A stretch of DNA of 64,000 nucleotides from Halocatena marina. GTDB lineage: Archaea; Halobacteriota; Halobacteria; Halobacteriales; Haloarculaceae. The position numbers and the translations under genes are program-made. The stretch covers positions 186,001 through 250,000 of the forward strand of contig NZ_JALLPK010000004.1 in the NCBI RefSeq assembly GCF_023276375.1. The letters are read 5' to 3'. Each line of letters begins with the position of its first letter. The stretch's first letter is position 1. Positions 1 to 64,000 of this stretch are shown one piece after another. Below the pieces are notes generated by a model. That model worked only from the letters and a program-made list of their open reading frames with translations, did not search any database and was not told where the DNA came from.

Positions 1-252
1 AGATTTGAACTGAATTATCACTCTCTGCTCATCAATATGGATTACCTCATACGAGTGTACATCGGGAACGTCCGCGAGCTGGCGAACAAGTGCCTCCCCC
101 TCCGATGTCGTTACTTCGAGTATTGTGAGCAGCTCATCATTTCTGGGCTGGGTTGCCAGTAATCTGAACTCAACGTCTGGGAACTCAGTTGAAAGGGGGC
201 CCAGACAACTCTCCACCGCCGTTCCGTCGAGTTTCAGATGGAGTTGCGGCAT
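1..252 (-). CDS. Bat-like HTH regulator, N-terminal part (runs off window)
   Basis: Reading the minus strand from an ATG at 252 gives an open frame to the window edge that begins MPQLHLKLDGTAVES and continues through a beta-rich segment ending ...HIDEQRVIIQF. This looks like the N-terminal sensor half of haloarchaeal bacterio-opsin-activator-type regulators, whose C-terminal HTH_10 domain would lie outside the window, so the assignment is tentative. It is divergent from the DoxX gene at 483 with about 230 bases between. The first bases of this gene and its promoter are duplicated at 955-1215, which suggests the regulator controls both neighbouring genes. Confidence 0.6.
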   Translation of the reverse strand, partial: MPQLHLKLDGTAVESCLGPLSTEFPDVEFRLLATQPRNDELLTILEVTTSEGEALVRQLADVPDVHSYEVIHIDEQRVIIQFKS

Positions 253-349
253 CTCATCGAAAAGTTGGCCGCCGAGTATCTTAAAGGCAGGAATCAATTC
301 CTACTCAAATCTACGCCTGTCTGCCGTGTAGTACTCACTATGGTTGGAA
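204..349. repeat. Duplicated regulator-start/promoter segment, copy A
   Basis: This stretch covers the start of the Bat-like gene and the divergent promoter before the DoxX gene. It is repeated with minor changes at 955-1215. Shared blocks include the run around 207-258 (regulator codons) and the block with cgagtatcttaaaggcagg (269-350). The copies differ by scattered substitutions and an insertion in copy B. Confidence 0.75.
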
Positions 350-482
350 TGAATCCACATACTGAAATCCACAATCCCCACGAGAGGGGTTATTCAGATA
401 CAAAAAAGATCGTCCCGCTGTTGGTGGTCTATCGGTCGCGAGGAGAACAAAGCCGGGATGCCCACTAATAGATTCAAGAACC

Positions 483-839
483 ATGGAATTCACCATATTC
501 ACGGCCTACGTCGCTGCCACTGTCCTGACCGCCGTCGCTAACGCTGGCATAGCCACGCTTGATTTCATCCACCATAAGCAGGTCCTCGAAAACATGGCCC
601 AGGTGGACGTGCCGGAATCGTGGCTACCCGTGTTGGGAACCCTCAAAGCAGCAGGCGCGGTCGGACTTCTAGTCGGTATCATTGTGCCACCGATCGGAAC
701 GGCTGCCGCAGTCGGCCTAACCATCTTCTACATCGGTGCCATCATCACTCATCTGCGCGCACGCGAATACACGATTGCCCCGGCGACAGCGTACCTTCTG
801 CTGGCCGTGGTCACACTGGCACTAGGAATGGCCTCATAA
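483..839 (+). CDS. DoxX-like membrane protein
   Basis: A 118-residue protein with four hydrophobic segments (about 5-25, 48-68, 70-90 and 97-116). Its layout and the segment LKAAGAVGLLVGIIVPPIG match the DoxX-like family of small four-helix membrane proteins. Family members are often found with regulators and thiol or redox stress genes, but their reaction is poorly defined. It starts at an ATG just after the divergent promoter shared with the Bat-like regulator at 252, so it is probably a target of that regulator. Confidence 0.8.
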   Translation: MEFTIFTAYVAATVLTAVANAGIATLDFIHHKQVLENMAQVDVPESWLPVLGTLKAAGAVGLLVGIIVPPIGTAAAVGLTIFYIGAIITHLRAREYTIAPATAYLLLAVVTLALGMAS

Positions 840-954
840 ACCGTCCCATGGAATTCGTACCCTCCAGAGTTTGAAGGAGAGGTGAACCGCTATCGCCGCA
901 GTCAATAATCGGTGATACTGAAGACAAAATTATTGGTGGACACTACAGGACCAG

Positions 955-1215
955 ACAACTCCCCCGCCGCTGTTCCGTCGAATTACGACTGGAGTCGCGG
1001 CATCTCGTCGCTGATGATGACCAGATGAGATTTCTAATCCCCAGCTTTCTGTGAAATTTGTGCCGTTGGGTAAATTCCATGAATGAATATGAATGACAAA
1101 TCCCACCGATCCGACCTCAGGTCATGGAATTGGCTGCTGAGTATCTTAAAGGCAGGAATCGATTCCTGCTCAAATCTACACCTGTCGGCTGTGTAGTTCC
1201 CACTGTGGTTGGAAT
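955..1215. repeat. Duplicated regulator-start/promoter segment, copy B
   Basis: Bases 955-1016 repeat the 5' end of the Bat-like regulator gene (compare 204-258, about 80 percent identical by eye). Bases 1126-1213 repeat the promoter segment at 265-350. About 110 unrelated bases (1017-1125) separate the two blocks, so the regulator copy is only a stub. The segment ends about 40 bases before the ester-cyclase gene, placing that gene behind the same promoter type as the DoxX gene. The rest of 840-1251 shows no gene. Confidence 0.75.
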
Positions 1216-1251
1216 AAAACTACACAACGAAATCAAGGAGAATCAGAAGCC

Positions 1252-1698
1252 ATGACAGACTCTTCACCGACACCAGAACTAGAGGAGAAGAAACAACTCG
1301 CGCGCCGCATCCCGGAGGATGTGCTCACCGAAGGAGACCTCGACCTACTCGACGAGCTGTATACCGAGGATGCTGTCGAGCACACTCCATCCGGAGACGT
1401 TGAAGGACGAACGGGGCTCCAAAATGCCTACGAGGGCTTTCGTGCTGCCTTCCCCGACGTCTCGCTAACGGTCGAAGACATTGTCGCCGAAGGCGATTCG
1501 GTCGCCATGCGTCTCGTGGTCCAAGGAGCACACGAAGGCCAGTTCATGGGAGGAATTGAACCAACTGGACAGGAATTCGAGGTGCAGAAATGGGCCTTGA
1601 CGCGCATCAAGAACGGGATGATCATTGAACGCTGGGTCTTGCCAGATATGTTTGGGATGCTAACACAACTTGGGATAATCGAACCCTCTACAGGATGA
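1252..1698 (+). CDS. SnoaL-like ester cyclase / NTF2-fold protein
   Basis: A 148-residue single-domain protein. The pattern LDLLDELYTEDAVEHTPSGD, then a central amphipathic helix (AYEGFRAAFPDVSLTVEDIV), VAMRLVVQGAHEGQFMGGIEPTG and a C-terminal strand is typical of the SnoaL/ester-cyclase branch of the NTF2 cone fold. These proteins have a small ligand pocket; the substrate cannot be read from sequence. The ATG follows an AGGAG-like run (aaggagaatcagaagcc). The promoter is a duplicate of the one serving the DoxX gene. Confidence 0.8.
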   Translation: MTDSSPTPELEEKKQLARRIPEDVLTEGDLDLLDELYTEDAVEHTPSGDVEGRTGLQNAYEGFRAAFPDVSLTVEDIVAEGDSVAMRLVVQGAHEGQFMGGIEPTGQEFEVQKWALTRIKNGMIIERWVLPDMFGMLTQLGIIEPSTG

Positions 1699-2149
1699 AA
1701 CGCCTTGAAGATGGGTTCTAACCATCGAGACGCGGTTCGTTGCCGTATATTTAATCATCAGCTCTGTTGAATCGCATGGCTCCACCGGTTTTAACCGTTC
1801 AACCGATACCTCGGGAAGTAGTTCGCAAAAACCGATCATAATGAGAGTCAACTGAAACCGAGCGGACGCAAACGGGAAAGATGGGCACTTCCCATCTTTG
1901 AGGACGCGTTTGCATATCTCGACAAAAGAGGACTATCGGAACCGAAGCACGAGCACTGCAGAAGCTTCGTGAGAGGTTGTGAGCTGCTCCTGTGTTAGTC
2001 GGTATTTCGAAGGAGCGTGGTCGGTTAGGAACACCAGTCACGACTAGCTATCGTGTAATGATGAGACAGACGCACCTATCGTACCAACCAACACTCGATC
2101 TAGGACGAAACTGTGCAATGTCACATCGGACAGCAGTGAGTGGGATACA
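1699..2149. other. Gene-free stretch with compound hairpin
   Basis: No convincing gene. It contains a strong stem-loop at 1868-1913: inner arms AAAGATGGG / CCCATCTTT (1877-1885 and 1891-1899) around a 5-base loop, flanked by outer arms GCAAACG / CGTTTGC (1868-1874 and 1907-1913). It could be the scar of a small mobile element, a terminator or a structured RNA. Confidence 0.5.
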
Positions 2150-2548
2150 TCAGAGAAATTGGGACTCAGAATCATTTGAAAACCGCTCTGCTGCGGCGTT
2201 GTCCGCACGGTCATCCGGCCCGAACACGGGAACAGCCATGCTGGCGTGGATATCGTACGAGGCAAAGTACGCATCCAGATACGTGAGCATCCCTAGATGC
2301 TGAGCAGAGACGGGCTGATCCGGTGGACACCACTCATCGAGGTCGAGCAGATACTCTCCCTTCCTGTTCGTCGTATAGCGAAACCGAAACGTGTAGAGCG
2401 CAAATCGATGGTCGTCTGGTGCGAAGTGCCGATAAACTGCTATCAGGGAAAGAACGCCATCCGTCTCCTCGATCGGATCGATAGCGAGGACTCGGTGAGT
2501 TCCTGATGAGATCGCGTCACCAGCCCCGGTCGGAGACTGATCGATCAT
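2150..2548 (-). CDS. Hypothetical haloarchaeal protein, 132 aa
   Basis: I chose the ATG at 2548 because the minus strand reads GGAGGCAATATG, a Shine-Dalgarno-like GGAGG five bases before it. The protein is acidic, with strand-rich segments around FALYTFRFRYTTNRKGEYLL and a WCPPDQPVSAQHLGMLTYLD segment. No known domain is recognised. Codon use and acidity fit a real haloarchaeal gene. It is not in an evident operon. Confidence 0.55.
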   Translation of the reverse strand: MIDQSPTGAGDAISSGTHRVLAIDPIEETDGVLSLIAVYRHFAPDDHRFALYTFRFRYTTNRKGEYLLDLDEWCPPDQPVSAQHLGMLTYLDAYFASYDIHASMAVPVFGPDDRADNAAAERFSNDSESQFL

Positions 2549-2708
2549 ATTGCCTCCACTGGCGTGTCGTGCGTTCGAGACTGTCTGTTCATGCTCACAC
2601 AACGGCAGGCACAGAGCTAGCTCTTGCGGCCTCTCTACGCAAACTGCTTCATGAGAAGCGGACCGATCGACGACTCACGATACCTAATTAGACGGATCTG
2701 AGTGACGA

Positions 2709-2999
2709 TTAGCAGCGATCAGTATCGGCCGCTGCGACGAGCTCAGTACAAAAATCGGCGACAACAGCGTCGGGATCGGGATCGTTCACCCAGAGCGCAA
2801 AGCCCTGCGAGGTGACAGTACACGTACGGGCCGCCGTGAGCGTTCCCTCTGTCACCTGAAGATCAAGCACGGCCTCGCTGTAGAGCACAAACGTGCGGTG
2901 GTCATCGACATCAAGATGTTCGAAGCCTCGCTTCTCGAGGGCAGTGAGGAGATCAGCGGCTGTGGGCAGCTCACACCGTTGAGACACGGGCTCACTCAT
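2709..2999 (-). CDS. Hypothetical protein, 96 aa, coupled to upstream gene
   Basis: It starts at the ATG at 2999, which overlaps the last bases of the gene ending at 2992, so the two are probably translated together. The sequence begins MSEPVSQRCELP and has a helix (ADLLTALEKRGFEHL) followed by beta strands (FVLYSEAVLDLQVTEGTLTA). It resembles small single-domain haloarchaeal proteins of unknown role. An upstream in-frame extension to 3083 exists but is less likely because it would overlap the partner gene deeply. Confidence 0.6.
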   Translation of the reverse strand: MSEPVSQRCELPTAADLLTALEKRGFEHLDVDDHRTFVLYSEAVLDLQVTEGTLTAARTCTVTSQGFALWVNDPDPDAVVADFCTELVAAADTDRC

Positions 3000-3744
3000 A
3001 CTCGGCAACGATTGATGCCAGCCGTGAGCGCAAGGCTCCCTCGCCTTCGATGATCTCGCCCGGACGCACGCGGTACGTATCACCGAGTTTTGTGGCGGCG
3101 AGTGCCTGACCGTCCGGCTCGATCTCGACGGTCATGCCACCCCTTTCCAGACGCTCTTTGAGTGCACACATTGACGCCGAGGCGTCCGTACGTGCGTCGA
3201 CGGACGCAGGTGTCTCATCCTCGGCAGTAGCTGCGTCAGTGGCTGGATCGGTGACTGATTCCTCGTCGTTCCTCGCCGTGGCTGAGGGCGCTTCACCGGT
3301 CGGAGGGTCCGCCTCTGTACGCTCACTCGCATCCGGCGACGAGTCATTGCCACGTGTGCTAGAGTCAACCACGGTCAGTCGCGGTGCGGGAAACGAGTAG
3401 TGTGAGGCGTCGGATCTGTTGATGGCCGTAAGTGTCAGGTGTGTCTCTCGCTCCCAGTCGGGGAACGCCTCCCGAAGTGCGTCAGCAAAAACCACAACAA
3501 CGATCGGTGCATCGGCTGGATACGCGGGATTATCCTCGGCGACGGTCGCTTCTCCCCACGATCCCTGCCGGGCAATCCACTCTGCAGCCGTCTTCGAGGG
3601 GAGATTTACGACAATCGCGTCGTTGGGATCGTCGTTTTCACGGTCCTGCACCACATCGCCAATGGCGAACGTGGTGTTTGTGGTACCCTCAACTGGTGCG
3701 CTGGGCGTCTCGGCGGCCTCTGGAGACTCAGCCATATTATTCAA
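2992..3744 (-). CDS. Hypothetical acidic protein with low-complexity linker, 250 aa
   Basis: Residues about 20-125 look like a folded domain (VVQDRENDDPNDAIVVNLPS ... DAPIVVVVFADALREAFPDW). They are followed by a Ser/Thr/Asp/Glu/Ala-rich linker (about 130-195) and a short C-terminal domain containing RLERGGMTVEIEPDGQALAA. Not recognised. It overlaps and probably cotranscribes with the 96-residue gene downstream. The next 230 bases upstream (3745-3978) are AT-rich (tattatatatac near 3870) and contain no gene. Confidence 0.6.
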   Translation of the reverse strand: MNNMAESPEAAETPSAPVEGTTNTTFAIGDVVQDRENDDPNDAIVVNLPSKTAAEWIARQGSWGEATVAEDNPAYPADAPIVVVVFADALREAFPDWERETHLTLTAINRSDASHYSFPAPRLTVVDSSTRGNDSSPDASERTEADPPTGEAPSATARNDEESVTDPATDAATAEDETPASVDARTDASASMCALKERLERGGMTVEIEPDGQALAATKLGDTYRVRPGEIIEGEGALRSRLASIVAEYE

Positions 3745-3978
3745 CGGTGTGGCGGGCGCTCGTAACTATTTCGCTCAGGCAAGCAACATGCGCTCGGAGT
3801 GCGTTCTCAGAGCGAATGGTCAGTCGATGAACTCATACTGGGTTCTACTATAGTAAAATTTTCAATTTTATTATATATACATCGAACTGAGGATAGCGCA
3901 TAGTAAGGGATATTTGTGAGTCGCAGGTTGGATAGAGCTGCCCACTGACTTTCCGATGGAACTACTTTCTGGGAATTG

Positions 3979-4143
3979 TCAGTGACTGATGATATTGACA
4001 ATTCGCTGGCGAATGTGAGCATCGATCGGAATCTGCGAGCACCGACTATCAAGTACAACTGACTGAAGCAGCAGATCGGCTTCATCCAACAGCGAGAGTT
4101 GAAAATACGTCCCCTCTCGATACCCGTCACTCGTCCGCGTCAT
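3979..4143 (-). CDS. Possible small protein, 54 aa
   Basis: An ATG at 4143 opens a 54-codon frame (MTRTSDGYREGTYF... ending RIVNIISH) on the same strand as, and 39 bases downstream of, the HTH gene at 4183-4866. The amino-acid mix is protein-like and acidic, but no family is recognised. It could be a genuine small cotranscribed gene or the tail of a lost gene. Confidence 0.35.
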   Translation of the reverse strand: MTRTSDGYREGTYFQLSLLDEADLLLQSVVLDSRCSQIPIDAHIRQRIVNIISH

Positions 4144-4182
4144 TTCACGAGACTGGGCAGCGAAAATCTCATCTATCCAACT

Positions 4183-4866
4183 TCAGACAACCACGGACTG
4201 GATAATCTTCGCTTCTGCTCGCCGAAGATGCTCTCCGATCGTCCTTTGTGACAATCCGAGATCGGTCGCCAAGTCACGCTGTGTTGTACCCCGTGGGATG
4301 TCGTAGTATCCCGCTGCGATCGCTGCCTGCACGATCTCTTGTTGACGGTCGGTGAGTTGCTCTGCTGGGTCATCCATGGCTGGCTGATACTCGCCTGTCC
4401 GTTCGAGAGTCACGTCTAATTCGTCAGGGATGCCAGCGATCAGTTGCCGGAGGGCCGCATCCTCACCGAAGAGTGTGAGTTCCATCCCGTCAGCAGTATC
4501 TTTTGTCGGCCAGTCGATACTGATTGCTTCGGTATCGATCAGTTCGTACAGGGCCGTTTCAAGCTCGTCAGGCTCGTAGTGCGTATACGCCAGCCATGTC
4601 TCACCCCCCGTCACGGTGCAAGAGATGATCTCTGGGTATTCGTCTTCTATCGCTGTGAACCGATCAGCATCGCCTCTGAACCGGGCGATCCCAACAACGG
4701 TTCCATCATCGAGAAGATTGGCATACTGTACCGCTTCCTGGGTTGCAACGAGCGTATCATCGATCCATATCTCTCTCAGACCATCGGCACGTTCCAGCAT
4801 CTGTTGGTGGCCCCTCGACCGAAGGTATTCCTCAGTCGGGGCGACAACGATAGTTATGTATCTCAT
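4183..4866 (-). CDS. Bat-type helix-turn-helix transcription regulator
   Basis: A 227-residue regulator. Residues about 170-225 form an HTH_10 (bacterio-opsin activator) domain: LTDRQQEIVQAAIAAGYYDI, then TTQRDLATDLGLSQRTIGEH and a final helix. The N-terminal 160 residues form the variable sensor part with no recognised cofactor motif. It is divergent from the ABC exporter operon starting at 5128, with a 260-base intergenic region containing two strong hairpins, so it is a candidate regulator of that exporter. Confidence 0.85.
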   Translation of the reverse strand: MRYITIVVAPTEEYLRSRGHQQMLERADGLREIWIDDTLVATQEAVQYANLLDDGTVVGIARFRGDADRFTAIEDEYPEIISCTVTGGETWLAYTHYEPDELETALYELIDTEAISIDWPTKDTADGMELTLFGEDAALRQLIAGIPDELDVTLERTGEYQPAMDDPAEQLTDRQQEIVQAAIAAGYYDIPRGTTQRDLATDLGLSQRTIGEHLRRAEAKIIQSVVV

Positions 4867-4981
4867 TATTTCGTGTTCACAGACTTGATCGTACTATTTG
4901 CTCTCTCTTGAAATGTACCTCTCAATGAAGCGCTACTGACCGTTTCATGCAAGTGAGTAAGAGTGCGAGCAAGTATAAACT

Positions 4982-4999
4982 CCCCGCTCATGAGCGGGG
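4982..4999. promoter_or_regulatory. Perfect 18-bp palindrome CCCCGCTCATGAGCGGGG
   Basis: A fully self-complementary GC-rich 18-mer in the divergent intergenic region between the HTH gene and the ABC exporter. It is followed by taaaccccgag, which can pair again with part of it. Similar GC hairpins mark the right ends of IS200/IS605-type elements, so it may be an IS scar rather than an operator. Confidence 0.55.
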
Positions 5000-5062
5000 T
5001 AAACCCCGAGGTAACACGGACTCTCCTCCGATATAATGGAGAAGCGAGAAAGCAATAAGGGT

Positions 5063-5092
5063 TGCAGCAACTCTCCGAAAGGAGTTACTGCA
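5063..5092 (+). promoter_or_regulatory. Stem-loop in leader of ABC exporter operon
   Basis: TGCAG (5063-5067), one mismatch, AACTC (5069-5073), an 8-base loop, GAGTT (5082-5086), one mismatch, CTGCA (5088-5092). It lies 36 bases before the chosen ATG at 5128 and would be in the 5' leader if transcription starts upstream. It could affect translation or be a protein-binding inverted repeat. Confidence 0.45.
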
Positions 5093-5127
5093 CGACCAAT
5101 TCGGAACGCAACGGAGGGATTGTGATC

Positions 5128-6171
5128 ATGTCTATCCAAACGACTGAAACACCGAAGGTTTCCGCAACGTCGATCACAGCGAAGAACGTCGAACTCACGT
5201 ATTCGGACGGCACCCGAGCGGTGCGCGGCATTGACCTCGAAATCCCCGAGGGAGAGTTCTTCGGATTTTTAGGGCCGAACGGCGCGGGCAAGACCACCGC
5301 TATCAAGACACTTGTGACACTGTTACGTCCTACTGCTGGGTCGGTGACGGTCAACGGGTTCGATGTCGTCGACGAAGCGCGCGCCGTCCGGTCGTCTATC
5401 GGCTATATGGCCCAAGAAACAAGCGTGGACGAAGAACTCACCGCCCGCGAAAATATCCGCTTCGCCTGCGAGACATACGGCGTCCCCCGGAGCGAGCGTG
5501 CCGGGCGAATCGGCGACCTGTTAGCCCTCGTCGATCTCGCGGATGTGGCCGACAAGCAGGCCCAAGAATTCTCTGGTGGGATGAAAAAACGCCTCGACGT
5601 GGCGACCGCCCTAGTGCATGAGCCACCACTCGTCTTCCTCGACGAACCCACGACAGGGCTAGACCCCCGTGCGCGCAATCGCCTGTGGGAGTACTTTCAG
5701 GAGATCAACCAGCAGGGGACGACGGTGTTTCTGACGACCCAGTACTTAGAGGAGGCCGACGAACTTTGCGACCGTCTGTCGGTGATTCACCACGGCGAGA
5801 TCGTCGCTACCGATTCGCCGGACGCGCTCAAATCACAGGTCGGCGGTGACATACTCGAAATCACGCTTGCAGATCCGACTGATGAGCAGCGAGCGCACGC
5901 CCGAGGAGTCGCCCGCGAGTCGGGACTGTTCGAGGGAGATACGATCGAATCCACTAACGAGGGTATCGCTATCGCGTCCGAGCACGCGCGTCGGGCTGGT
6001 ACTGACCTCCTGGTAGCGCTACGGGAAGCGGGCTTCACTGTGACGGGGTTCGACGTTCACTCGCCGACGCTTGATGACGTCTTCCTCGCCATCACCGGCG
6101 AGACAGCGAACGACAAGACACCGAACGAAGAACAGCCGGACGATTCCGTCCAACCGGAGATGAGCCGATGA
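5128..6171 (+). CDS. ABC exporter ATPase (DrrA/daunorubicin-type)
   Basis: A 347-residue nucleotide-binding subunit. Walker A is GPNGAGKTT, the Q-loop is GYMAQET, the signature is FSGGMKKRL, Walker B is PLVFLDEPTTGLDP and the switch region is TTQYLEEAD. A DrrA-type C-terminal domain of about 100 residues follows. The start is the ATG at 5128 (MSIQTTETP), since the segment upstream reads poorly. It overlaps the permease gene by four bases (ATGA). About 65 percent identical by eye to the ATPase at 11986-12984. It probably exports a lipid, drug or peptide; the substrate is unknown. Confidence 0.9.
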   Translation: MSIQTTETPKVSATSITAKNVELTYSDGTRAVRGIDLEIPEGEFFGFLGPNGAGKTTAIKTLVTLLRPTAGSVTVNGFDVVDEARAVRSSIGYMAQETSVDEELTARENIRFACETYGVPRSERAGRIGDLLALVDLADVADKQAQEFSGGMKKRLDVATALVHEPPLVFLDEPTTGLDPRARNRLWEYFQEINQQGTTVFLTTQYLEEADELCDRLSVIHHGEIVATDSPDALKSQVGGDILEITLADPTDEQRAHARGVARESGLFEGDTIESTNEGIAIASEHARRAGTDLLVALREAGFTVTGFDVHSPTLDDVFLAITGETANDKTPNEEQPDDSVQPEMSR

Positions 6172-7070
6172 GTACAACTAAAACTGAGAGGGCGGTCGAG
6201 CAGAGGGCGACTGGCAACAGCTTCCCCGTCGATGTATGGATTACACTCAAGCGCTGGCTGCGGAAAACCCGCCGGAATCCGTTTGTGATATTCGGTGCCC
6301 TGATAACACCCATTATCCTCCTCGTGTTGTTCTCTCAGCTCTTCGGGCAGATCACCGAAGACGCTCTCAGGGGAGCGATCGGCACGGGTGTCTCGTATGT
6401 CACCTACCTCACGCCAGCCGTCGTCATTTTGATGGCCATGGAGGCGGCGGGCAACTCTGGGATAGGTCTGGTCGATGACATGGAAAACGGTATGTTCGAG
6501 AAAGTGCTGGCCTCACCGACCCATCGTGGAGCGATCTTCCTCGGAAAGGCTCTCTCGGATATGGTACTGATCATCGTTCAGACGGTGATGACACTCGGGC
6601 TCGGGTACGTGGTGTTGTGGATCGATTCGAGTGGTTCGGTCGGGACGTACATCCAGACAGGATTGTTGGGCGTGCTCGGGATCATCGCCATCGTCATCGT
6701 GTTTTCACTGGCGTTTACGGCCTTTTCGAACATCGCTGCCCTCGTGACACGGGACTCAGAATCGACCACCGTCTTGGTGAATCTGCTGCCGTATCCCCTA
6801 GTCTTCATGTCGAATGCCTTCTTGCCGATCAGTGTCTTGCCGGAATGGATGCAGGCGGTGGCAACGGTCAATCCGGTCACGTACGGCGTCGGTGCCGCGC
6901 GGGCGCTGATGTTCGGCCAGGACGTGCTCACTGTGCTCAACGTGACGGCGTTCTCTGGCATCTGGAGCACTATCGTGCCAGCGATGGTGGTTCTCGGTGT
7001 GCTTGATCTCGCGCTCGGTGGGATCGCTGTCGCTTTGTTACGACGTGTGTCAAGTTCACAAGCCAGCTGA
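6168..7070 (+). CDS. ABC-2 type exporter permease
   Basis: A 300-residue ABC-2 family membrane subunit with about six transmembrane segments. It has the family's loop GLVDDMENGMFEKVLASPTH and a C-terminal block WMQAVATVNPVTYGVGAARA typical of DrrB-like permeases. It is translationally coupled to the ATPase gene through an ATGA overlap. Nine bases after its stop the 5' part of a transposase gene begins, the same order as in the second exporter on the other strand. Confidence 0.9.
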   Translation: MSTTKTERAVEQRATGNSFPVDVWITLKRWLRKTRRNPFVIFGALITPIILLVLFSQLFGQITEDALRGAIGTGVSYVTYLTPAVVILMAMEAAGNSGIGLVDDMENGMFEKVLASPTHRGAIFLGKALSDMVLIIVQTVMTLGLGYVVLWIDSSGSVGTYIQTGLLGVLGIIAIVIVFSLAFTAFSNIAALVTRDSESTTVLVNLLPYPLVFMSNAFLPISVLPEWMQAVATVNPVTYGVGAARALMFGQDVLTVLNVTAFSGIWSTIVPAMVVLGVLDLALGGIAVALLRRVSSSQAS

Positions 7071-7078
7071 TTCACCAA

Positions 7079-7650
7079 ATGGGGATCGTCAGACCATCTC
7101 ACCGTTTGTTCGCCCTCAACCCTAACAGAGCAGGCGATATCCTTGACGAATTCGTCTCTGTTGTCACGACTATCGTTCGGTCGTGGTGTGAACGCGCTAC
7201 GGACTATATTGACATCGAGACGCTGATCTGTGACCTACCGACTGACCGTCTCACGTTCCTCGCACACGATTCATCTGCGCCCTATTCAGGGCCGTATCCG
7301 ATGTCGATACTGGTCCGGATGTTCCTTCTCGAAGAGATCAACGATTGGGACGAGACTGCACTCCACGACTACCTGCGAGCGAATCCCGCGCTCCGCCGCG
7401 ATCTCGGATTCGAGTCACTCCCAGCGCAATCAACGTTCTGGCGAGGCTGGAATCACCGCTTCAGCGAGGAACTGCGCGACGCCGTAAGAGAGTGTGCTGA
7501 TCGAATCATCATGGCCGCGCGTTCCTGCGATATTCCCCTTCCCGAGCGAATCACCACCGACGAAACGGACGAATCGCGAACCGACGAGCCCCCGAAACAC
7601 CAATTCGTCGCAGAGAAAACCGACCAGGTATGGCAGCAGGCAAAGCCGTT
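7079..7650 (+). mobile_element. Transposase 5' fragment, copy 1
   Basis: The frame from 7079 encodes the N-terminal part of a haloarchaeal IS4/IS5-like transposase (ATDYIDIETL..., YSGPYPMSILVRMFLLEEIN, DETALHDYLRANPALRRDLG). After WQQAKPFV at about 7650 the similarity stops and the DNA becomes a short-chain dehydrogenase remnant. The catalytic C-terminal half is absent, so it is inactive. Homologous fragments lie at 10657-11100 and 13365-13550. Confidence 0.75.
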
Positions 7651-8312
7651 CGTGACCTCGCCGACGAGGCCCAGGCGTACGATCCCGCCATCCTCGTCAA
7701 TAACGCGGGACTCTCCCGCGGAGAACGCCGTACCGCCGAGCTCGCCGGCCTGACTGTCGAGGAGACGCTCATCGTCAACCACCTCGCGCCGTACCTGCTC
7801 ACGTACGAGTTGCTCGGGACGCTCCGTAGGGCTAACGATCCACGGGTGGTCGTCACCGCCTCCGGCGTTCATAGCCGCGCAACGGACCCGCTCGCGGACC
7901 CTCAATGATCGACTACGATCCGCTGGAAGCATACGCCCGCTCGAAGCTGGCGAATGTGGCATTCGTGATCGAGTTGGCCAAGCGACTGGCAGACACCAAA
8001 CCCGACCTCACAGCGAACGCCCTCCACCCGGGGCTCGTCCCCGGCAGCCGCCTGTTCCGCGAGTCGGCGGTACACGTCCGGATCACCACGCGGCTTGCGT
8101 CGTTCGTCCCCTTCGTCGGCTCATCCGCGGAGCGCGCCGCCGACAGCCTCGTCCACCTCACGGCGGACGAGGAGACGGCCAACGTTTCCGGCGCGTACTT
8201 CTCCGGAACTGATCGGGCTTTCCCATCCGAGCAAGTGCGAGATCACGAGTTCCGCCAACGCCTCTGGACCGAGAGCGCCGATCTCGTGGGAGTGAATCCG
8301 GACTGGCCGTGA
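7651..8312 (+). pseudogene. Short-chain dehydrogenase/reductase remnant (truncated, frameshifted)
   Basis: One frame up to 7908 carries ILVNNAGLS and RVVVTASGVHSR, the NNAG motif and the catalytic-Ser strand of SDR enzymes. The following frame from 7905 carries the catalytic YARSKLAN and the C-terminal part ending NPDWP. The N-terminal Rossmann glycine motif is missing, replaced by transposase sequence, and a frameshift near 7905 splits the rest. It most resembles haloarchaeal retinol-dehydrogenase-like SDRs. Not functional as it stands. Confidence 0.8.
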
Positions 8313-8644
8313 GAAAAATCCCTCCTATCAGCCGATCCATGAGGCTTGGTCGGACTACTTCTCCACTGGCTGCTCACTGGTGATGATACTCCCGACCAGG
8401 CGAACCAGCGATTCGACCGGTGTGTCATCGTCCTGCTTTCGCTAGCCGACGACGAGCCGCGCCTATCGAGACAACATCATCGCTGTGATGAGCCGTTGTA
8501 TTGGAGCTTCCGGATTTTGAAATGAATGGCCATCCGACCACAGCTATATCTTACCAATCGATCGGCAGTCATCCACATCGTTTCTATTGGTAAGACACGG
8601 CGAGGCGACCGACATCGAATATCATCCCGAAAGATAGGACAACT
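8313..8644. other. No gene recognised
   Basis: Short frames only. A plus-strand run near 8345-8460 (LLHWLLTGDDTPDQANQRFD) has protein-like composition and may be a scrap of a lost gene, but it has no start and no recognised family. Confidence 0.3.
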
Positions 8645-8947
8645 GATAGGATTTGTCGCCACCCCGAACTCCATCTCGCGTACCGCGCGTGCCGAGAATA
8701 CGACGCCGATGAGCGGTCTACGATGGTCATGTATACGAGCACTGAACCCTGCCCGATGTGTGCTGGCGGGATGACGACAGCTGGGTCCGGACGCGTCGTC
8801 TACTGTGTCGGAACTGATGAAATCGCGGCGTTCACAGGAAACGAGCCAACGGTCCGTTCCGCGGATATCCTAGATGACATCAGCGACGTTGTCGGACCCA
8901 TTTTGAACGATGAAGGCCGCCAGATTCACCAGGAGTTCGACTGGTGA
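8645..8947 (+). pseudogene. Nucleoside deaminase, 5'-truncated
   Basis: In one frame the sequence reads ICRHPELHLAYRACREYDADE then MYTSTEPCPMCAGG. These are the zinc-binding H-x-E and P-C-x-x-C motifs of the cytidine/guanine deaminase fold, followed by GRVVYCVGTDEIAAFTG and a normal C-terminus. The roughly 40-50 N-terminal residues usual in the family are missing and no start codon precedes the HPE motif; the first ATG (8723) is after it. Hence probably a dead gene, although all zinc ligands survive. Confidence 0.7.
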
Positions 8948-9120
8948 CTCCTCCGAACGCCAATTTGCCGATCCGTGAGGTGTTATAGAAGAATTCACAC
9001 ACCGCTATGCGCTGTCCGATGAATGATTAGTATAGGGAAAGCAGTGACCGAAGCCCAATCCAACTGTCACAGAGCAATCTAACCGGTATCTCTAACTCCT
9101 AGACTAATAATTATCCCGGT

Positions 9121-10083
9121 ATGGGCTCTCGAAACTATCTGAGCACGTTAGAGGCAATCGGTGAAACACCGATGGTTGATCTTCCATCACTTCGTCCCAA
9201 AGAAGGGGCATCGATTTCGGTGAAATGGGAGGGAGCCAATCCCACGGGAAGTCTCAAAGACCGGATGGCACTTGCCATAGTCAAGGCTGCCCGGAAGCGG
9301 GGAGACATTGAGCCAGGTGATCCCGTCGTTGAGTTCACCGGTGGAAGCACCGGTACGAGTCTCGCATTCGTCTGTGCCGTTCTCGGACATCCGTTTCATG
9401 TCGTCACAGCAGACTGCGTCGCAGACGAGAAGATTGCCTCGATGCGCGCGCTTGGAGCACAGGTCAACCTCGTCGAAACACCCGATGGAACCGCACACGA
9501 TGGACTGTTCGACGACCTCCGTGAAGAAGCACTGAGGGTCCGTGACCAGACTGGCGCTTACTTCACTAACCAGTTCGAGAACCATGACCAGCTCGACGGG
9601 TACGAGGCATTCGGGAACGAGATTCTCAATCAGCGGCACGATGTCGATGAGTTCGTTATGATCGTCGGTACTGGTGGTTGTGCGATGGGTACTGCGCGAG
9701 CACTTCGTGGCGCCGATGCCAATGTTCGAATCTCCGTCGTCGAGCCTGCGGAGTCCCCAGTCCTCACAGAGGGAACGACTGGTGAACACAGTGTACAGGG
9801 GACGGCAATCGTCGGGTCACCACCGCTGGTTGACGACGACGCCTACGATCGGGTGTACACAATCCCGAATGAGGACGGCATCAAGTGTGTCCGCGAGATA
9901 GCGCAGGAAGAGGGTATACTCGTTGGAACGAGTACCGGGATGAACGTTACAGCTGCCCAGCAAATCGCCGCTAATCGTGATCCAGATGCCACTGTCGTTA
10001 CAGTCGCCTGCGATACCGGGCTCAAGTATCTCTCCGGCGGACTGTACGAAGGACTCGAAGAGTCGACGTTCTGTCTCTGTTGA
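9121..10083 (+). CDS. PLP-dependent cysteine synthase family protein
   Basis: A 320-residue fold-type II PLP enzyme. K46 in NPTGSLKDRM is the Schiff-base lysine, TGGSTGTSLA is the phosphate/substrate loop and GTGGCAMGTARAL is the PLP-phosphate glycine loop. It resembles CysK/CysM-type O-acetylserine sulfhydrylases and cystathionine beta-synthase cores; the exact substrate is unsettled. Length is normal for a catalytic core without a CBS domain. The C-terminus ends CLC. It stands alone, 120 bases after a dead deaminase. Confidence 0.85.
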   Translation: MGSRNYLSTLEAIGETPMVDLPSLRPKEGASISVKWEGANPTGSLKDRMALAIVKAARKRGDIEPGDPVVEFTGGSTGTSLAFVCAVLGHPFHVVTADCVADEKIASMRALGAQVNLVETPDGTAHDGLFDDLREEALRVRDQTGAYFTNQFENHDQLDGYEAFGNEILNQRHDVDEFVMIVGTGGCAMGTARALRGADANVRISVVEPAESPVLTEGTTGEHSVQGTAIVGSPPLVDDDAYDRVYTIPNEDGIKCVREIAQEEGILVGTSTGMNVTAAQQIAANRDPDATVVTVACDTGLKYLSGGLYEGLEESTFCLC

Positions 10084-10128
10084 ATCGAGGCGGTTTTCGA
10101 AACTCACTGTCGTTATCTGGAATTTATA

Positions 10129-10145
10129 TTGATACAATATATCAA
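10129..10145. promoter_or_regulatory. Inverted repeat TTGATA-N5-TATCAA
   Basis: Two perfect 6-base arms in a very AT-rich stretch just after the cysteine-synthase-family gene. It could be an operator or part of a terminator; no gene start is near on the plus strand. Confidence 0.3.
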
Positions 10146-10265
10146 CATATTAAATATTATGGTTGTCGATCGGTCTTTACTCAGATCTACTGAGAGGGCG
10201 GTTCACCGGAACGTGGATGAAATCACTCCTTGCGGAGAGTTCTATGAAACACTTGAGCCGTGTTG

Positions 10266-10461
10266 TTAGTGCCCTCCAGAGACGAGTTGGAGGCCGACGA
10301 TTCCGAAGACGATTACAGATGAAGAGGAGGCGGACACTCGTCGCAGGTTCGTCGAATAGGACGATACCGAGCGAAGCGGTTCTGACAGCGCCGATCCCCG
10401 TCCAGACAGCATACGCAGTCCCGATCGGCAGGTCTTGTATCACTTTGGTGAGTAACACCAT
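10266..10461 (-). pseudogene. SMR small multidrug efflux protein, truncated and frameshifted
   Basis: The minus-strand frame contains DLPIGTAYAVWTGIGAV, the hallmark third-helix region of small multidrug resistance transporters, then GIVLFDEPATSVRLLFI. At that point a frameshift occurs: the neighbouring frame continues VIVFGIVGLQLVSGGH and stops at 10266, as intact SMR proteins do. The first roughly 40 residues, with the essential Glu in helix 1, are absent. A decayed gene. Confidence 0.8.
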
Positions 10462-10656
10462 ACTGATCTGAAGTCGGCTAGGTGGGCAGTTAATGCACGG
10501 ACTGCCTATTTATTGCGACTTCTTTCTCCATGTATCGAGGAATCTACCGACAGTATTGAACTGAGCCCTTGGAATCAAGGCTGTGTGGGATGAAATGAAC
10601 AGGTGGCTGGCAGGGCTGCCGCTCACGGACGGGCAATCACAGGGGACAGCTGAGCC

Positions 10657-11100
10657 TCAATCAGGTGGATCGAGGCCGTAGTACTGCTTCGCCACGGTCA
10701 GGAACTGGTTCGCGTCGACGCGCGGTGAGTAATTCGGGAGCGTCTCGAACCCGAGATCATGACGCAGCGAGGGATGCGCTCGGAGGTGGTCGTGGAGGGC
10801 AGTTTCGTCCCAGCCGTTGATCTCCTCGATGATGAAGCCCCGGACCAGTAGCGCCATTGGGTATGGTCCCGAGTACGGCGCTAACGAATCATGCGCGGTG
10901 AACGTACAGCGATCAATCGGCAGACCACGGACCAACGTCTCGATATCCGCGTAGTCCGTAGCACGCTCGCATTGCGATTACGCGATGGTGGCGACCTCCG
11001 TGACCAATCCATCAAGATCGTCGTCTATCTCTTTGGAATCGGTATCAAAAAAGCGGGACTGGGCGTGGCGGTCGGTGGAGATGTGAGTGAGAATTGGTGC
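10657..11100 (-). mobile_element. Transposase 5' fragment, copy 2
   Basis: Minus-strand similarity to copy 1: KEIDDDLDGLVTEVATIA, an in-frame stop at about 10978, then ERATDYADIETLVRGL, YSGPYPMALLVRGFIIEEIN and DETALHDHLRAHPSLRHDLG. After ETLPN (about 10735) the sequence becomes unrelated. It lies directly downstream of the second ABC exporter permease, in the same orientation as copy 1 behind the first exporter. Confidence 0.7.
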
Positions 11101-11155
11101 GACTGTGTTCGCCGAATCATTCGATTGGTCTGCGGTCGGTGTCTTCGTTACTCTA

Positions 11156-11989
11156 CTACGCCACATCAGTGCCTGACGCCTGGGTGAGCATACGGACAGC
11201 AATCGCACCGAACACAAGGTCAAGACCGATCAGAACCGCGAGATTAGAGAGGATCACGTCCCAAGACCAGCCGGTAATTATGAGCGCCCGTGTCGCGTCT
11301 ACACCGTAGGTGACGGGGTTGACACTGCTGACGATCTGGATCCAGCCCGGCAACGTTTCGACGGGGAGAAACGCACTGGAGAGGAATAACAGAGGGAATA
11401 CAAGTAAGTTCGTAAACAAGACTGTCGCCCCCGAATCGCGGGTGAGAAGAGCGACGATGATTGAGAATCCCACGTACCATCCGGCAAAGACGATACCGAT
11501 GCCGATAATAACGAGTCCGCCCCACACACCGGTTGCAAAGGTTGCCCCGAACAACCACCCGAGTACTAAGATGATGACAATCTGAACGGTCACCATCGTC
11601 ATCTCCGCGAGTGTTTTCCCCAAGAATATCCCAGCACGGCTCATCGGTGAAACTAGTACCTTTTCGAATATCCCATAATTTATATCGTCAAGTAGCTCTG
11701 TACCGGATGTCGCTGCTCCAGTGAGTGACACCATTATCACAATAGCGGGTAGCAAAAAACTCTCGTACACAATTGTTCCACTACCTCGACTGACTGCATC
11801 CGTCATCACCTGACCAAACACCTCCAGGAATAGGATGAGAAAGATCACCGGCTGAATGAGTGATCCAACGAGCGCGAACGGATTCCGAACCAACTTGCGA
11901 CCCCACCGCATGAAGTTTGCCCATACATCAGTCCTGAAGGAGTTGTTGACCGACTTTTGGCCGGAATTGGTTGCGGTTTTGATGGTCAT
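11156..11989 (-). CDS. ABC-2 type exporter permease, second copy
   Basis: A 277-residue ABC-2 permease with about six membrane segments. It shares the loop LLDDINYGIFEKVLVSPMSR and the C-terminal block WIQIVSSVNPVTYGVDATRA with the permease at 6168-7070. It overlaps the ATPase gene upstream by four bases. Its 3' end is followed by transposase copy 2. Likely to pair with the 11986-12984 ATPase in a drug/lipid-type exporter. Confidence 0.9.
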   Translation of the reverse strand: MTIKTATNSGQKSVNNSFRTDVWANFMRWGRKLVRNPFALVGSLIQPVIFLILFLEVFGQVMTDAVSRGSGTIVYESFLLPAIVIMVSLTGAATSGTELLDDINYGIFEKVLVSPMSRAGIFLGKTLAEMTMVTVQIVIILVLGWLFGATFATGVWGGLVIIGIGIVFAGWYVGFSIIVALLTRDSGATVLFTNLLVFPLLFLSSAFLPVETLPGWIQIVSSVNPVTYGVDATRALIITGWSWDVILSNLAVLIGLDLVFGAIAVRMLTQASGTDVA

Positions 11990-12984
11990 TGTGTCACCTC
12001 TGGGGTCACCTGATCGTCATGTGTTTGAGAGTCTTCGATGTGTTCACCTGTGATCGCAAGGAACACATCATCAAGCGTTGGTGTACGGATAGCAAATCCT
12101 GTTATAGCTACGTCCGCATTAAGCAGTTCCAGTAAGAGGTCCTGGCTGTGGTTCTGTACTGCCCGTGAGGCTACACTCAGTCCATCCGGTCTGCTCTCAA
12201 TAGTGGGCTCGTCCGGAAAGACCGATGACTTGTGTACTACCTCAGCGGCGCGCGTACGCATATCGTCTTCATCTTCAATTTCAAGGTCAAGGATGTCACC
12301 GCCGACCTGTTGTTTGAGTTCAGTTGGCGAACCGGTTGCAATGATTTCTCCATCAAGAATAATTCCGATACGGTCGCAAAGCTGGTCAGCTTCCTCAAGA
12401 TATTGTGTAGTAAGGAAGATCGTTGTCCCCTCACTGTTGATGCGCCGAAAGTAGTCCCAGAGCCGATTTCGTGCTTTCGGATCGAGCCCCGTTGTCGGCT
12501 CGTCGAGAAATACTAACGATGGCTGGTGAACCAACGCCGTCGCGGCGTCCAACCGCTTTTGCATTCCGCCAGAGAAATCATCGGGTCGTTTATCTGCTAC
12601 ATCTGTGAGATCAGTGAGCTCAAGCAATTCTTCAATGCGATGCTCGCGCTCGGAATGGGGAACGTTGTAGGCCTCACAGGCAAATCTAATATTCTCGCGG
12701 GCAGTGAGCTGATAATCGACGAGAGTCTCCTGAGCCATGTAGCCAATGGATTGGCGAATCAGCCGTGGATCGGTTTTCGCGTCGAAGCCGTTGACCTCCG
12801 CCATCCCGGCAGTCGGTTGCAGCAGTGTCGCAAGAATCTTGATGGTCGTGGTCTTTCCTGCCCCGTTTGGACCCAGGAACCCGAAGAACTCTCCATCGGG
12901 TATCTCTAGGTCAATTCCTTTGACTGCCTCGGTTCCATCACTGTAGGTCAGTTCGACATCTTCTATAACGATGGTATTGGTCAT
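11986..12984 (-). CDS. ABC exporter ATPase (DrrA-type), second copy
   Basis: A 332-residue ATPase: Walker A GPNGAGKTT, Q-loop GYMAQET, signature FSGGMQKRL, Walker B LVFLDEPTTGLDP and the DrrA C-terminal extension (GFAIRTPTLDDVFLAITGE). Closely related to the ATPase at 5128-6171 but diverged enough to be an old paralogue. First gene of a two-gene minus-strand operon. A 16-base palindrome at 13167-13182 lies about 180 bases upstream. Confidence 0.9.
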   Translation of the reverse strand: MTNTIVIEDVELTYSDGTEAVKGIDLEIPDGEFFGFLGPNGAGKTTTIKILATLLQPTAGMAEVNGFDAKTDPRLIRQSIGYMAQETLVDYQLTARENIRFACEAYNVPHSEREHRIEELLELTDLTDVADKRPDDFSGGMQKRLDAATALVHQPSLVFLDEPTTGLDPKARNRLWDYFRRINSEGTTIFLTTQYLEEADQLCDRIGIILDGEIIATGSPTELKQQVGGDILDLEIEDEDDMRTRAAEVVHKSSVFPDEPTIESRPDGLSVASRAVQNHSQDLLLELLNADVAITGFAIRTPTLDDVFLAITGEHIEDSQTHDDQVTPEVTQ

Positions 12985-13364
12985 GAAACCACCCCGTTCA
13001 GAAGGAAATTGTCAATAATAGATGAGATGTTGGATTTCACTTGTTTACTCGTATTCATTATCGTGATTGTTTCTCCGCCGGGAGAGAAACTCCAGGTGGC
13101 CAGTCGCTTCATACTCAGGACTTGAGGGAGGGAACCAGATAATGTTTCTGAACAATCATGTTACGTACGTACCATGGTACGTTTGTCCCACGTTAAAGGC
13201 ATTTAGAGCGCGCGAACGACAGATGTGTGAATTGCACAGGAAAAGTAATCATTCAGATATATCTGGTCTCCATATAGTCGATTTAGTCATTCAATTCTTA
13301 ATACATATATCAATTAAACTAAATTTTATACTCGGTCGTGCATGAGAGATTTACCTGCCTGGCT
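12985..13364. other. Upstream region of second ABC exporter
   Basis: No gene seen. It holds the perfect palindrome at 13167-13182 and an AT-rich stretch (13290-13330) leading into transposase copy 3. Confidence 0.4.
13167..13182. promoter_or_regulatory. Perfect 16-bp palindrome ACGTACCATGGTACGT
   Basis: Fully self-complementary and preceded by another acgt. It lies 183 bases before the start of the second ABC exporter operon. Palindromes of this length fit binding by a dimeric repressor such as TetR or MarR, but no such gene is adjacent. Confidence 0.45.
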
Positions 13365-13550
13365 TCAGGTCTCGACATCGGCATAGTCCGTGGCGTGCTC
13401 GTACTGCGATTGTGCGATGATAGTGACAGCCAAGACAACGCCCTCAAGATCGCTCTCCGGCTTTGACGGATCTGCGTGGAGAATTTGAGCCCACTCATGG
13501 TGACTATCCTCACCGAGAGCGAGGAGCGGCGTGATCGGACTCGATGTCAT
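13365..13550 (-). mobile_element. Transposase 5' fragment, copy 3
   Basis: A minus-strand frame from an ATG at 13550 reads MTSSPITPLLALGED..., then QSQYEHATDYADVET and a stop. It matches the first part of copies 1 and 2 up to the DIETL position. Its start overlaps the stop of the MFS gene (13547), so the element has landed exactly at the end of that gene. Confidence 0.65.
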
Positions 13551-14770
13551 GAAGAAGTGACTGATTCGTGTTCCGTTTCCATCTCCAGGAATGGTCGTCC
13601 AATAATGAGAATGAAGAACACTCCTACAGCGAGGACCCCGCCAGACACCACCAGTACCCACAGGGGTGAGGTAGCGTCTGCAACCCATCCGCTTGCGACT
13701 TGCGCTGGGACACTCACTAACGAACTCACCAGCGCCAGCGAACTGATTATGGTCGCCCGGACGGCGGAATCAATGCGGTGGTTGACATATCCACTAGCGA
13801 GCGCGCGTGTTGCGTCGAATGTCCCCCGAGCAAACACGAACACCGGAAGGGCGAACAATGGAATAATTGTGAGTGACAACAACCCCCCAGCGATGAGCAA
13901 CGGAACGGCGAAAAACCAGCGACGGTACCCAACTCGGGTCTCAATCACACTTATGTTGTAGCTAATAATCGCAGCGAGGAGGCTGAATGCGGCGTACAGC
14001 CAGCCAAGAAGGGACTTGACGGTACCAGATGTCACGCCAGCGTTCACAAGCACAGTCTTCGTGACCGGCTGGACTTGAAGAATGAGTATGTCAATAATGG
14101 GTACAAAAAGCGTGAAATAGTAGACAATGAACCAGCGAAGCGATGGGTGAGAAAGCGACGTACTAATCACGCGGAAGATGTCTCCAACACCCAGCGATTG
14201 TGACCTGCTTGATCTAGTCGGTTCCGGTAACGGAACGAGGGCGAGAAGACCAAGAGCGCTCACAGCAGCCGCGACGAAAAACGGAAGCGAGAGATCAATT
14301 TGACCCAGATACCCGCCGAGAATCGACCCAACACCTCCGACGAACAATCCGGCCGCTGTTCCGCGTCCCTTGACCGTTGTGAATACCATGCTGGATGACC
14401 GATCGGCGAGCGTATCGTACAACCACGCGTCGTCGCTTCCGGATCGGAAGTTGTACCCCATTGACCAGATAACGTAGAAACCGATCAAGACGGAAAATGT
14501 CTCTGTGAGTCCGATACCAATCAGAGCGACAGTGATGAGAGCCGTGCCAACCAGCAAACTATTGCGGCGACCAAGCCGATCTCCAAGGTATCCCGTCGGG
14601 ACTTCACCGAGTACCGTCGTTAGCGCATAGAGTCCTTCGAGGAGTGCGACCTGTGTGTATGTCAACCCTTGTGCAAGCAGATAGAGGATGAGGATCGGTC
14701 GGTAGAACCCGACTGCTTTCGTTGCCTTATAGCAGTAATAGAGCTTAACTGGTCGGTGGGACAATCGCAT
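13547..14770 (-). CDS. MFS transporter
   Basis: A 407-residue major facilitator with about 12 membrane segments. Motif A is GYLGDRLGRRNSL in the loop between helices 2 and 3, and a similar basic loop is absent in the second half. The cargo cannot be inferred. It is divergent from the zinc-ribbon HTH gene at 14882 with a 110-base gap, so the two may be linked. The C-terminus (MEVETEHESV-like acidic tail) is immediately followed by transposase copy 3, which may have replaced the terminator. Confidence 0.85.
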   Translation of the reverse strand: MRLSHRPVKLYYCYKATKAVGFYRPILILYLLAQGLTYTQVALLEGLYALTTVLGEVPTGYLGDRLGRRNSLLVGTALITVALIGIGLTETFSVLIGFYVIWSMGYNFRSGSDDAWLYDTLADRSSSMVFTTVKGRGTAAGLFVGGVGSILGGYLGQIDLSLPFFVAAAVSALGLLALVPLPEPTRSSRSQSLGVGDIFRVISTSLSHPSLRWFIVYYFTLFVPIIDILILQVQPVTKTVLVNAGVTSGTVKSLLGWLYAAFSLLAAIISYNISVIETRVGYRRWFFAVPLLIAGGLLSLTIIPLFALPVFVFARGTFDATRALASGYVNHRIDSAVRATIISSLALVSSLVSVPAQVASGWVADATSPLWVLVVSGGVLAVGVFFILIIGRPFLEMETEHESVTSS

Positions 14771-14881
14771 ACGCTACCCTACGAATCCGACACATGAAAC
14801 AATTCTGAGCATATTATTGCACATAGATTGCTGACATATGTTCTCAGGAGCGTCTATATCCCCTCCGCGATAACCTAGTGT

Positions 14882-15745
14882 ATGGACGATAGTTCGGAGA
14901 TCGGAGATATCTTAGCAGCAATCGGGAACGAGCGCCGGATCGCAATTCTCTATGAACTCCAGCAAGCGTATCGCCATGACGAATCCAGCCTTCCATACGC
15001 AACTCTCAAGCGACGTGTCGGCATCCGAGATAGTGGGAACTTTAACTATCACCTCCAGCAGCTCGTTGGACGGTTCGTATTCGAAGCAGACGACGGATAT
15101 GCGCTCACGTATGCCGGTCGAAAGATCGTCAGTGCTCTCTCTGCGGGTATCTTCACTGAACGGGCTGGCAAGCGACGTTTGGACGCTTCAGGAACCTGTT
15201 ACGCCTGTGGTGAAGCAGCCCTCGTCGCGCGGTACGAACAGGAACGTTTGTACATTACCTGTCAGGCGTGTGGTGAGGAAGTGTTTCACGCTCCGTTTCC
15301 ACCGGCACCAGTTGCTCAACGTGACGACCGACTCCACGCGTTCGAGGTATGGTCACGGCGATGGAACGCACTTGCGGCTACGGGAACATGTCCGGAATGT
15401 GGCTCAGAAATGAACACGACATTGACTACTCAGACTCCGATGACAAGTATCGGCAATGTGAGCCATCGATTCTTGTATACCTGTACGAACTGCTGGGCAC
15501 GTGTGTATCTCCCGGTTGGTTGTGCGGTTCGCGATCATCCGTCCGTCATCGGATTCCATGCCTCTCATAATGCCGAACTCGATACCCAACCGCTATGGAA
15601 TCTTTCCTGGGCGCTGAGTTGCGAGTACACCACTTTCGATAGCGATCACTCATGCGTTCACCTCCGGATACCAATCGAAACCGATGAACTTCACCTATCC
15701 GTCGACGATGGCGGGACTATTGTTTCAGTAGCTGAAGTTGGGTAG
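14882..15745 (+). CDS. ArsR-like winged-helix protein with zinc ribbons
   Basis: A 287-residue protein. Residues 1-85 form an ArsR-like winged helix (IGNERRIAILYELQQA, YATLKRRVGIRDSGNFNYHL). Two Cys4-type ribbons follow: CYACG...CQACG (about 108-130) and CPECG...CTNC (about 175-205). This layout is common in haloarchaeal regulators. It may control the divergent MFS gene. The leader is short, with the ATG close after a TATA-like stretch. Confidence 0.8.
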   Translation: MDDSSEIGDILAAIGNERRIAILYELQQAYRHDESSLPYATLKRRVGIRDSGNFNYHLQQLVGRFVFEADDGYALTYAGRKIVSALSAGIFTERAGKRRLDASGTCYACGEAALVARYEQERLYITCQACGEEVFHAPFPPAPVAQRDDRLHAFEVWSRRWNALAATGTCPECGSEMNTTLTTQTPMTSIGNVSHRFLYTCTNCWARVYLPVGCAVRDHPSVIGFHASHNAELDTQPLWNLSWALSCEYTTFDSDHSCVHLRIPIETDELHLSVDDGGTIVSVAEVG

Positions 15746-15912
15746 GTGAGATTTGGCAGTCCTATTCTCCTGCAAGATGTATGCTGTCGGAATAATTTTC
15801 AGTATTACTGATGATGGGCAGGTAAGATTCGTCATGCACGCCCCTGTGAAATTTGAACTCTGGATATAGATTCAGCACATGTTGTGCATGAGAAAACCAG
15901 CTGCCTGACTCC

Positions 15913-16636
15913 AGAATTATTGAAAGAAACACTGGTATTCCGACCGATGAAACAAAGACGTTTGTGACAACTATCGATGATCAATCATCGTTTCGTATAC
16001 CGGTTTTTCAGGGAGAACAATATAGCGGCTGAAAATGAGTACTGTGGAGAACTCACCCTAACAGACATCTCTCCTGCGAACGCAGAGGAACTGAATGTCG
16101 AGATAACAGTCAACGTCGACGAAAACAGGCAGGTCATGGTCGAACTCCATGCAGCCGATGCAACGGTTAGCGAGCGTATTCCTCTGGAAGAACTCGGCTA
16201 CGACCACGAATTCACTCGTCAGGTCGCCCCGGGAGTGATTGCGCGCGATCGACGGCTCGTACCGCTAGCATCTAGAACAGGTTTCTCTGATTCGACGCAC
16301 GGTCAGTCAGTTGGAGAGGTGAATCACACTCCCCCCGCCGAAGAACGAGACGAGTCCGTCACCCGTCCAGTCGAACACCCACCCACCTTCGAGCAGACTG
16401 AGGCGAGGCAGAGATATGTCAAACAGCTCATTCCTGTGCGAGATTCGATCGCGCGAACACTCACTCACGTTACCAACAACGACATTCGCAGCGGAATCGA
16501 AGCGATAGCGAGACAATTCATGGTCCTCATTTTTGGAGTAGAAGTGGGTGTCCAGTCCCCACAAAGATGTCACAGAATAATTTTCGCATTCTTTCGAAGC
16601 GTTCGAGATCATAGATACAGTGGATATCGTTATTGA
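15913..16636 (+). pseudogene. Hsp70 substrate-binding domain / GrpE-like remnant
   Basis: From about 15913 one frame reads RIIERNTGIPTDETKTF ... IPVFQGEQ, the start of a DnaK substrate-binding domain (compare IERNTTIPTKKS and VLQGER in DnaK). It hits a stop, and the frame opened at 15977 continues AAENEYCGELTLTDISPANA with ITVNVDENRQV, again DnaK-like. After a linker (PPAEERDESV) it turns GrpE-like: RQRYVKQLIPVRDSIARTL and DIRSGIEAIARQF, then loses similarity. The ATPase domain is missing and there is at least one frameshift. It may derive from an accessory hsp70-grpE pair fused by deletion. Confidence 0.6.
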
Positions 16637-16781
16637 TCAGTTCTCCCTCCGAAAAAAGACTTAGTTGACATGTGTCCGCTGAGTTCTTGTCGACTATTGT
16701 CTATTCATCCCCATAATTACCAAAATTCAATTCAGGAAAACTATACCCTCACCCACAGCCAAGTGAGAAAAGTAAACACCT

Positions 16782-17162
16782 ATGTCTGAACACATAATGC
16801 AACTCTCTACCTTCGATATTACGGAAGGTAAGTTGGAGGCCTTCAAGGCGAGCATAGAGAAATCAGTCACCTTCACTGAGGAAAACGGCCCGCAATTATT
16901 GGTGGAAGTCTATATCGATGAAGAGAACATGCAAGCGCATAGCTGCCAGATTCAACCCGACTCAGAGTCCATTCTGGCTCACTGGGATATGTCCGAACCA
17001 TATATCGATGACGTGATGGAAGCCTGTACGATGAAGCGCTTGGATATCTACGGGCAGCCGAATGATGAAGTGATGGCGGGTCTGGAGGAGTTAGCGGAAA
17101 AGATCCCGGTGACTGTCACGCCACACTTCACCGGCTTCAGCCGGTTTCAAACGCAGATTTGA
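16782..17162 (+). CDS. Hypothetical protein, dimeric alpha-beta barrel-like
   Basis: A 126-residue protein beginning MSEHIMQLSTFDITEGKLEA. The pattern of a strand, a helix (KLEAFKASIEKSVTF) and strands LLVEVYIDEENMQAHSCQI resembles antibiotic-biosynthesis-monooxygenase-type ferredoxin-like folds, but no catalytic signature is certain. It follows a 120-base AT-rich promoter region. The next frame overlaps its stop codon. Confidence 0.6.
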   Translation: MSEHIMQLSTFDITEGKLEAFKASIEKSVTFTEENGPQLLVEVYIDEENMQAHSCQIQPDSESILAHWDMSEPYIDDVMEACTMKRLDIYGQPNDEVMAGLEELAEKIPVTVTPHFTGFSRFQTQI

Positions 17163-17455
17163 GAGACTGCGATGTCACGGAGCTCATGCGCGTCACCGAG
17201 CAGGCGTGGGCTGTGGCGTACGGCGATATCTTCTCTCGAGAGACAATCGATGCGACGATGGAAGAGTTACGCGAATCGGACGTGACGCGCCAGCTCACCG
17301 AACTCTTGGACGACGATAGCGAACAGCTCACAGGCAGCGACGAAACTGATGAGGACCTCTCTTCGTCTGAATCCGGGGGGAATCAAGAAGATCAAGCGGC
17401 CACGATTGACGCGGCGATTTCAACGTTCGAGAACGGCTCGCAAGATGCTAACTAG
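17159..17455 (+). CDS. Small acidic protein with GNAT-like N-terminus (possible fragment)
   Basis: Begins at a TTG overlapping the previous stop. The first 35 residues (VTELMRVTEQAWAVAYGDIF) resemble the N-terminal helix region of GNAT acetyltransferases. The rest is acidic, low complexity (SDETDEDLSSSESGGNQED) and lacks the acetyl-CoA motif. It may be a truncated acetyltransferase read into unrelated sequence, or an intact small protein. Confidence 0.35.
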   Translation: MRDCDVTELMRVTEQAWAVAYGDIFSRETIDATMEELRESDVTRQLTELLDDDSEQLTGSDETDEDLSSSESGGNQEDQAATIDAAISTFENGSQDAN

Positions 17456-17666
17456 GTGCTTGTGGAACGTCACCCATCGATTGATGCGCTCCTTGCTCCG
17501 CCTGCCGCGAGATCAGCGCACAATCTGACAACTCTGGCAGTAAGATACAGGGATGGTTGCAGCACGAGAGCAGCGTGTCCCTCATCCACTGTGAGCCAGG
17601 ACTGCTGGTGAGAGAACATGCGAATAGAAGAATCGTCACTCGTACTGGCGTATCACTATCCACCAC

Positions 17667-18289
17667 TTAGTCCGGCTTCTCGACGGCCAACGAGAATCCC
17701 CAGCTAATCGTCGTCTTCGATGGATTTCCCGCCGTCACCGTTGCGTCTTCCCAAATATGAATATCCTCTTCCCATCGATAGGTGTTGGGTTGGAGATACC
17801 CCGACACTTGGTAATCGTCCCACACCTCATATTCTGTACGTATCGACTCTCCGGGTTCGTATTCCATTGGGCACACCCATACGTAGCGTATGCACGGTGC
17901 TGATCTGGTGACCTGTCTGGCATCCACCTGTTCCCTTTCTGGTCCATAGAGTCCGTGCTTTCGGCTCGGTACAGCCAGAGTCCTCTTGGCTCGTCACTGC
18001 CGCCACGTCCACGATTAAACAGGTCACAGCGGCCAGCCCTCACTGAAATTGCCCGTTTGGGCCCCTCGTTAGTTGTGCTGATACGTAATGTGGCTGGATG
18101 TGCATCCGTGATTGTCGATTCGAGTACCTCTGCATGGATTCGAATCTCATGATCCTCGGCGATGGAATCCTGATTAACGATGGAGACGTGGCGTGATCGG
18201 GCTGTACCGGCTGTACCTCTATTGAGACAGCCTGCCAGCCCTACTGCACCAATTCCTCCCAGCGTAGCGAGTAGGTCTCGACGTTGCAT
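17667..18289 (-). pseudogene. Tat-signal lipoprotein, frameshifted
   Basis: The frame from the ATG at 18289 begins MQRRDLLATLGGIGAVGLAGC, a Tat signal with an archaeal lipobox (LAGC). It continues as a secreted beta-rich protein (IRIHAEVLEST, ATLRISTTNEGPKRAISV). Near 17870-17900 the sensible reading shifts by one base: the second frame gives PMEYEPGESIRTEYEVWDDY and ends GFSLAVEKPD at 17667. Together they would make an approximately 200-residue lipoprotein. One frameshift separates them; a sequencing error is possible. Confidence 0.7.
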
Positions 18290-18473
18290 ATACTCAATGC
18301 AAGACATATACGTATAAATAATTGGAAAAATAAAATGAATGATTGACTGATGCACGCCCACTATACAACAGCCGTTACGGTTGGCCGTGCGCCAATGGGC
18401 TGTCGGAGTGGGCATTCCGTCGACGACGAACTTATGGATGGAATTCAGGGAATGTTCTGACCTCACGTTCATG

Positions 18474-18620
18474 TTATTCTCTAATTTTCTGTTGTAGACA
18501 CGTATACACAAGCCCAAATACCAGACCTCCTGCACCTCCTTGAACGACTGCAAAAAGCTAATCACCGTCAGCGATAGTCATTTCAAAGAATCCATATATT
18601 GCCATCGAAAACACAGACAT
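18474..18620 (-). pseudogene. Small membrane protein with internal stop
   Basis: From an ATG at 18620 the frame reads MSVFSMAIYGFFEMTIADGD, one TAG, then LFAVVQGGAGGLVFGLVYTC and ends QQKIRE at a TAA. Two hydrophobic segments make it look like a 48-residue two-helix membrane protein interrupted by a single nonsense codon. 18621-18913 upstream shows nothing else. Confidence 0.45.
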
Positions 18621-18913
18621 GAATCCGGTGAATGTCCAGGGGTTCTATAAATCAACGGGCGACATACTAACGGAATTGCGCCAAGCTAACTAAATAATGT
18701 AGACTTGTTCTCAAGACGGCGGCTCGACCGATCCGTTACTGCCCAAACACGATCTGCCATATGAGTCATTCTATGCTCCTGTTAGAATCAAAAACACTAG
18801 CTCGATTGAGATCTGGTCTATTCAACGATCCTGGTGGTAAAATAGTGACTCTGTTGGAATTCTATTGCCTCGATGACTTTTCCGCAGAAACAGCTGTTAG
18901 GTAGGTGTTCATA

Positions 18914-19264
18914 CTATTCGTTTGATACTGTCTGTTGGATTGCAAAGTAATAGAGCGGGACGAAACCCGGAATGATGAACGGATAAATGAGAGGTCCAAC
19001 GATAGCCGACGCAGTTCTGGCGATACCGACTATGGCTGCTACTGTGACTAAAAAGTACCCGAGAAAGGTAACGTAGAGCGCGGTGGCAAGTCTAAGATAC
19101 CAGAAGGCTACTGCGAGAGCGGTTATAGCTAACTGGCCCCACGCCCCAACTCGAAGCAACTTGACTGAATCATCCTCCATTTTCTCGTATACCAATACTG
19201 GATTACAATTACCGACATAATTGTGTCCTATCTGTCCCGGTACAGGGATCTGCGTGTGTATCAC
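18914..19264 (-). CDS. Membrane protein, 116 aa
   Basis: Starts at a GTG overlapping the upstream stop (GTGA); an internal ATG at residue 29 (MEDDSVKLLRVGAWGQ) is the alternative start. It has three hydrophobic segments (AITALAVAFWYLRLATALYV, GYFLVTVAAIVGIA, VGPLIYPFIIPGFVPLYYFA). No family is recognised. Probably cotranscribed with the 74-residue membrane protein upstream. Confidence 0.6.
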   Translation of the reverse strand: MIHTQIPVPGQIGHNYVGNCNPVLVYEKMEDDSVKLLRVGAWGQLAITALAVAFWYLRLATALYVTFLGYFLVTVAAIVGIARTASAIVGPLIYPFIIPGFVPLYYFAIQQTVSNE

Positions 19265-19485
19265 TCATCACTGGGACGTGCGTAGCGGTCGTACAGCCAC
19301 CGTGGGGTATCGAGTACCGCTCCGACTATGATGACCACTCCAAGACCGAGGAGAAAATCGTCGGTGTAGTTGGCTGTGACATAGACCGCGAGGCTGGCGG
19401 CGAGAATTCTGTACACCCTGACCAAATCCCACTCGAACAGTACAGCCCGGAGGGCAGACATGGCCTGATAGTAGTACAGGACCAA
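19261..19485 (-). CDS. Small membrane protein, 74 aa
   Basis: Two hydrophobic segments (VYRILAASLAVYVTANY, LLGLGVVIIVGAVL) and a charged C-terminus (YDRYARPSDE). First gene of a coupled pair with the downstream 116-residue membrane protein. Not recognised. The start could also be the internal ATG at residue 9. Confidence 0.55.
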   Translation of the reverse strand: MVLYYYQAMSALRAVLFEWDLVRVYRILAASLAVYVTANYTDDFLLGLGVVIIVGAVLDTPRWLYDRYARPSDE

Positions 19486-19553
19486 TGATGTATCTTATTG
19501 GACGGTCGGTAGCGACCTGCTGGCCTGACACACAGACGCTCAATAGCTAACGT

Positions 19554-19740
19554 TCAGAGCGCCTTGTCGATGTTGTGAGTGAGACAGCCGACAATGAGTT
19601 CACGGAACTGCTTCTACCAGTGCCGTGAGCGGACAAATATGCCGTATTTCCGCTTCAGGAGAAAATTCGCCGTCTTGTTCTGACTACGTTGGCCGTAGAG
19701 ATCGGCGTCCAGTCGAGCATTCCACGCTCTGTGAAGTTTG
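19554..19740 (-). mobile_element. Transposase C-terminal remnant
   Basis: The minus strand reads LHRAWNARLDADLYGQRSQN, TANFLLKRKYGIFVRSRHW, an in-frame TAG, then KQFRELIVGCLTHNIDKAL and a stop at 19554. This is the C-terminal end of a haloarchaeal IS-type transposase, broken by a stop codon and lacking the rest of the gene. A shorter, more decayed copy lies at 20152-20220. Confidence 0.7.
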
Positions 19741-19924
19741 AAGAGTAGTGAGAGACAGCTCGTCTGGCTACGTGAAAGTTTGCTCACCGAACTGGAGTCT
19801 CTGCGATTTTGGGAGGTTGTATCCGATCAGACTACCGGGCGGACCTGTAACTCTATGAGAATTTCAACAGAGTCAAAATAGTCTATATGTTGTATACGAA
19901 CGTATCGATCTTGACGGTTGAATT

Positions 19925-20083
19925 TTAGGACAGGTTCACCAGTTCACTGATAGCATACAAAATAGCACTAATCCCAGCCAGAAGTCCTATTATACTCAGT
20001 ACTGGACCAGAAGTGGGTTCCATGACTTGTATAGCGACTAATATGACGAGGAGAGCGAGTAATCGATCAGTACGGTCGGACAT
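19925..20083 (-). CDS. Small membrane protein, 52 aa
   Basis: An ATG at 20083 opens MSDRTDRLLALLVILVAIQV, a short loop, then a second hydrophobic segment LSIIGLLAGISAILYAISEL and a TAA at 19925. Two clear membrane helices, a charged cytoplasmic N-terminus and no stops make it a good small-protein candidate. It sits between two transposase scraps and its family is not recognised. Confidence 0.55.
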   Translation of the reverse strand: MSDRTDRLLALLVILVAIQVMEPTSGPVLSIIGLLAGISAILYAISELVNLS

Positions 20084-20151
20084 ATGTCCATATCAAATCT
20101 GTTTCTTGTGAATCATTCGGTCCTTCATTAATATCGAACGATCAAGAGTAT

Positions 20152-20220
20152 GAGTGAAACAGCAAGAGTGAGGTCACAAAATTGCTTCGACCAGTGTCGA
20201 GAACGGACGGATATACAGTG
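20152..20220 (-). mobile_element. Transposase C-terminal remnant, second copy
   Basis: About 70 bases matching 19575-19640 (gagtgagacagc / gagtgaaacagc, aactgcttctaccagtgccg / aattgcttcgaccagtgtcg). It encodes the RSRHW-KQF segment in decayed form. The match ends abruptly where the next gene begins. Confidence 0.55.
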
Positions 20221-20222
20221 TA

Positions 20223-20540
20223 ATGGAGATCTTCACGAACGCGGCTGCATATCCAGACGATGGTGGCCGGAAGATCAAGCGGCCCGTCATCCCCGACTAC
20301 GAGTTCGAGGGCGACCTCGCCGATGTCGAGCGGGATATCATCGTCGTTCCAGAAACTCCACGGGACGACGACGGCCAGAAAGAACGCCTCACACCGGCAG
20401 ATCTGGCACTCTGTCGGGAAGATGAGCCGAACGTGCCACTCACCAAGATCCTTGACGACAACGAACAGTCTTTCAGCGAAGAAGAAATGACCGAGCCTCC
20501 TAGCGCCAACCTCAAAGACGGTATGCAAGAGATGTTCTAA
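20223..20540 (+). CDS. Hypothetical acidic protein, 105 aa
   Basis: Begins MEIFTNAAAYPDDGGRKIKR and is strongly acidic with a helix-poor, proline-containing middle (PDYEFEGDLADVERDIIVVP) and a C-terminal EEEMTEPPSANLKDGMQEMF. Composition is typical of a haloarchaeal protein. It may be the remaining end of a larger gene cut by the IS remnant directly before it. Not recognised. Confidence 0.45.
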   Translation: MEIFTNAAAYPDDGGRKIKRPVIPDYEFEGDLADVERDIIVVPETPRDDDGQKERLTPADLALCREDEPNVPLTKILDDNEQSFSEEEMTEPPSANLKDGMQEMF

Positions 20541-20732
20541 TGGCTTACTCTGTTGCAAACATCAACTGATGATGCTTTAGTGAGAATGTGCTGCATAGAG
20601 GGCGCATACTCAGCGATTTCTAGCGTTCAGAAGAGACGGCTACTGAAGAGAAACGGAAACACTCGTTCGGATGCGGCTCTCACGCCAAATCCCGGACCAT
20701 CACTTTAATATCTATTACCAGTTGCAGGAGAT

Positions 20733-21125
20733 ATGGGATACCACCTCATTGATCCCGACGATCTTGACCAGTGGGACGACCGTGGGACTGACGTCCGGTC
20801 ACTCAGTGTTGCGGCCGGATATGACTACCAAAACTCGAAGATTGGCCTCCGCGTCTACGAACTCTCACCCGGTGAGCAGTCGGGGCTGCGCTACCACTCC
20901 CACGACGAGCAAGTCGAAGTGTTTTACGTCCTACAGGGCGCTCTGCACGTCGAAACACCGGATGAAGAGTACGTCGTCGAAACCGACCAAGCTCTCTTTG
21001 TCGACCCCGGGAGCCCACAACGTGCCTTCAATCCCACCGACGCCGACACGACCACACGCGCCCTCGCCATCGGAGCGCCATCAGTTGACGATGCCCGCAC
21101 GTACGAACCGTCGACCGACGCTTGA
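20733..21125 (+). CDS. Cupin-domain protein
   Basis: A 130-residue single-domain cupin. Cupin motif 1 appears as YHSHDEQVEVFYVLQGALHV (the His-x-His...Glu metal ligands) and motif 2 as DQALFVDPGSPQRAFNP with the usual Pro-Gly turn. Haloarchaeal cupins of this size bind a metal and act as small isomerases, dioxygenases or sensors; no specific activity is implied. It stands alone. Confidence 0.85.
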   Translation: MGYHLIDPDDLDQWDDRGTDVRSLSVAAGYDYQNSKIGLRVYELSPGEQSGLRYHSHDEQVEVFYVLQGALHVETPDEEYVVETDQALFVDPGSPQRAFNPTDADTTTRALAIGAPSVDDARTYEPSTDA

Positions 21126-21255
21126 CGGGAAACTGTAGACAATCTCTCGGCCGTATTTAGACGCTGAATGATCCGCTGTATACTTATCATCCAGCGCCTC
21201 ATGCTTCGACTCCGCTTGTGAGACTGATTCAGTGATCAACTACAAGGACGTTCAA

Positions 21256-21843
21256 CTACTGATTGTCAAGTTCCGGATACTCTAGCTGGAGTTCACCATC
21301 GAGGATGTAATCACTGCTGAGAACACCATTGCCTGCGAGTTCGATTGTTACGCGGATGTTGAGAGCTGTCGCCGTTTCTGATCTTGGGAAGACGATGAGA
21401 TTGAGTGTACTGATCGTTTCGTCTGCGAGGTCGTCCAGATCAGTGATCTCGATAATCGTTCCGAGGGCCCGATCGGGCGTGTAGAGTGCTATCGATGGTG
21501 GTGGAGAGCTATCACCTTCAACTGGGGAGATGACAGCGACCTCTGCGAGAGATTCCGTTGCTGTTTCTGGCATCTGCACTCTTAATTTGATGGAGGTAAC
21601 GTGTGTTCCTTCTCGATGCCAGATTTCGGTTGAGAGATCGATTCGGCCGGATTCTACGCTCCCATCGACACCGAAATGTCCCACTTCTTCGCTATTCGAT
21701 GTGAAAACGAGAGCCTTTCTTCCACTCGATTCCGTGTTCACAGTCGGGTCAGAGAGGGTTTGGTTCTCTGCTAGTCCACTACACCCTGCTGTTGCTGCGA
21801 TTCCAACACTGGATACTACCGTGAGATACGTCCGTCGGTTCAT
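21256..21843 (-). CDS. Tat-signal lipoprotein, 195 aa
   Basis: The ATG at 21843 is preferred because it gives MNRRTYLTVVSSVGIAATAGC, a Tat-like signal with lipobox cysteine at about residue 21. The mature part is beta-rich and acidic (SEEVGHFGVDGSVESGRIDL, ALNIRVTIELAGNGVL), a pattern seen in secreted haloarchaeal proteins of unknown role. Confidence 0.65.
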   Translation of the reverse strand: MNRRTYLTVVSSVGIAATAGCSGLAENQTLSDPTVNTESSGRKALVFTSNSEEVGHFGVDGSVESGRIDLSTEIWHREGTHVTSIKLRVQMPETATESLAEVAVISPVEGDSSPPPSIALYTPDRALGTIIEITDLDDLADETISTLNLIVFPRSETATALNIRVTIELAGNGVLSSDYILDGELQLEYPELDNQ

Positions 21844-21913
21844 ACCGGTGACATACCGTTCTACTTGGTAAAGGATGGTCTCTCTCCCGTCTAAGCAAGG
21901 CCCGACCTCTCTA

Positions 21914-21985
21914 TTCAGCAGCTGACTCGTATCCGGATCTGAAAGCTTCAACAGCGTCTAGCTGCTCTCCCCGTCTGTCTCTCAA
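21914..21985. repeat. Repeat of the segment at about 22490-22560
   Basis: The stretch from attcagcagctgactcg to ccccgtctgtctctc matches attcagcagccgattcg ... ctcctcgtctgtctcg at about 22490-22560 with scattered changes. The second copy lies at the end of a dead winged-helix gene, so this is probably another scrap of the same gene's 3' flank. Confidence 0.5.
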
Positions 21986-22117
21986 CTGGTGCTACTGTAG
22001 CGAGCGTGTGCTGCACAAAGGCATGATTCGGGCACAGACCATCGGCCAGCGGAGAGAAGGCTGTTCATCTAACTTATATGACTGAGTCGATCACAGCGGA
22101 CCAAGCTCTCCGTTTGG

Positions 22118-22360
22118 TCAATTCTCCGAACGGATATCGATGTGATGGACTGCTTCGGGGGAGATGAGCCGGCCAGTTGGAAGTTCGAGCCATCCGTCAC
22201 CACGCATTCGGACAGGACCTTCGTGGAGGACGACGTCGTTCTCACGGTCTCCATACACAACCACGTCGTCGTACTGGTGTTCGAAAATCTCCCGAAATGC
22301 GTCTCGAATGGCTTCCGGTACGAATGAGTCAGTGCTGACGGGATAGACCATACGCTCCAT
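22118..22360 (-). CDS. Hypothetical haloarchaeal protein, 80 aa
   Basis: The ATG at 22360 (MERMVYPVSTDSFVPEAIRD) gives a compact protein with a helix (AIRDAFREIFEHQYDDVVVY) followed by strands (DVVLHEGPVRMRGDGWLELP). Small haloarchaeal families look like this, but the role is unknown. Longer in-frame starts up to 22489 overlap repeat sequence and are less likely. Confidence 0.55.
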   Translation of the reverse strand: MERMVYPVSTDSFVPEAIRDAFREIFEHQYDDVVVYGDRENDVVLHEGPVRMRGDGWLELPTGRLISPEAVHHIDIRSEN

Positions 22361-22529
22361 TATACGTGATAGGTGATAGGTGTGCTGCCACGAACCATCT
22401 CGACAGACTCGCACGCTCGGTCTGTCAGTGTATTCAGCAACTCTACAGAGAAACAAAGGAGAATCAGTTGCTGAACACATTTTCTCCATTCAGCAGCCGA
22501 TTCGTATCCGATTCTGCGGGCGTCAACAC

Positions 22530-22760
22530 TATCTACCTGCTCTCCTCGTCTGTCTCGAAGACGTTTCGGAACCGCTCTTCTCCCATGATCTCCTTGGCTT
22601 GCTGTTTTGTGAACGTCTCTGTATGGACGCCGATCTGCATCACGATGTCCTTGAGTTAGTCACTGTCAGCCCCGACCGCGTCGACACGCTGGTGCAATTG
22701 ATCAATGTCGATAACCCGTGTGACACGCCGTCTGGACTCCTCCCCAGACAACGAGCTTAG
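22530..22760 (-). pseudogene. Winged-helix protein C-terminal remnant
   Basis: The minus strand reads SGEESRRRVTRVIDIDQLHQ, RVDAVGADSD, a stop, then KDIVMQIGVHTETFTKQQAK and EIMGEERFRNVFE. This matches the coiled-coil tail of the protein at 23886-24237 almost position by position. One internal stop and no N-terminal domain, so dead. 22761-22960 has no gene. Confidence 0.65.
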
Positions 22761-22960
22761 AAAGGGGTTCAGGAGATGGGCTGACGTCGAGCTCCCATAA
22801 AACTGGGTTCTAAAAAATAATTATCTGTCTTGATAAATCATATGATGAAGAGAATAATTCATTCTTTAATAATCAGATGTTGTCAATAGTAAGGAGACGC
22901 GACAGCGATACCTCCTGTATATCAAGATCGATGTTGAGCATGCTTCACACATTCACTAAA

Positions 22961-23833
22961 TCAGAAAATGAGATACTCATGAAAATTCTCAATGAAAATA
23001 AATACAATAATTGATAACGAGAAAAGAAAGACGAGTCCATTTTTTACTATCTTGAATCTAAGACTATTTCGGAGTCCATCGAACCCCTGCTCCGAGATGG
23101 TCAGTGGCGTCTCATCAGTACCATATATCACAGGCTCACCCTGTTCAATACGGATATTCCCACAAATTGCTATGGTGGTGCCCTCGTGAATTGGTTTTGA
23201 CTCAATATGATAGCTATCCAGACCCTTACTGTCACGCGTGTTGGTGAGATCCCGCAGCTGATCGAGTGTTCGCTTGGTCTTAGTACTAGTAAGACGGATA
23301 TGCGGTGAGTCCCAGAGAGAGATGGCAATTGCATTATCTGAGTTGAGGCCGTGAGCAGTTAGCTCTGCCAATCGAGTGCTTTCGTGACTTTCGAGGAGCC
23401 ACGTTGGATCGACGCGGATCTTCCTCTTGTTGTTGGCCACGCTGAATTCTCCGAATCCCATACCGGATGCGAACGTAATCCTGGCTTGTCGTATATTTCG
23501 ATTCTTGAAATTGATCACTTTCTTGTTACTTTTTGGAAACGTAGCTCGCCAGAGATATGCCCCAACCGCAGAATCAGTGTGGTCAACGGTTCGATCAGCC
23601 GCATACGCTGGCTCGTCGACGATAACGGCTCCTTCGATCGCTGCTGGTTCACCATCAATTACCTCGTGAACCTTGTCTGATTCGATTCTGAAAATTGACC
23701 GAAATGCTCTCGCGCTACGTGCTGTCCGGTTAGCAAACCGGAGGGAAAATATACCAATGAACCCACAGAAAGCGAGCTCAGCCAAGTTTACCATAGACCT
23801 GTACTTACTCCCGATTGTTATAGGTATTAGCAT
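22961..23833 (-). CDS. GIDE-like two-helix membrane protein
   Basis: From the ATG at 23833 (MLIPITIGSKYRSM) a 290-residue protein has a membrane helix near the N-terminus (NLAELAFCGFIGIFSLRFA), a soluble domain of about 220 residues and a second helix near the C-terminus (GLVFLFSLSIIVFIFIENF). The soluble part (EVIDGEPAAIEGAVIVDEP, IHEGTTIAICGNI) resembles GIDE/E3-ligase-like domains in archaeal membrane proteins, without a RING. The local composition is AT-rich. An alternative start at 23941 overlaps the neighbouring dead gene. Confidence 0.55.
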   Translation of the reverse strand: MLIPITIGSKYRSMVNLAELAFCGFIGIFSLRFANRTARSARAFRSIFRIESDKVHEVIDGEPAAIEGAVIVDEPAYAADRTVDHTDSAVGAYLWRATFPKSNKKVINFKNRNIRQARITFASGMGFGEFSVANNKRKIRVDPTWLLESHESTRLAELTAHGLNSDNAIAISLWDSPHIRLTSTKTKRTLDQLRDLTNTRDSKGLDSYHIESKPIHEGTTIAICGNIRIEQGEPVIYGTDETPLTISEQGFDGLRNSLRFKIVKNGLVFLFSLSIIVFIFIENFHEYLIF

Positions 23834-23885
23834 AATGAAATAATCCGTTCGGACGACTTGTAATCCCGACTTCCAGATACTCCTT

Positions 23886-24237
23886 CTAACGTTCAGCAAG
23901 AACCTGTGCTTCATCGAAAACGTCGCGGAACCGCTCCTCACCCATCACTTCACGGGCCTCTTCTTTCTCCATTGTACCGGTGTTCACTGCGATGCGCATG
24001 ACGACCCCACGAATGTAATCTATATCGGACTCTAACGTATCGACCCGCTGGTGCAATTGATCAATGTTGCTAGCCCGTGCGACCCGTCTCTCGGACTCCA
24101 ATCCACCTTCAGCGATGAAGTCCTCGCCGTCTTGGGTCAGTTCCCACACGATCGCCCGAGAACCTCGCCCAACGTGGACCCGGTCAACTTCCTCGATGAG
24201 GCCCCATCCTTTTTCGAGTTCTCCGATGATGCGGGTT
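23886..24237 (-). pseudogene. Winged-helix regulator with coiled coil, 5'-truncated
   Basis: The minus strand reads QTRIIGELEKGWGLIEEVDR, VHVGRGSRAIVWELTQDGED (the wing of a MarR/PadR-like winged helix) and a coiled-coil tail (QLHQRVDTLESDIDYIRGVV) ending AEREND at 23886. Upstream it runs into a stop and then into agmatinase sequence, so the recognition helix and start are lost; the only in-frame start candidate is a GTG inside the domain. Confidence 0.65.
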
Positions 24238-24239
24238 TG

Positions 24240-24575
24240 AATCTATATACAATGCGAGATATCGAACAAGACGGGATACAACAAGTCATCGAGGAAGCGG
24301 TCGAGGCCGCCGCCAGCGATACTGACGTAGTGTATGTTACGTTTGACATTGATGGTGTCGACCCAAGCGTCGCTCCCGGAACGGGAACACCGGTACTGGG
24401 TGGTCTGACGGCTCACCAGGCGCTTCGCATCATGGAGACGCTTGGGACGAAAGATATCATCGGAGGCGTCGATATGATGGAGGTTGCACCGACGTACGAC
24501 CCGACTGAGAACACAGAACGGCTCGCGGCGTATCTCCTCGTTACCTTCCTTGAGCGTCGATTCGCCGAGATGTGA
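24240..24575 (+). pseudogene. Agmatinase/arginase C-terminal fragment
   Basis: From about 24240 (start codon candidate 24252) the frame reads EDGIQQVIEEAVEA-like, then VYVTFDIDGVDPSVAPGTGT, the metal-binding DIDxxDP motif of the ureohydrolase fold, then GVDMMEVAPTYDPTENT and a normal C-terminus. Only the last third (about 110 residues) remains; the first metal-binding motifs are missing. Its start abuts the truncated winged-helix gene on the opposite strand, marking a recombination joint. Confidence 0.75.
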
Positions 24576-24928
24576 GATCATCCCATTGCTGTACGCTATG
24601 GATGTATAACGAGCTTGCCGAAGCTATGCGGGTTTGCATGTCTATAAACGCTCGGTCGGCCTCTGAGAGATCGTACTCGTCGTCGATCACTGGTTCGAAG
24701 ACAGCGTCAGCGAGGGGCTGAACGAGTGTATCGACGCCACCACGTAATTGACGCGCTCCGATGCTCGCTGCCCGCACTCCCCGGCACGGCGTTGGCAGGA
24801 TAAGTATGAAATCTCGAACCATTGCCCGAGCGCAAGAAGTAGGGAAATTGCGTGCCATACACTTTCGTACAATATCACTTGCCCCCAGCACCACAACAGC
24901 TAACCGTGTCTGTATACAGTCTGTATAC
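24576..24928. other. No intact gene; possible coding scrap
   Basis: A minus-strand frame around 24610-24830 (LRGGVDTLVQPLADAVFEPV, EYDLSEADRAFIDMQTRIA) has acidic protein-like composition but no start or recognised family. It is probably the end of a lost gene. The promoter of the vapB-like gene lies at the right end (gtctgtatacagtctgtatac near 24908-24928, a direct repeat). Confidence 0.35.
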
Positions 24929-25126
24929 ATGAGCACATCCATCCGCGTCTCTGACGGCACGAAACGGATGCTTGAGAGCCTGAAAAAGGAGGACGAGACG
25001 TTCGATGAGCTCCTTGAACGCCTCGTGCAGAGTGAACAGCCCATCGCCATCGGGGCGTGGAGTGAGGAAGATGCCGACCGGGCGCGGGCAGCCGTCAAAC
25101 GCTCGCGGGAGAGCTTCAAGCAGTGA
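24929..25126 (+). CDS. vapB: VapB-family antitoxin
   Basis: A 65-residue protein: MSTSIRVSDGTKRMLESLKK gives the short beta strand and helix of a ribbon-helix-helix DNA-binding domain. An acidic tail (WSEEDADRARAAVKRSRESF) follows that would wrap the toxin. It overlaps the PIN toxin gene by four bases (GTGA). A duplicated ctgtatacagtctgtatacat just before the ATG is a likely autoregulatory operator. Confidence 0.85.
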   Translation: MSTSIRVSDGTKRMLESLKKEDETFDELLERLVQSEQPIAIGAWSEEDADRARAAVKRSRESFKQ

Positions 25127-25518
25127 CGTTCCTCGACAGCTCCGTCATCATCGACATGCTAGAAGGCATTCCGGACGTCGTCACGGCTGTCGAGAAATGC
25201 GGCCAACCGTACCTTACGTCCTCACTGTGTGTCTACGAGGTTCTGGATGGCGTGGTCGGAAGCGGTCAAACCGATGTCGTGGAAGTTCGCCAGCAGTTCG
25301 GTGGCGTGCGAGCGCTAGACCTGAACGAGCAGATCGCCCTCGAGGCCGCCCGGATGCAAGACACGCTGATGGATGGTGGCGACCGGATGGCTGCCCGCGA
25401 CCTGCTGATAGCGGCGACAGCACGGTCCACTGGGGATGTATTCATCGTCGCAGACAACGATTTTGAAACCGACTGTCTTACCGAGATGATGGACGTCACC
25501 AACCTTCGCGGCGAATAG
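25123..25518 (+). CDS. vapC: VapC-family PIN-domain toxin
   Basis: A 131-residue PIN ribonuclease starting at GTG within the antitoxin's stop. The acidic metal ligands are in place: D5 (FLDSSVIID), E39 (CVYEVLDG), D93 (AARDLLIAA) and D111/D113 (VADNDFE). With the RHH antitoxin immediately upstream this is a complete type II toxin-antitoxin module; family members cleave tRNA or rRNA. Looks intact. Confidence 0.9.
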   Translation: MTFLDSSVIIDMLEGIPDVVTAVEKCGQPYLTSSLCVYEVLDGVVGSGQTDVVEVRQQFGGVRALDLNEQIALEAARMQDTLMDGGDRMAARDLLIAATARSTGDVFIVADNDFETDCLTEMMDVTNLRGE

Positions 25519-26221
25519 CCCAATCGGAACCTACACCACTGCGTGCTTGTCCACAAACATGCAATTTCCCACCAACCATCACTCTGAACCCTCCGATTTC
25601 GGTACTGCCCCCCGATTCTCCTCGATGAGGCAAGCGACGTGATTGCATGAATATCCATAAAAATCACAAAGCGCACGGGACGGTCTACTGGCTGAGCCTT
25701 CTTCTCCAATACCGTCCTCACTCCTGCCCACCGTTCGCCAGCTCCACGGCTGTCTCAAGATCACCGTGCTTTTGGGCGACCTTCCCGAGGTTGTCGAGGG
25801 TCATCGCTTCGCCGTGACGGTCACCCGTCTCCCACGTCAGTAACGTCTCCCTGTCAACGGGCAAATCTTAACAACGACGTCGTCTCCCACCTGTTCCATC
25901 CGGTCGATACGCCCTCGTTTAGGCGCGTGCTCGACCTTTGGAAAGAGATAGGTGATATAAATCCCCGCTATGTTTGACACACCTCAAAGGCTTGAAGCTG
26001 CGGTCTGCAAGCACGAGCTGTCGAACAGACACTTCTCGGAGCCATTCATATCAATCCTCGTAGAACGCTGTATTGGCCCGAGTCATGAATAGCTATTCAC
26101 ACGGTGATCGTCTCTTTTCTTTACAACACATCTTCCGTGCCATCTCCTGTCCGATGCGGCCACCGTGGTCAGTCTGTTCAGTAGCGTGCGCGATGTCTCC
26201 TTTACTACATTGGACAATCCA
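25519..26221. other. Gene-poor stretch with TPR and other remnants
   Basis: No intact gene. On the minus strand at 25728-25860 the frame TLLTWETGDRHGEAMTLDNL, GKVAQKHGDLETAVELANGG and a stop is a tetratricopeptide-type scrap. At about 25860-25960 another frame reads PKVEHAPKRGRIDRMEQVGD followed by a stop. Both look like tails of lost genes joined by deletion. The right end is the 3' flank of the MFS gene. Confidence 0.45.
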
Positions 26222-27508
26222 CTATTCTTCATGGATTTCCGCCATATTAATTCGGTTTTTCGTCGTATCTGAATCTGAATCTGATACCAACGCGGGGTGT
26301 GTCTCTTCAAGCCAGACAACTGTGACGAACCACGAGCCCAACATTGCAATTCCGACTCCAACAATCGCTGCTTCGACAGACACGAGATCAGCCACGAGCC
26401 CAACAAAAATGGCACCAAAGCCATAACCAGCATCGCGCCACATGCGGTAGACACCGAGTCCCTGAGCTCGCCATTGAGGGTGAACAGCGTCCCCAACAAC
26501 AGTAATTAGATTCGGGTAGAGAAGTGCCATCCCCAAACCGGTTACTGCGGCAGAAACGAGCCATAGCATATACCCGTCAACCATGGCCACAAGGAGCGTT
26601 CCCAGTCCAGCGGTGAACATGCCTGCAACGACGGGTGATCGTCGACCAATCCGATCGGCGAGCCGGCCCGTATAAAGTTGTACAACACCCCAGACACCTC
26701 CATAGACACCGACGACGATTCCGACTTGAGCAACAGAAAGACCCTGAGAAGTGAAGTACAGCGGATAGACGATCCAGACGAGCGCGTCAACGAACTTTTC
26801 GATACTCCCAGCTTGTGACGCAGCGAAAAGCGTCCGATTGCCGTACGTCGCGTGCTTCAGTACGTTACTGAATGGCAATTCACCTTCGCTATCCGCAGTA
26901 GCGGCCGCTTCTGCATCAGCATACGGCTTAGTCTCCTCAACCAGAAATACTGATGCGAACAGGCCGCTCACGATGATCGCACCGAGAAGATAGAACGGGG
27001 CGGGACGAAGCCCGTACGAAGTAGCGATGATACCAGTTACCCAGCCGCCGATTGCAACGCCACCGTAGCCAAGCGCTTCATCGAGACCTACGGCTACCCC
27101 ACGTGCTTCGTCACCCGCGAGGTCGATTTTCGCATTCACACTCATGCTCCAGGCAAGCCCCTGATTGATACCCAGAAGCACATTGCCAAGCGTTACCCAC
27201 CACCAATTTGGTGCAGCAACAAGGATTACCGGTATTGGCAGCGCGAGTATCCACCCGAGTATCAGGATCGGCTTCCGACCATATTCGTCAGCCCACTTTC
27301 CACCGTAGAGATTGAGGAGTGCCTTGACGAAGCCGAAGCTCAGGACGAACGAACCAATCATGAGAATTGACTCAAGAGCGAAGGCCTCCCGACCGAGGAC
27401 GGGTACGACAGTTCGTTCGCTCCCGATAGTCAGTCCGATGGCAAACACCACTAACAGCTGAATGATAAATTGTTGCCAGTTCTTACGGATTCCGTGAGTA
27501 TAAGACAT
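26222..27508 (-). CDS. MFS transporter of the sulfur locus
   Basis: A 428-residue 12-helix major facilitator. The motif-A-like loops are GGKWADEYGRKPI in the first half and GRLADRIGRRSP in the second. A charged central loop (EAAATADSEGELPF) separates the halves. It lies 36 bases downstream of the rhodanese-MBL gene on the same strand, so it probably transports a sulfur compound or product; this is inferred only from context. Confidence 0.85.
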   Translation of the reverse strand: MSYTHGIRKNWQQFIIQLLVVFAIGLTIGSERTVVPVLGREAFALESILMIGSFVLSFGFVKALLNLYGGKWADEYGRKPILILGWILALPIPVILVAAPNWWWVTLGNVLLGINQGLAWSMSVNAKIDLAGDEARGVAVGLDEALGYGGVAIGGWVTGIIATSYGLRPAPFYLLGAIIVSGLFASVFLVEETKPYADAEAAATADSEGELPFSNVLKHATYGNRTLFAASQAGSIEKFVDALVWIVYPLYFTSQGLSVAQVGIVVGVYGGVWGVVQLYTGRLADRIGRRSPVVAGMFTAGLGTLLVAMVDGYMLWLVSAAVTGLGMALLYPNLITVVGDAVHPQWRAQGLGVYRMWRDAGYGFGAIFVGLVADLVSVEAAIVGVGIAMLGSWFVTVVWLEETHPALVSDSDSDTTKNRINMAEIHEE

Positions 27509-27544
27509 ACAATGTACAAATAGAAAGGGAATGGTTTCTCTATT

Positions 27545-28669
27545 TTAGTTAGCGGCGCAGTTGTTCGGCCCGAGTTCGAGGGTATCAGCATCGCCGCTTG
27601 GCTGTTCCTTCCCCCAGTTAATCTGCTTGATTTCATTGTAGTTTGCGGGCTCGTCGGCAAGACTCTCGACGATTGTTTCGATGAACGCCGTTTCGTCACC
27701 GTCTTCGACGTAGCTCAGGAGTTCGTTCGTTGTCTCCTCTCGGAGTTTTCCGAGCTGAGTGGCAAGCGGGCGAATCTCTTCGTCGCTGAAGTGGCCTGGC
27801 AAAACGATACTATCATCGTCAAGATTCGTTAGCCGGCTCAGGCTATCGAATAGCTGGTCTGCAGCTTCTCTGACAGCAACTTCGGCGCTGTCTTCGAGAT
27901 CAGGCCGGCCGACGCTTCGGAGGAACAACGTGTCCCCGGAAAGGAGCGCATCACCAAATTGGAACGAAACACTACCGGGCGTGTGACCGGGCGTGTAGAT
28001 CAGGTCGAGTTGGCGTTCTCCAACAGTGAGCGTTTCACCTTCTTCAAGAGCTGTGATCATTTCGAGATCACCAGCGTCGTCCTCATGTAGATAATATGGA
28101 ACATCGAGTTCACCTGAGAGCTGGCGAGCACCTGACACGTGGTCAGCGTGTGCGTGGGTATCGGCGACACCGATGATTTCGAGACCACGCTCGTCTGCTG
28201 CGTTCAGATACTGGTCGATATACTGACTCGGGTCGACGACGATGGCCTCACCGTCGTCATAAACAAGATACGAAACACACCCCGTTCCGGGACGAAGAAT
28301 TTGAACGACTCCGTCGACATCCTCGACCTCGTATTGACGGTGGACACGTCCCCACCCGTTCATCCCACCGTCGATCGACTTCGCGTCGAAGCCGTGCTCC
28401 CGCAGGAATTCAGCAGCGCGAGCTGAAGTTATACCACCGACGCAGACGACTGCAATTTCTTCATCTTCCGGTAGCTCCTCGAGCTGGGTTTCCAATGTGG
28501 AATAATCGTATTCCAATAGTTCGTCGTAGATGGGAATATTCATACTTCCGGGAATTTGCCACTCATCGTAGTCGTCCTTGTTGCGTACGTCGAGGACGAA
28601 AAGATCCTTAGTGTCGTTTTCGTGGACGCAACGAGCGACTTCCGAAGGTGCAACCGTAGTATTGCTCAT
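27545..28669 (-). CDS. Rhodanese-MBL fusion (persulfide dioxygenase-like), copy 1
   Basis: A 374-residue fusion. Residues about 5-105 form a rhodanese domain with a candidate catalytic Cys in VVCVGGITSARAAEFL. Residues about 115-330 form a metallo-beta-lactamase fold with HAHADH, YTPGHTPGS, LLSGDTLF and LPGHFSD as metal-ligand motifs, resembling ETHE1/CstB persulfide dioxygenases. Predicted: oxidises glutathione-like or protein persulfide and moves sulfane sulfur. ATG 28669 (MSNTTVAP) is chosen over an ATG three codons upstream. Followed by the MFS gene. Confidence 0.88.
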   Translation of the reverse strand: MSNTTVAPSEVARCVHENDTKDLFVLDVRNKDDYDEWQIPGSMNIPIYDELLEYDYSTLETQLEELPEDEEIAVVCVGGITSARAAEFLREHGFDAKSIDGGMNGWGRVHRQYEVEDVDGVVQILRPGTGCVSYLVYDDGEAIVVDPSQYIDQYLNAADERGLEIIGVADTHAHADHVSGARQLSGELDVPYYLHEDDAGDLEMITALEEGETLTVGERQLDLIYTPGHTPGSVSFQFGDALLSGDTLFLRSVGRPDLEDSAEVAVREAADQLFDSLSRLTNLDDDSIVLPGHFSDEEIRPLATQLGKLREETTNELLSYVEDGDETAFIETIVESLADEPANYNEIKQINWGKEQPSGDADTLELGPNNCAAN

Positions 28670-28971
28670 TACACCCAATATTATGAAATAGTGGTTATTA
28701 AATCCGTTGGTCGAAATACCACAAGAGGAATTCTATTTACATCGATAGTCCTCATGTGTATCGGATTTCGCGGTGTATAGCGGATGGAAATTTGAAGGCT
28801 GTTAGCTTTTCCTCACGAATAGCAACTCGACTTTCTCGAATTTTATCCACAACTAAAAATATTTCCATAGCATATATTAGACAGAGAAAATAAGCAGTAA
28901 GGCAGCGTCTGGCGCCCACTATTGTCTCACTTAGCGTTTGATTCTGTTAGAATTTAGAAGAATGAGGATTA
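28670..28971. other. Promoter region of rhodanese-MBL copy 1
   Basis: No gene. It is AT-rich, with aatattgggtg on the minus strand just before the gene start and several TATA-like runs (aaaaatatttcc, catatatta near 28855-28880). Confidence 0.4.
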
Positions 28972-29370
28972 CTATTCGACTGTGGAGGCTTCGAGTTTGT
29001 TACCGTATTTTCCGCTGAATTCACCAATGAGCTGCCCCATCTGTGCATACCAATCGTTGAGCATCCGCTGCATCTCTTGGGCGATCTCATCGGCGTCCCG
29101 AGGGAGATAGACATGATAGTAGCCACCGTGGTCGTAGTTGACCTGCTCTTTCTGGATGAATCCTGCCTGCATCAACCGCTGGACAGACCGGTAGGCGGTT
29201 GACCGCTCTCGATCAATCTCGTTGGCAATGTCGTCAACAGTGAGTGGCTTGTTCGTTTCGTTCAGAAGTCGGAAGACGTCTCTATCGATTCCTTTGAGGT
29301 TGTGGAAACACTCAAGCAGGCCCTCACACTGCATATCCTGCCGAAGCATTTCACTCATTGAGTCAGCCAT
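28972..29370 (-). CDS. TrmB-like HTH regulator with N-terminal cysteines
   Basis: A 132-residue winged-helix protein: IDRDVFRLLNETNKPLTVDD, IANEIDRERSTAYRSVQRLM and the wing KEQVNYDHGGYYHVYL are typical of the haloarchaeal TrmB family. Just before it are two cysteines (C15 and C21, in QCEGLLEC), suitably placed for a thiol or persulfide switch. It is the last gene of the YeeE/TauE cluster and has its own copy of the shared upstream motif, so it probably regulates this locus. Confidence 0.85.
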   Translation of the reverse strand: MADSMSEMLRQDMQCEGLLECFHNLKGIDRDVFRLLNETNKPLTVDDIANEIDRERSTAYRSVQRLMQAGFIQKEQVNYDHGGYYHVYLPRDADEIAQEMQRMLNDWYAQMGQLIGEFSGKYGNKLEASTVE

Positions 29371-29416
29371 TAGTTGTCAGTAGTACGTGCTGGTCTCTCA
29401 AAAGGATTAGCATAGT

Positions 29417-29433
29417 CTGCACAATACTGTAGC
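29417..29433 (-). promoter_or_regulatory. Shared sulfur-locus motif, site 1
   Basis: The minus strand reads CTACAGTATTGTGCAGA, 47-63 bases before the TrmB-like gene. Near-identical sequences occur at 30622-30638 and 32873-32890, each before another transcription unit of the locus. Confidence 0.5.
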
Positions 29434-29436
29434 CAT

Positions 29437-30432
29437 CTATGAGGATACGAACTGACACCACGTGCCGATGCGGCCTTGCCGAAGTGCACAGACCGCTGCG
29501 AGCACGACTGCAGTGCTCACCACGATTGTTGCACCGAAGATGAGAGTCATACTCACCATGTTGAGTGCTTCGATTCCGAATGAGTTGCCTATCTCCTTGG
29601 CTGCGACTGAAAGACTTCCTGCCAGTAGCATCGCGGCGAAATACTCCTTGATGTCATCTTCGTCGACTAACTTCGTCGCTCTCGCACCGATCCGAGCACC
29701 AAGCGCACTCCCAGAGAGGAGTGACCCGGCGACGGGGAGCGCAACAGCGCCAGCCTGTGCGTATACGAACGCACCATACGCCCCTGAGATCGTGATCTGG
29801 AGAATATCGGTTCCGACGGCGACCGCAGCGGGGACACCGAGACCATACATCATCGCTGGCATCAGGAGAAACCCGCCTCCGACGCCAAGGAATCCGGAGA
29901 GAATACCGATTCCCACGCCGAGTCCGAGGACAATCCACACTGAGACAGTGATATCACCGGACATCGCTATCATCGGCGGCAGAGTAATTGACTGTACTCG
30001 ATCGGCGAGGCCGGTACCATCGGAGTTGCTGCTCTCGCTACGCGTATCGTAGAGAGTAAACACCCCGACAGTGGCGAGCAGCCCTGTGTAGGCAACACTG
30101 ACAAAAAGATCTGCCGAGCCGAGCTCTTCGAGGAGAAAGACAACTCGCTTTCCGAACTCGATCCCCAACGTCATACCGACCGTCATCAGCGCTGCGAGCG
30201 AGTAGTCGACTTGACCGTGATCGCGGTGCTTGAGTGCACCGATGACGCTGGTCCCAAAGACGAACGCAAGTCCGCTCCCGACTGCAACCTTCGCTGGGTA
30301 GCCCAATACCAGTAGCGCTGGTGTTACGAGGAACGACCCGCCCATCCCAAAGAATCCGAAGAGGATTCCAATCAGTAGACCGAATCCAACGAAGAGTGCA
30401 ATCATCGCAACACTCAGCCCGAATAGTTCCAC
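29437..30432 (-). CDS. TauE/SafE-family sulfite/sulfonate exporter
   Basis: A 331-residue membrane protein with about eight helices arranged as two repeats, each containing a glycine-rich loop (GILFGFFGMGGSFLVTPALL in the first, GILSGFLGVGGGFLLMPAMM in the second), the hallmark of TauE/SafE (DUF81) permeases. GTG start; GGAGGTG lies 7 bases before it, inside the end of the preceding 52-residue gene. Predicted to export sulfite or a related anion. Confidence 0.88.
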   Translation of the reverse strand: MELFGLSVAMIALFVGFGLLIGILFGFFGMGGSFLVTPALLVLGYPAKVAVGSGLAFVFGTSVIGALKHRDHGQVDYSLAALMTVGMTLGIEFGKRVVFLLEELGSADLFVSVAYTGLLATVGVFTLYDTRSESSNSDGTGLADRVQSITLPPMIAMSGDITVSVWIVLGLGVGIGILSGFLGVGGGFLLMPAMMYGLGVPAAVAVGTDILQITISGAYGAFVYAQAGAVALPVAGSLLSGSALGARIGARATKLVDEDDIKEYFAAMLLAGSLSVAAKEIGNSFGIEALNMVSMTLIFGATIVVSTAVVLAAVCALRQGRIGTWCQFVSS

Positions 30433-30434
30433 AG

Positions 30435-30593
30435 CTATTCACCTCCTAGAAATTCACGAGTGGCTTGGTGAACGATCTGCGTTACTGCTCCATATCCGAT
30501 GTAGAGTGCGATTGCTTCAGTGAATACGATCCCGACCGTAGTAGCAGCCTGAGCCGAATTCGACAAGGCTTCGAGACCGAACATTTCAATCAT
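30435..30593 (-). CDS. DUF7512-like small membrane protein, 52 aa
   Basis: ATG at 30593; the protein begins MIEMFGLEALSNSAQAATTV, has one membrane segment (VGIVFTEAIALYIGYGAV) and ends TREFLGGE. Small proteins of this type (DUF7512) are known next to TauE/SafE genes in haloarchaea. It overlaps the Shine-Dalgarno of the TauE gene, and the stop is two bases before that gene's GTG, so they are coupled. Probably an accessory subunit. Confidence 0.7.
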   Translation of the reverse strand: MIEMFGLEALSNSAQAATTVGIVFTEAIALYIGYGAVTQIVHQATREFLGGE

Positions 30594-30621
30594 TGTCACC
30601 TATATTGTTTATTCTATCCAA

Positions 30622-30638
30622 TTCTGCACAATACCTCC
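30622..30638 (-). promoter_or_regulatory. Shared sulfur-locus motif, site 2
   Basis: The minus strand reads GGAGGTATTGTGCAGAA, 29-45 bases before the 52-residue gene, suggesting the TauE pair has its own promoter. It shares GTATTGTGCAGA exactly with site 1. Confidence 0.45.
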
Positions 30639-30678
30639 GACAAGACCGTGATTGATAATTTTGTGGAGTCATCGGTGA

Positions 30679-31149
30679 TTAGCTGGAAGTGGTTTCAGTT
30701 ACGTCGTCAGTGCTGGATGAACGAAGCGTTCGCCAGTAGCCCTGTGCATACGCGCCGAGGAACATCCCGAGAATCGCCCACAGGATCGGGTAATTGCCGA
30801 TACCGATGCTCGCGTAAGCGGCTCCCGGACAGATTCCAGACAGCCCCCAGCCGACACCGAAGATCGATCCGCCAATGACGACGTTGCTGTCGAACTCCTT
30901 TATCCGACGTGTGTACTCGCTAGCCGTCAGCGGCGCCTGATCGAGAAACCGTGTGGCGACAGTAAACGTGGCTCCTGTCACGACGGCTGCCCCGCCCATG
31001 ACGAACAGAAGACCCAAGTCATCAAACTGGAGGAAATCGAGCACGACCTCTGGGCGAGCCATGCCACTGATTGCGAGGCCGATACCGAAGATCAATCCGC
31101 CTATATAAATACTCGATATGAACAATGGTCTACGTCGGTTCTCGTTCAT
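30679..31149 (-). CDS. YeeE/YedE-family transporter half (DUF6691-like)
   Basis: A 156-residue four-helix protein. GLIFGIGLAISGMARPEVVL and GVGWGLSGICPGAAYASIG are the repeated glycine-rich hairpin motifs of YeeE/YedE proteins; the Cys in SGICPG matches the kind of conserved cysteine used in thiosulfate relay. It starts in an ATGA overlap with the other half. Together they probably make one thiosulfate/sulfur-ion uptake channel. Confidence 0.88.
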   Translation of the reverse strand: MNENRRRPLFISSIYIGGLIFGIGLAISGMARPEVVLDFLQFDDLGLLFVMGGAAVVTGATFTVATRFLDQAPLTASEYTRRIKEFDSNVVIGGSIFGVGWGLSGICPGAAYASIGIGNYPILWAILGMFLGAYAQGYWRTLRSSSTDDVTETTSS

Positions 31150-31640
31150 GGTGCTACCCCCATCGCTTGGACGAGTTGTGCCGTCCCGATTGCGACGGCG
31201 AGGAACGTCGCGACGTTCACAAGCGAAGTATTCGATAGCGAACCGACGCCACAGACACCGTGGCCCGACGTGCAGCCTTTACCGAGACGTGTTCCGATGC
31301 CGACGAGGAATCCACCGCCAAGTAGGCGCCACCACTGGACCTCGGTCGTCCAATATCCGCCCTGAAACAGCACTGCATACACGGCGGCACCGCTGATAAT
31401 GCCCACGGTGAACACGAGCCGCCAGTCGCGAGACTGGACATACGTGAAACGGTTAAATTGTGGGACATCGGAAACATATGACAGCGTCGACTCGAGGAAC
31501 GTGCTCGCTCCGGCGATGATCCCCGTAGAGAGGTAGATGACGGCGGTGCCGAGTCCTACAAGTAGTCCGCCGAGAAGATACGGCAGGACCCCTCGTGGAA
31601 ATAACTCGCGGAGAGCGAGCAGCGATGTGACTTCGATCAT
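31146..31640 (-). CDS. YeeE/YedE-family transporter half
   Basis: A 164-residue membrane protein with the repeat motifs GTRLGKGCTSGHGVCGVGSL (two cysteines in the pore hairpin) and LLVGLGTAVIYLSTGI. In bacteria YeeE is usually one chain of about 350 residues; here the function is split over two short genes, a pattern also known in other prokaryotes. Its ATG lies one base after the stop of the rhodanese-MBL gene, so the three are cotranscribed. Confidence 0.88.
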   Translation of the reverse strand: MIEVTSLLALRELFPRGVLPYLLGGLLVGLGTAVIYLSTGIIAGASTFLESTLSYVSDVPQFNRFTYVQSRDWRLVFTVGIISGAAVYAVLFQGGYWTTEVQWWRLLGGGFLVGIGTRLGKGCTSGHGVCGVGSLSNTSLVNVATFLAVAIGTAQLVQAMGVAP

Positions 31641-31641
31641 C

Positions 31642-32823
31642 TTAGTTCGTTAGCGCCTCCGTGCTGGCTGCACAGTTGTTCGGGCCGGGTTCAAGCTCGA
31701 ATGCTTCCTTAGCGTCGGGTGATTTCTGCCCGAGGTTCGTGGCGATGATTGCTTCATAATTCACCGATTTAGATGGCATGTTACTGACAACAAACGCTAC
31801 GAAAGTGTCCTTGTCCATCGATAGCGCGTCCATCGTGTCAAGCTCACTGAGCGTCTTGGTAGACGTGTCGTCGTTGTTCGGCGTTGCAGCATCGCTGAAG
31901 TGTGTAGGTGCGATGATCGTGTTTTCAGGCTGCGTCAGCACTTTTTTGATAGGCGATTTGTACAGCATCGTTGCTGCGTCCGTGGCTGTCTCGGGATCTT
32001 CGAGATCGGGACGGGCGATGCTTTCTGTGAATAGTTCGTCTCCTGTAAGCAGAACATTCTCAACCTTGTACGCGGTCATCCCCGTCGTGTGGCCGGGTGT
32101 ATGGAGTACGTTGATCTCGACATCACCGACCATGAGCGTATCGCCGTCTTCAATGATTTCGTAGGAGCGGTCGTAACCGACGCCGCGGGACGCAGCAGCG
32201 GGCATGATCGCAGTTGCGTTTGTCTGCTCAACGACTGTTCTGACCCCAGAGATGTGATCTGCGTGGATGTGCGTATCGAGCGTGTACTTGATTTCAACAC
32301 CTAGGGTTCGCGCGTCTTGGATGTAGTTCTCGGCAAACGCTCGTAGCGCATCGATGACCGCGGCTTCGTCGTTCGAGACGACTAAATACGCGAGACAACC
32401 GCTAGAGGGACGCTGGTACTGTGCGATTGTTGCGTCAATGTCGGCGTCACGTTCAGTGTATTCGTAGAGTCGTGCCCAGCCTTTCATTCCGCGTTCGAGG
32501 TGGTTGGCATCGTAACCTTCTGCTTGGAGGGCTCCGACGATTAGTTCGCTGGAGCCACCCTTCGCACACAGAACTGTAATTGTCCGTTCTTCGGGAAGCG
32601 CCGTGAGAAGATCCTCTGGAACATCATCGAGTAGTTGGAGGGAGGGATTGTTCACGATCTCGACGTTCTCATCGTCAATGTGCCACTCATCAAAGTCATC
32701 CTCAGAACGAATGTCGAGGACGAAGACGTCCTCACCACTATCATTCTGCTCTTTCAGTTGCCTCGGCGCAATTGATTCGACTTCCTCCTCGATGTGGAGA
32801 AAACTTGCTCCGGTCATCGTCAT
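31642..32823 (-). CDS. Rhodanese-MBL fusion (persulfide dioxygenase-like), copy 2
   Basis: A 393-residue fusion with an N-terminal rhodanese domain (candidate active loop LCAKGGSSELIV) and a metallo-beta-lactamase domain with THIHADHISG, LHTPGHTTGM, LLTGDELF and IAPTHFSD. It shares the C-terminal GPNNCAAS tail with copy 1 (GPNNCAAN), so the two are paralogues, though diverged. First gene of the operon with the two YeeE halves. Divergent from the tusA operon over 200 bases. Confidence 0.88.
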   Translation of the reverse strand: MTMTGASFLHIEEEVESIAPRQLKEQNDSGEDVFVLDIRSEDDFDEWHIDDENVEIVNNPSLQLLDDVPEDLLTALPEERTITVLCAKGGSSELIVGALQAEGYDANHLERGMKGWARLYEYTERDADIDATIAQYQRPSSGCLAYLVVSNDEAAVIDALRAFAENYIQDARTLGVEIKYTLDTHIHADHISGVRTVVEQTNATAIMPAAASRGVGYDRSYEIIEDGDTLMVGDVEINVLHTPGHTTGMTAYKVENVLLTGDELFTESIARPDLEDPETATDAATMLYKSPIKKVLTQPENTIIAPTHFSDAATPNNDDTSTKTLSELDTMDALSMDKDTFVAFVVSNMPSKSVNYEAIIATNLGQKSPDAKEAFELEPGPNNCAASTEALTN

Positions 32824-32872
32824 TTCTCATTACAAATGGCTCGCCAATAAGCTTTTGCATAGTAGTTACGTT

Positions 32873-32890
32873 TTCCCACAATACTATAGT
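32873..32890 (-). promoter_or_regulatory. Shared sulfur-locus motif, site 3
   Basis: The minus strand reads ACTATAGTATTGTGGGAA, 50-67 bases before rhodanese-MBL copy 2 and about 25 bases upstream of its TATA-like stretch (cttattgg). It shares TATAGTATTGTG with site 1 allowing one change. A related plus-strand sequence, tatagtagtgccaga, lies at 32943-32957 before the tusA gene. Confidence 0.5.
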
Positions 32891-32993
32891 CACAAAATAG
32901 CCTCCATAACCCATTTAACGCCGAAATAGAACATTTTCGAAATATAGTAGTGCCAGATTTATGATTTACTACCAGTATGCTTTTACCGCAGGA

Positions 32994-33005
32994 TCCAATA
33001 TTGGA
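32994..33005. promoter_or_regulatory. Perfect palindrome TCCAATATTGGA before tusA
   Basis: A 12-base palindrome 16 bases before the tusA start and about 30 bases after a TATA-like run (atttatgattta, 32957-32968), so at or near the transcription start. The half-site CCAATATT also occurs just before rhodanese-MBL copy 1 (28674-28682). A candidate operator. Confidence 0.45.
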
Positions 33006-33021
33006 CAGCGAAGCCAAGACT

Positions 33022-33264
33022 ATGACCGAATACGAAATCACTGAGATGCTCGACGTGAAGGGACAAAACTGTCCTATGCCAGTTGTCAAAACGAAGCAAA
33101 CCATCGACCAGCTTGCGAAGGGAGAGATCCTGAAGGTCCTTGCGACTGATCCAGGTAGTATGAGCGATATTGCTGGCTGGGCAGAGACGACTGACGGCGT
33201 CGAACTCCTTGATCAGGATAATGGGGATGACGTCTTCACACACTACGTTCGTAGGGCGGAGTAA
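33022..33264 (+). CDS. tusA: TusA-family sulfur carrier protein
   Basis: An 80-residue protein. GQNCPMPVVKTKQTIDQLAK carries the conserved Cys-Pro-x-Pro motif of TusA/SirA proteins, whose cysteine holds a persulfide. ATG 33022 (MTEYEITEML) is chosen; an upstream frame start at 32977 would include the palindrome. It is followed 4 bases later by the DsrE-like gene. It likely relays sulfane sulfur between the rhodanese enzymes and biosynthetic or oxidative acceptors. Confidence 0.88.
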   Translation: MTEYEITEMLDVKGQNCPMPVVKTKQTIDQLAKGEILKVLATDPGSMSDIAGWAETTDGVELLDQDNGDDVFTHYVRRAE

Positions 33265-33268
33265 CACA

Positions 33269-33853
33269 ATGAGTACAGACACCACACAAACGTCCGCTTC
33301 TGACGACGATCCAATAAGTCGGAGAGAACTCGAAGAGCGAATCGCTGAACTCGAGGACCGACTCGCTGATGTTGAGACTGAGAGTGGTGACGAGCAGCCG
33401 AAGATGTCGATCATCGCGACGAAGGGGACGCTCGATATGGCCTACCCACCACTTATCCTTGCAAGTACCGCCGCCGCGTTCGGCTACGAGGTAACAATCT
33501 TCCATACGTTTTGGGGACTGGACATCCTCCACGAAGAGCGTTCGAAACGCCTGAAGTTGAGTTCTGTCGGTAATCCTAACATGCCAGTGCCGAACGTTGT
33601 CGGCGCACTCCCAGGGATGGATCGTGTGACGACAAAGATGATGGAAAAGCAGATCGAAGATAATGATACGGCCACCATCGAAGAACTTATCGAGACATCA
33701 CTCGATATGGGCGTCGAGTTTCAGGCATGCCAGATGACCATTGATCTGATGGATTACGATGAGGACGACTTCTATGATGGTGTTACTGTCGGCGTCGGTG
33801 CGGCGACAGCGATTCGGGATATGTCTGTGTCCGACATCCAACTTCTCGTCTGA
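33269..33853 (+). CDS. DsrE/DsrF/DrsH-like sulfur transfer protein
   Basis: A 194-residue protein. The first 45 residues are a charged coiled-coil stretch (RRELEERIAELEDRLADVET). The rest is a DsrE-type domain (MSIIATKGTLDMAYPPLILA, YEVTIFHTFWGLDIL) with a conserved cysteine in FQACQMTIDLM, where DsrE-like proteins carry sulfur. In many genomes this family is a neighbour of TusA. Cotranscribed with the tusA gene. Confidence 0.85.
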   Translation: MSTDTTQTSASDDDPISRRELEERIAELEDRLADVETESGDEQPKMSIIATKGTLDMAYPPLILASTAAAFGYEVTIFHTFWGLDILHEERSKRLKLSSVGNPNMPVPNVVGALPGMDRVTTKMMEKQIEDNDTATIEELIETSLDMGVEFQACQMTIDLMDYDEDDFYDGVTVGVGAATAIRDMSVSDIQLLV

Positions 33854-33875
33854 CACCGTCGTCCCGTAGCTTTCT

Positions 33876-34316
33876 ATGGTGAACACAATGCCTAAGACAG
33901 AGTGTACAGTATTGTACCATATGTCCTATACACTGAACAAGCAAGTTCGAGGAAGTTTCGATGAAGTTGTCGAACAGACGACTGAGGCCTTGTCAGATGA
34001 AGGGTTCGGTGTTCTTTGCGACATCGATGTCCAGCAAACGCTCAAGGAGAAACTCGACGAAGACTTCCGTCGATACCAAATCTTGGGGGCCTGTAATCCA
34101 CAACTGGCACATCAGGCGCTCGAAGAAGAAATCCAGCTAGGCACACTCCTGCCGTGCAACATTATCGTCTACGAAACCGAAGACAACAGTGTAGGTGTGA
34201 GCGCGGTTGATCCTGAGGTGTTGCTATCGGTTGTCGACAATCCTGAACTAGACCAAATTGCGACCGATGTTCGGAATCGATTCGGTCACGTGTTAGACGA
34301 GCTTCCACAAGCGTGA
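33876..34316 (+). CDS. DUF302-domain protein
   Basis: The core SFDEVVEQTTEALSDEGFGV, LCDIDVQQTLKEKL, YQILGACNPQLAHQALEEE and LLPCNIIVYE is a classic DUF302 domain, frequent in sulfur-oxidation gene sets and containing two conserved cysteines (GACNP, LPCN). The start is uncertain: 33876, or the ATG at 33921 (MSYTLNKQVR), which matches the usual family N-terminus. Third gene of the tusA operon. Confidence 0.88.
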   Translation: MVNTMPKTECTVLYHMSYTLNKQVRGSFDEVVEQTTEALSDEGFGVLCDIDVQQTLKEKLDEDFRRYQILGACNPQLAHQALEEEIQLGTLLPCNIIVYETEDNSVGVSAVDPEVLLSVVDNPELDQIATDVRNRFGHVLDELPQA

Positions 34317-34342
34317 CTACCGAGACGGAGAGCAATTCCCGG

Positions 34343-34744
34343 CTATAATATCCTATACTCACGAACACTGATGTCACCATCGTCAGGATGAGTATCCGGT
34401 TCGGGGCCGACACCTGCCGGATGCTCCGGCAGATACTCCCCAATCACGGTTTCAACCCACGGAGCACTCGCTCCGGATGCCTGTGCGACATCGAGCGCTG
34501 TCGCTTGCGAGCGGGAGACGGCCGCTTCGATGATTTTCGTCTGCAATGGCGTCAGATCCTCCTGGTGCAGGTGACGCGGTAACAACGACGTCCGCATATC
34601 GTGACAATCGTCAGATGTCGTCCCGCCAACCGTCTCTCCCGTTCGGACTGGCGTGCTCTCCCGTTCTTCCCACACACTTTGTAAGTCACTCGTCCAGGCG
34701 GCATTGATCCACGTCTCTGTGCCGCTGTATGCTCGCTCCTTCAT
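34343..34744 (-). CDS. Hypothetical protein with HTH-like segment, 133 aa
   Basis: Convergent with the DUF302 gene. The segment LTPLQTKIIEAAVSRSQATA, LDVAQASGASAPWVETVIGE resembles a helix-turn-helix, within an otherwise acidic, disordered protein. No family is recognised. Its start lies next to an AT-rich promoter stretch (aatattatttaatataacg). Confidence 0.5.
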   Translation of the reverse strand: MKERAYSGTETWINAAWTSDLQSVWEERESTPVRTGETVGGTTSDDCHDMRTSLLPRHLHQEDLTPLQTKIIEAAVSRSQATALDVAQASGASAPWVETVIGEYLPEHPAGVGPEPDTHPDDGDISVREYRIL

Positions 34745-35236
34745 TATTACTAGAACATATGGATATAATGTTATTTAATATAACGCTAGATCGATATCCT
34801 TCCACAGACAACATCGACTGGCTGCACACCGGCTACCCCGCACCGCCAGAGACGACGGACCACACTGTGGTATTCGTGTGAAACGGTGGAATCGCTGCGA
34901 TCACCTATCGATATCGAGCTGTCTCTCGCTGTCCCAACGGAGAACACCAGCAGTGTACTCAGTGAGAACAGACGCAACACATCCAATGAAATTCCGTCTC
35001 GTGCGTGCCGAGAAGGATATCAATCTACGCTATTGATATGTTCTTTCTATGAGGATAGTGCGTTTTTCTAGTATTAATTATAATATTTTGGTATGTTTCG
35101 TTCATTCATTGGATAGTGCTGTACTGCACTCCTCGGCTGGCAACGGCGACTGCTGCGAAGGCTCGTCTCCGCGGACAGCAGTGACAGAAACGATAAGTAG
35201 TTTGGCTTGAAAGAAGACGAATCCGGCGAGGTAGCG
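34745..35236. other. No gene recognised
   Basis: No supported gene. The right part (35040-35095) is AT-rich and precedes the gene at 35237. Confidence 0.4.
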
Positions 35237-35605
35237 ATGGCACTGGGTGGTACCATCGCAGAGGATCGATTAACAGAGTTCACCGGCGTTGACGTGTGGG
35301 GAGCCGAAGTAGTGGATATTGACGAAGTCAAGGCAGATGATCCTTGGGCTGGGTCCGAGGATCATCGCCGCTTGCTGGATGAGAAGGTCATTACCAACGG
35401 TTTCGAGCTTCTCAACCAGAATGATGTGAAGCTGATCCAACGTGTAGTCGTCGGAGTACGTCCCGACTGTGCTGTTGGTTACACCCTTGATGGATTTCTG
35501 ATCAACGGCGACTTGGAGAAGCGCTTACTAATTGATCCCCGAGAGGAGATCGAGCACTTAGGTTTCAAGATCAGAGGCAGTAAGAACCGTGTCTGGATGG
35601 TATAG
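35237..35605 (+). CDS. Hypothetical protein, 122 aa
   Basis: The ATG at 35237 gives MALGGTIAEDRLTEFTGVDV and an acidic protein ending GSKNRVWMV. A TTG ten codons upstream is possible. Strand-rich composition, no motif, family unknown. It sits at the left edge of the AT-rich block that contains the sugar transporter. Confidence 0.5.
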   Translation: MALGGTIAEDRLTEFTGVDVWGAEVVDIDEVKADDPWAGSEDHRRLLDEKVITNGFELLNQNDVKLIQRVVVGVRPDCAVGYTLDGFLINGDLEKRLLIDPREEIEHLGFKIRGSKNRVWMV

Positions 35606-35795
35606 GAATTTCACAACACCCATCCAAATGCTTTCTGAGAATCTACTCACATCAGTTATAACTGTCGGTTGATTCGATGGAATCTACCGACTATCCTTCC
35701 AAGTCTGTAGTGAGCGAGCGGGTTGGAGTGAATTACTCTGAGAATCTTTTCTGTGATCTCAAAGAGCCAACACATATTGAAACTAAATTCCATCC

Positions 35796-36293
35796 TCATA
35801 TAAAGAGTTCAGCTATCCATGGAATAAATACAGAACTTAAATAGAAGAACCATTGAATACCCCACGAAATCCCTAAGAAAATGAGTCCCCAGGCCTCAGA
35901 CCCCAATGATGGATTTATTGGCCACTGTGTTCCTGAACCTTCCATTTCATCTTTTAATCCGAAGTCAACAATCATATGTAAAATAATTCCAATCGTGAGA
36001 TAATGTATTCCAGTTACCAACTGAGGTACAATTGTTGAGAGATTACTCACTTTGAGTATATGATAGAGAAAAGTTGTTGAAAGGGTAGTGTGGAAAATCC
36101 ATGACCGATGAAGTCCATCAACTTTCTTATCAATATTTGGCAATATGGCTCCCAAAAAGATAAGTACTGATTCATATTGACTAGATAGAACAAATAATGA
36201 AATTGATACTATAATAGAAATACCAAGAAGTGACTTTGTGCGAGTCATTACATAGTCCACATCTATGAATAATTTAAATGCTCTGTGTAACAT
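35796..36293 (-). CDS. Membrane protein, YdjM/DUF457-like
   Basis: A 165-residue protein with four or five membrane segments. The segment LGAILPNIDKKVDGLHRSWI and the histidine in IILHMIVDFGLKDEM resemble the membrane-bound metal-dependent hydrolase (YdjM/DUF457) family, where Asp and His residues next to LPD/N motifs are conserved. Very AT-rich codons compared with the region to the right. Role unknown; it lies just downstream of the sugar ABC ATPase gene. Confidence 0.5.
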   Translation of the reverse strand: MLHRAFKLFIDVDYVMTRTKSLLGISIIVSISLFVLSSQYESVLIFLGAILPNIDKKVDGLHRSWIFHTTLSTTFLYHILKVSNLSTIVPQLVTGIHYLTIGIILHMIVDFGLKDEMEGSGTQWPINPSLGSEAWGLIFLGISWGIQWFFYLSSVFIPWIAELFI

Positions 36294-36407
36294 CTCACTA
36301 TGTAGTTATTGCAGTAATCACACCACGCAGCACTATCCTGCAGAGTAAGAGTCCTCACTGGTGATGTTTCAGAGAAGTCCTTCATTTGCATTTTTGATTT
36401 ATATACA

Positions 36408-37544
36408 TCAAATCCGAATTTGTTGATTCTCATCATCATTAATTCCTCTATTTTTGATTGCCTTACCGGAGGAGTGTTCAAAAATGTGGATTTTCTTCTC
36501 TAGAAATTCTAAATCAACATCTGCTCCTGAATCAATAAGAAACTCGCCATCAACACTGACCGTTGCTTGATTGTCTCCTATTTCGAGATAGACATACGTA
36601 AGATCTCCAAGTGGCTCAGTAACGTTTACCGTTGCAGAGATAGTTTGTTCCGTTGTACTTTCAGCAAGAGAAATGTCCGACGGCCGAATGCCCAAAACCA
36701 ATCTCTCGTGGTGATTTACTGTTTTTGCAAGCTCTGAACTGACTTGATACTCAAAATCATTGTGTCTAAGTACTGTATTATCTTCATCCCGGGAGACATT
36801 CACATCAAAGAAATTCATGGAAGGACTGCCAATGAACCCTGCCACAAATTGGTTTGCCGGTTCGTGATAACATTCGAGGGGTGTACCAACTTGTTGAAGC
36901 TTACCACTTTCAAGAATCGCAATTCGATCTCCCATAGTCATTGCTTCAGTTTGATCGTGCGTGACATAGATTGTTGTCACATCTAGTGTTGATTGTAGCT
37001 CCTGTAGTTGTGTCCGCATCTTTCCACGAAGTTTAGCATCCAAATTTGATAAAGGTTCATCCATAAGAAACACCTCTGGATCACGAACTATTGCACGACC
37101 GAGGGCGATACGTTGTTGCTGACCACCAGAAAGTTGACCGGGTTTTTTGTCCAGAATATCGATAACATTCATCATGTCTGCTGTGTGGCTAACACGTTCA
37201 GACACTTCTTCTTCTGAAAGATTTGTTGTCATTTTGAGTCCAAAAGAGATGTTCTCTTGTGCGGTCATGTGTGGATATAGCGCATAATTTTGAAATACCA
37301 TCGCCATATTCCGATCTTTTGGCTTATTATTTGTCACTTCTTCATTATCAACCAATACTTCACCCTCTGTAACTCGTTCAAGACCGGCAATACACCGAAG
37401 TGTAGTTGACTTGCCACACCCTGACGGACCAACAAGAACTAAGAATTCGCCGTCGTCAATTTCAAGAGAAACGTCATCCACCGCGATCACAGGGGTTGTT
37501 TCTCCAAACGTCTTAGTGAGGTCACTAATGGCTAATCTTCCCAT
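36408..37544 (-). CDS. Sugar ABC transporter ATPase (MalK/UgpC-type)
   Basis: A 378-residue ATPase. Walker A is GPSGCGKST, the Q-loop is FQNYALYPH, the signature is LSGGQQQRIALGRAIV and Walker B is VFLMDEPLSNLDAKLR; a C-terminal MOBE/TOBE-type domain of about 130 residues follows (LVLGIRPSDISLAES). This layout is typical of the CUT1 carbohydrate-import ATPases. Fourth gene of a minus-strand operon with the binding protein and two permeases; 88 bases separate it from the second permease. Confidence 0.9.
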   Translation of the reverse strand: MGRLAISDLTKTFGETTPVIAVDDVSLEIDDGEFLVLVGPSGCGKSTTLRCIAGLERVTEGEVLVDNEEVTNNKPKDRNMAMVFQNYALYPHMTAQENISFGLKMTTNLSEEEVSERVSHTADMMNVIDILDKKPGQLSGGQQQRIALGRAIVRDPEVFLMDEPLSNLDAKLRGKMRTQLQELQSTLDVTTIYVTHDQTEAMTMGDRIAILESGKLQQVGTPLECYHEPANQFVAGFIGSPSMNFFDVNVSRDEDNTVLRHNDFEYQVSSELAKTVNHHERLVLGIRPSDISLAESTTEQTISATVNVTEPLGDLTYVYLEIGDNQATVSVDGEFLIDSGADVDLEFLEKKIHIFEHSSGKAIKNRGINDDENQQIRI

Positions 37545-37632
37545 GGTAAAGATGTGTGAGTTGGTGCATATAAATATTATGGTACTACGAAGCTCGAGGC
37601 ATTCGATGGTAGAGGCGAGCTAATGAACTGTG

Positions 37633-38493
37633 TTATCCTTTAGTCCCACTTAATGTCATACCTTTGATAAATTGTTTTTGTGCTAGTAAGAATACAACAA
37701 TTGTTGGGATAACAATCAATGCCGCAGCAGCCATGACCAGCCCCCAGTTTGCTGAAAATTGTGCTCTTACTTCGAACAAGGCTACAGGAAGGGTATAGAG
37801 AGAACTGTCATTTGCGATAATCAGAGGCCATTCAAAATTATTCCACGTTCCAATAAAGGTAAATATACCTAACGCGGCGAGTGAAGGCTTCGTCATCGGG
37901 AGATAGATTTTATAGAATACTTGGAATTCACTACAACCGTCCATACGCGCCGCATCGCCAAGTGAGGAAGGGAGCTTTTTGTACTGCTGCCGAAGCAAAA
38001 ATATCCCTAGTGGACTTGCGACAAATGGTGCCAACAAGCCTTGATAGGTGTTAACCCACCCTAATTTTGTCAGCATGATGTATACGGGTATTAACGTCAC
38101 AATTCCTGGAACCATCATGGTTGAAATAAATGCAAGGAACAACTTGCCATTACCCCAGAAGTCTAGTTTCCCGAGCGCATATCCTGCAAGACTATCAAAC
38201 ACTAAATTAAATAATGTTGCTGTAGTGGCCAAGAGAAGTGAGTTGAAAAACCACTTCCCGACTGGGACTTTCCTGATGACGTCTTGAAAGTTCACAAGAG
38301 TAACTTCTGAAGGGAAAATGTCCATCGTTGCAGCGGTCGGATTCTTAGTTAATGCTGTCGTGATAGTGAACCAGAAAGGCATTAGCATCCAAACGGCTCC
38401 TACAACCAGGATTGTATAAAGTAGGAAAGCTCGAACGTAATACCTTGTCCCTGATTTTTCATAACCTGGATACTCGTAGTTAGATCGTGGCAT
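37633..38493 (-). CDS. Carbohydrate ABC permease (MalG-type)
   Basis: A 286-residue permease with six membrane segments and the EAA loop MDGCSEFQVFYKIYLPMTKP. The family's C-terminus (QKQFIKGMTLSGTKG) is complete. It shares one base of overlap with the upstream permease gene. Pairs with the MalF-type subunit. Confidence 0.9.
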   Translation of the reverse strand: MPRSNYEYPGYEKSGTRYYVRAFLLYTILVVGAVWMLMPFWFTITTALTKNPTAATMDIFPSEVTLVNFQDVIRKVPVGKWFFNSLLLATTATLFNLVFDSLAGYALGKLDFWGNGKLFLAFISTMMVPGIVTLIPVYIMLTKLGWVNTYQGLLAPFVASPLGIFLLRQQYKKLPSSLGDAARMDGCSEFQVFYKIYLPMTKPSLAALGIFTFIGTWNNFEWPLIIANDSSLYTLPVALFEVRAQFSANWGLVMAAAALIVIPTIVVFLLAQKQFIKGMTLSGTKG

Positions 38494-39455
38494 CAGTAAT
38501 CAACCTCCTCTGCTTGACGATATCGATACTGGTAGTAGCTAAACAAGAAAATGATGCCAAATAGAATGAACGACATTGCACTCCCAGTTCCCATCTGACC
38601 TTCTTGAAAGGCTCGTTGATAGATGAGTACCACCGTTGTTGTCGTTGCGTAGTACGGACCACCCTCTGAGAATGCAAGAGCAATGCCAAAAACTTGGAAG
38701 GACCAAATGAGAGCCATCGTAATCGCAAAGAAATTTGTCTCCTGTAGAGAGGGCCACGTTACGTGACGGAATCGTTCCCAGGCATTCGCACCATCCATTC
38801 GAGCACTTTCGTACAATTCATCAGGGATATTCTGCAGTCCTGCAAGGAAAATGATGAGATAAAACCCAATTCCTGACCAGACAGCGATAAGCATTACACC
38901 AAAGAGCGCCGTCGTCGGATCCCCGGCCCAGTTATGACTGAGACCTAATGGCTCAAGAAATTGATTGATGATTCCTGGTCCAGCCAAAAGCCATCGCCAA
39001 ATAACTGCACTCACAGCCCCTGCAAGCATTACCGGCATGAAGTATGCTGCACGAAAGAGTTTCTTTCCCTTTATCCGTTCATCAAGGAGAAGCGCAATCC
39101 CTAGACCAGTGTAAACTTGTACTGGTACAGTACCGATAGTGTACACGATTGTGTTTTTGAACGAGAACCACCAGAGACTGACTGATGGATCTCGAAGTGC
39201 TGCCCAGTTATTTTCCCAAGGTAGGGGAGTTAATACGTTCACATAGTTTTGGAACCCTACCCAGGTTCCGGAGTTTGTTAGTATGCTCCAGTCGTTGAAA
39301 GACAAATATAATGCATATAGTGCTGGAAACAAGAGAAAGATTCCGAATACAATCAGGTTTGGGAGAACAAACAGCCAACCTGCCAGACTTCTATTGGAAA
39401 TCCATCCGTTTGATGAAATTTGAGGGAGGTATGCGAATGTGTCCTTCTGTGACAT
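38493..39455 (-). CDS. Carbohydrate ABC permease (MalF-type)
   Basis: A 320-residue permease with six membrane segments; the EAA loop is MDGANAWERFRHVTWPSLQE. The N-terminus (GWLFVLPNLIVFGIFLLFPA) is typical of sugar permease subunit 1. Its start is 6 bases after the stop of the binding-protein gene. Confidence 0.9.
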   Translation of the reverse strand: MSQKDTFAYLPQISSNGWISNRSLAGWLFVLPNLIVFGIFLLFPALYALYLSFNDWSILTNSGTWVGFQNYVNVLTPLPWENNWAALRDPSVSLWWFSFKNTIVYTIGTVPVQVYTGLGIALLLDERIKGKKLFRAAYFMPVMLAGAVSAVIWRWLLAGPGIINQFLEPLGLSHNWAGDPTTALFGVMLIAVWSGIGFYLIIFLAGLQNIPDELYESARMDGANAWERFRHVTWPSLQETNFFAITMALIWSFQVFGIALAFSEGGPYYATTTTVVLIYQRAFQEGQMGTGSAMSFILFGIIFLFSYYQYRYRQAEEVDY

Positions 39456-39461
39456 TGGTTA

Positions 39462-40817
39462 TTATTTGAGCCGATTATTGATCTTTGACTGTGCAGTCTC
39501 AAGCGCTTCTTGGGGGGTTTTCTTTCCTAACATGGAAGCACTGAGTTCTGAACTGAGATCATTGAGAATACCACCAGTCTCTGGTCCATATGCCCATGCA
39601 CCCATCCATTTTGTTGCATTCAGTAACTTCTGTCGTCGAGAATGATTTTCATAATAATTCATATTACGGAGTGATTCATAAATTGGGAGTGCATTTCCTT
39701 GTTTTGCCCACTCTTTCTGCCCATCTACACTTGTAAGAGATTTAATAAGTTCCCAACTTTGTTCTGGGTTGTCACCTTTTGTAGGAGAGGTCCATCCTGC
39801 TGAAATAAACAGTTCGAATTTCTCACCGTTCGATGGATGAGGCGTATGGGTGAATATATCGAACTTCTCATCTTCTTTTGGATATTTGTCCTCTAGGTTT
39901 GCGCCGATCCAGTTACCATCGTATCCGAGTGCAACAGCACCCTTACCGAGTGCAGCGTATGAGCTATCAATCCCTACCTCATCTGGTGTTCCAATCAGTT
40001 TGTCCTTTTTCATTCCAATGAGGTATTCAAGTGCTTCAATACCTTTATCAGAGGCTACAAGACATTCTGACCCATCATCAGAAATGATCTTGCCACCGTT
40101 TTGTTCTATAAACGGATAGAACAACCAGAGTGTTGCAATTCCGCTTGAATTCTGGAGTAACGGGTATGCGACATCAGTTTTCTCCTTCAAGTTGGTAAGC
40201 GCAGTTCTGAATCCAGTCCACGTTTTCGGCTGTGATGTGATACCTGCTTGGTTGAACAAGTTGGTATTGTACCAAAGGCCAAGTACCTGAAAGTCCTTGG
40301 GGATTCCCTGCCATTTTCCATCACGCTTCCAGAAGTCTTTCAATCCATCAAAGATCTCTTCAGCGTCGTACTCTGCACTTTCTTCCATATATTGCGTAAA
40401 ATCAAGGAGTGCTCCAGATTGCGCAAATTCTTGATAATAGGACGCATCTACATAGAATGCATCCGGTGCTTGACCAGCACCCAGTTGTGTCTGTAGCTTC
40501 TGTTTATATTGACTCCATGGAATTTGATTGTATTCCGTAGAAATCGCTTTGTGATTTGACTCAAATGAATCAAGCCATTTACGAGTTAGCTTAGCCTCAG
40601 TTTCACCACCCCAGCCAGCAACTTGTAGTGTCGTCTTAACATTTGACTGGCCATCCCCAGATATTTGGTCGTTTGATTTACCACCTAAGTTGGAAGCACA
40701 CCCAGCTAATCCAACTACTGTGGCAATACCAATACTTTGCAGGAGTCGACGACGACTACTGCTCACTCTACGCTCCATCCGCTTGTTATCCGCTGACATT
40801 ACAGCATCATTAAACAT
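39462..40817 (-). CDS. Sugar-binding lipoprotein of ABC importer
   Basis: A 451-residue extracellular solute-binding protein (family 1). A Tat-type signal SSRRRLLQSIG with lipobox LAGC sits near residues 20-40, so the protein is anchored outside the cell. Residues LQVAGWGGETEAKLTRKWLD and YNTNLFNQAGI match sugar-binding proteins. ATG at 40817 is used; internal ATGs at residues 7 and 14 are alternatives. First gene of the four-gene importer operon. Confidence 0.9.
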   Translation of the reverse strand: MFNDAVMSADNKRMERRVSSSRRRLLQSIGIATVVGLAGCASNLGGKSNDQISGDGQSNVKTTLQVAGWGGETEAKLTRKWLDSFESNHKAISTEYNQIPWSQYKQKLQTQLGAGQAPDAFYVDASYYQEFAQSGALLDFTQYMEESAEYDAEEIFDGLKDFWKRDGKWQGIPKDFQVLGLWYNTNLFNQAGITSQPKTWTGFRTALTNLKEKTDVAYPLLQNSSGIATLWLFYPFIEQNGGKIISDDGSECLVASDKGIEALEYLIGMKKDKLIGTPDEVGIDSSYAALGKGAVALGYDGNWIGANLEDKYPKEDEKFDIFTHTPHPSNGEKFELFISAGWTSPTKGDNPEQSWELIKSLTSVDGQKEWAKQGNALPIYESLRNMNYYENHSRRQKLLNATKWMGAWAYGPETGGILNDLSSELSASMLGKKTPQEALETAQSKINNRLK

Positions 40818-41586
40818 ACTAATATATAAATGTATGTGGAATTTTCATGCACATCCACATTTCAATATCAAAATGGGGGAAGTCACATTATCAATTGTGA
40901 TTAGAATTAATCAACGTTCTGTTCAATAAATCGGGCTCTGTAGCCTCCATCACTGTAGAATTATGAAGGATCGATTATGGCGAATGGCAATTCGTGACAT
41001 GCTTAACCACACCACGCGACATTTGGTAACTACAAACCTGAGAAGCCACTCTTTACGATAATAGTATTGTAATAATGGTCACGGTCTAACTGACAAAAAA
41101 GGGAATGTATTGGTGTTCTTTGGCAGGTGCAAACTACTCGGGAAGTCTAAAGGAGTTCAATCGGATGTACTGGAGAGTAACCTTGGTCAACTTGTTGATG
41201 AGTACTGGGAAGCCCCGGTAAGCGGGGAAGGAACACGTCAAAGTCGCAGAGAAACTCGAAATCCAGATGCTCGAACGATGCGAGCGTCTCGGAACCACCA
41301 GATCGAAGAATTCGTCGGTAGAAGCCTCTTGTTGCCGGGCGCTGGCGCCCGTAGATACAGCTCAATATCCGCGTTTTCGTGTGTGACGATTTTTATAAAA
41401 TACCAGTTTACTTGAATAATTTTCTATTTATTTTATATCTATAAAACATTTATAATAAACACAATCAAAATTTCATTTTCACTGCGGTCATAAATTCACT
41501 AGAATCATCAGAACACTCGTTGAGCCACGGTTTGATCGACTTGTGCAGAACAGTGGTTTAATTACGGAACCAGTGAATAAGCACCT
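40818..41586. other. Intergenic region between importer and glycoside hydrolase
   Basis: No intact gene. AT-rich promoters are at both ends. Around 41110-41380 there is a GC-richer patch with a possible coding scrap (VKVAEKLEIQMLERCERLGT) and a hairpin CGGGCGC-TG-GCGCCCG (41336-41351), plus gaagccccggtaagcgggg nearby. These resemble the right end of an IS200/IS605 TnpB element, but too little remains to be sure. Confidence 0.4.
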
Positions 41587-43275
41587 ATGGAGTTAAATTT
41601 GGATGAGGTTCCATTTAGTAGATACGGAAGCTACATGGCAATGTCAACGCGAAACAAGTCTGACGATTACGCGTTATATCTGAAATCAGTTAGAGGGAAC
41701 GGTCGAAGTAACGACGAGATGAATTCACAGAACGTAATCGGGATTACAACAGATCCTAACGGCAGCGGATCCGAGTTAGTAGATATTCGAGGGACGCCAT
41801 CTAGAGTAACAGCAAAAGGCAATAACGGCAGAATAGAATTCGACTTTCCGGGCACAGAGAGTGCTCGTCTACAAGGTAATCAGCCAGTCACCCTCGTCTG
41901 TAATCCTGGTCAAGAGACAGCGTATGATTCAATCTTTCGACAGGGAGAGAATCGTTGGCAGTTCAACTCGTTTGCTCACGACCGACAGTATATGATCACT
42001 ATCGAGCGAGGACAGTGTGAACTGCAGCAAGACTGGGACGGGGTGCGGACGGTAGAAGCAGCAATAAACATTACCCCACAATCAAACAGTGAATTTGAGT
42101 GTTACATTCAGGAATTCCGTGGTGAATGGATCCCACATAACAATAATTCAGAATATGCAGAATCTCCAAGCTTCGACTCATGGTGCCGTAACTATGGGCT
42201 CAACGATCTCAAAGAAGCAGACAGACTTGCGCTCTACGTCACTTGGAGTGCTGTCGTCAATCCGGATGGAAATCTAATGCGACCTGCGATGTTGATGTCG
42301 AAAAACTGGATGAACAGCTTTTGGAGTTGGGACAACTGTTTTAACGCGTTGGCTATCTCCGGTATCCATCCACAACTGGCCTGGGACCAATTGATGCTTC
42401 CCTTTGAGTACCAGACACCCCACGGATCTGTTCCAGACACGATAAATGACTCTGAAATAACGTGGAACTTCGTAAAACCGCCTGTAGAGGGGTGGACACT
42501 CTCATGGATCATGGAGCGAATGGATTGGATCGGTTGTGAGGAACTTGGAGAAATTTACGAACCGCTTCAGCGGTGGACGAACTGGTGGTTCAACTACCGC
42601 GATGACGATGATGACGGAATTCCGCAGTACAACCACGGAAACGAGTGTGCGGATAACGCATCATGCTTTGGTCACGGTCTTCCGATTGAGGCACCAGGCC
42701 TTCCAGCTCTTCTTGTAATCCAAATGGAGGTGCTCGCTGACATCGCCGGCAAACTCGGTCGAAACGACAGTGCTACACGGTGGATTGACCGTGCCGACGA
42801 CTTGCTAGACCGATTACTTGACCACTCTTGGACGGGAGATCGATTCATCGCCCCTCAGTCGGGTACCCACGAAATCAAAGAGGGAACACAGAGTCTTGTG
42901 AACGTTCGGCCGCTCATCCTCGGAGATCGGTTACCAAACGATATATGGGATTGTCTTGTCAACCGTCTTCGAGACAAGCATCTGACCCAGTACGGCTTGG
43001 CAAGTGAATCACCAGAAAGCCAATATTACAAGTCCGATGGCTATTGGTTGGGACCCATCTGGGCACCGGTGACGATGTTGATTACGGACGGTCTTCTACG
43101 TGGGGGCGAGACGGAACTAGCTACTGAGATCGCACATCGATTCTGCAGGACGGCGGCCGAGCATGGGATGGCTGAAAATTTCGATGCGCTGTCGGGGAAC
43201 GGCCTGCGGGATCCAGCCCATACTTGGACAGCGAGCGTCTATCTCGTTCTTCGTCAGGAATTCAACCATGACTGA
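41587..43275 (+). CDS. GH63/MGH1-like glycoside hydrolase
   Basis: A 562-residue enzyme. The C-terminal 370 residues form an alpha/alpha toroid: NSFWSWDNCFNALAI (with the conserved Trp-Asp-x-Cys segment), GSVPDTINDSEITW, HGLPIEAPGLPALLVIQMEV and LGPIWAPVTMLI fit mannosylglycerate hydrolase/GH63-type proteins. The N-terminal 190 residues are a beta-sandwich. Those enzymes release sugar from glucosyl- or mannosylglycerate and related compounds. No signal peptide, so it acts inside the cell, matching the importer encoded divergently to its left. Substrate not determined. Confidence 0.75.
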   Translation: MELNLDEVPFSRYGSYMAMSTRNKSDDYALYLKSVRGNGRSNDEMNSQNVIGITTDPNGSGSELVDIRGTPSRVTAKGNNGRIEFDFPGTESARLQGNQPVTLVCNPGQETAYDSIFRQGENRWQFNSFAHDRQYMITIERGQCELQQDWDGVRTVEAAINITPQSNSEFECYIQEFRGEWIPHNNNSEYAESPSFDSWCRNYGLNDLKEADRLALYVTWSAVVNPDGNLMRPAMLMSKNWMNSFWSWDNCFNALAISGIHPQLAWDQLMLPFEYQTPHGSVPDTINDSEITWNFVKPPVEGWTLSWIMERMDWIGCEELGEIYEPLQRWTNWWFNYRDDDDDGIPQYNHGNECADNASCFGHGLPIEAPGLPALLVIQMEVLADIAGKLGRNDSATRWIDRADDLLDRLLDHSWTGDRFIAPQSGTHEIKEGTQSLVNVRPLILGDRLPNDIWDCLVNRLRDKHLTQYGLASESPESQYYKSDGYWLGPIWAPVTMLITDGLLRGGETELATEIAHRFCRTAAEHGMAENFDALSGNGLRDPAHTWTASVYLVLRQEFNHD

Positions 43276-43434
43276 TCAATCCTACAATAGTATCTATACT
43301 GATAGATATGGATTAACATACTCAAGGACGATCTTCAAGCCACGATAAATTCTAAAGAGAGATGGCAATGGGGCACAGCGTAGATAGTAATTTCTCTGAC
43401 ATAATTTTTAGTTCACTACAGTTTATATTCCACT

Positions 43435-43828
43435 GATGAATCGGATCGAAGCTGTCGTTGAGTGGTGTTCGGCGATCGGCGTGGATACGGCCGTCTTGCC
43501 GTACCTGAACGCAGCGTACTTCGACGGCGCCAAGGCGATCACAGAGATGGCTGCGCTTGATCTCTTGGTGGCGGAACTGGAGACTGTCGACCTGAAACTC
43601 GATGTCGGGTGAGTACGAGCCGTGGGCCGCGATCCCGTAGCATTCATCGAGTGGCACGCGGACCGAATCGGTCTTATCAATGTAAGAGACATTATCACCG
43701 CGACTCGAGCGCCGGTCGAAGTCGGGATAGGGGACGTAGACCTCAAGGCAATAGAGTCAGCGGTAAGTGACGCCGAATGTCCGTGGGTAATCTACGAGTA
43801 CGATTCAACGGACGACCCGCTTGAGTAG
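43435..43828 (+). pseudogene. Sugar-phosphate isomerase/epimerase remnant
   Basis: Frame 1 from ATG 43435 reads NRIEAVVEWCSAIGVDTAVL, PYLNAAYFDGAKAITEM and stops at about 43613. A second frame from 43622 reads DPVAFIEWHADRIGLINVRD, VEVGIGDVDLKAIESAVSDA and ends at 43828. These are first- and last-quarter pieces of a xylose-isomerase-like TIM barrel; the middle and the start are deleted. An intact paralogue is at 57277-58047. It marks the compositional boundary between the AT-rich block and the catabolic island. Confidence 0.65.
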
Positions 43829-43896
43829 TTGTCGTACGGCGCTGAATTTCTGTCGACGTGGAAGAAGGATTGACGGCGTGCCGAGCGACCGAGGGA

Positions 43897-43909
43897 CAAT
43901 ATTTATAGG
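43897..43909 (+). promoter_or_regulatory. TATA-like promoter of aldehyde dehydrogenase gene
   Basis: caatatttatagg lies about 25-35 bases before the ATG at 43933, the spacing expected for a leaderless or short-leader haloarchaeal promoter. Confidence 0.5.
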
Positions 43910-43932
43910 GCAACTTGGAGAACGAATGAAGC

Positions 43933-45441
43933 ATGTGTGCCAAGCACACGGATACTGCCGAGACCGAAGAGGTCGTCGCTCGACACCGCAACGCAGCCAG
44001 CGAAGTCCTTCCCAACCACACCGGCCTGTACATCGGCGGTGAGTGGGTCACTGGAAATGCATCACCCCTTGAAGCGGTCGATCCGACGACCGGGGAGTGT
44101 CTGACAGAGGTATCGGCTGCCGCCGCCGCCGACGTCGACAGAGCTGTAAAAGTGGCCTCGAAAGCGTACGACGGGGAGTGGGGATCGACAACGGCTGAGG
44201 ACAGACAGAGCGTCCTGCTCGAGATCGCAGACTGCGTAGAGGCCAATCTGGAGGACCTCGCGACACTCGAGACGCTGGACAACGGGAAACCCCTCGTGGA
44301 GTCTAGAGCGGACATGCGGACGGTAATCGATCAGTTCCGCTATTTCGCGGGCATCGTACAGTCTGACTCCGGTGCCGTATTGTCGGATGATCTGCGGATG
44401 GGCCACACGGTCCGAGAGCCGTACGGTATCGTCGGCCAGATCATCCCGTGGAACTTCCCGCTGTCTATGGCGTCATGGAAACTGGCGCCTGCGCTTGCAG
44501 CAGGAAACTGTAGCGTCCTAAAGCCCGCAGAGCAGACGCCGCTTTCGATTCTGAGGCTTATGGAACTCGTCGACGCCGTCGTACCCGACGGCGTGATCAA
44601 CGTCGTTCCAGGCGACGGCAGGGAGGCCGGGGCGGCGCTGACCCAACACTCCGACGTTCGCAAACTCGCCTTTACCGGTTCGACGGCGGTCGGCAAAGAG
44701 ATCATGCGGAACGCAGCCGACAACGTCGTCGACATAACCCTCGAACTCGGAGGGAAGAGCCCAGTCGTCGTTTTCCCAGACGCGGACTTGGACAAGGCCA
44801 TCGAGGTGTTGAAATTCGCGATTTTCGCGAACGCGGGCGAATGCTGTACCGCCGGCTCTCGGCTGTTCGTACACGAGGAAATGGCAGAAAAGTTCCTCAA
44901 TAGATTTGTCGAAACCGTCGAAGACCTCACGGTCGGAGATCCCCTGTTGGAGGGAACGGATATCGGGCCACAAATCAGCGACAGCGAGGTCAAAAAGACA
45001 CTCGAATTCGTCGAGACCGCGGTCAAAGGAGGAGGGAACCTTATGACGGGCGGATCGTGTCCCTCCGGCCAGGTAGTGTCTGCGGGGAGCTACGTCGAAC
45101 CGACCGTGATCGGGGACGTGCCGCACGACAACCCGGCCGTACAGGAGGAGATCTTCGGTCCGGTGCTCGCAACGTTCACGTGGACCAAATACGATGAGAT
45201 GATGACTCTGGTGAACGATGTCGACTACGGACTCTCCGCGAGTGTCGTCACTCAGGATATCGACGAAGCGTACCAGGCAGCGCGCGATATCGAGGCCGGG
45301 TACGTGTGGATCAATCAACACCACGACGTCCCGTCCGGGCTTCCCTTCGGGGGTCACAAGCAGTCGGGAATCGGGCGTGAGTTGGCCGAGACAACGCTGG
45401 AACATTACCAGCAGACGAAAACAATCAACGTGGGCCTTTAA
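43933..45441 (+). CDS. NAD(P)-dependent aldehyde dehydrogenase, copy 1
   Basis: A 502-residue aldehyde dehydrogenase. IPWNFPLSMASWKLAPALAA is the cofactor-binding segment, FTGSTAVGKEI the Rossmann loop, LELGGKSP carries the general-base Glu and NAGECCTAG carries the catalytic Cys (C304, with C305 beside it). It oxidises an aldehyde to the acid; the substrate class is not evident (betaine- or aryl-aldehyde-like sequences share these motifs). Monocistronic; its 3' end is followed by 650 bases without a gene. Confidence 0.92.
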   Translation: MCAKHTDTAETEEVVARHRNAASEVLPNHTGLYIGGEWVTGNASPLEAVDPTTGECLTEVSAAAAADVDRAVKVASKAYDGEWGSTTAEDRQSVLLEIADCVEANLEDLATLETLDNGKPLVESRADMRTVIDQFRYFAGIVQSDSGAVLSDDLRMGHTVREPYGIVGQIIPWNFPLSMASWKLAPALAAGNCSVLKPAEQTPLSILRLMELVDAVVPDGVINVVPGDGREAGAALTQHSDVRKLAFTGSTAVGKEIMRNAADNVVDITLELGGKSPVVVFPDADLDKAIEVLKFAIFANAGECCTAGSRLFVHEEMAEKFLNRFVETVEDLTVGDPLLEGTDIGPQISDSEVKKTLEFVETAVKGGGNLMTGGSCPSGQVVSAGSYVEPTVIGDVPHDNPAVQEEIFGPVLATFTWTKYDEMMTLVNDVDYGLSASVVTQDIDEAYQAARDIEAGYVWINQHHDVPSGLPFGGHKQSGIGRELAETTLEHYQQTKTINVGL

Positions 45442-46089
45442 GCGTGATACGGAGTTGAAGCATCGACTGCACGACGATTCGTTTGTTGCGATCGAGGATA
45501 GATCATTGTTACAGCAACCGAGGGGAGTAGGATTTTGCCATTCGAATCAGGCTCAAGAAGCCATTAAATCGAGATGCTAATGAGCACGGAAAAGCCAGAC
45601 AATGTTGATTTGATAATGGAAAATATCAAACCCATTCCGTTACGATAGTACTGATGTAACGACATCCGCTGAAATGGGTCGATTTCCCCGATAGCACGGC
45701 TATAATTTGGTGACTGCAAATCACTTTGGCGGGCTGTCCGCGGCATTCGATCAGACCCACCGGATCGAACAAACGACTGGCGGCGTAGGCCGTCCACAAC
45801 AGGCGTCTTGCGAGGGTGGGTGTCGTGGACGACGGCGCGCTAAGCGGATTCTCGGAGAATTCGATCCGGTCCACCGACTCCCGATGATGGAACGAAACAC
45901 CCTCTGGAAACGACGTATCGAACGTCAAACGAATGCTGACCGTACCGTCTCGGACACGGATTCGTCATCGGTCACCCCGACGGCATCCGAACTCTCTGGT
46001 GCGGAAGGCCCGTGCGGTCCCTCGGGAACGAACATCGAAGTGGCCCTCCCACAGAAGTGTACCGGAACAAACCCGGTACGTGTTCCCAC
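45442..46089. other. Gene-free stretch
   Basis: No supported gene. Several short frames in both directions have poor composition (for example 45626-45928 on the minus strand). It separates the aldehyde dehydrogenase from the 3' end of the convergent transporter operon. Confidence 0.5.
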
Positions 46090-46914
46090 TCACGCCCGCA
46101 ACGTGAGCTGTTTGAGACTCGTAAGAGAAAGTACCGCTATCAAAATCACTGTGACGAAGACCAAGAAGAACACGCTGATGACGTTCACCATCGGGCTAAA
46201 GCCATACCGGATGAGACCCCACAGGTAGACAGGAAGCGTCTGCATCGCCGTATCGCGGACGAAGTACGTGTAGACGAACTCGTTGAACGAGATGGTAAAC
46301 GCCAGCAGTCCACCGGCGATGATCCCAGGGAGAACGTTCGGCAGGGTGACCCGACGGAACGTCCGAAGCTCGCTCGCACCGAGGTCCATGGACGCTTCTT
46401 CGAGCGTCTGATCAAAATTGACGACCGTCGGAATGATAATCAGCGCGGCGAAGGGCACGGTTCGGATGACGTGAGCGATTACCACCGTCCCGTATCCGGC
46501 ATCAATGTTTACGTTCCCAAAAAACAGCGTCATGGCGATCCCTGTTACGACGAGTGGGACTACGATCGGGAACGTGAGGAACATCTGGAAGAGACCCTTC
46601 CCCGGGAAGTCATACCTCGAAATCCCATAGGCAGAGAGAACCGAGACGAAGACGGTGATCGGTGTCGCGACGAGGCTTACCTTCAGTGATGTTAAGATGG
46701 CGCTTATCGCTTTGGTGTTGCTGAAGAACTCGATGTACCACTTTACCGTGTATGATTCGGGTGGGAACGAGAGTACGCCACTGCCCGCAAAGGACATCAG
46801 TACGACGACTCCGATCGGGAGCCAAATGAGTGCCAAGATGAGAACCATCAATGAGCGTCCTATCGTCTCGCCGTGTCTGTGTGCAATCCGCTCGACGAAG
46901 CTCAGAATTGTCAC
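46090..46914 (-). CDS. ABC permease, PotC-type (spermidine/putrescine-like)
   Basis: A 274-residue permease with six membrane segments. The EAA loop ASMDLGASELRTFRRVTLPN has the usual Glu-Ala-Ser-Met...Gly...Pro pattern of PotC/CysW-type subunits, and the N-terminus (LILALIWLPIGVVVLMSFAG) is typical. Last gene of the importer operon; overlaps the upstream permease by four bases. Confidence 0.9.
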   Translation of the reverse strand: MTILSFVERIAHRHGETIGRSLMVLILALIWLPIGVVVLMSFAGSGVLSFPPESYTVKWYIEFFSNTKAISAILTSLKVSLVATPITVFVSVLSAYGISRYDFPGKGLFQMFLTFPIVVPLVVTGIAMTLFFGNVNIDAGYGTVVIAHVIRTVPFAALIIIPTVVNFDQTLEEASMDLGASELRTFRRVTLPNVLPGIIAGGLLAFTISFNEFVYTYFVRDTAMQTLPVYLWGLIRYGFSPMVNVISVFFLVFVTVILIAVLSLTSLKQLTLRA

Positions 46915-47819
46915 TCCAGGTCACCTCCACTCCTCGTGATCTGCCCGCCAGCACCGTACCACGCTCCGAGCGCGATGAGCGTGACGACGACAACCGTGAC
47001 GACCATGCCGAGGGCCGATCCGAACGGCCAGTTGAACGCCGAGGTGAACTGCTGTTCGATAACCATCCCAATCATAAGGACGTTCGTTCCGCCAAGCAGT
47101 GCCGGGGTGATGAACGAACCGAACGACGGGATGGCAACGAGCACGATACCCGCGATGACGCCGTTTTTCGTGATCGGAAGTGTTACTCTGAAGAATGTTT
47201 TGATAGGGCCAGCGCCGAGATCCTTCGAGGCGTTGATGAGGCTATCGTCCATGTTCGTCAACGATGCATAAAATGGGAGGGTAGCCAGTGGAAGCCATAC
47301 GTATGCGAGCCCCGCAAGCACCGCCGGGTGCGTGTACATGATCCCGCTCGTTTTGCCGGTCAGACCTAGTGTGAGCATCATGGTATCGAGGACACCGCCC
47401 TTCTGGAAGATGTTGATCAGTGCGTACATCCGGACGACGTAGTTGGTCCAAAACGGCAGGATGATCAACATGAGGATGAGCGTTGTTCGCTTCGAGAACC
47501 GCGCGATGCTGTACGCGAGGATATATCCTAGAACCACCACGATAGCGGTTGATTCCGCGGTCAATACCGCCGTCCGCCAGAGAATACTTATGTACAGATC
47601 CCCGGTAAAGATACGGATGTAATGGTCCAGAGAGAAGGCTGACGGCGGCATTTCTTCTAAGAGCGACATCCACAGCATCGACAGGAGGGGAAGAGCGAAA
47701 AACGTCACCAACACACCCACCGGCACCCCGATGAATAGACTCAATCGGAGCCACCGGTTCTCCCGGAAACACTTGACTACCGACACGATGTCCTCGCGAC
47801 CGGAGACGGCGTTTCTCAT
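46911..47819 (-). CDS. ABC permease, PotB-type
   Basis: A 302-residue permease with six membrane segments and EAA loop NASKDLGAGPIKTFFRVTLP. It overlaps both neighbours by four bases (ATGA). Forms the channel with the PotC-type subunit. Confidence 0.9.
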   Translation of the reverse strand: MRNAVSGREDIVSVVKCFRENRWLRLSLFIGVPVGVLVTFFALPLLSMLWMSLLEEMPPSAFSLDHYIRIFTGDLYISILWRTAVLTAESTAIVVVLGYILAYSIARFSKRTTLILMLIILPFWTNYVVRMYALINIFQKGGVLDTMMLTLGLTGKTSGIMYTHPAVLAGLAYVWLPLATLPFYASLTNMDDSLINASKDLGAGPIKTFFRVTLPITKNGVIAGIVLVAIPSFGSFITPALLGGTNVLMIGMVIEQQFTSAFNWPFGSALGMVVTVVVVTLIALGAWYGAGGQITRSGGDLE

Positions 47820-48922
47820 ATGCGGGTGACCTCGTGCTGTTCCTCGTCATACTCAAAGAGGTAGACATCCTCGGGGGGCCACGCGACCGACACTGCGTCG
47901 CCTAGTTCGTAGCTGCTGTCTGCGATGTTGGCGGTGAACGAACCATACTCAGTTTCGATTGTGTAGATGGTCTCCTCACCAGAGTACCCGCGGTTACGGA
48001 CCGTTCCTTCCACGATGAACTGATCTTCGTCGGCGGATTCGACCACCGAGAGTCGCTTCGGGCGGACGCCCAGATAGATATCTGTACCGGGATTCAGCGA
48101 GACGGATTCTATTCGCTGCTTGGACGCGTGTGGAACTTCGAGCGACACCTGATCGGTTTCGATGGTCGCGGCGGTTCCGTTGCTGTCGACGACGGTCCCC
48201 GGCTGGAGGTTGATGTCACCGATGAAACCCGCCACAAACTTTGAGGCGGGGACGTCGTAGATCTCTTCGACTGTTCCAAGTTGCTCCATCTCACCGTCGT
48301 TGAGCACGAGCATACGGTCCGAGACTGCCATTGCGACCTCCTGGTCGTGCGTCACGTAGAGGAACGTAATCCCGGTTTCCTCTTGGATTCGCTGTAGCTC
48401 AAACTGCATGTGCTGGCGCAGTTTGCGATCCAACGACGCGAGCGGTTCGTCGAAGAGCACTATCTGGGGCTCGTTGACGATCGCGCGAGCGAGTGCGACC
48501 CGCTGTTGCTCACCACCGCTGAGCTGATCGGTGCTTCGGTCCTCGTATCCGCTCAGTTCGACTACGTCGAGCATCTCCGAGATCCGTTCTTTCCGCTCAG
48601 ACTTTGGAACACCGTCTTCCTTTAGGCCGTACCCGATGTTTTCTGCGACGGTAAGGTGCGGAAACAGCGCGAGGCTCTGAAACACCATATTCACGTCCCG
48701 GTTGAACGGTGGAACGTCGTTCACCGGGGTGTCCTGGATGGCGATTTCACCAGAGGTTGGGGTTTCGAACCCGGCGACCATCCGGAGGATCGTCGATTTC
48801 CCCGAGCCGGATGGACCGAGAATGGAGACAAACTCACCGTCTTCGACCTGGAAAGAAACATTGTTTACAGCGACGAGACTATCGAACTCTTTGCGTAGGT
48901 TAGAGACTGTCAATATCGACAT
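47816..48922 (-). CDS. ABC transporter ATPase, PotA-type
   Basis: A 368-residue ATPase from the ATG at 48922 (MSILTVSNLRKEF). Walker A GPSGSGKST, Q-loop FQSLALFPH, signature LSGGEQQRVALARAIV, Walker B IVLFDEPLASLDRKLR and a TOBE domain at about 270-360 (IYLGVRPKRLSVVESA). PotA/FbpC family: polyamine, iron or opine-type import. Cotranscribed with the binding protein 20 bases upstream. Confidence 0.9.
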   Translation of the reverse strand: MSILTVSNLRKEFDSLVAVNNVSFQVEDGEFVSILGPSGSGKSTILRMVAGFETPTSGEIAIQDTPVNDVPPFNRDVNMVFQSLALFPHLTVAENIGYGLKEDGVPKSERKERISEMLDVVELSGYEDRSTDQLSGGEQQRVALARAIVNEPQIVLFDEPLASLDRKLRQHMQFELQRIQEETGITFLYVTHDQEVAMAVSDRMLVLNDGEMEQLGTVEEIYDVPASKFVAGFIGDINLQPGTVVDSNGTAATIETDQVSLEVPHASKQRIESVSLNPGTDIYLGVRPKRLSVVESADEDQFIVEGTVRNRGYSGEETIYTIETEYGSFTANIADSSYELGDAVSVAWPPEDVYLFEYDEEQHEVTRI

Positions 48923-48942
48923 CGTTGTGTAGTGTGTGTTTT

Positions 48943-50067
48943 TCAAGCTGCTTTGACCTTTGTCCAGATCTCGTCGAATTTCTTCCGGAAGTCGTCCGGA
49001 AGGGGCTGGATGAACGTCGCCGAGTCTGACATCTTTTGCGGCCAACTGAGGAAATCGATCTTTTCGTTGGAAAGGTCGAGATGGTCGCCGATATTCTTGA
49101 TCGGTGGGAGATACCCCATCGTAGTCACCTTTTTCGTGGCGTTCTGTGGTTTGCTACCCATGTCGGTCCACGCGACGGCCGCATTGGGGTTCGGAGCCCC
49201 CTTCGGGATGACGAACGTATCGTACGTGTACATGAATCCCTCCTTCGTGTTGGACATGTCCATGGAAATCCCCTTCTGGAAGCGTCCGTTGTAGGTTCGA
49301 CCGTCCGTGTACACGGTCGCGACGATCTGTTCGTTCTCGAACATCTGTTGAACGGTCGAATGGTCCTTCCAGTACGTGACGTTCAGGTCCTTCTGTTGGA
49401 TCAGCGCCTCCTCGATTTCCTTGAAGTCGTCCGGGTCGTTCGGATCTTGGCCCGTGTAGAGTGCCGCGATGCGGCAGGCGACTTCGCCCCAGTCCTGCAT
49501 GCTCACCTTCCCTTTGAGATCCGATTGCCAGAGGACGTCCCACGAGCCGGGGTCGTCGTCGAAGTAGTCGGTGCTGTAGGTGAGCGGATGTGCCACTTGA
49601 GCCTCCGGAATGGCGTAGACCGCCCCATTGCGTTGGTAGTATTCTTCGGCGTCCGACTTCGCTAACTCGTTCAGCGCCGACCATCCGTCCATTCGGTCGA
49701 TTGGAAGCGCATGGAGGAAATCGTTGTCCATTGACCGAACGACCCACGCGCTCGTGGCCGAGATACTGTCGATCTCGTCGTTTTCGGCTTCGAGTTTCGT
49801 GTACCACTTGCTGGGGTTCGAGTAGGCGGCAGTCGTCACCGACGTGTCGTACTGTCCCTCGAACTCCTCGACTGCCCAGTTCACCCATCCATCGTACCAG
49901 TTCCACACGTTGAGGTTTTGTTCCAGATTCTCCGGCGGAACGGACCCCGCGTCCACCGGTTTCGCCGGCAAATTCCTGCCACCATCACCCCCGCCGAGAC
50001 AGCCAGCGAGGGAAATAGCGCCACCGGCGAGACCGTACTTGACAAGATTCCGTCTACTTAGCTCCAT
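48943..50067 (-). CDS. Substrate-binding lipoprotein, PotD/PotF-like
   Basis: A 374-residue secreted binding protein. ATG 50067 gives MELSRRNLVKYGLAGGAISL then AGC, a twin-arginine signal with lipobox. The body (LNVWNWYDGWVNWAVEEFEG, FMYTYDTFVIPKGAPNP) resembles PotD/PotF periplasmic binding proteins, and the second half has the usual EEIEEAL-type helices. It determines which ligand the importer takes up. Lies 176 bases downstream of the decarboxylase gene, in the same direction. Confidence 0.88.
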   Translation of the reverse strand: MELSRRNLVKYGLAGGAISLAGCLGGGDGGRNLPAKPVDAGSVPPENLEQNLNVWNWYDGWVNWAVEEFEGQYDTSVTTAAYSNPSKWYTKLEAENDEIDSISATSAWVVRSMDNDFLHALPIDRMDGWSALNELAKSDAEEYYQRNGAVYAIPEAQVAHPLTYSTDYFDDDPGSWDVLWQSDLKGKVSMQDWGEVACRIAALYTGQDPNDPDDFKEIEEALIQQKDLNVTYWKDHSTVQQMFENEQIVATVYTDGRTYNGRFQKGISMDMSNTKEGFMYTYDTFVIPKGAPNPNAAVAWTDMGSKPQNATKKVTTMGYLPPIKNIGDHLDLSNEKIDFLSWPQKMSDSATFIQPLPDDFRKKFDEIWTKVKAA

Positions 50068-50243
50068 GGTATCGAATCCCACGTCTTACGGAATTCTGTC
50101 AAGTATTAATAAAACTTTTGTTAACAATGCTGAGGGATCAGGCGACGTGACGGGCTCTCTCACGTCGAGTTAACGCCGAGGAGCCGACGACATCATGCAG
50201 CCGTCCGCTTCGAACAGTCTGAAAGGAAGTCTGCGGTTGCTCG

Positions 50244-51896
50244 TCAGTCGACCACACGAACGTCGAGCACGGAGGGTCCGTCAGCGTCGACCGCCTCGTC
50301 CAACGCCGTTTCGAGCTTATCGCAGTCGGTGATTCGGCTCCCGGTGACTCCGTAGCTGACCGCGTTGGTGGCGAAATCGACGCCCGGGTGAAGATCCATA
50401 CCGATAAACTCGTGATCATCATCGTCTCCGCCGAGAATCTTCAGCGCGTTGTCTTTTAGAATGCGATAGTTTTGGTTGTTCGAGATGACGACAGTCAGGT
50501 CGAGGTCGTATCGCGCCGCAGTGTACATTGAGTGAGGATAGTACAGATACGAGCCGTCGCCGAGGAGTCCGATTACGGGACGGTCGTCTTCCGCGAGGGC
50601 GGCACCGACAGCCGCGGGAAGGCCGTACCCTAGGCCGCCGGATTTGTTCCCGAACAATTGGCCGGGCTGGAGGTTCCACTCCGACAATAGAGCGTAACGC
50701 GTGGTGACGCTCTCGTCGACGATGTACGCATCTGGCACCGCTTTCTCCATCGTTTCGATCAATTCTGTCTTCGAGATATCATTTGCTCCAGCCGAGGGCG
50801 GTAGCTGCATATTCTTATCGACCCAATCGCAGACTTCCTCAGCCCGCTCGCGACGTGCCACTAACTGCTTATTGCTTACACGTCCGGAGACCCGACGCGT
50901 GAGGTCTTCGATGATCGGGCGCAGTGCGCCCGAGATGGCGACGTCGGCGGGTTCGTTCTTCGCGAGTTCCCAACTGTCATGGCCGATGTGGACGGCCGTC
51001 GCGCTAGACGGTACAAGCGGTTCGTCGTGGGCCAGTGTCGGTGTGTGCGTCGAACAACCGATGAGAACGACTGCGTCCGTCTCGTGGAGTGCCCTCGCTT
51101 CCGCGAACGACTCAGGCATATGCGAGACCCACAGCTCATGGTCCATCGGGAAGTTCACTTCCGTGGATAGAATCTCGCTGTGGACGCGTGCGCCGGTCTC
51201 CTCAGCCAGTTCGGTCACCGCTTTGACCGTGCGCTGACCATCACGGGCGATCTGATCGCCGACAACGAGCATCGGTTCGTCAGCCTCGGTCAGAATGTCG
51301 GCCGCCTGCGCGATCGCATGAGAGTCGCCGCGGCCGCCGTTCGGAACTCCGCCGAGCGGTTCGATAGGTGCGTCTGTCTCCTCAATCATCACGTCCATGG
51401 GAAGCGCGAGGAAGACCGGTCCCATCGGGGGCGCCAGTGCCACCTTGCATGCGCGACGAAGCATCGTGGGTAGTGATTCGACCGCCTTGACTTCGGCGCT
51501 CCACTTGGTGAATTGTTGGGTCATCTCCACGAGATTGCCGTACAGTATCGGCTCCTCGTGCTGATGGCACATACTGTGGGTGCCAGCGGTGACCACGACC
51601 GGTGCGCCGGAAACACTCGCGGCGTATAGATTCCCTAGACCGTGTGCCATTCCCGGGGCAACGTGGAGATTGACGACTCCGAGCGGATGCTCGGCGCCTC
51701 GTTGCCGTCGGGTACATGCGTATCCGGCAGCCATTCCCACGGCGATATCCTCCTGTAGCCCGAGGATGTAGTCGACCGAACTTCCTTCGAGGGCACTCAT
51801 CACGGGCACTTCGGTTGTTCCGGGGTTCCCGAAGAGATATGGGATCTCATACGTCTCCAACACTTTGACAAATAGGTCCGCTCCAGTTCGTATCAT
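50244..51896 (-). CDS. ThDP-dependent 2-oxo-acid decarboxylase (benzoylformate decarboxylase-like)
   Basis: A 550-residue three-domain ThDP enzyme. FGNPGTTEVP puts T27 where benzoylformate decarboxylase has its catalytic Ser26; E49 in LQED is the ThDP-activating glutamate; H78 in VVNLHVAPG matches the catalytic His70. The Mg-ThDP motif is LLGDGSYLYY (GDG 446-448) to NNQNY (NN 473-474). It would remove CO2 from a 2-oxo acid to give an aldehyde. Acetolactate-synthase-like activity cannot be excluded. First gene of the importer operon, divergent from IclR. Confidence 0.8.
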   Translation of the reverse strand: MIRTGADLFVKVLETYEIPYLFGNPGTTEVPVMSALEGSSVDYILGLQEDIAVGMAAGYACTRRQRGAEHPLGVVNLHVAPGMAHGLGNLYAASVSGAPVVVTAGTHSMCHQHEEPILYGNLVEMTQQFTKWSAEVKAVESLPTMLRRACKVALAPPMGPVFLALPMDVMIEETDAPIEPLGGVPNGGRGDSHAIAQAADILTEADEPMLVVGDQIARDGQRTVKAVTELAEETGARVHSEILSTEVNFPMDHELWVSHMPESFAEARALHETDAVVLIGCSTHTPTLAHDEPLVPSSATAVHIGHDSWELAKNEPADVAISGALRPIIEDLTRRVSGRVSNKQLVARRERAEEVCDWVDKNMQLPPSAGANDISKTELIETMEKAVPDAYIVDESVTTRYALLSEWNLQPGQLFGNKSGGLGYGLPAAVGAALAEDDRPVIGLLGDGSYLYYPHSMYTAARYDLDLTVVISNNQNYRILKDNALKILGGDDDDHEFIGMDLHPGVDFATNAVSYGVTGSRITDCDKLETALDEAVDADGPSVLDVRVVD

Positions 51897-52019
51897 GCTC
51901 TGACGTATCGGGATCAGTGTGAGCCTTCATTTATGTTCCGCTTGGGCAATCTTCGAATTTCGCGTATCGTCTTTTGGTTATCACAAATATTTATCCAGTG
52001 GTACGGGTATGTGGCATAC
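51897..52019. promoter_or_regulatory. Divergent promoter region, IclR / decarboxylase operon
   Basis: 123 bases hold both promoters. On plus, caaatatttatcc (51983-51995) is about 25-35 bases before the iclR ATG. On minus, cataaatg (51929-51936 region) is about 35 bases before the decarboxylase start. Between them, CGAA-T-TTCG (51953-51963 area, atcttcgaatttcgcg) is a small inverted repeat that could be an IclR site. Confidence 0.5.
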
Positions 52020-52814
52020 ATGGCCAAAGGCGGCAATCGGCGGCGGGTCAAGTCGGTCGATACAGCCTGCAAACTGATCCGTGCGATGCAAGAGCGGGGT
52101 TCAACGACTATCTCGGAGTTGAGTGAGGCGATTGACCTATCGGAGGGTTCCGTACACACACACTTGGCGACGCTGAAATCCCACGGACTCGTCGTGAAAA
52201 ACGGGACCATCTACGAACTGGGGCCCCAGTTCGTCCCGCTTGGAGAGCGAGTAAAACACAACTCGAAGCTCTATCAGGCGGCGAAAAAGGAGGTCGATGG
52301 TATCGCGGACGAAACCGGCGAGTGCGTGCACCTTTTAATCGAGAACAACGGACAAGGAATTATTCTCTACGAATCATTCGGAAAGAGGGCAGTTGGAACA
52401 AAGTTCCACTCTCGATCCCGAGAGATGCCAGCGGAGTATCTCCACTGCCGCGCGTCGGGAAAGGCCATCCTCGCGTACCTTTCAGCCAGCCGCGTACACG
52501 ACATCATCGATAAATATGGGCTCAAGGAGATGACAGAGGAGACGATCACGGACTGCGAGGAACTCTTCGACGAACTGGCCGCCACACGCTCGTGCGGGTA
52601 CGCGTTGAACGATGAGGAGGAACTGCGCGGTGTACGCGCGGTGGGAGTTCCAATACTGGACGACGAGGAGAAACCGCTTGGCGCAATCAGCCTCTCAGCA
52701 CCTCGAAGCCGGCTGGACGGAGAGGCCTTCACCGACGAGATTCCCAAGCTTTTGATAAGCACGGCCAATGTTATCGAAATAAACTATCAGACGGACGATC
52801 TGGACATCAACTAA
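52020..52814 (+). CDS. IclR-family transcription regulator
   Basis: A 264-residue regulator from the ATG at 52020 (MAKGGNRRRVKSVDTACKLI). An N-terminal winged helix (TISELSEAIDLSEGSVHTHL, TLKSHGLVVK) and a C-terminal effector domain (ECVHLLIENNGQGIILYESF, HCRASGKAILAYL, DDEEKPLGAISLSAP) are all present. IclR proteins bind a small catabolic ligand and control divergent operons. Its placement beside the decarboxylase/importer operon makes that operon the first candidate target. Confidence 0.9.
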   Translation: MAKGGNRRRVKSVDTACKLIRAMQERGSTTISELSEAIDLSEGSVHTHLATLKSHGLVVKNGTIYELGPQFVPLGERVKHNSKLYQAAKKEVDGIADETGECVHLLIENNGQGIILYESFGKRAVGTKFHSRSREMPAEYLHCRASGKAILAYLSASRVHDIIDKYGLKEMTEETITDCEELFDELAATRSCGYALNDEEELRGVRAVGVPILDDEEKPLGAISLSAPRSRLDGEAFTDEIPKLLISTANVIEINYQTDDLDIN

Positions 52815-52857
52815 TTCATGGCAAATGCTTAAGTGGGGTCCTTTTGAGTGTCTTTTC

Positions 52858-54315
52858 ATGGCAAGTGAGCTGAGCGCACAGCTATACGTCGACGGTAATT
52901 GGTGCAGTTCGAGCGGCGACTCCGAGATCATCAGCCGGAATCCGGCGGCACCGAACGAAGAGGTAGCCACGTTTCCGGCCGCAACGGTCACTGACACCGA
53001 AGATGCGATCTCGGCGTCAGTCGCTGCGCAGGACGAGTGGGCCGCGGTGTCCAGTCACGAACGGGGATCGTATCTGCGGGACGCGGTTCGGATTATCGAG
53101 GACGAAAGGGAGTTTCTCAGCCGATTAATCGTCGATGAGGCAGGCAAGACGATTGGTGGAAGTCAGGGTGAGATCCAGCGAACGATCGATCTCCTGGAGT
53201 ACTATGCACAGGTCGCACGCGACTACGGCGGTACCGCACCCCCGAGCGCGACCGACGGGACAGTCCTGTTCACGAAGCGTGAGCCGTTAGGGACCGCGGG
53301 AATCATCACGCCGTGGAATTTTCCGATTGCGATCCCGACATGGAAGATCGTTCCCGCTCTCGTGAGTGGGAACACGGTCGTCTTTAAGCCCGCCTCGCTC
53401 TCACCGACAATCGCGTCTCGGCTCGTCGACGTGTTTGACCGGGTCGGGCTCCCGGATGGTGTCTTGAACTTCGTTCCCGGATCCGGAAGCACAGTCGGCG
53501 ACGCAATAGCGACGAGTCAGAATATCGATGTGCTTTCGTTCACCGGCAGCACCGCGGTGGGCGAGGCTGTGAAGAGGGCTGCAGGCGAGACAGGCGCACG
53601 GGTACAGTGTGAGATGGGCGGGAAAAACCCGATCATCGTCGACGAAAGCTGTGACCTCGATCTGGCTGTCGATTTGACGATAAGCGGCGCCTACAGTCTG
53701 GCGGGACAGGCCTGCACGGCCGCGAGTCGAGCGATCGTGTTGGAGGGAGCCTACGACGAGTACGTCGCCGCCCTCAAACAGCGCGTTGAGCATCTCATCG
53801 TCGGAGAACCGGGGGACGAAACAACGGATATGGGTCCGAAAGCATCCGCAGGCGGATTGCAGGAGGATCTCGACTACATCGAAGCGGGCGAAGGTGAGGG
53901 TGCGACGCTCCTGGCGGGAGGGTCGGCACTCGACCGCGAGGGGCACTTCATCGAGCCGACGGTCTTCGTCGACGTCGACTCGGAAATGAAGATCGCGCAA
54001 GAGGAGATCTTCGGTCCGATCCTATCGGTTCTCTCGGTCTCGAGCTTCGACGAGGCGGTTCGAGTCGCAAACGACGTGCAGTACGGACTGACTGCCGCCA
54101 TCTGTACTGACCGACTTCACCACGCGATGTCTTTTATCGATGACATCGAGACAGGTGTCGTGAAGGTCAACCAGAAACCCGGCGGAGTCGAATACCAGAT
54201 GCCGTTCGGTGGACGGAAGCGTTCGAGCACGGAGACGTTCAAAGAGCAGGGACGCGAGGCTCTGGAGTTTTTCACACATCAAAAGGCAATCTATCTCACC
54301 GATGGGCACGTCTGA
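52858..54315 (+). CDS. NAD(P)-dependent aldehyde dehydrogenase, copy 2
   Basis: A 485-residue aldehyde dehydrogenase: ITPWNFPIAIPTWKIVPALV, FTGSTAVGEAVKRA, CEMGGKNPIIV (Glu) and LAGQACTAASRAIV (catalytic Cys). It resembles semialdehyde or benzaldehyde-type dehydrogenases such as 2,5-dioxovalerate dehydrogenase; the specificity is not certain. It follows iclR on the same strand with 43 bases between. It and the copy at 43933 are clearly different genes. Confidence 0.92.
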   Translation: MASELSAQLYVDGNWCSSSGDSEIISRNPAAPNEEVATFPAATVTDTEDAISASVAAQDEWAAVSSHERGSYLRDAVRIIEDEREFLSRLIVDEAGKTIGGSQGEIQRTIDLLEYYAQVARDYGGTAPPSATDGTVLFTKREPLGTAGIITPWNFPIAIPTWKIVPALVSGNTVVFKPASLSPTIASRLVDVFDRVGLPDGVLNFVPGSGSTVGDAIATSQNIDVLSFTGSTAVGEAVKRAAGETGARVQCEMGGKNPIIVDESCDLDLAVDLTISGAYSLAGQACTAASRAIVLEGAYDEYVAALKQRVEHLIVGEPGDETTDMGPKASAGGLQEDLDYIEAGEGEGATLLAGGSALDREGHFIEPTVFVDVDSEMKIAQEEIFGPILSVLSVSSFDEAVRVANDVQYGLTAAICTDRLHHAMSFIDDIETGVVKVNQKPGGVEYQMPFGGRKRSSTETFKEQGREALEFFTHQKAIYLTDGHV

Positions 54316-54413
54316 GACGCCGCGAGGGGTCTTCAGGCGTCTCTCGTGAGTGGACGGACGAAACACCCGACCAGACGCAACGTTTTTGCACCTTGTCGAC
54401 ACACCACAATAGC

Positions 54414-55700
54414 ATGGGTACAAACTCGCTTACGGCGGCGTACGATGAAGAGCTAAAGCGTTTCGTCGAGAGATTCCTCCGGTTTGAATCGAGCAGCGGT
54501 CGCGAAAAGCAGGCACAGGAATGGTTCGAAGAGCAACTCGAAGCGCTTGGGTTCAAGACGTACCGGTGGGAGGTCGGTGCGGAGCAGCTCGCTTCGCTTC
54601 CGTCGTTCCCATCGGCTGACGAAATAGATGCCACGGACCGACCCAGCGTGGCGGGCGTGCTTGAATTTGGTGACCCGGAAGCTGGTCCCACAATGGTTCT
54701 CAACGGACACGTCGACGTAGTGCCTGCCACCGACGCCTCTTGGGAGACGGATCCATTCGAACCGCACTGGGACGGCGAGAAACTGCACGCGCGGGGAGCG
54801 GCAGACATGAAGACGAACCTTGCGTTACTCGTTTTCGTCGCGAAGTATCTCCATGATGAGTACGCCGATGAAATCGACGGGCGAGTGGTCGTCGAAAGCG
54901 TCACGGGCGAGGAGGAAGGTGGGATCGGAGCACCCGCGGCGGCGCTGTCTAACCCCTACCCGTTCGACCGAGACGCGGCAATCATCACGGAGCCCACCGA
55001 CCGACGAGTCGTGACGGCGACGGCGGGCGTGTTAATGAAAGAGCTGACCGTTTCTGGACGCTCGGCGCACGCTGCGACCCGGTGGCGCGGTGAGTCCGTG
55101 CTTCCACATTTCAATCGCATCCATCGAGCGTTCGAAGAACTCGAACGGGAGCGCCACGAGCGGATCGCGCACTCGCTGTACGACTACCCAGTGAACTGGC
55201 CGATGAACGTCGGTGTCGTCGACGCGGGCGACTGGGCCTCGAACGTACCGGCGCGTCTGACGGCGCAGATTCGGATTGGGTTCGCCCCGTCGGAGACGCT
55301 CGAAACCGTGGAGGCGAAGTACGAGGAGCGCCTTCAGAGTGTCGTCGCGGACAGTGAGTGGCTAACGGACCATCCGCCGACATTTGAACGGCGGGCCATT
55401 CACTTTGAACCCTCCGAACTCGAAGCGGACAGTCCGATCGTCCAGCGACTCCAGTCGGCCATGCTCGACCACGGCATCGAAGAGACGGAACCGATCGGGA
55501 AAACCTACAGCTCCGATTCTCGTTTCTACATCGCAGAGGGGATTCCAACGGTCATTTTCGGTCCGGGGACGATCGATCAAGCGCACTTCCCCAACGAGTT
55601 CATTCGCTGGTCGGATGTCCAGCAGGCGGGCGACGTGCTTGTCGACACCTGTAAGGCGTATCTACAGGACCCCGGCTCGACCCCCGAACGCTCGGAGTGA
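54414..55700 (+). CDS. M20 peptidase/deacylase (ArgE/DapE-type)
   Basis: A 428-residue M20 metallohydrolase. VLNGHVDVVPA, GAADMKTNLAL (metal-binding Asp), GEEEGG (catalytic Glu and metal Glu) and the final QAHFPNEFIR (metal His) form the dinuclear zinc site; the dimerisation lid is at about 205-320. The family removes acyl or amino groups from N-acylated amino acids and dipeptides. ATG 54414 (MGTNSLTAAY) is preferred. Third gene on the plus strand after iclR and the aldehyde dehydrogenase. Confidence 0.88.
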   Translation: MGTNSLTAAYDEELKRFVERFLRFESSSGREKQAQEWFEEQLEALGFKTYRWEVGAEQLASLPSFPSADEIDATDRPSVAGVLEFGDPEAGPTMVLNGHVDVVPATDASWETDPFEPHWDGEKLHARGAADMKTNLALLVFVAKYLHDEYADEIDGRVVVESVTGEEEGGIGAPAAALSNPYPFDRDAAIITEPTDRRVVTATAGVLMKELTVSGRSAHAATRWRGESVLPHFNRIHRAFEELERERHERIAHSLYDYPVNWPMNVGVVDAGDWASNVPARLTAQIRIGFAPSETLETVEAKYEERLQSVVADSEWLTDHPPTFERRAIHFEPSELEADSPIVQRLQSAMLDHGIEETEPIGKTYSSDSRFYIAEGIPTVIFGPGTIDQAHFPNEFIRWSDVQQAGDVLVDTCKAYLQDPGSTPERSE

Positions 55701-55782
55701 GCCCACGTCGGCCGCTCGGCTGCCAGTCCGTCCGCCCGGTTTCCCCCGCCCACGATCGAGTACGCTGACCGACGGATTTATT

Positions 55783-55801
55783 GTGACACTCGTAATCACA
55801 C
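55783..55801. promoter_or_regulatory. Inverted repeat TGTGA-N9-TCACA before aminotransferase
   Basis: Perfect 5-base arms, overlapping the end of a TATA-like run (gatttattgtg) and ending 6 bases before the aminotransferase ATG. The position fits a repressor site that blocks transcription start. Confidence 0.45.
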
Positions 55802-55807
55802 CAGTAT

Positions 55808-57088
55808 ATGGGCTCGCAACCAGCTCAGTTTATGCCAGCGGTATCGAGATTCATCGGAGAGGACACACCGTGTCTCATCGAGGGAGACGGTGCGATCCTC
55901 AAAGACGACGAAGGAAACGAGTACATCGACTTCTTCGCACAGCACGCCGCGATGTCTCACGGCTACTCGCATCCGAAGGTGGTCGACGCCGTGACAGAGC
56001 AGGTCGAGAAGCTGAACTTCAGTGCGTACGACTTCCCGACTGAGCCGAGCCGCCGACTCACGAACCGGTTTGCTGACGTCGCCCCTGGCGACCTCGAACG
56101 GTCGTACTTCGTCAACTCCGGATCGGAGGCCGTAGAGGTCGCGCTGACGCTCGCCCGGCGGGCGACGGGCAACCACGAGTTCGTCGCCCTGGGTGAGGCG
56201 TTTCACGGGCGCACCTATGGTGCTCGCTCGCTCGTTGGGTGGTCCGGCTATCGAGACGGCTTCGGGCCGTTTCTGCCGTCTGTAACTCACATCCCATCGT
56301 ACAACTGCGATTCGTTCCCCGGCAGCGCGGAGCCGGAAACCGGAGCCGAGTACGCAGAACTGCTCGAATATGCGCTCGAATACGAGACGGGCGACGTCGC
56401 CGCATTCATCGCTGAACCGATGTTGGGAACAGCGGGAAACATCCCTGCTCCAGCAGGATATTTCCAGCGAATCCGAGAGATTTGCGACGAATACGATATC
56501 CTATTCATCGCCGACGAGGTCATCACCGGGTTCGGCCGCACCGGAAAGCCGTTCGGTATCCAACACTACGATGTCACACCGGACATTATGACGACAGCGA
56601 AGGCGATCGGCGGCGGAATGCCAATCGGGGCGACGATCGCAACCTCCGAGGTGGCCGACGCCTTCGAGAGCATGGATTACTTCTCGACATTCGGCGGAAA
56701 CCCGGTCTCGACTACGGCAGCGGCCGCGAGCATCGACGTAATGGTGGAGGAGAAACTCGCGGAGCAGGCCGCCAAACTGGGCGACAGCTTCGTGGACCGC
56801 CTCCGAACGCTACAGAGCGACTATCCGTTCGTTGGCGAAATCAGAGGCAAGGGGCTGATGATCGGGGTCGAACTCGTCGATGAGGACGGAGCGCCGCTCA
56901 AAAAAGAGCACAGTCTCACCCTGCGGCGTGACGCCATCGAGCGAGGTCTCATCCTGCCCGCTGGACAGGGCTGGGAAGGCAACGTCATTCGTATCAACCC
57001 GCCGCTCGTCATCTCCGAAGACGAACTTGACCGAGGTATCGACATCATGGATGAGTGCTTTGAGGAACTCACTACCCGCCTCGACTGA
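55808..57088 (+). CDS. Class III (omega) aminotransferase
   Basis: A 426-residue PLP aminotransferase. K265 in TTAKAIGGGMPIG is the PLP lysine, IADEVITGFGRTG the cofactor Asp/Val region and FVNSGSEAVEVALTLARRAT the phosphate loop. Closest in appearance to alanine-glyoxylate aminotransferase 2, 4-aminobutyrate and dialkylglycine-type enzymes. It moves an amino group from an amine or amino acid to a 2-oxo acid. It has its own promoter (inverted repeat at 55783-55801). Confidence 0.9.
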   Translation: MGSQPAQFMPAVSRFIGEDTPCLIEGDGAILKDDEGNEYIDFFAQHAAMSHGYSHPKVVDAVTEQVEKLNFSAYDFPTEPSRRLTNRFADVAPGDLERSYFVNSGSEAVEVALTLARRATGNHEFVALGEAFHGRTYGARSLVGWSGYRDGFGPFLPSVTHIPSYNCDSFPGSAEPETGAEYAELLEYALEYETGDVAAFIAEPMLGTAGNIPAPAGYFQRIREICDEYDILFIADEVITGFGRTGKPFGIQHYDVTPDIMTTAKAIGGGMPIGATIATSEVADAFESMDYFSTFGGNPVSTTAAAASIDVMVEEKLAEQAAKLGDSFVDRLRTLQSDYPFVGEIRGKGLMIGVELVDEDGAPLKKEHSLTLRRDAIERGLILPAGQGWEGNVIRINPPLVISEDELDRGIDIMDECFEELTTRLD

Positions 57089-57276
57089 TCGAAAGACGGT
57101 GACCGACCCAGAGCCCGCCTCAGCCGATCGGAAATTCCCGGTAGCCGCATGTCGTGCTGCTAAGGGGGAAATGGACGCCGCCAGAGGATACTGGCGCTGT
57201 CAGTCATGGCGATACATCCCGAACCACGCGTCGGACTGAAGTGGGCCTCGTCGTGTCCAGAAGCGCCGCGTTCGCA

Positions 57277-58047
57277 TTATTCGCCGAGCAGTTCAAGGAC
57301 CGATTCGACGGCCGACGAATCCGATCCAGTGGCACGGAACTCACAGCCGATATAGCCGTCGTAGCCAGCGTCCGCGAGACTCCCGATGATTCGTTCGTAG
57401 TTCAGTTCGCCCGTCCCGGGCTCGTTGCGTCCGGGGACGTCTGCAACGTGGACATGTCCGATCCGGTCGAGATTTGTCCGCATCGTGTCGATGATGTTGC
57501 CCTCCGTGATTTGCTGGTGGTAGACATCATAAAGCAGTCTCACCCGCGGGCTATCTAACTCGTCGACCACGTCAAACCCCGTCTTCGACCGACTGAGAAA
57601 CGCTTCTGGGTGATCGATGGCGGTGTTGAGTGGTTCGAGAAGGAGCGTAACGCCCGCTTCCTCGGCGGCGGGTGCGACCGTGTTGAGGGTGTCGACGACG
57701 TTGTCGTACTGCGTCTGCCACCCTCGGGACTCACACTCCGGCCCGGACGTTACGATGAGGTTCTCACAGCCAACTGCCGTTGCAGTCTCGATCGTCGACC
57801 GCAATTCATCGACCGTGTGGTCCCGAGCGTCGGGGTCCGTGAGACCGGTCGTACAGCCAACCATGCCAACGAACGCGAGATCGTTCGTCGCGGTTCGCTC
57901 GCGGACCTCCCGAAGGGGTCGGTCCGACGGTTCCCAGAACTCGACGCCGCCGACGCCGAGCTCGGCGCAGCGGTCGATCCGATCGACGAACGGGTCGTCG
58001 GTAAAGAGCGTGTCCAAACACACTGAAAGGGTAGGAAAGTTTGTCAT
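57277..58047 (-). CDS. Sugar-phosphate isomerase/epimerase (hydroxypyruvate isomerase-like)
   Basis: A 256-residue xylose-isomerase-like TIM barrel. LLLEPLNTAIDHPEAFLSRS carries a metal-ligand Glu and LLYDVYHQQITEGNIIDTM the Asp/His pair; GHVHVADVPGRNEPGTGELN and YIGCEFRATGS complete the site. Similar to hydroxypyruvate isomerase and other small epimerases. Convergent with the aminotransferase, divergent from the Gfo/Idh gene. A dead relative lies at 43435. Confidence 0.82.
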   Translation of the reverse strand: MTNFPTLSVCLDTLFTDDPFVDRIDRCAELGVGGVEFWEPSDRPLREVRERTATNDLAFVGMVGCTTGLTDPDARDHTVDELRSTIETATAVGCENLIVTSGPECESRGWQTQYDNVVDTLNTVAPAAEEAGVTLLLEPLNTAIDHPEAFLSRSKTGFDVVDELDSPRVRLLYDVYHQQITEGNIIDTMRTNLDRIGHVHVADVPGRNEPGTGELNYERIIGSLADAGYDGYIGCEFRATGSDSSAVESVLELLGE

Positions 58048-58114
58048 AGCAGGTCGTCAGGGTTCTCTGCGGCGGCGAGGTATATAGAACTCACGTCTGA
58101 GAGAAGTACCCAAA

Positions 58115-58124
58115 ACGTTATACC
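58115..58124 (+). promoter_or_regulatory. TATA-like promoter of Gfo/Idh gene
   Basis: cgttataccg, about 25-34 bases before the ATG at 58149, supporting that start over the ATG at 58128. Confidence 0.45.
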
Positions 58125-58148
58125 GAGATGAATAGTCGATTAGCCCGT

Positions 58149-59114
58149 ATGTCAGTCCGGACTGCCTTTATCGGAGCAGGCGGTATAGCGTCGGTACACC
58201 TGTCAAACATCGAAGCGTCTGACCTCGGCGACGTCGTGGCGATCTGTGACATCGATCCGTCCGTGGCCGAAAGCACAGCAGAGACGCACGCTGCCGCCGC
58301 GTTTACCGACGCGAAAGCGCTGTTCGAGGAGGCGGAGTTTGACGCGGTGATCGTCTCGATTCCGCCGTTCGCCCACGGCGAGGCCGAGCGGCTTGCAGCG
58401 AAGCACGAAACCCACCTATTCGTCGAGAAGCCGCTTGGTCTCGACCGGACGCCCGCGGAGACCATCGACGCCGCGGTCACCGAGGCGGGCGTCATTACGC
58501 AGGTCGGTCACATGAATCGATACGCCGACATCGTCGAGAGAGCGGTCGAGCTAATTGACGGTCGACAGGTTTCCCTCGTCAACGGACACTGGTACGACGG
58601 CGTGGCAGACGCCGCATGGTGGCGGAAGAAAGCGCAGTCGGGCGGACAGGTGGTCGAGCAGTCGACGCATGTCTTTGACCTCGTGCGATATTTCGCGGGG
58701 GACGTAGACGAACTTCACGCGTACGGTGAAAAGCAAGTAGTCGGGGACCGAATCGACTTTGAGGACTCGGTCGTCGCGACGATGCATCATGAAACGGGCG
58801 CGGTGAGCCACGTCGCAACGAGCTGTGCGTCGCCTCGATACCGCACCGCGGTGGACGTCATCGGCGACGGCTTCGACTTGCAGCTAAACTTCAACGAGAA
58901 CCGCTTGACGGGCGTCGTCAACCAGCAGGACGTAGCATACGAGGGGAACGGCGAGAAGTACCGAAACGAACTGGAAGCGTTTCTGACCGCCGTCTCGAAC
59001 GACGAGCGGTCGCTAGTTCGATCGCCCTATTCGGACGCCATAAAGACGTTCGAGGCGACGCTCGACGTCTATGAGGCGATCGCCGATAAGACACCTGTCG
59101 AAGCCAAGCGCTGA
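58149..59114 (+). CDS. Gfo/Idh/MocA-family oxidoreductase
   Basis: A 321-residue NAD(P)-dependent dehydrogenase. RTAFIGAGGIASVHLSNIEA is the N-terminal Rossmann glycine loop, VEKPLGLDRTPAETI contains the conserved EKP, and VVEQSTHVFDLVRYFAGDVD carries the catalytic His-x-x-Asp region. The family oxidises sugars, inositols or cyclic polyols. Divergent from the isomerase gene with a 101-base shared promoter region, so the two may form a small sugar-type branch. Confidence 0.88.
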   Translation: MSVRTAFIGAGGIASVHLSNIEASDLGDVVAICDIDPSVAESTAETHAAAAFTDAKALFEEAEFDAVIVSIPPFAHGEAERLAAKHETHLFVEKPLGLDRTPAETIDAAVTEAGVITQVGHMNRYADIVERAVELIDGRQVSLVNGHWYDGVADAAWWRKKAQSGGQVVEQSTHVFDLVRYFAGDVDELHAYGEKQVVGDRIDFEDSVVATMHHETGAVSHVATSCASPRYRTAVDVIGDGFDLQLNFNENRLTGVVNQQDVAYEGNGEKYRNELEAFLTAVSNDERSLVRSPYSDAIKTFEATLDVYEAIADKTPVEAKR

Positions 59115-59308
59115 ACTGGACGCTGTCCGGAAGCGAAACGGACGCCAAAAATTTTAGATATCGTTGTCGTGTTAAAATAATGAATGACAAATTCAAACTG
59201 TCTTTCTTGTCCGAGTCCAGAGCGCCCGCGTGTGCGATGATAGAAGACCTGAGTACGCCCGCCTGGTTAGAACGACTTCGCGACGTTTCGGGAAACGGGA
59301 GTTTCCGA

Positions 59309-60406
59309 TCACCACTTGGGCGACGGCGCGGTCCGTATCGAGGGACGAATGCTTCGTATCGATTCGATCCGTTTTTTCGCGAGTTCCGTAGCAACGTGTT
59401 GTGGCGGACGTCCCTGACGTTCCGCACATCTACCGACTTCGCACATCTGATTTTTGATACGCCGTAGGTATTCGAGCACGCGCTGATGGCTGTACCCCCC
59501 CTGGCGGAGGAGGTCTGTGTGCTCGATGATGGTCCCCGAACTCGCGAGGAAGTCGGGGGCATGGAGGACGCCCGCGTCGGCGAGCCGAACGGCATCCAGA
59601 GGGGAGTCGAACTGGTTGTTCGCCGGGCCACAGACGATCTCACAATCAAGTCGCGGGATGGTATCGGCGTTCAAGACGCCCCCAAGTGCCGCGGGGACGA
59701 ACACGTCGCAGTCGACGGCGTGTACCGACTTTGGATCCACCGCACCGACGTGCAACTCGTCGGTGAGACGGTCAACCCGTTCTCGGTCAATATCGGCGAT
59801 CGTCACCTGTGCACCCTGTCGAGAGAGATACCGGACGACGTGTTCCCCCATCTCACCGATGCCCTGAACCGCGACGTGGCGGTCGCCGAGGTCGTCGGAG
59901 CCGAAGACCAACTCACAACAACCTGCCATCGCATTGATTACACCAAGGCCGCCTGCGTGAAAGAAGTCGTCGGTCGGTCGGGGAAACTGTTCCGGCAACC
60001 CGGTCACGTACTCCGTCTCCTGACTCATCCACCGGAGACACTCTTTGTCGGTTCCGATGTCGCTGCCGGTGATGAACCGTCCGTCGAAGCTATCGACCAC
60101 GCGCGCGTACGACCGATACAGCGCTTCGCTTCGCTGCTTTCCGGAATCTACCCAGATGACTCCCTTGGCCCCGCCCATGTCGATTCCGGCTAGAGCGTAC
60201 TTGTAGGTCATTGCCTTGGCGAGACGTAGTACGTCCTCAAGTGCGTCCTCCTCGGACGCGTACGCGTACCGCCTCGTACCGCCGCCCGCGGGGCCGAGCC
60301 GAGTGTCGTGTAGCGCAATGATTCCATTCAGTCCGACCTTCTCGTCGCGGAAGAACCGGACTTCGCTGGCGTCATACTCCGAGAGTAAATCTGTCGTCGA
60401 AGTCAT
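59309..60406 (-). CDS. Leu/Phe/Val-type amino acid dehydrogenase
   Basis: A 365-residue Glu/Leu/Phe/Val dehydrogenase family enzyme. GPAGGGTRR is the substrate loop, K69 (AMTYKYALAG) and K81 (MGGAKGVI) are the substrate and catalytic lysines, and FITGSDIGT has the catalytic Asp. VAVQGIGEMGEHVVRYL is the NAD-binding loop. The smaller size favours leucine or phenylalanine dehydrogenase over glutamate dehydrogenase. It would interconvert an amino acid and its 2-oxo acid with ammonia. TATA-like gaatatataacc precedes the ATG by about 30 bases. Confidence 0.88.
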   Translation of the reverse strand: MTSTTDLLSEYDASEVRFFRDEKVGLNGIIALHDTRLGPAGGGTRRYAYASEEDALEDVLRLAKAMTYKYALAGIDMGGAKGVIWVDSGKQRSEALYRSYARVVDSFDGRFITGSDIGTDKECLRWMSQETEYVTGLPEQFPRPTDDFFHAGGLGVINAMAGCCELVFGSDDLGDRHVAVQGIGEMGEHVVRYLSRQGAQVTIADIDRERVDRLTDELHVGAVDPKSVHAVDCDVFVPAALGGVLNADTIPRLDCEIVCGPANNQFDSPLDAVRLADAGVLHAPDFLASSGTIIEHTDLLRQGGYSHQRVLEYLRRIKNQMCEVGRCAERQGRPPQHVATELAKKRIESIRSIRPSIRTAPSPKW

Positions 60407-60530
60407 GTAGACATTAGCTCACAAGGGAGGAGGTTATATATTCTTATTCAACCGTTCAGAGGCCACAGCGAGACTTGATCGGGCGAGCTCGCATCGTAAT
60501 GTATTAGTTTCAGTTTTGTGTTTCTATCAT

Positions 60531-61016
60531 GTGATTCGAGCTTACACGCCCGAAACGGACAGCAATGCACTATGGGAATTGAAACGGCAGTTCGAGTTGG
60601 AACTCGGCGGCAACACGGGGGGAGAGGAAAAATCGACCAAGTACCGGGATAAGGTTGATGAGGTGTATCGAGACCGCTATCTGGACTGGGCGGAGAGGTG
60701 TGTCGAGTCTGATCCCGGATGTATCAGTATCGCCGAGGAAGGCGACAGCGTCGTTGGATACGCGTTCGTGCTCCCGGAGAATCTTGCGATGATCTGGGAC
60801 GCTGCGGTCCTCAACGAAATTTTCATAGCAAAATCACACCGTGGGACCGGGATCGCCGATGATCTGATGCAGCGCGTCCTCGGAACGGCCAAAGAACAGG
60901 ACCTCCCCTTGGATCGGTTGCTGTTGGACGTGGATAGTGATAACGGGCGTGCTCAGGCGTTTTACAACCGATACGGGTTCGAAAAGTGGGGTGACCTGGT
61001 CGCTCAGTCACTTTAG
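60531..61016 (+). CDS. GNAT-family N-acetyltransferase
   Basis: A 161-residue acetyltransferase from the GTG at 60531 (MIRAYTPETDS). LNEIFIAKSHRGTGIADDLM is the acetyl-CoA motif A (R-x-x-G-x-G/A type), followed by LDVDSDNGRAQAFYNRYGFE, the usual motif B. The acceptor is unknown. Head-to-head with the amino acid dehydrogenase. A TTG five codons earlier is a weaker start. Confidence 0.85.
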   Translation: MIRAYTPETDSNALWELKRQFELELGGNTGGEEKSTKYRDKVDEVYRDRYLDWAERCVESDPGCISIAEEGDSVVGYAFVLPENLAMIWDAAVLNEIFIAKSHRGTGIADDLMQRVLGTAKEQDLPLDRLLLDVDSDNGRAQAFYNRYGFEKWGDLVAQSL

Positions 61017-61589
61017 TCGTGGCCGGTTTCTTGCCCGATACGGTTCGGCGGCCGACTTTGGAGTCAGCGCGACGCATAGTTTTGCGAGGGCAAAATATTC
61101 ACCGGGAATATCTCTTGTTTCGTGGTACCTAACACTCCAAATTACAGTACTGTGTATGTAATATCCTGTCTCGAATTTTTGCCATTAGCAAAAGTGTTGG
61201 TCGGTCCGGTGGTTCCTCGACCGAGTCCCAACACGACTTGGCTAGCAACTACCCACCGGTCCACTGTCAGATTCCGAAGTCGCTTTCGGACAGAACTGAT
61301 TCGACGTGCCCGAACAGTCGCTCGTAACGCTAGATATGGCGCTCAACGCTGGTACAACGAGGAAATCTAGCACCGTCGATCACTCGTCGAGTGATTTCTC
61401 TTCGTGTTGAAGCATCGGTTTGGAGATACGTTACGGGCGAGGACGTGGTTTGGGCAGTTCAGAATCCTCGTCCTATAGTTCGACATCAGAAACATCGAGC
61501 AAGCCGTCAAGACCCAATATTAGTGTTCTCCTGCGTCTAAACAAGGCACCCCTCTCTACCTTGTTCTGTCGTCTGAATTCATTCGGATT
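61017..61589. other. Gene-free stretch
   Basis: Only short frames with poor composition. It leads into the dead transposase. Confidence 0.4.
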
Positions 61590-62300
61590 GTCCTCTCAAT
61601 GGCGCGTTCGATGTTTTGTACTGCCGATTCCATAACAAGTTCTCGGAATTATCCGAACCAAGTTCTTGACCACAACGCCTCGCTGTATTGACGGTGCAAT
61701 CCGAAACTCACTGAATCAGCGTTCGAGTGCTGGTTATTTGCCTGATCAATGATGAGTAAATTTCCCGCTCAGTGCTGTAAACCTGGGTCGCGCTGTAAAA
61801 TCGTCGGCGTGATACCTTCTGCACACAACTTCGTGCGAAGACTCTCCCGGTCGTATCCTTTCTTGGCCGCCACGGTTGTCGAATTGTCGACATTCCGCAC
61901 CAACACATGTTTGTCGGCCTGTGTCGTGTTGTTCTATCATTATCTATAATATATATAATCAAATCGATTCGCAGTCGATGAGCAGTGTGGTTTTCACCGT
62001 CTCGAACGTGTAGCTTGTCCGTTTCGCGTAGTGCTGGCTAGCTTGGCTACGATCCACGCCCGTTTCGTTGATTGCCTGCACATCTCCGAGTTCGTACAGT
62101 TCGACTGATGTGTCGAGCATCGCTCGCTACCGCTTCATTGGAACTTTTGGCATTCTGGCACACACTGTCGGGAATCACCCAATCAGCACAACCGACTTTT
62201 CTGGACCAATTTACCGAAAATGGATCGCCAGAGACGGCTTTTTTAGGAGCAATACAAGCGTCTCTGTGAAACTGGAGGTCTTGGTTTGTACACCTCAATC
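61590..62300 (-). mobile_element. Decayed IS5-family transposase
   Basis: In shifting minus-strand frames: MLDTSVELYELGDVQAINET, RTSYTFETVKTTLLIDCESI (first catalytic-domain strand region), VAAKKGYDRESLRTKLCAEG (near 61820), then RTWFG, stop, FRELVMESAVQNIERAIE. These are successive pieces of a haloarchaeal IS5-type transposase with several frameshifts and stops, so inactive. Confidence 0.65.
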
Positions 62301-62692
62301 CTCTCCTGTCCAGCTCTTATCAGATTTGATATGTATATGAAGATACTAGTATGGCCATACTAGTGACACGCTCCTCAGACTGAGCGAGTCTCTTCCTCTA
62401 ATCAATGCCCAGAGGGAGTATCCGGCACAGTGATTGTGACTGTTAGAAGATTGACTTCGCGACCGCCCGTTGAGCGAACACGCGCGGATGTAACAGATAG
62501 CATATTAATTCCAATGTAGAACTATAGTATAAAATTGTATCGAATGGATTTTTGACTATGTCAAATTTAGGTAGAGCGGGTAGATACACTGGTTAGATCC
62601 TTTGTCTATTTCTACGCACTGACCTACTAGATGGAGTCACGACTGACTAAAGCACATATTCTGCTAGTTCAGCATGGTGGCTGTATCCGGGG
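62301..62692. other. AT-rich gene-free stretch
   Basis: No supported gene between the dead transposase and the 3' end of the peptidase gene. It contains the short repeat actagtatggccatactagt (62346-62365), a 20-base perfect palindrome. Confidence 0.45.
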
Positions 62693-63877
62693 TTAACAGC
62701 GTGTCATTATTGAATCGACGCGCACCTCCGGGGTTGGTGATAGAGGATAGTCTACAACTTTTTCATATCCATCATCAGTGATGACGACGAGATCTTCAAG
62801 TCGGACCCCACCGCGCGATGGATCGTATAAGCCTGGTTCAATTGTGACAATGTTACCCTTATTAAGATATCGATCGCCAGAAAAGAAAGGAGGTTCGTGG
62901 AGTCGTGTTCCGATACCGTGACCAGTTCCGTGGTAGAGCCCAACGTCGACATCGCCTGTTTCGTAGCCGTGCGATTCTATACTATCACAAATGCGTCGGT
63001 GGACGCTATTTGCCTTGATACCGGGGCCCTCAGCGATGCGTTCAAGACCTGCCTTGAGTGCCTCGGAGACTATTGCGTACACCTCACGTTCCCACTCCTG
63101 AAGGATTCCTGGAACAAAGGTCCGAGTCATGTCACCATAATATCCGCCTGAATCTTGGGGAGCAATATCGATGAGAACCGTCCTATCAGGCCGGATTAGA
63201 TCGTCACCATTGTAATGTAGTTCAGCGCAGGATGGTCCCGATCCAACAACAGTGTTATTGGCATCGGTCACACCGAGCCTTGCGAGGTGAGCGTTTATTT
63301 CTCTCCGTAGCCGGTCGGTAGTTAATGGCTTGCACTTCCATATGAGTTCATTTTCTGAAATTGTCGCGGAGGCGAGGATGCTTTCCGCTCGTGCCATCGC
63401 AGACTCGGTGATGCGCTCAATAGCAGCGATCCGCTTGCGCTCGTTCGGGGTCTTGATTGACCGAGTGGGCCAGAGATTTGATCCAGTCTTAATTTTATAT
63501 TGAGAGTCGGCGAGTTCGTGATAGACGGCGTAGGTCGTGCTGTCCGGAATCAGTATTTGTCGGACATTCCCAACCATGTCGAGAACTTCAAACGCTCTGT
63601 TTACGGCAGATGTTCTTTCTGATCTTTGGAGTTCAATGATCTTGTCTCCGACAAACTCTCGCTGTGCCTGCGCTTCAAAAGAGTCCGGGACACAGAGAAT
63701 CGCTTCATTGTCGGCAAACACGAACGCATAGTCGCGGTCTGGTCCGTTGAACGCGGAGAGATACCTGAGCGTGTCGTCCCTATTGTCGCCGATATGGACA
63801 TACGCTTCTGCCTTGTGTGTCATTAGTTCGTTCGCAAGGTGCTGATAGACATGGGACATTGACTCCGTCTCCACCAT
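62693..63877 (-). CDS. M24-family Xaa-Pro peptidase
   Basis: A 394-residue pita-bread metallopeptidase. The metal ligands are seen in IDIAPQDSGGYYGDMTRT (two Asp), GTGHGIGTRL (His), NIVTIEPGLY (Glu) and VRLEDLVV (Glu). The N-terminal half is the creatinase-type domain. These enzymes cleave X-Pro bonds or related amides. ATG 63877 (MVETESMSHV) is used; a TTG at 63907 and an ATG at 63859 are alternatives. TATA-like gctataaatagtac lies further upstream at 63937-63950. Confidence 0.85.
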   Translation of the reverse strand: MVETESMSHVYQHLANELMTHKAEAYVHIGDNRDDTLRYLSAFNGPDRDYAFVFADNEAILCVPDSFEAQAQREFVGDKIIELQRSERTSAVNRAFEVLDMVGNVRQILIPDSTTYAVYHELADSQYKIKTGSNLWPTRSIKTPNERKRIAAIERITESAMARAESILASATISENELIWKCKPLTTDRLRREINAHLARLGVTDANNTVVGSGPSCAELHYNGDDLIRPDRTVLIDIAPQDSGGYYGDMTRTFVPGILQEWEREVYAIVSEALKAGLERIAEGPGIKANSVHRRICDSIESHGYETGDVDVGLYHGTGHGIGTRLHEPPFFSGDRYLNKGNIVTIEPGLYDPSRGGVRLEDLVVITDDGYEKVVDYPLSPTPEVRVDSIMTRC

Positions 63878-64000
63878 ATTATGAGTATCGTTAATCTGCT
63901 TGAACAAGAACCTATTGATGAAATCTTGTGCTTTTGTACTATTTATAGCATATTATGTGGTATTTGGTGTTCTTTAGCTATCTCTAAGCTCTATTGGGAA

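Follow-up and report, generated by a model that had tools for sequence, protein, structure and literature searches.

The window, the whole stretch of 64,000 nucleotides that was analysed, contained a block of genes (43562..61005, no strand assigned) that was colinear at the nucleotide level with G065:C2, a contig of a haloarchaeon from a different family than the window genome. The shared pieces were 77-83% identical, except for one 120-base piece at 75%. The G+C content stepped at both ends of this “island” and was 0.55-0.61 inside it (1-kb steps, 44 to 61 kb), above both flanks. In the comparison with G065, the glycosidase (41587) and the M24 peptidase (62693) fell outside the shared block. 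The island is probably an accessory, laterally mobile gene block of ~17 kb. A preliminary description had placed it at 46090-60406; all of the genes named there were found as long open frames of the families given, while the limits had to be moved, since the shared block ran from ALDH1 to a GNAT gene and the second aldehyde dehydrogenase (43933-45441) lay left of that range. The core of the island was a divergent pair of operons, with a thiamine diphosphate (ThDP) enzyme and potDABC on one side and IclR, ALDH2, M20 and AT3 on the other. Motifs were located by string match, and the Walker and signature motifs of the ABC ATPase, the EAA loops of the permeases, the aminotransferase lysine, the ALDH cysteines and the metal-ligand motifs of M20 were all found.

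The importer was encoded on the minus strand by a PotC-type permease (46090..46914) and a PotB-type permease (46911..47819), both recognised by profile matches and the EAA motif, a PotA-type ATPase with the Walker A/B and signature motifs (47816..48946), and a PotD-type substrate-binding protein (48943..50082), which matched putrescine/spermidine-binding proteins in the PDB with 50 bits at best. The Pot models that were matched stayed below their curated cut-offs (TIGR01187, for the ATPase, 339.0 of 355.6 bits, PotB 196.2 of 348, PotC 157.7 of 326, and PotD 40.2 of 582). Residues E36, D257, D168/E171 and W255 of PotD contact the amine. The acidic character was kept at two of these positions, where D64 and D288 of the island protein aligned with E36 and D257; D168/E171 were out of register, and the position of W255 was occupied by Thr.

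The gene upstream of potD (50244..51896, minus strand) encoded a ThDP-dependent 2-oxo acid decarboxylase resembling benzoylformate decarboxylase, as judged from PRK07092, PDB entry 4q9d, E49/H78 and its clade. The match to PRK07092 (NF005485) was 323.1 bits, under the cut-off of 493, and the best PDB match was 4q9d with 195.1 bits; the N, M and C domains (PF02776, PF00205, PF02775) were all over their cut-offs. E49 and H78 stood where they had been reported and were invariant in an alignment of seven sequences, the window enzyme and six relatives. Ser26 is a catalytic residue of benzoylformate decarboxylase, and the island enzyme carried Thr27 (GNPGTTE) at this position. The score against the acetolactate synthase model TIGR00118 was 188.6 bits, under its cut-off of 538.35. 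The AlphaFold model of the enzyme was too poor for use, with a mean pLDDT of 48.6.

Both operons began at a single region of ~120 bases (51897..52016, no strand assigned), in which alignment with the G065 copy revealed two A+T-rich boxes that were conserved and, by eye, resembled TATA boxes, but no conserved operator. The plus-strand operon started with an IclR-family regulator (52017..52814; the frame was open from 51933, with 52017 as the likely start), identified by PF01614 and HTH_IclR, whose best NCBIfam match was BhcR (134.5 of 350 bits). It was followed by ALDH2 (52825..54315, plus strand), a dicarboxylic-semialdehyde-type aldehyde dehydrogenase nearest to 2,5-dioxovalerate/alpha-ketoglutarate-semialdehyde dehydrogenases (haloarchaeal NF052305, 599.2 bits, below the cut-off of 750; NF042993, 526.8 of 770). 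The M20 deacylase of the ArgE/DapE family (54414..55700, plus strand) carried the metal-ligand motifs and exceeded the cut-off of TIGR01910 (222.8 over 217.6 bits); the usual targets of ArgE-like M20 enzymes are alpha-N-acyl groups. AT3 (55808..57088, plus strand) was a class III, omega-type aminotransferase (PF00202, 367.6 bits), with a broad-specificity amino-acid racemase as the best PDB match (265.4 bits) and GABA aminotransferase as the second (258.5 bits).

The remaining genes lay at the two sides of this core. On the left, a remnant of a TIM-barrel sugar isomerase (approximately 43400..43640, plus strand; family by eye), intact in the G065 copy (L125 939-1685), preceded ALDH1 (43933..45441, plus strand; PF00171, 549.7 bits), an enzyme of the betaine-aldehyde/aminobutyraldehyde type with TIGR01804 as the best NCBIfam match (505.8 of 668.6 bits). 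Because ALDH1 came after the sugar isomerase in G065, it may belong to the sugar branch. On the right were a hydroxypyruvate-isomerase-like TIM barrel (57277..58047, minus strand; PF01261, and TIGR03234 at 165.6 of 353.45 bits) and a Gfo/Idh/MocA oxidoreductase (58128..59114, plus strand; profile matches). Between Gfo/Idh and the next gene, G065 had a sugar-type ABC transporter (by eye), in agreement with the earlier view of the sugar genes as a separate branch. The next gene in the island (59309..60406, minus strand) encoded a leucine-dehydrogenase-like amino acid dehydrogenase of the ELFV (Glu/Leu/Phe/Val) family (285.7 bits to leucine dehydrogenase 6acf); 2-oxo acid dehydrogenase E1-like genes were seen by eye beside three of eight more distant relatives. 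The last gene was a GNAT N-acetyltransferase (60516..61016, plus strand; PF00583, 54.8 bits), kept in the G065 copy with 81% identity over 161 amino acids. The likeness of ELFV to leucine dehydrogenase, the possible place of ALDH1 in the sugar branch, the racemase as best match of AT3, the alpha-N-acyl preference of ArgE-like M20 enzymes and the lack of a conserved operator were counted against the lysine-type route described below.

The content, and partly the order, of the island recurred in other families of the order, which argues that the association of its genes was not due to chance. Of 392 genomes of the order, five carried the window-type AT3 (E<=1e-150), each time with M20 and IclR nearby, and the ThDP enzymes linked to pot or M20 (six genomes, three families) formed one clade (support 91/90), outside which the chromosomal paralogue of the window genome was grouped. 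An amide hydrolase or aminotransferase lay within 10 kb of potD in 25 of 30 regions with a related importer, compared with none of 14 control regions, picked for a chromosomal ThDP or glutaryl-CoA dehydrogenase gene, under the same limits. Within these 10 kb, M20 was present in 11 regions, a second M20 type in 4, an HDAC-like deacetylase in 8, a carbamoylase-like amidase in 6, the ThDP enzyme in 8 and a class I aminotransferase in 12, five of them also with M20. This difference from the controls makes an N-acyl amino acid or amine the likely substrate. The earlier proposal that the importer forms one unit with the ThDP enzyme, IclR, the deacylase and the aminotransferase was supported by their co-occurrence in three families, and the island probably imports and catabolises an acylated amino acid or amine. 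The alternative that importer-ThDP, N-acyl amino acid and sugar units are separate modules without a common pathway, collected in a plasmid hot spot, appears unlikely. It would account for G357, where IclR-AT3-ALDH2-M20 occurred without the ThDP enzyme or Pot, for Halopenitus, where ThDP-potDABC occurred without M20 or AT3 (within the 20 kb seen in both), and for the loss of most of the importer in G065; however, the ThDP enzyme, Pot and M20 were found together in rearranged order in several genera, their ThDP enzymes formed one clade, and a single control region starts both operons. An ALDH2-type gene was absent from the clusters of G104 and G177, which speaks against the lysine-type route described below.

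Genes near the related clusters suggested what the acylated compound could be. In G132, whose ThDP enzyme belonged to the clade of the window enzyme, a class III aminotransferase, a glutaryl-CoA dehydrogenase and a CaiB-type transferase all lay within 7.2 kb of potD. The dehydrogenase matched ten distinct PDB sequences with 445-404 bits, nine of them so named, with the next at 279, and the transferase was closest to succinate-glutarate CoA-transferase (378.3 of 750 bits). The same trio lay 10-14 kb from potD in G324, whose ThDP enzyme was outside the clade; the two genomes were the only ones with the trio beside the cluster and came from one family. Of 30 loci with the trio-type aminotransferase (flanks <=1.5 kb), 8, G132 included, had a glutaryl-CoA dehydrogenase next to it. 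This aminotransferase was also found in an ectoine-like cluster, so the type is not lysine-specific, and AT3, ~35% identical to it, is another kind of class III enzyme. The island itself contained neither the glutaryl-CoA dehydrogenase nor the CoA-transferase. A gene of the former type was present in all 26 genomes searched, including the chromosome of the window genome; the nearest relative of the G132 CoA-transferase was 42% identical in the window genome and 64-69% in G065, G177 and G104, and that of the HDAC-like protein was 44% identical in the window genome and 63-65% in the other three, both of which speak against the lysine-type route.

Since the trio accompanied these clusters, we tentatively favour an N6-acetyllysine-type route to glutarate over the order of steps in the preliminary description, with acetyl-lysine as the best guess for the substrate. 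The Pot-type importer would take up an N-acylated amine or amino acid, or one that is acylated inside the cell; the substrate would belong to the omega-N-acyl diamino acids, among which N6-acetyllysine is the most likely. The ELFV dehydrogenase or a chromosomal aminotransferase would convert it to its 2-oxo acid, the ThDP enzyme would decarboxylate this to 5-acetamidopentanal, and an ALDH would produce 5-acetamidopentanoate. M20 would then remove the acetyl group, AT3 would turn 5-aminopentanoate into glutarate semialdehyde, and ALDH2 would oxidise this to glutarate, which would be activated with CoA and passed to the glutaryl-CoA dehydrogenase of the chromosome. The ThDP enzyme, ALDHs, M20, AT3 and ELFV families of this scheme were in the island. 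The affinity of ALDH2 and the gene set of G357 suggest that deacylation, omega-transamination and oxidation of the semialdehyde form a single block that follows the ThDP step. In excerpts of published work, an engineered chain of lysine oxidase, keto-acid decarboxylase and ALDH yields 5-aminovalerate (PMC7900509), and E. coli leads 5-aminovalerate towards glutarate via GabT and GabD (PMC6265302). From the genes we infer the substrate, the step order, a shared regulation of both operons and what ALDH1, ELFV and GNAT would do.

In the original order, M20 would deacylate an imported N-acyl alpha-amino acid, ELFV or an aminotransferase would remove the amino group, the ThDP enzyme would form the aldehyde by decarboxylation, and an ALDH would oxidise it. 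This order is possible, if rather doubtful: M20 over the ArgE/DapE-family cut-off, the class I aminotransferases near related importers, the leucine-dehydrogenase-like gene and the closeness of the ThDP enzyme to benzoylformate decarboxylase all fit it, whereas one ALDH and the omega-type aminotransferase have no evident role in it, ALDH2 lies closest to dicarboxylic-semialdehyde dehydrogenases, and G357 has AT3-ALDH2-M20 without the ThDP enzyme. The same chemistry with C4 compounds, from N-acetylornithine or N-acetylputrescine through GABA and succinate semialdehyde to succinate, seems improbable. The Pot-type importer, the GABA aminotransferase match of AT3 and the HDAC-like neighbours, which matched histone/lysine deacetylases and acetylpolyamine amidohydrolases, favour it; the HDAC-like matches were counted for the lysine-type route as well. 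However, the ThDP step has no role for diamines, and the acyl-CoA genes found by related clusters were the glutarate-type trio, in a search whose scope lay outside succinate-specific genes. Ectoine degradation by M24 hydrolase, M20 deacylase, class III aminotransferase and ALDH is highly improbable. The families resemble DoeA, DoeB2, DoeD and DoeC in kind, and the window has an M24 gene (62693); yet this gene had no TIGR02993 match and was outside the island, no DoeA was in the cluster, a better ectoine-like cluster was on the chromosome of the same genome (DoeA, 469 of 613 bits), and the ThDP enzyme would stay unexplained.

What is new in the island is the combination, as its enzyme families are already known. 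No description of such an archaeal gene set was found among the matches listed in a narrow open-access literature search; in the excerpts of PMC5958107 and PMC6048260, haloarchaeal lysine degradation appears as KEGG categories or a lysine dehydrogenase route, different from the proposed one. A plasmid-borne, laterally moving archaeal pathway that takes acylated lysine to glutarate via 5-acetamidopentanal and 5-aminopentanoate, and that has an importer and an IclR switch of its own, is doubtful as a whole; its starting compound may be free N6-acetyllysine, or else lysine to which the island GNAT adds the acetyl group. If true, it would place a route for acyl-protected amines next to the gamma-glutamyl route of Pseudomonas (PMC8274714, in excerpt) and connect the turnover of acetylated lysine with central carbon. 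It would also be the prokaryotic equivalent of the acetyl-lysine route of yeasts, and would let the archaeon recycle, in brines, acetyl-lysine that comes from protein turnover. The island, a defined accessory unit that brings an importer together with a decarboxylase and an N-deacylase, is open to experimental tests through a single regulator, its two operons and a few enzymes.

In the bacterial 5-aminovalerate/glutarate branch, GabT and GabD are an aminotransferase and a dehydrogenase leading to glutarate, as proposed here, whereas the excerpts of PMC6265302 mention no ThDP decarboxylase or deacylase, and the final steps of the island would be chromosomal. The ectoine Doe/Eut systems have the M20, class III aminotransferase and ALDH families in common with the island, which lacks ectoine hydrolase and has the ThDP enzyme and Pot importer instead. 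PotABCD polyamine importers are alike in gene set and fold family, and their amine-contact acids may be partly kept; the island proteins differ in scoring below curated cut-offs and in replacing the binding aromatic W255 with Thr. Benzoylformate decarboxylase of the mandelate pathway shares the three ThDP domains, the active-site Glu and His and the best PDB match with the island enzyme, but has other gene neighbours and Ser26 in place of T27. D-phenylglycine degradation, with its stereo-inverting D-phenylglycine aminotransferase, may be related through a family resemblance. Yeasts degrade lysine by an N6-acetyllysine route, on which no paper was found among the matches listed in the narrow open-access search. 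This route has no importer operon; both would use the same kinds of enzymes, for transamination, 2-oxo acid decarboxylation, aldehyde oxidation, deacetylation, omega-transamination and semialdehyde oxidation to glutarate.

All of the genes named in the preliminary description were present, and comparison with related loci revealed that they belong to a real, partly conserved island at 43562-61005 that is larger than first described. The island genes were found in identical order on contig C2 of G065, a genome from another family (f4) of the order, with nucleotide identities of 77-83% in pieces from 43562 to 61005 and one 120-base piece at 75%. The G065 copy lacked window 46723-49885 (part of potC, potB, potA, and most of potD), its ALDH1 aldehyde dehydrogenase gene was broken across two frames, and Gfo/Idh was separated from ELFV, the leucine-dehydrogenase-like amino acid dehydrogenase, by about 4 kb containing a sugar-type ABC transporter (family by eye, which here and below means from reading the sequence). 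A small script based on codon usage, with the window as training sequence, served instead of a published gene finder to call genes in the other loci. In 1-kb steps, the G+C content was 0.55-0.61 at 44-61 kb, compared with 0.42-0.53 at 40-44 kb and 0.47-0.49 at 61-64 kb. The limits of the shared block ruled out the glycosidase at 41587 and the M24 gene at 62693 as island members; by eye, the latter appears to be part of an adjacent peptide-transporter/M24 cluster. To the right of the island, locus L182 (6693-18722, about 248.7-260.7 kb of the contig) contained three M24-type peptidases alongside an ABC transporter of the dipeptide type (by eye); the peptidase at 62693 was assigned by Pfam, and the other two were recognised from TIGR02993 hits and tblastn similarity. 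Directly to the left, a low-G+C stretch (36408-43275; 0.42-0.47) contained an MGH1-like glycosidase together with an ABC transporter of the sugar type (by eye). A sulfur-type cluster at 27545-33853 comprised two rhodanese/metallo-beta-lactamase proteins, a TauE-like exporter and a DsrE-like protein. The window spans positions 186001-250000 of a contig (C4) with 387,616 bases, in a haloarchaeal genome of 5.3 Mb in seven contigs. The region was considered accessory because G299, a 98% complete genome of the same species, had no match to the window potD (E<=1e-40), M20 (E<=1e-90) or AT3 (E<=1e-150). The island ends (43101-43700 and 60851-61500) had no common 11-mer, direct or inverted. As a yardstick, the glutaryl-CoA dehydrogenase genes of the window genome and G065 were 76.0% identical over 1,166 bases; the island is only slightly more similar between the two genomes than this core gene, and its lateral spread is suggested by patchy distribution, not by nucleotide identity.

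Two operons diverged from a shared stretch of about 120 bases, the ThDP enzyme and potDABC genes running leftward and those of IclR, ALDH2, the ArgE/DapE-family deacylase M20 and the class III aminotransferase AT3 running rightward. For IclR, 52017 is a more probable start than 51933: the G065 copy was conserved around two A+T-rich boxes and had a start at the equivalent position. Eight intergenic stretches were scanned for inverted repeats that could form a palindromic IclR operator; the one between the ThDP gene and potD alone gave hits, and thus no operator common to these stretches was found. ALDH2 had no match in the PDB at E 1e-110. The binding protein of the importer was a distant PotD/PotF relative (best match 50 bits). 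Among the PotD residues that we take to contact the ligand, the positions of E36 and D257 were acidic in the window protein (D64 and D288, both kept in the Halopenitus binding protein), the tryptophan W34 was kept, W255 was replaced by Thr, and D168/E171 were out of register. These binding-site residues would suit a ligand with an amino group, without naming it.

E49 and H78 of the ThDP enzyme were confirmed, and both were invariant in an alignment of the window enzyme with six relatives. Profile-model scores disfavoured an acetolactate synthase. The AlphaFold model from one run on seven sequences had a mean pLDDT of 48.6. A maximum-likelihood tree built from 49 ThDP enzymes united six of them, from the window, G065, Halopenitus malekzadehii, G177, G104 and G132, in one group (support 91/90); all six lie near Pot and/or M20 genes, and they represent families f1, f4 and f7. 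The window genome's chromosomal ThDP enzyme grouped instead with genes of its relatives. The other labelled rows (G324, G050, G053/G097) were also placed outside the clade. The label "pot/M20 cluster", assigned by the analyst before the tree was built, required 3 changes compared with 10.1 in shuffles (0 of 500 were as low); some labels may be missing owing to the short flanks of about 1.5 kb from which 28 of the 38 unlabelled rows were judged, and to one unlabelled row identical to a labelled one. Among the potD matches listed (E<=1e-40), the genomes of those unlabelled rows had one only in G047, on another contig; the copy of G050 was the identical row.

Across 392 genomes of the order, window-type AT3 was found in 5 (E<=1e-150; f1, f4 and f7), potD in 28 (E<=1e-40) and M20 in 167 (E<=1e-90). 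M20 and IclR lay within a few kb of AT3 in all five; the ThDP enzyme was present in four, the Pot genes in four (decayed in G065) and ALDH2 in three. We scored 30 regions from the 35 potD matches listed, leaving out five copies in G377, G100 and G212; several of the 30 share one genus or one genome and are not independent. Within 10 kb of potD, under identity limits, these regions contained M20 (11), a second M20 type (4), an HDAC-like deacetylase (8), a carbamoylase-like amidase (6), a class I aminotransferase (12), AT3 (3), AT3b, another class III aminotransferase (3), the ThDP enzyme (8), a GlcD-like protein (6) and ALDH2 (1). Any amide hydrolase was present in 18/30, any aminotransferase in 18/30, and either or both in 25/30 by row count; three of the five regions with neither were contig pieces shorter than 8 kb. 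None of 14 control regions of 16-22 kb around chromosomal ThDP or glutaryl-CoA dehydrogenase genes, which were not randomly drawn, had these amide hydrolases or aminotransferases under the same limits. The sugar isomerase and Gfo/Idh were rejected as island core because, among 41 related loci, the isomerase occurred only in the G065 copy, and Gfo/Idh in that copy and as a single weak hit in L131 (24%); reading L121 by eye added another Gfo/Idh-like protein. ELFV relatives occurred in 9 of 293 genomes (E<=1e-80), the only close one besides the window being in the G065 copy (84%), and 3 of 8 more distant ones adjoined 2-oxo acid dehydrogenase E1-like genes (by eye). The order of steps first proposed, in which M20 deacylation and deamination precede ThDP decarboxylation and aldehyde oxidation, is only slightly less likely than the route that we prefer; it draws above all on the class I aminotransferases that many relatives have instead of AT3, and on the leucine-dehydrogenase-like ELFV.

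We prefer a route from N6-acetyllysine through 5-acetamidopentanal and 5-aminopentanoate to glutarate. In its smallest core unit, M20 would deacylate an N-acyl omega-amino acid, AT3 would transaminate the product and ALDH2 would oxidise it; upstream, the ThDP enzyme and a second aldehyde dehydrogenase would convert a 2-oxo acid to the N-acyl omega-amino acid. The island would thereby offer a gene of a fitting family for each step except CoA activation and glutaryl-CoA dehydrogenation. The window genome had a glutaryl-CoA dehydrogenase on the chromosome and only distant relatives of the CoA-transferase (at most 42% identity), which is a real gap in the route. In G132, the cluster consisted of CoA-transferase, glutaryl-CoA dehydrogenase, AT3b and M20, then the ThDP enzyme, potDABC, an HDAC-like deacetylase, another class III aminotransferase and a carbamoylase-like amidase. 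In G324, the trio of CoA-transferase, glutaryl-CoA dehydrogenase and AT3b stood behind potCBAD, M20b, ThDP, HDAC-like, M20b and amidase genes. Both genomes had two glutaryl-CoA dehydrogenase genes, that of the trio being one. The best PDB matches of the G132 dehydrogenase were ten distinct sequences (445-404 bits), of which nine bear the name glutaryl-CoA dehydrogenase; the match after these scored 279 bits, and 3mpi, also so named, reached only 211.

The AT3b search gave matches in 106 of 293 genomes. Among the 30 loci ranked highest (flanks of at most 1.5 kb), 8 had AT3b adjoining glutaryl-CoA dehydrogenase, G132 among them; in the three of these eight that were inspected more closely, an AsnC/Lrp-like regulator (by eye) and an APC-type permease (186 of 557 bits) flanked it. 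In three loci of family f7 (L225, L226 and L228), a class III aminotransferase was directly followed by glutaryl-CoA dehydrogenase and accompanied by an AsnC-like regulator and an APC-type permease, a conserved haloarchaeal unit resembling an operon for the catabolism of lysine or 5-aminovalerate. The AT3b type alone is not diagnostic, because an ectoine-like cluster on the chromosome contains relatives as well (62%). Elsewhere on the chromosome of the window genome (C1; L244, 7876-18033), an AT3b-like aminotransferase (68%) lay beside biotin-carboxylase-like, PxpB/PxpC/PxpA-like and molybdenum-hydroxylase-like genes (families by eye), a set that suggests lactam use. Ectoine degradation was rejected as the island function. 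The chromosome of the window genome carried an ectoine/hydroxyectoine-like catabolic cluster (C1, about 1872129-1883905; L242, 8129-19905) with a DoeA-like gene (469 of 613 bits), a weak DoeB2-like M20, an EutB-like dehydratase, two class III aminotransferases, an SSADH-like aldehyde dehydrogenase and a BCCT transporter. All 15 haloarchaea searched had DoeA-like genes that scored 441 bits or more and stayed below the cut-off, and the DoeA model also gave below-cut-off matches in 14/14 control genomes.

Acetyl-lysine is our best guess at the island substrate, a tentative prediction. An artificial pathway has reproduced the chemistry of the first half of the route, starting from lysine that carries no acetyl protection (PMC7900509). 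The island is of an ordinary, catabolic kind, and its combination of genes is unusual.
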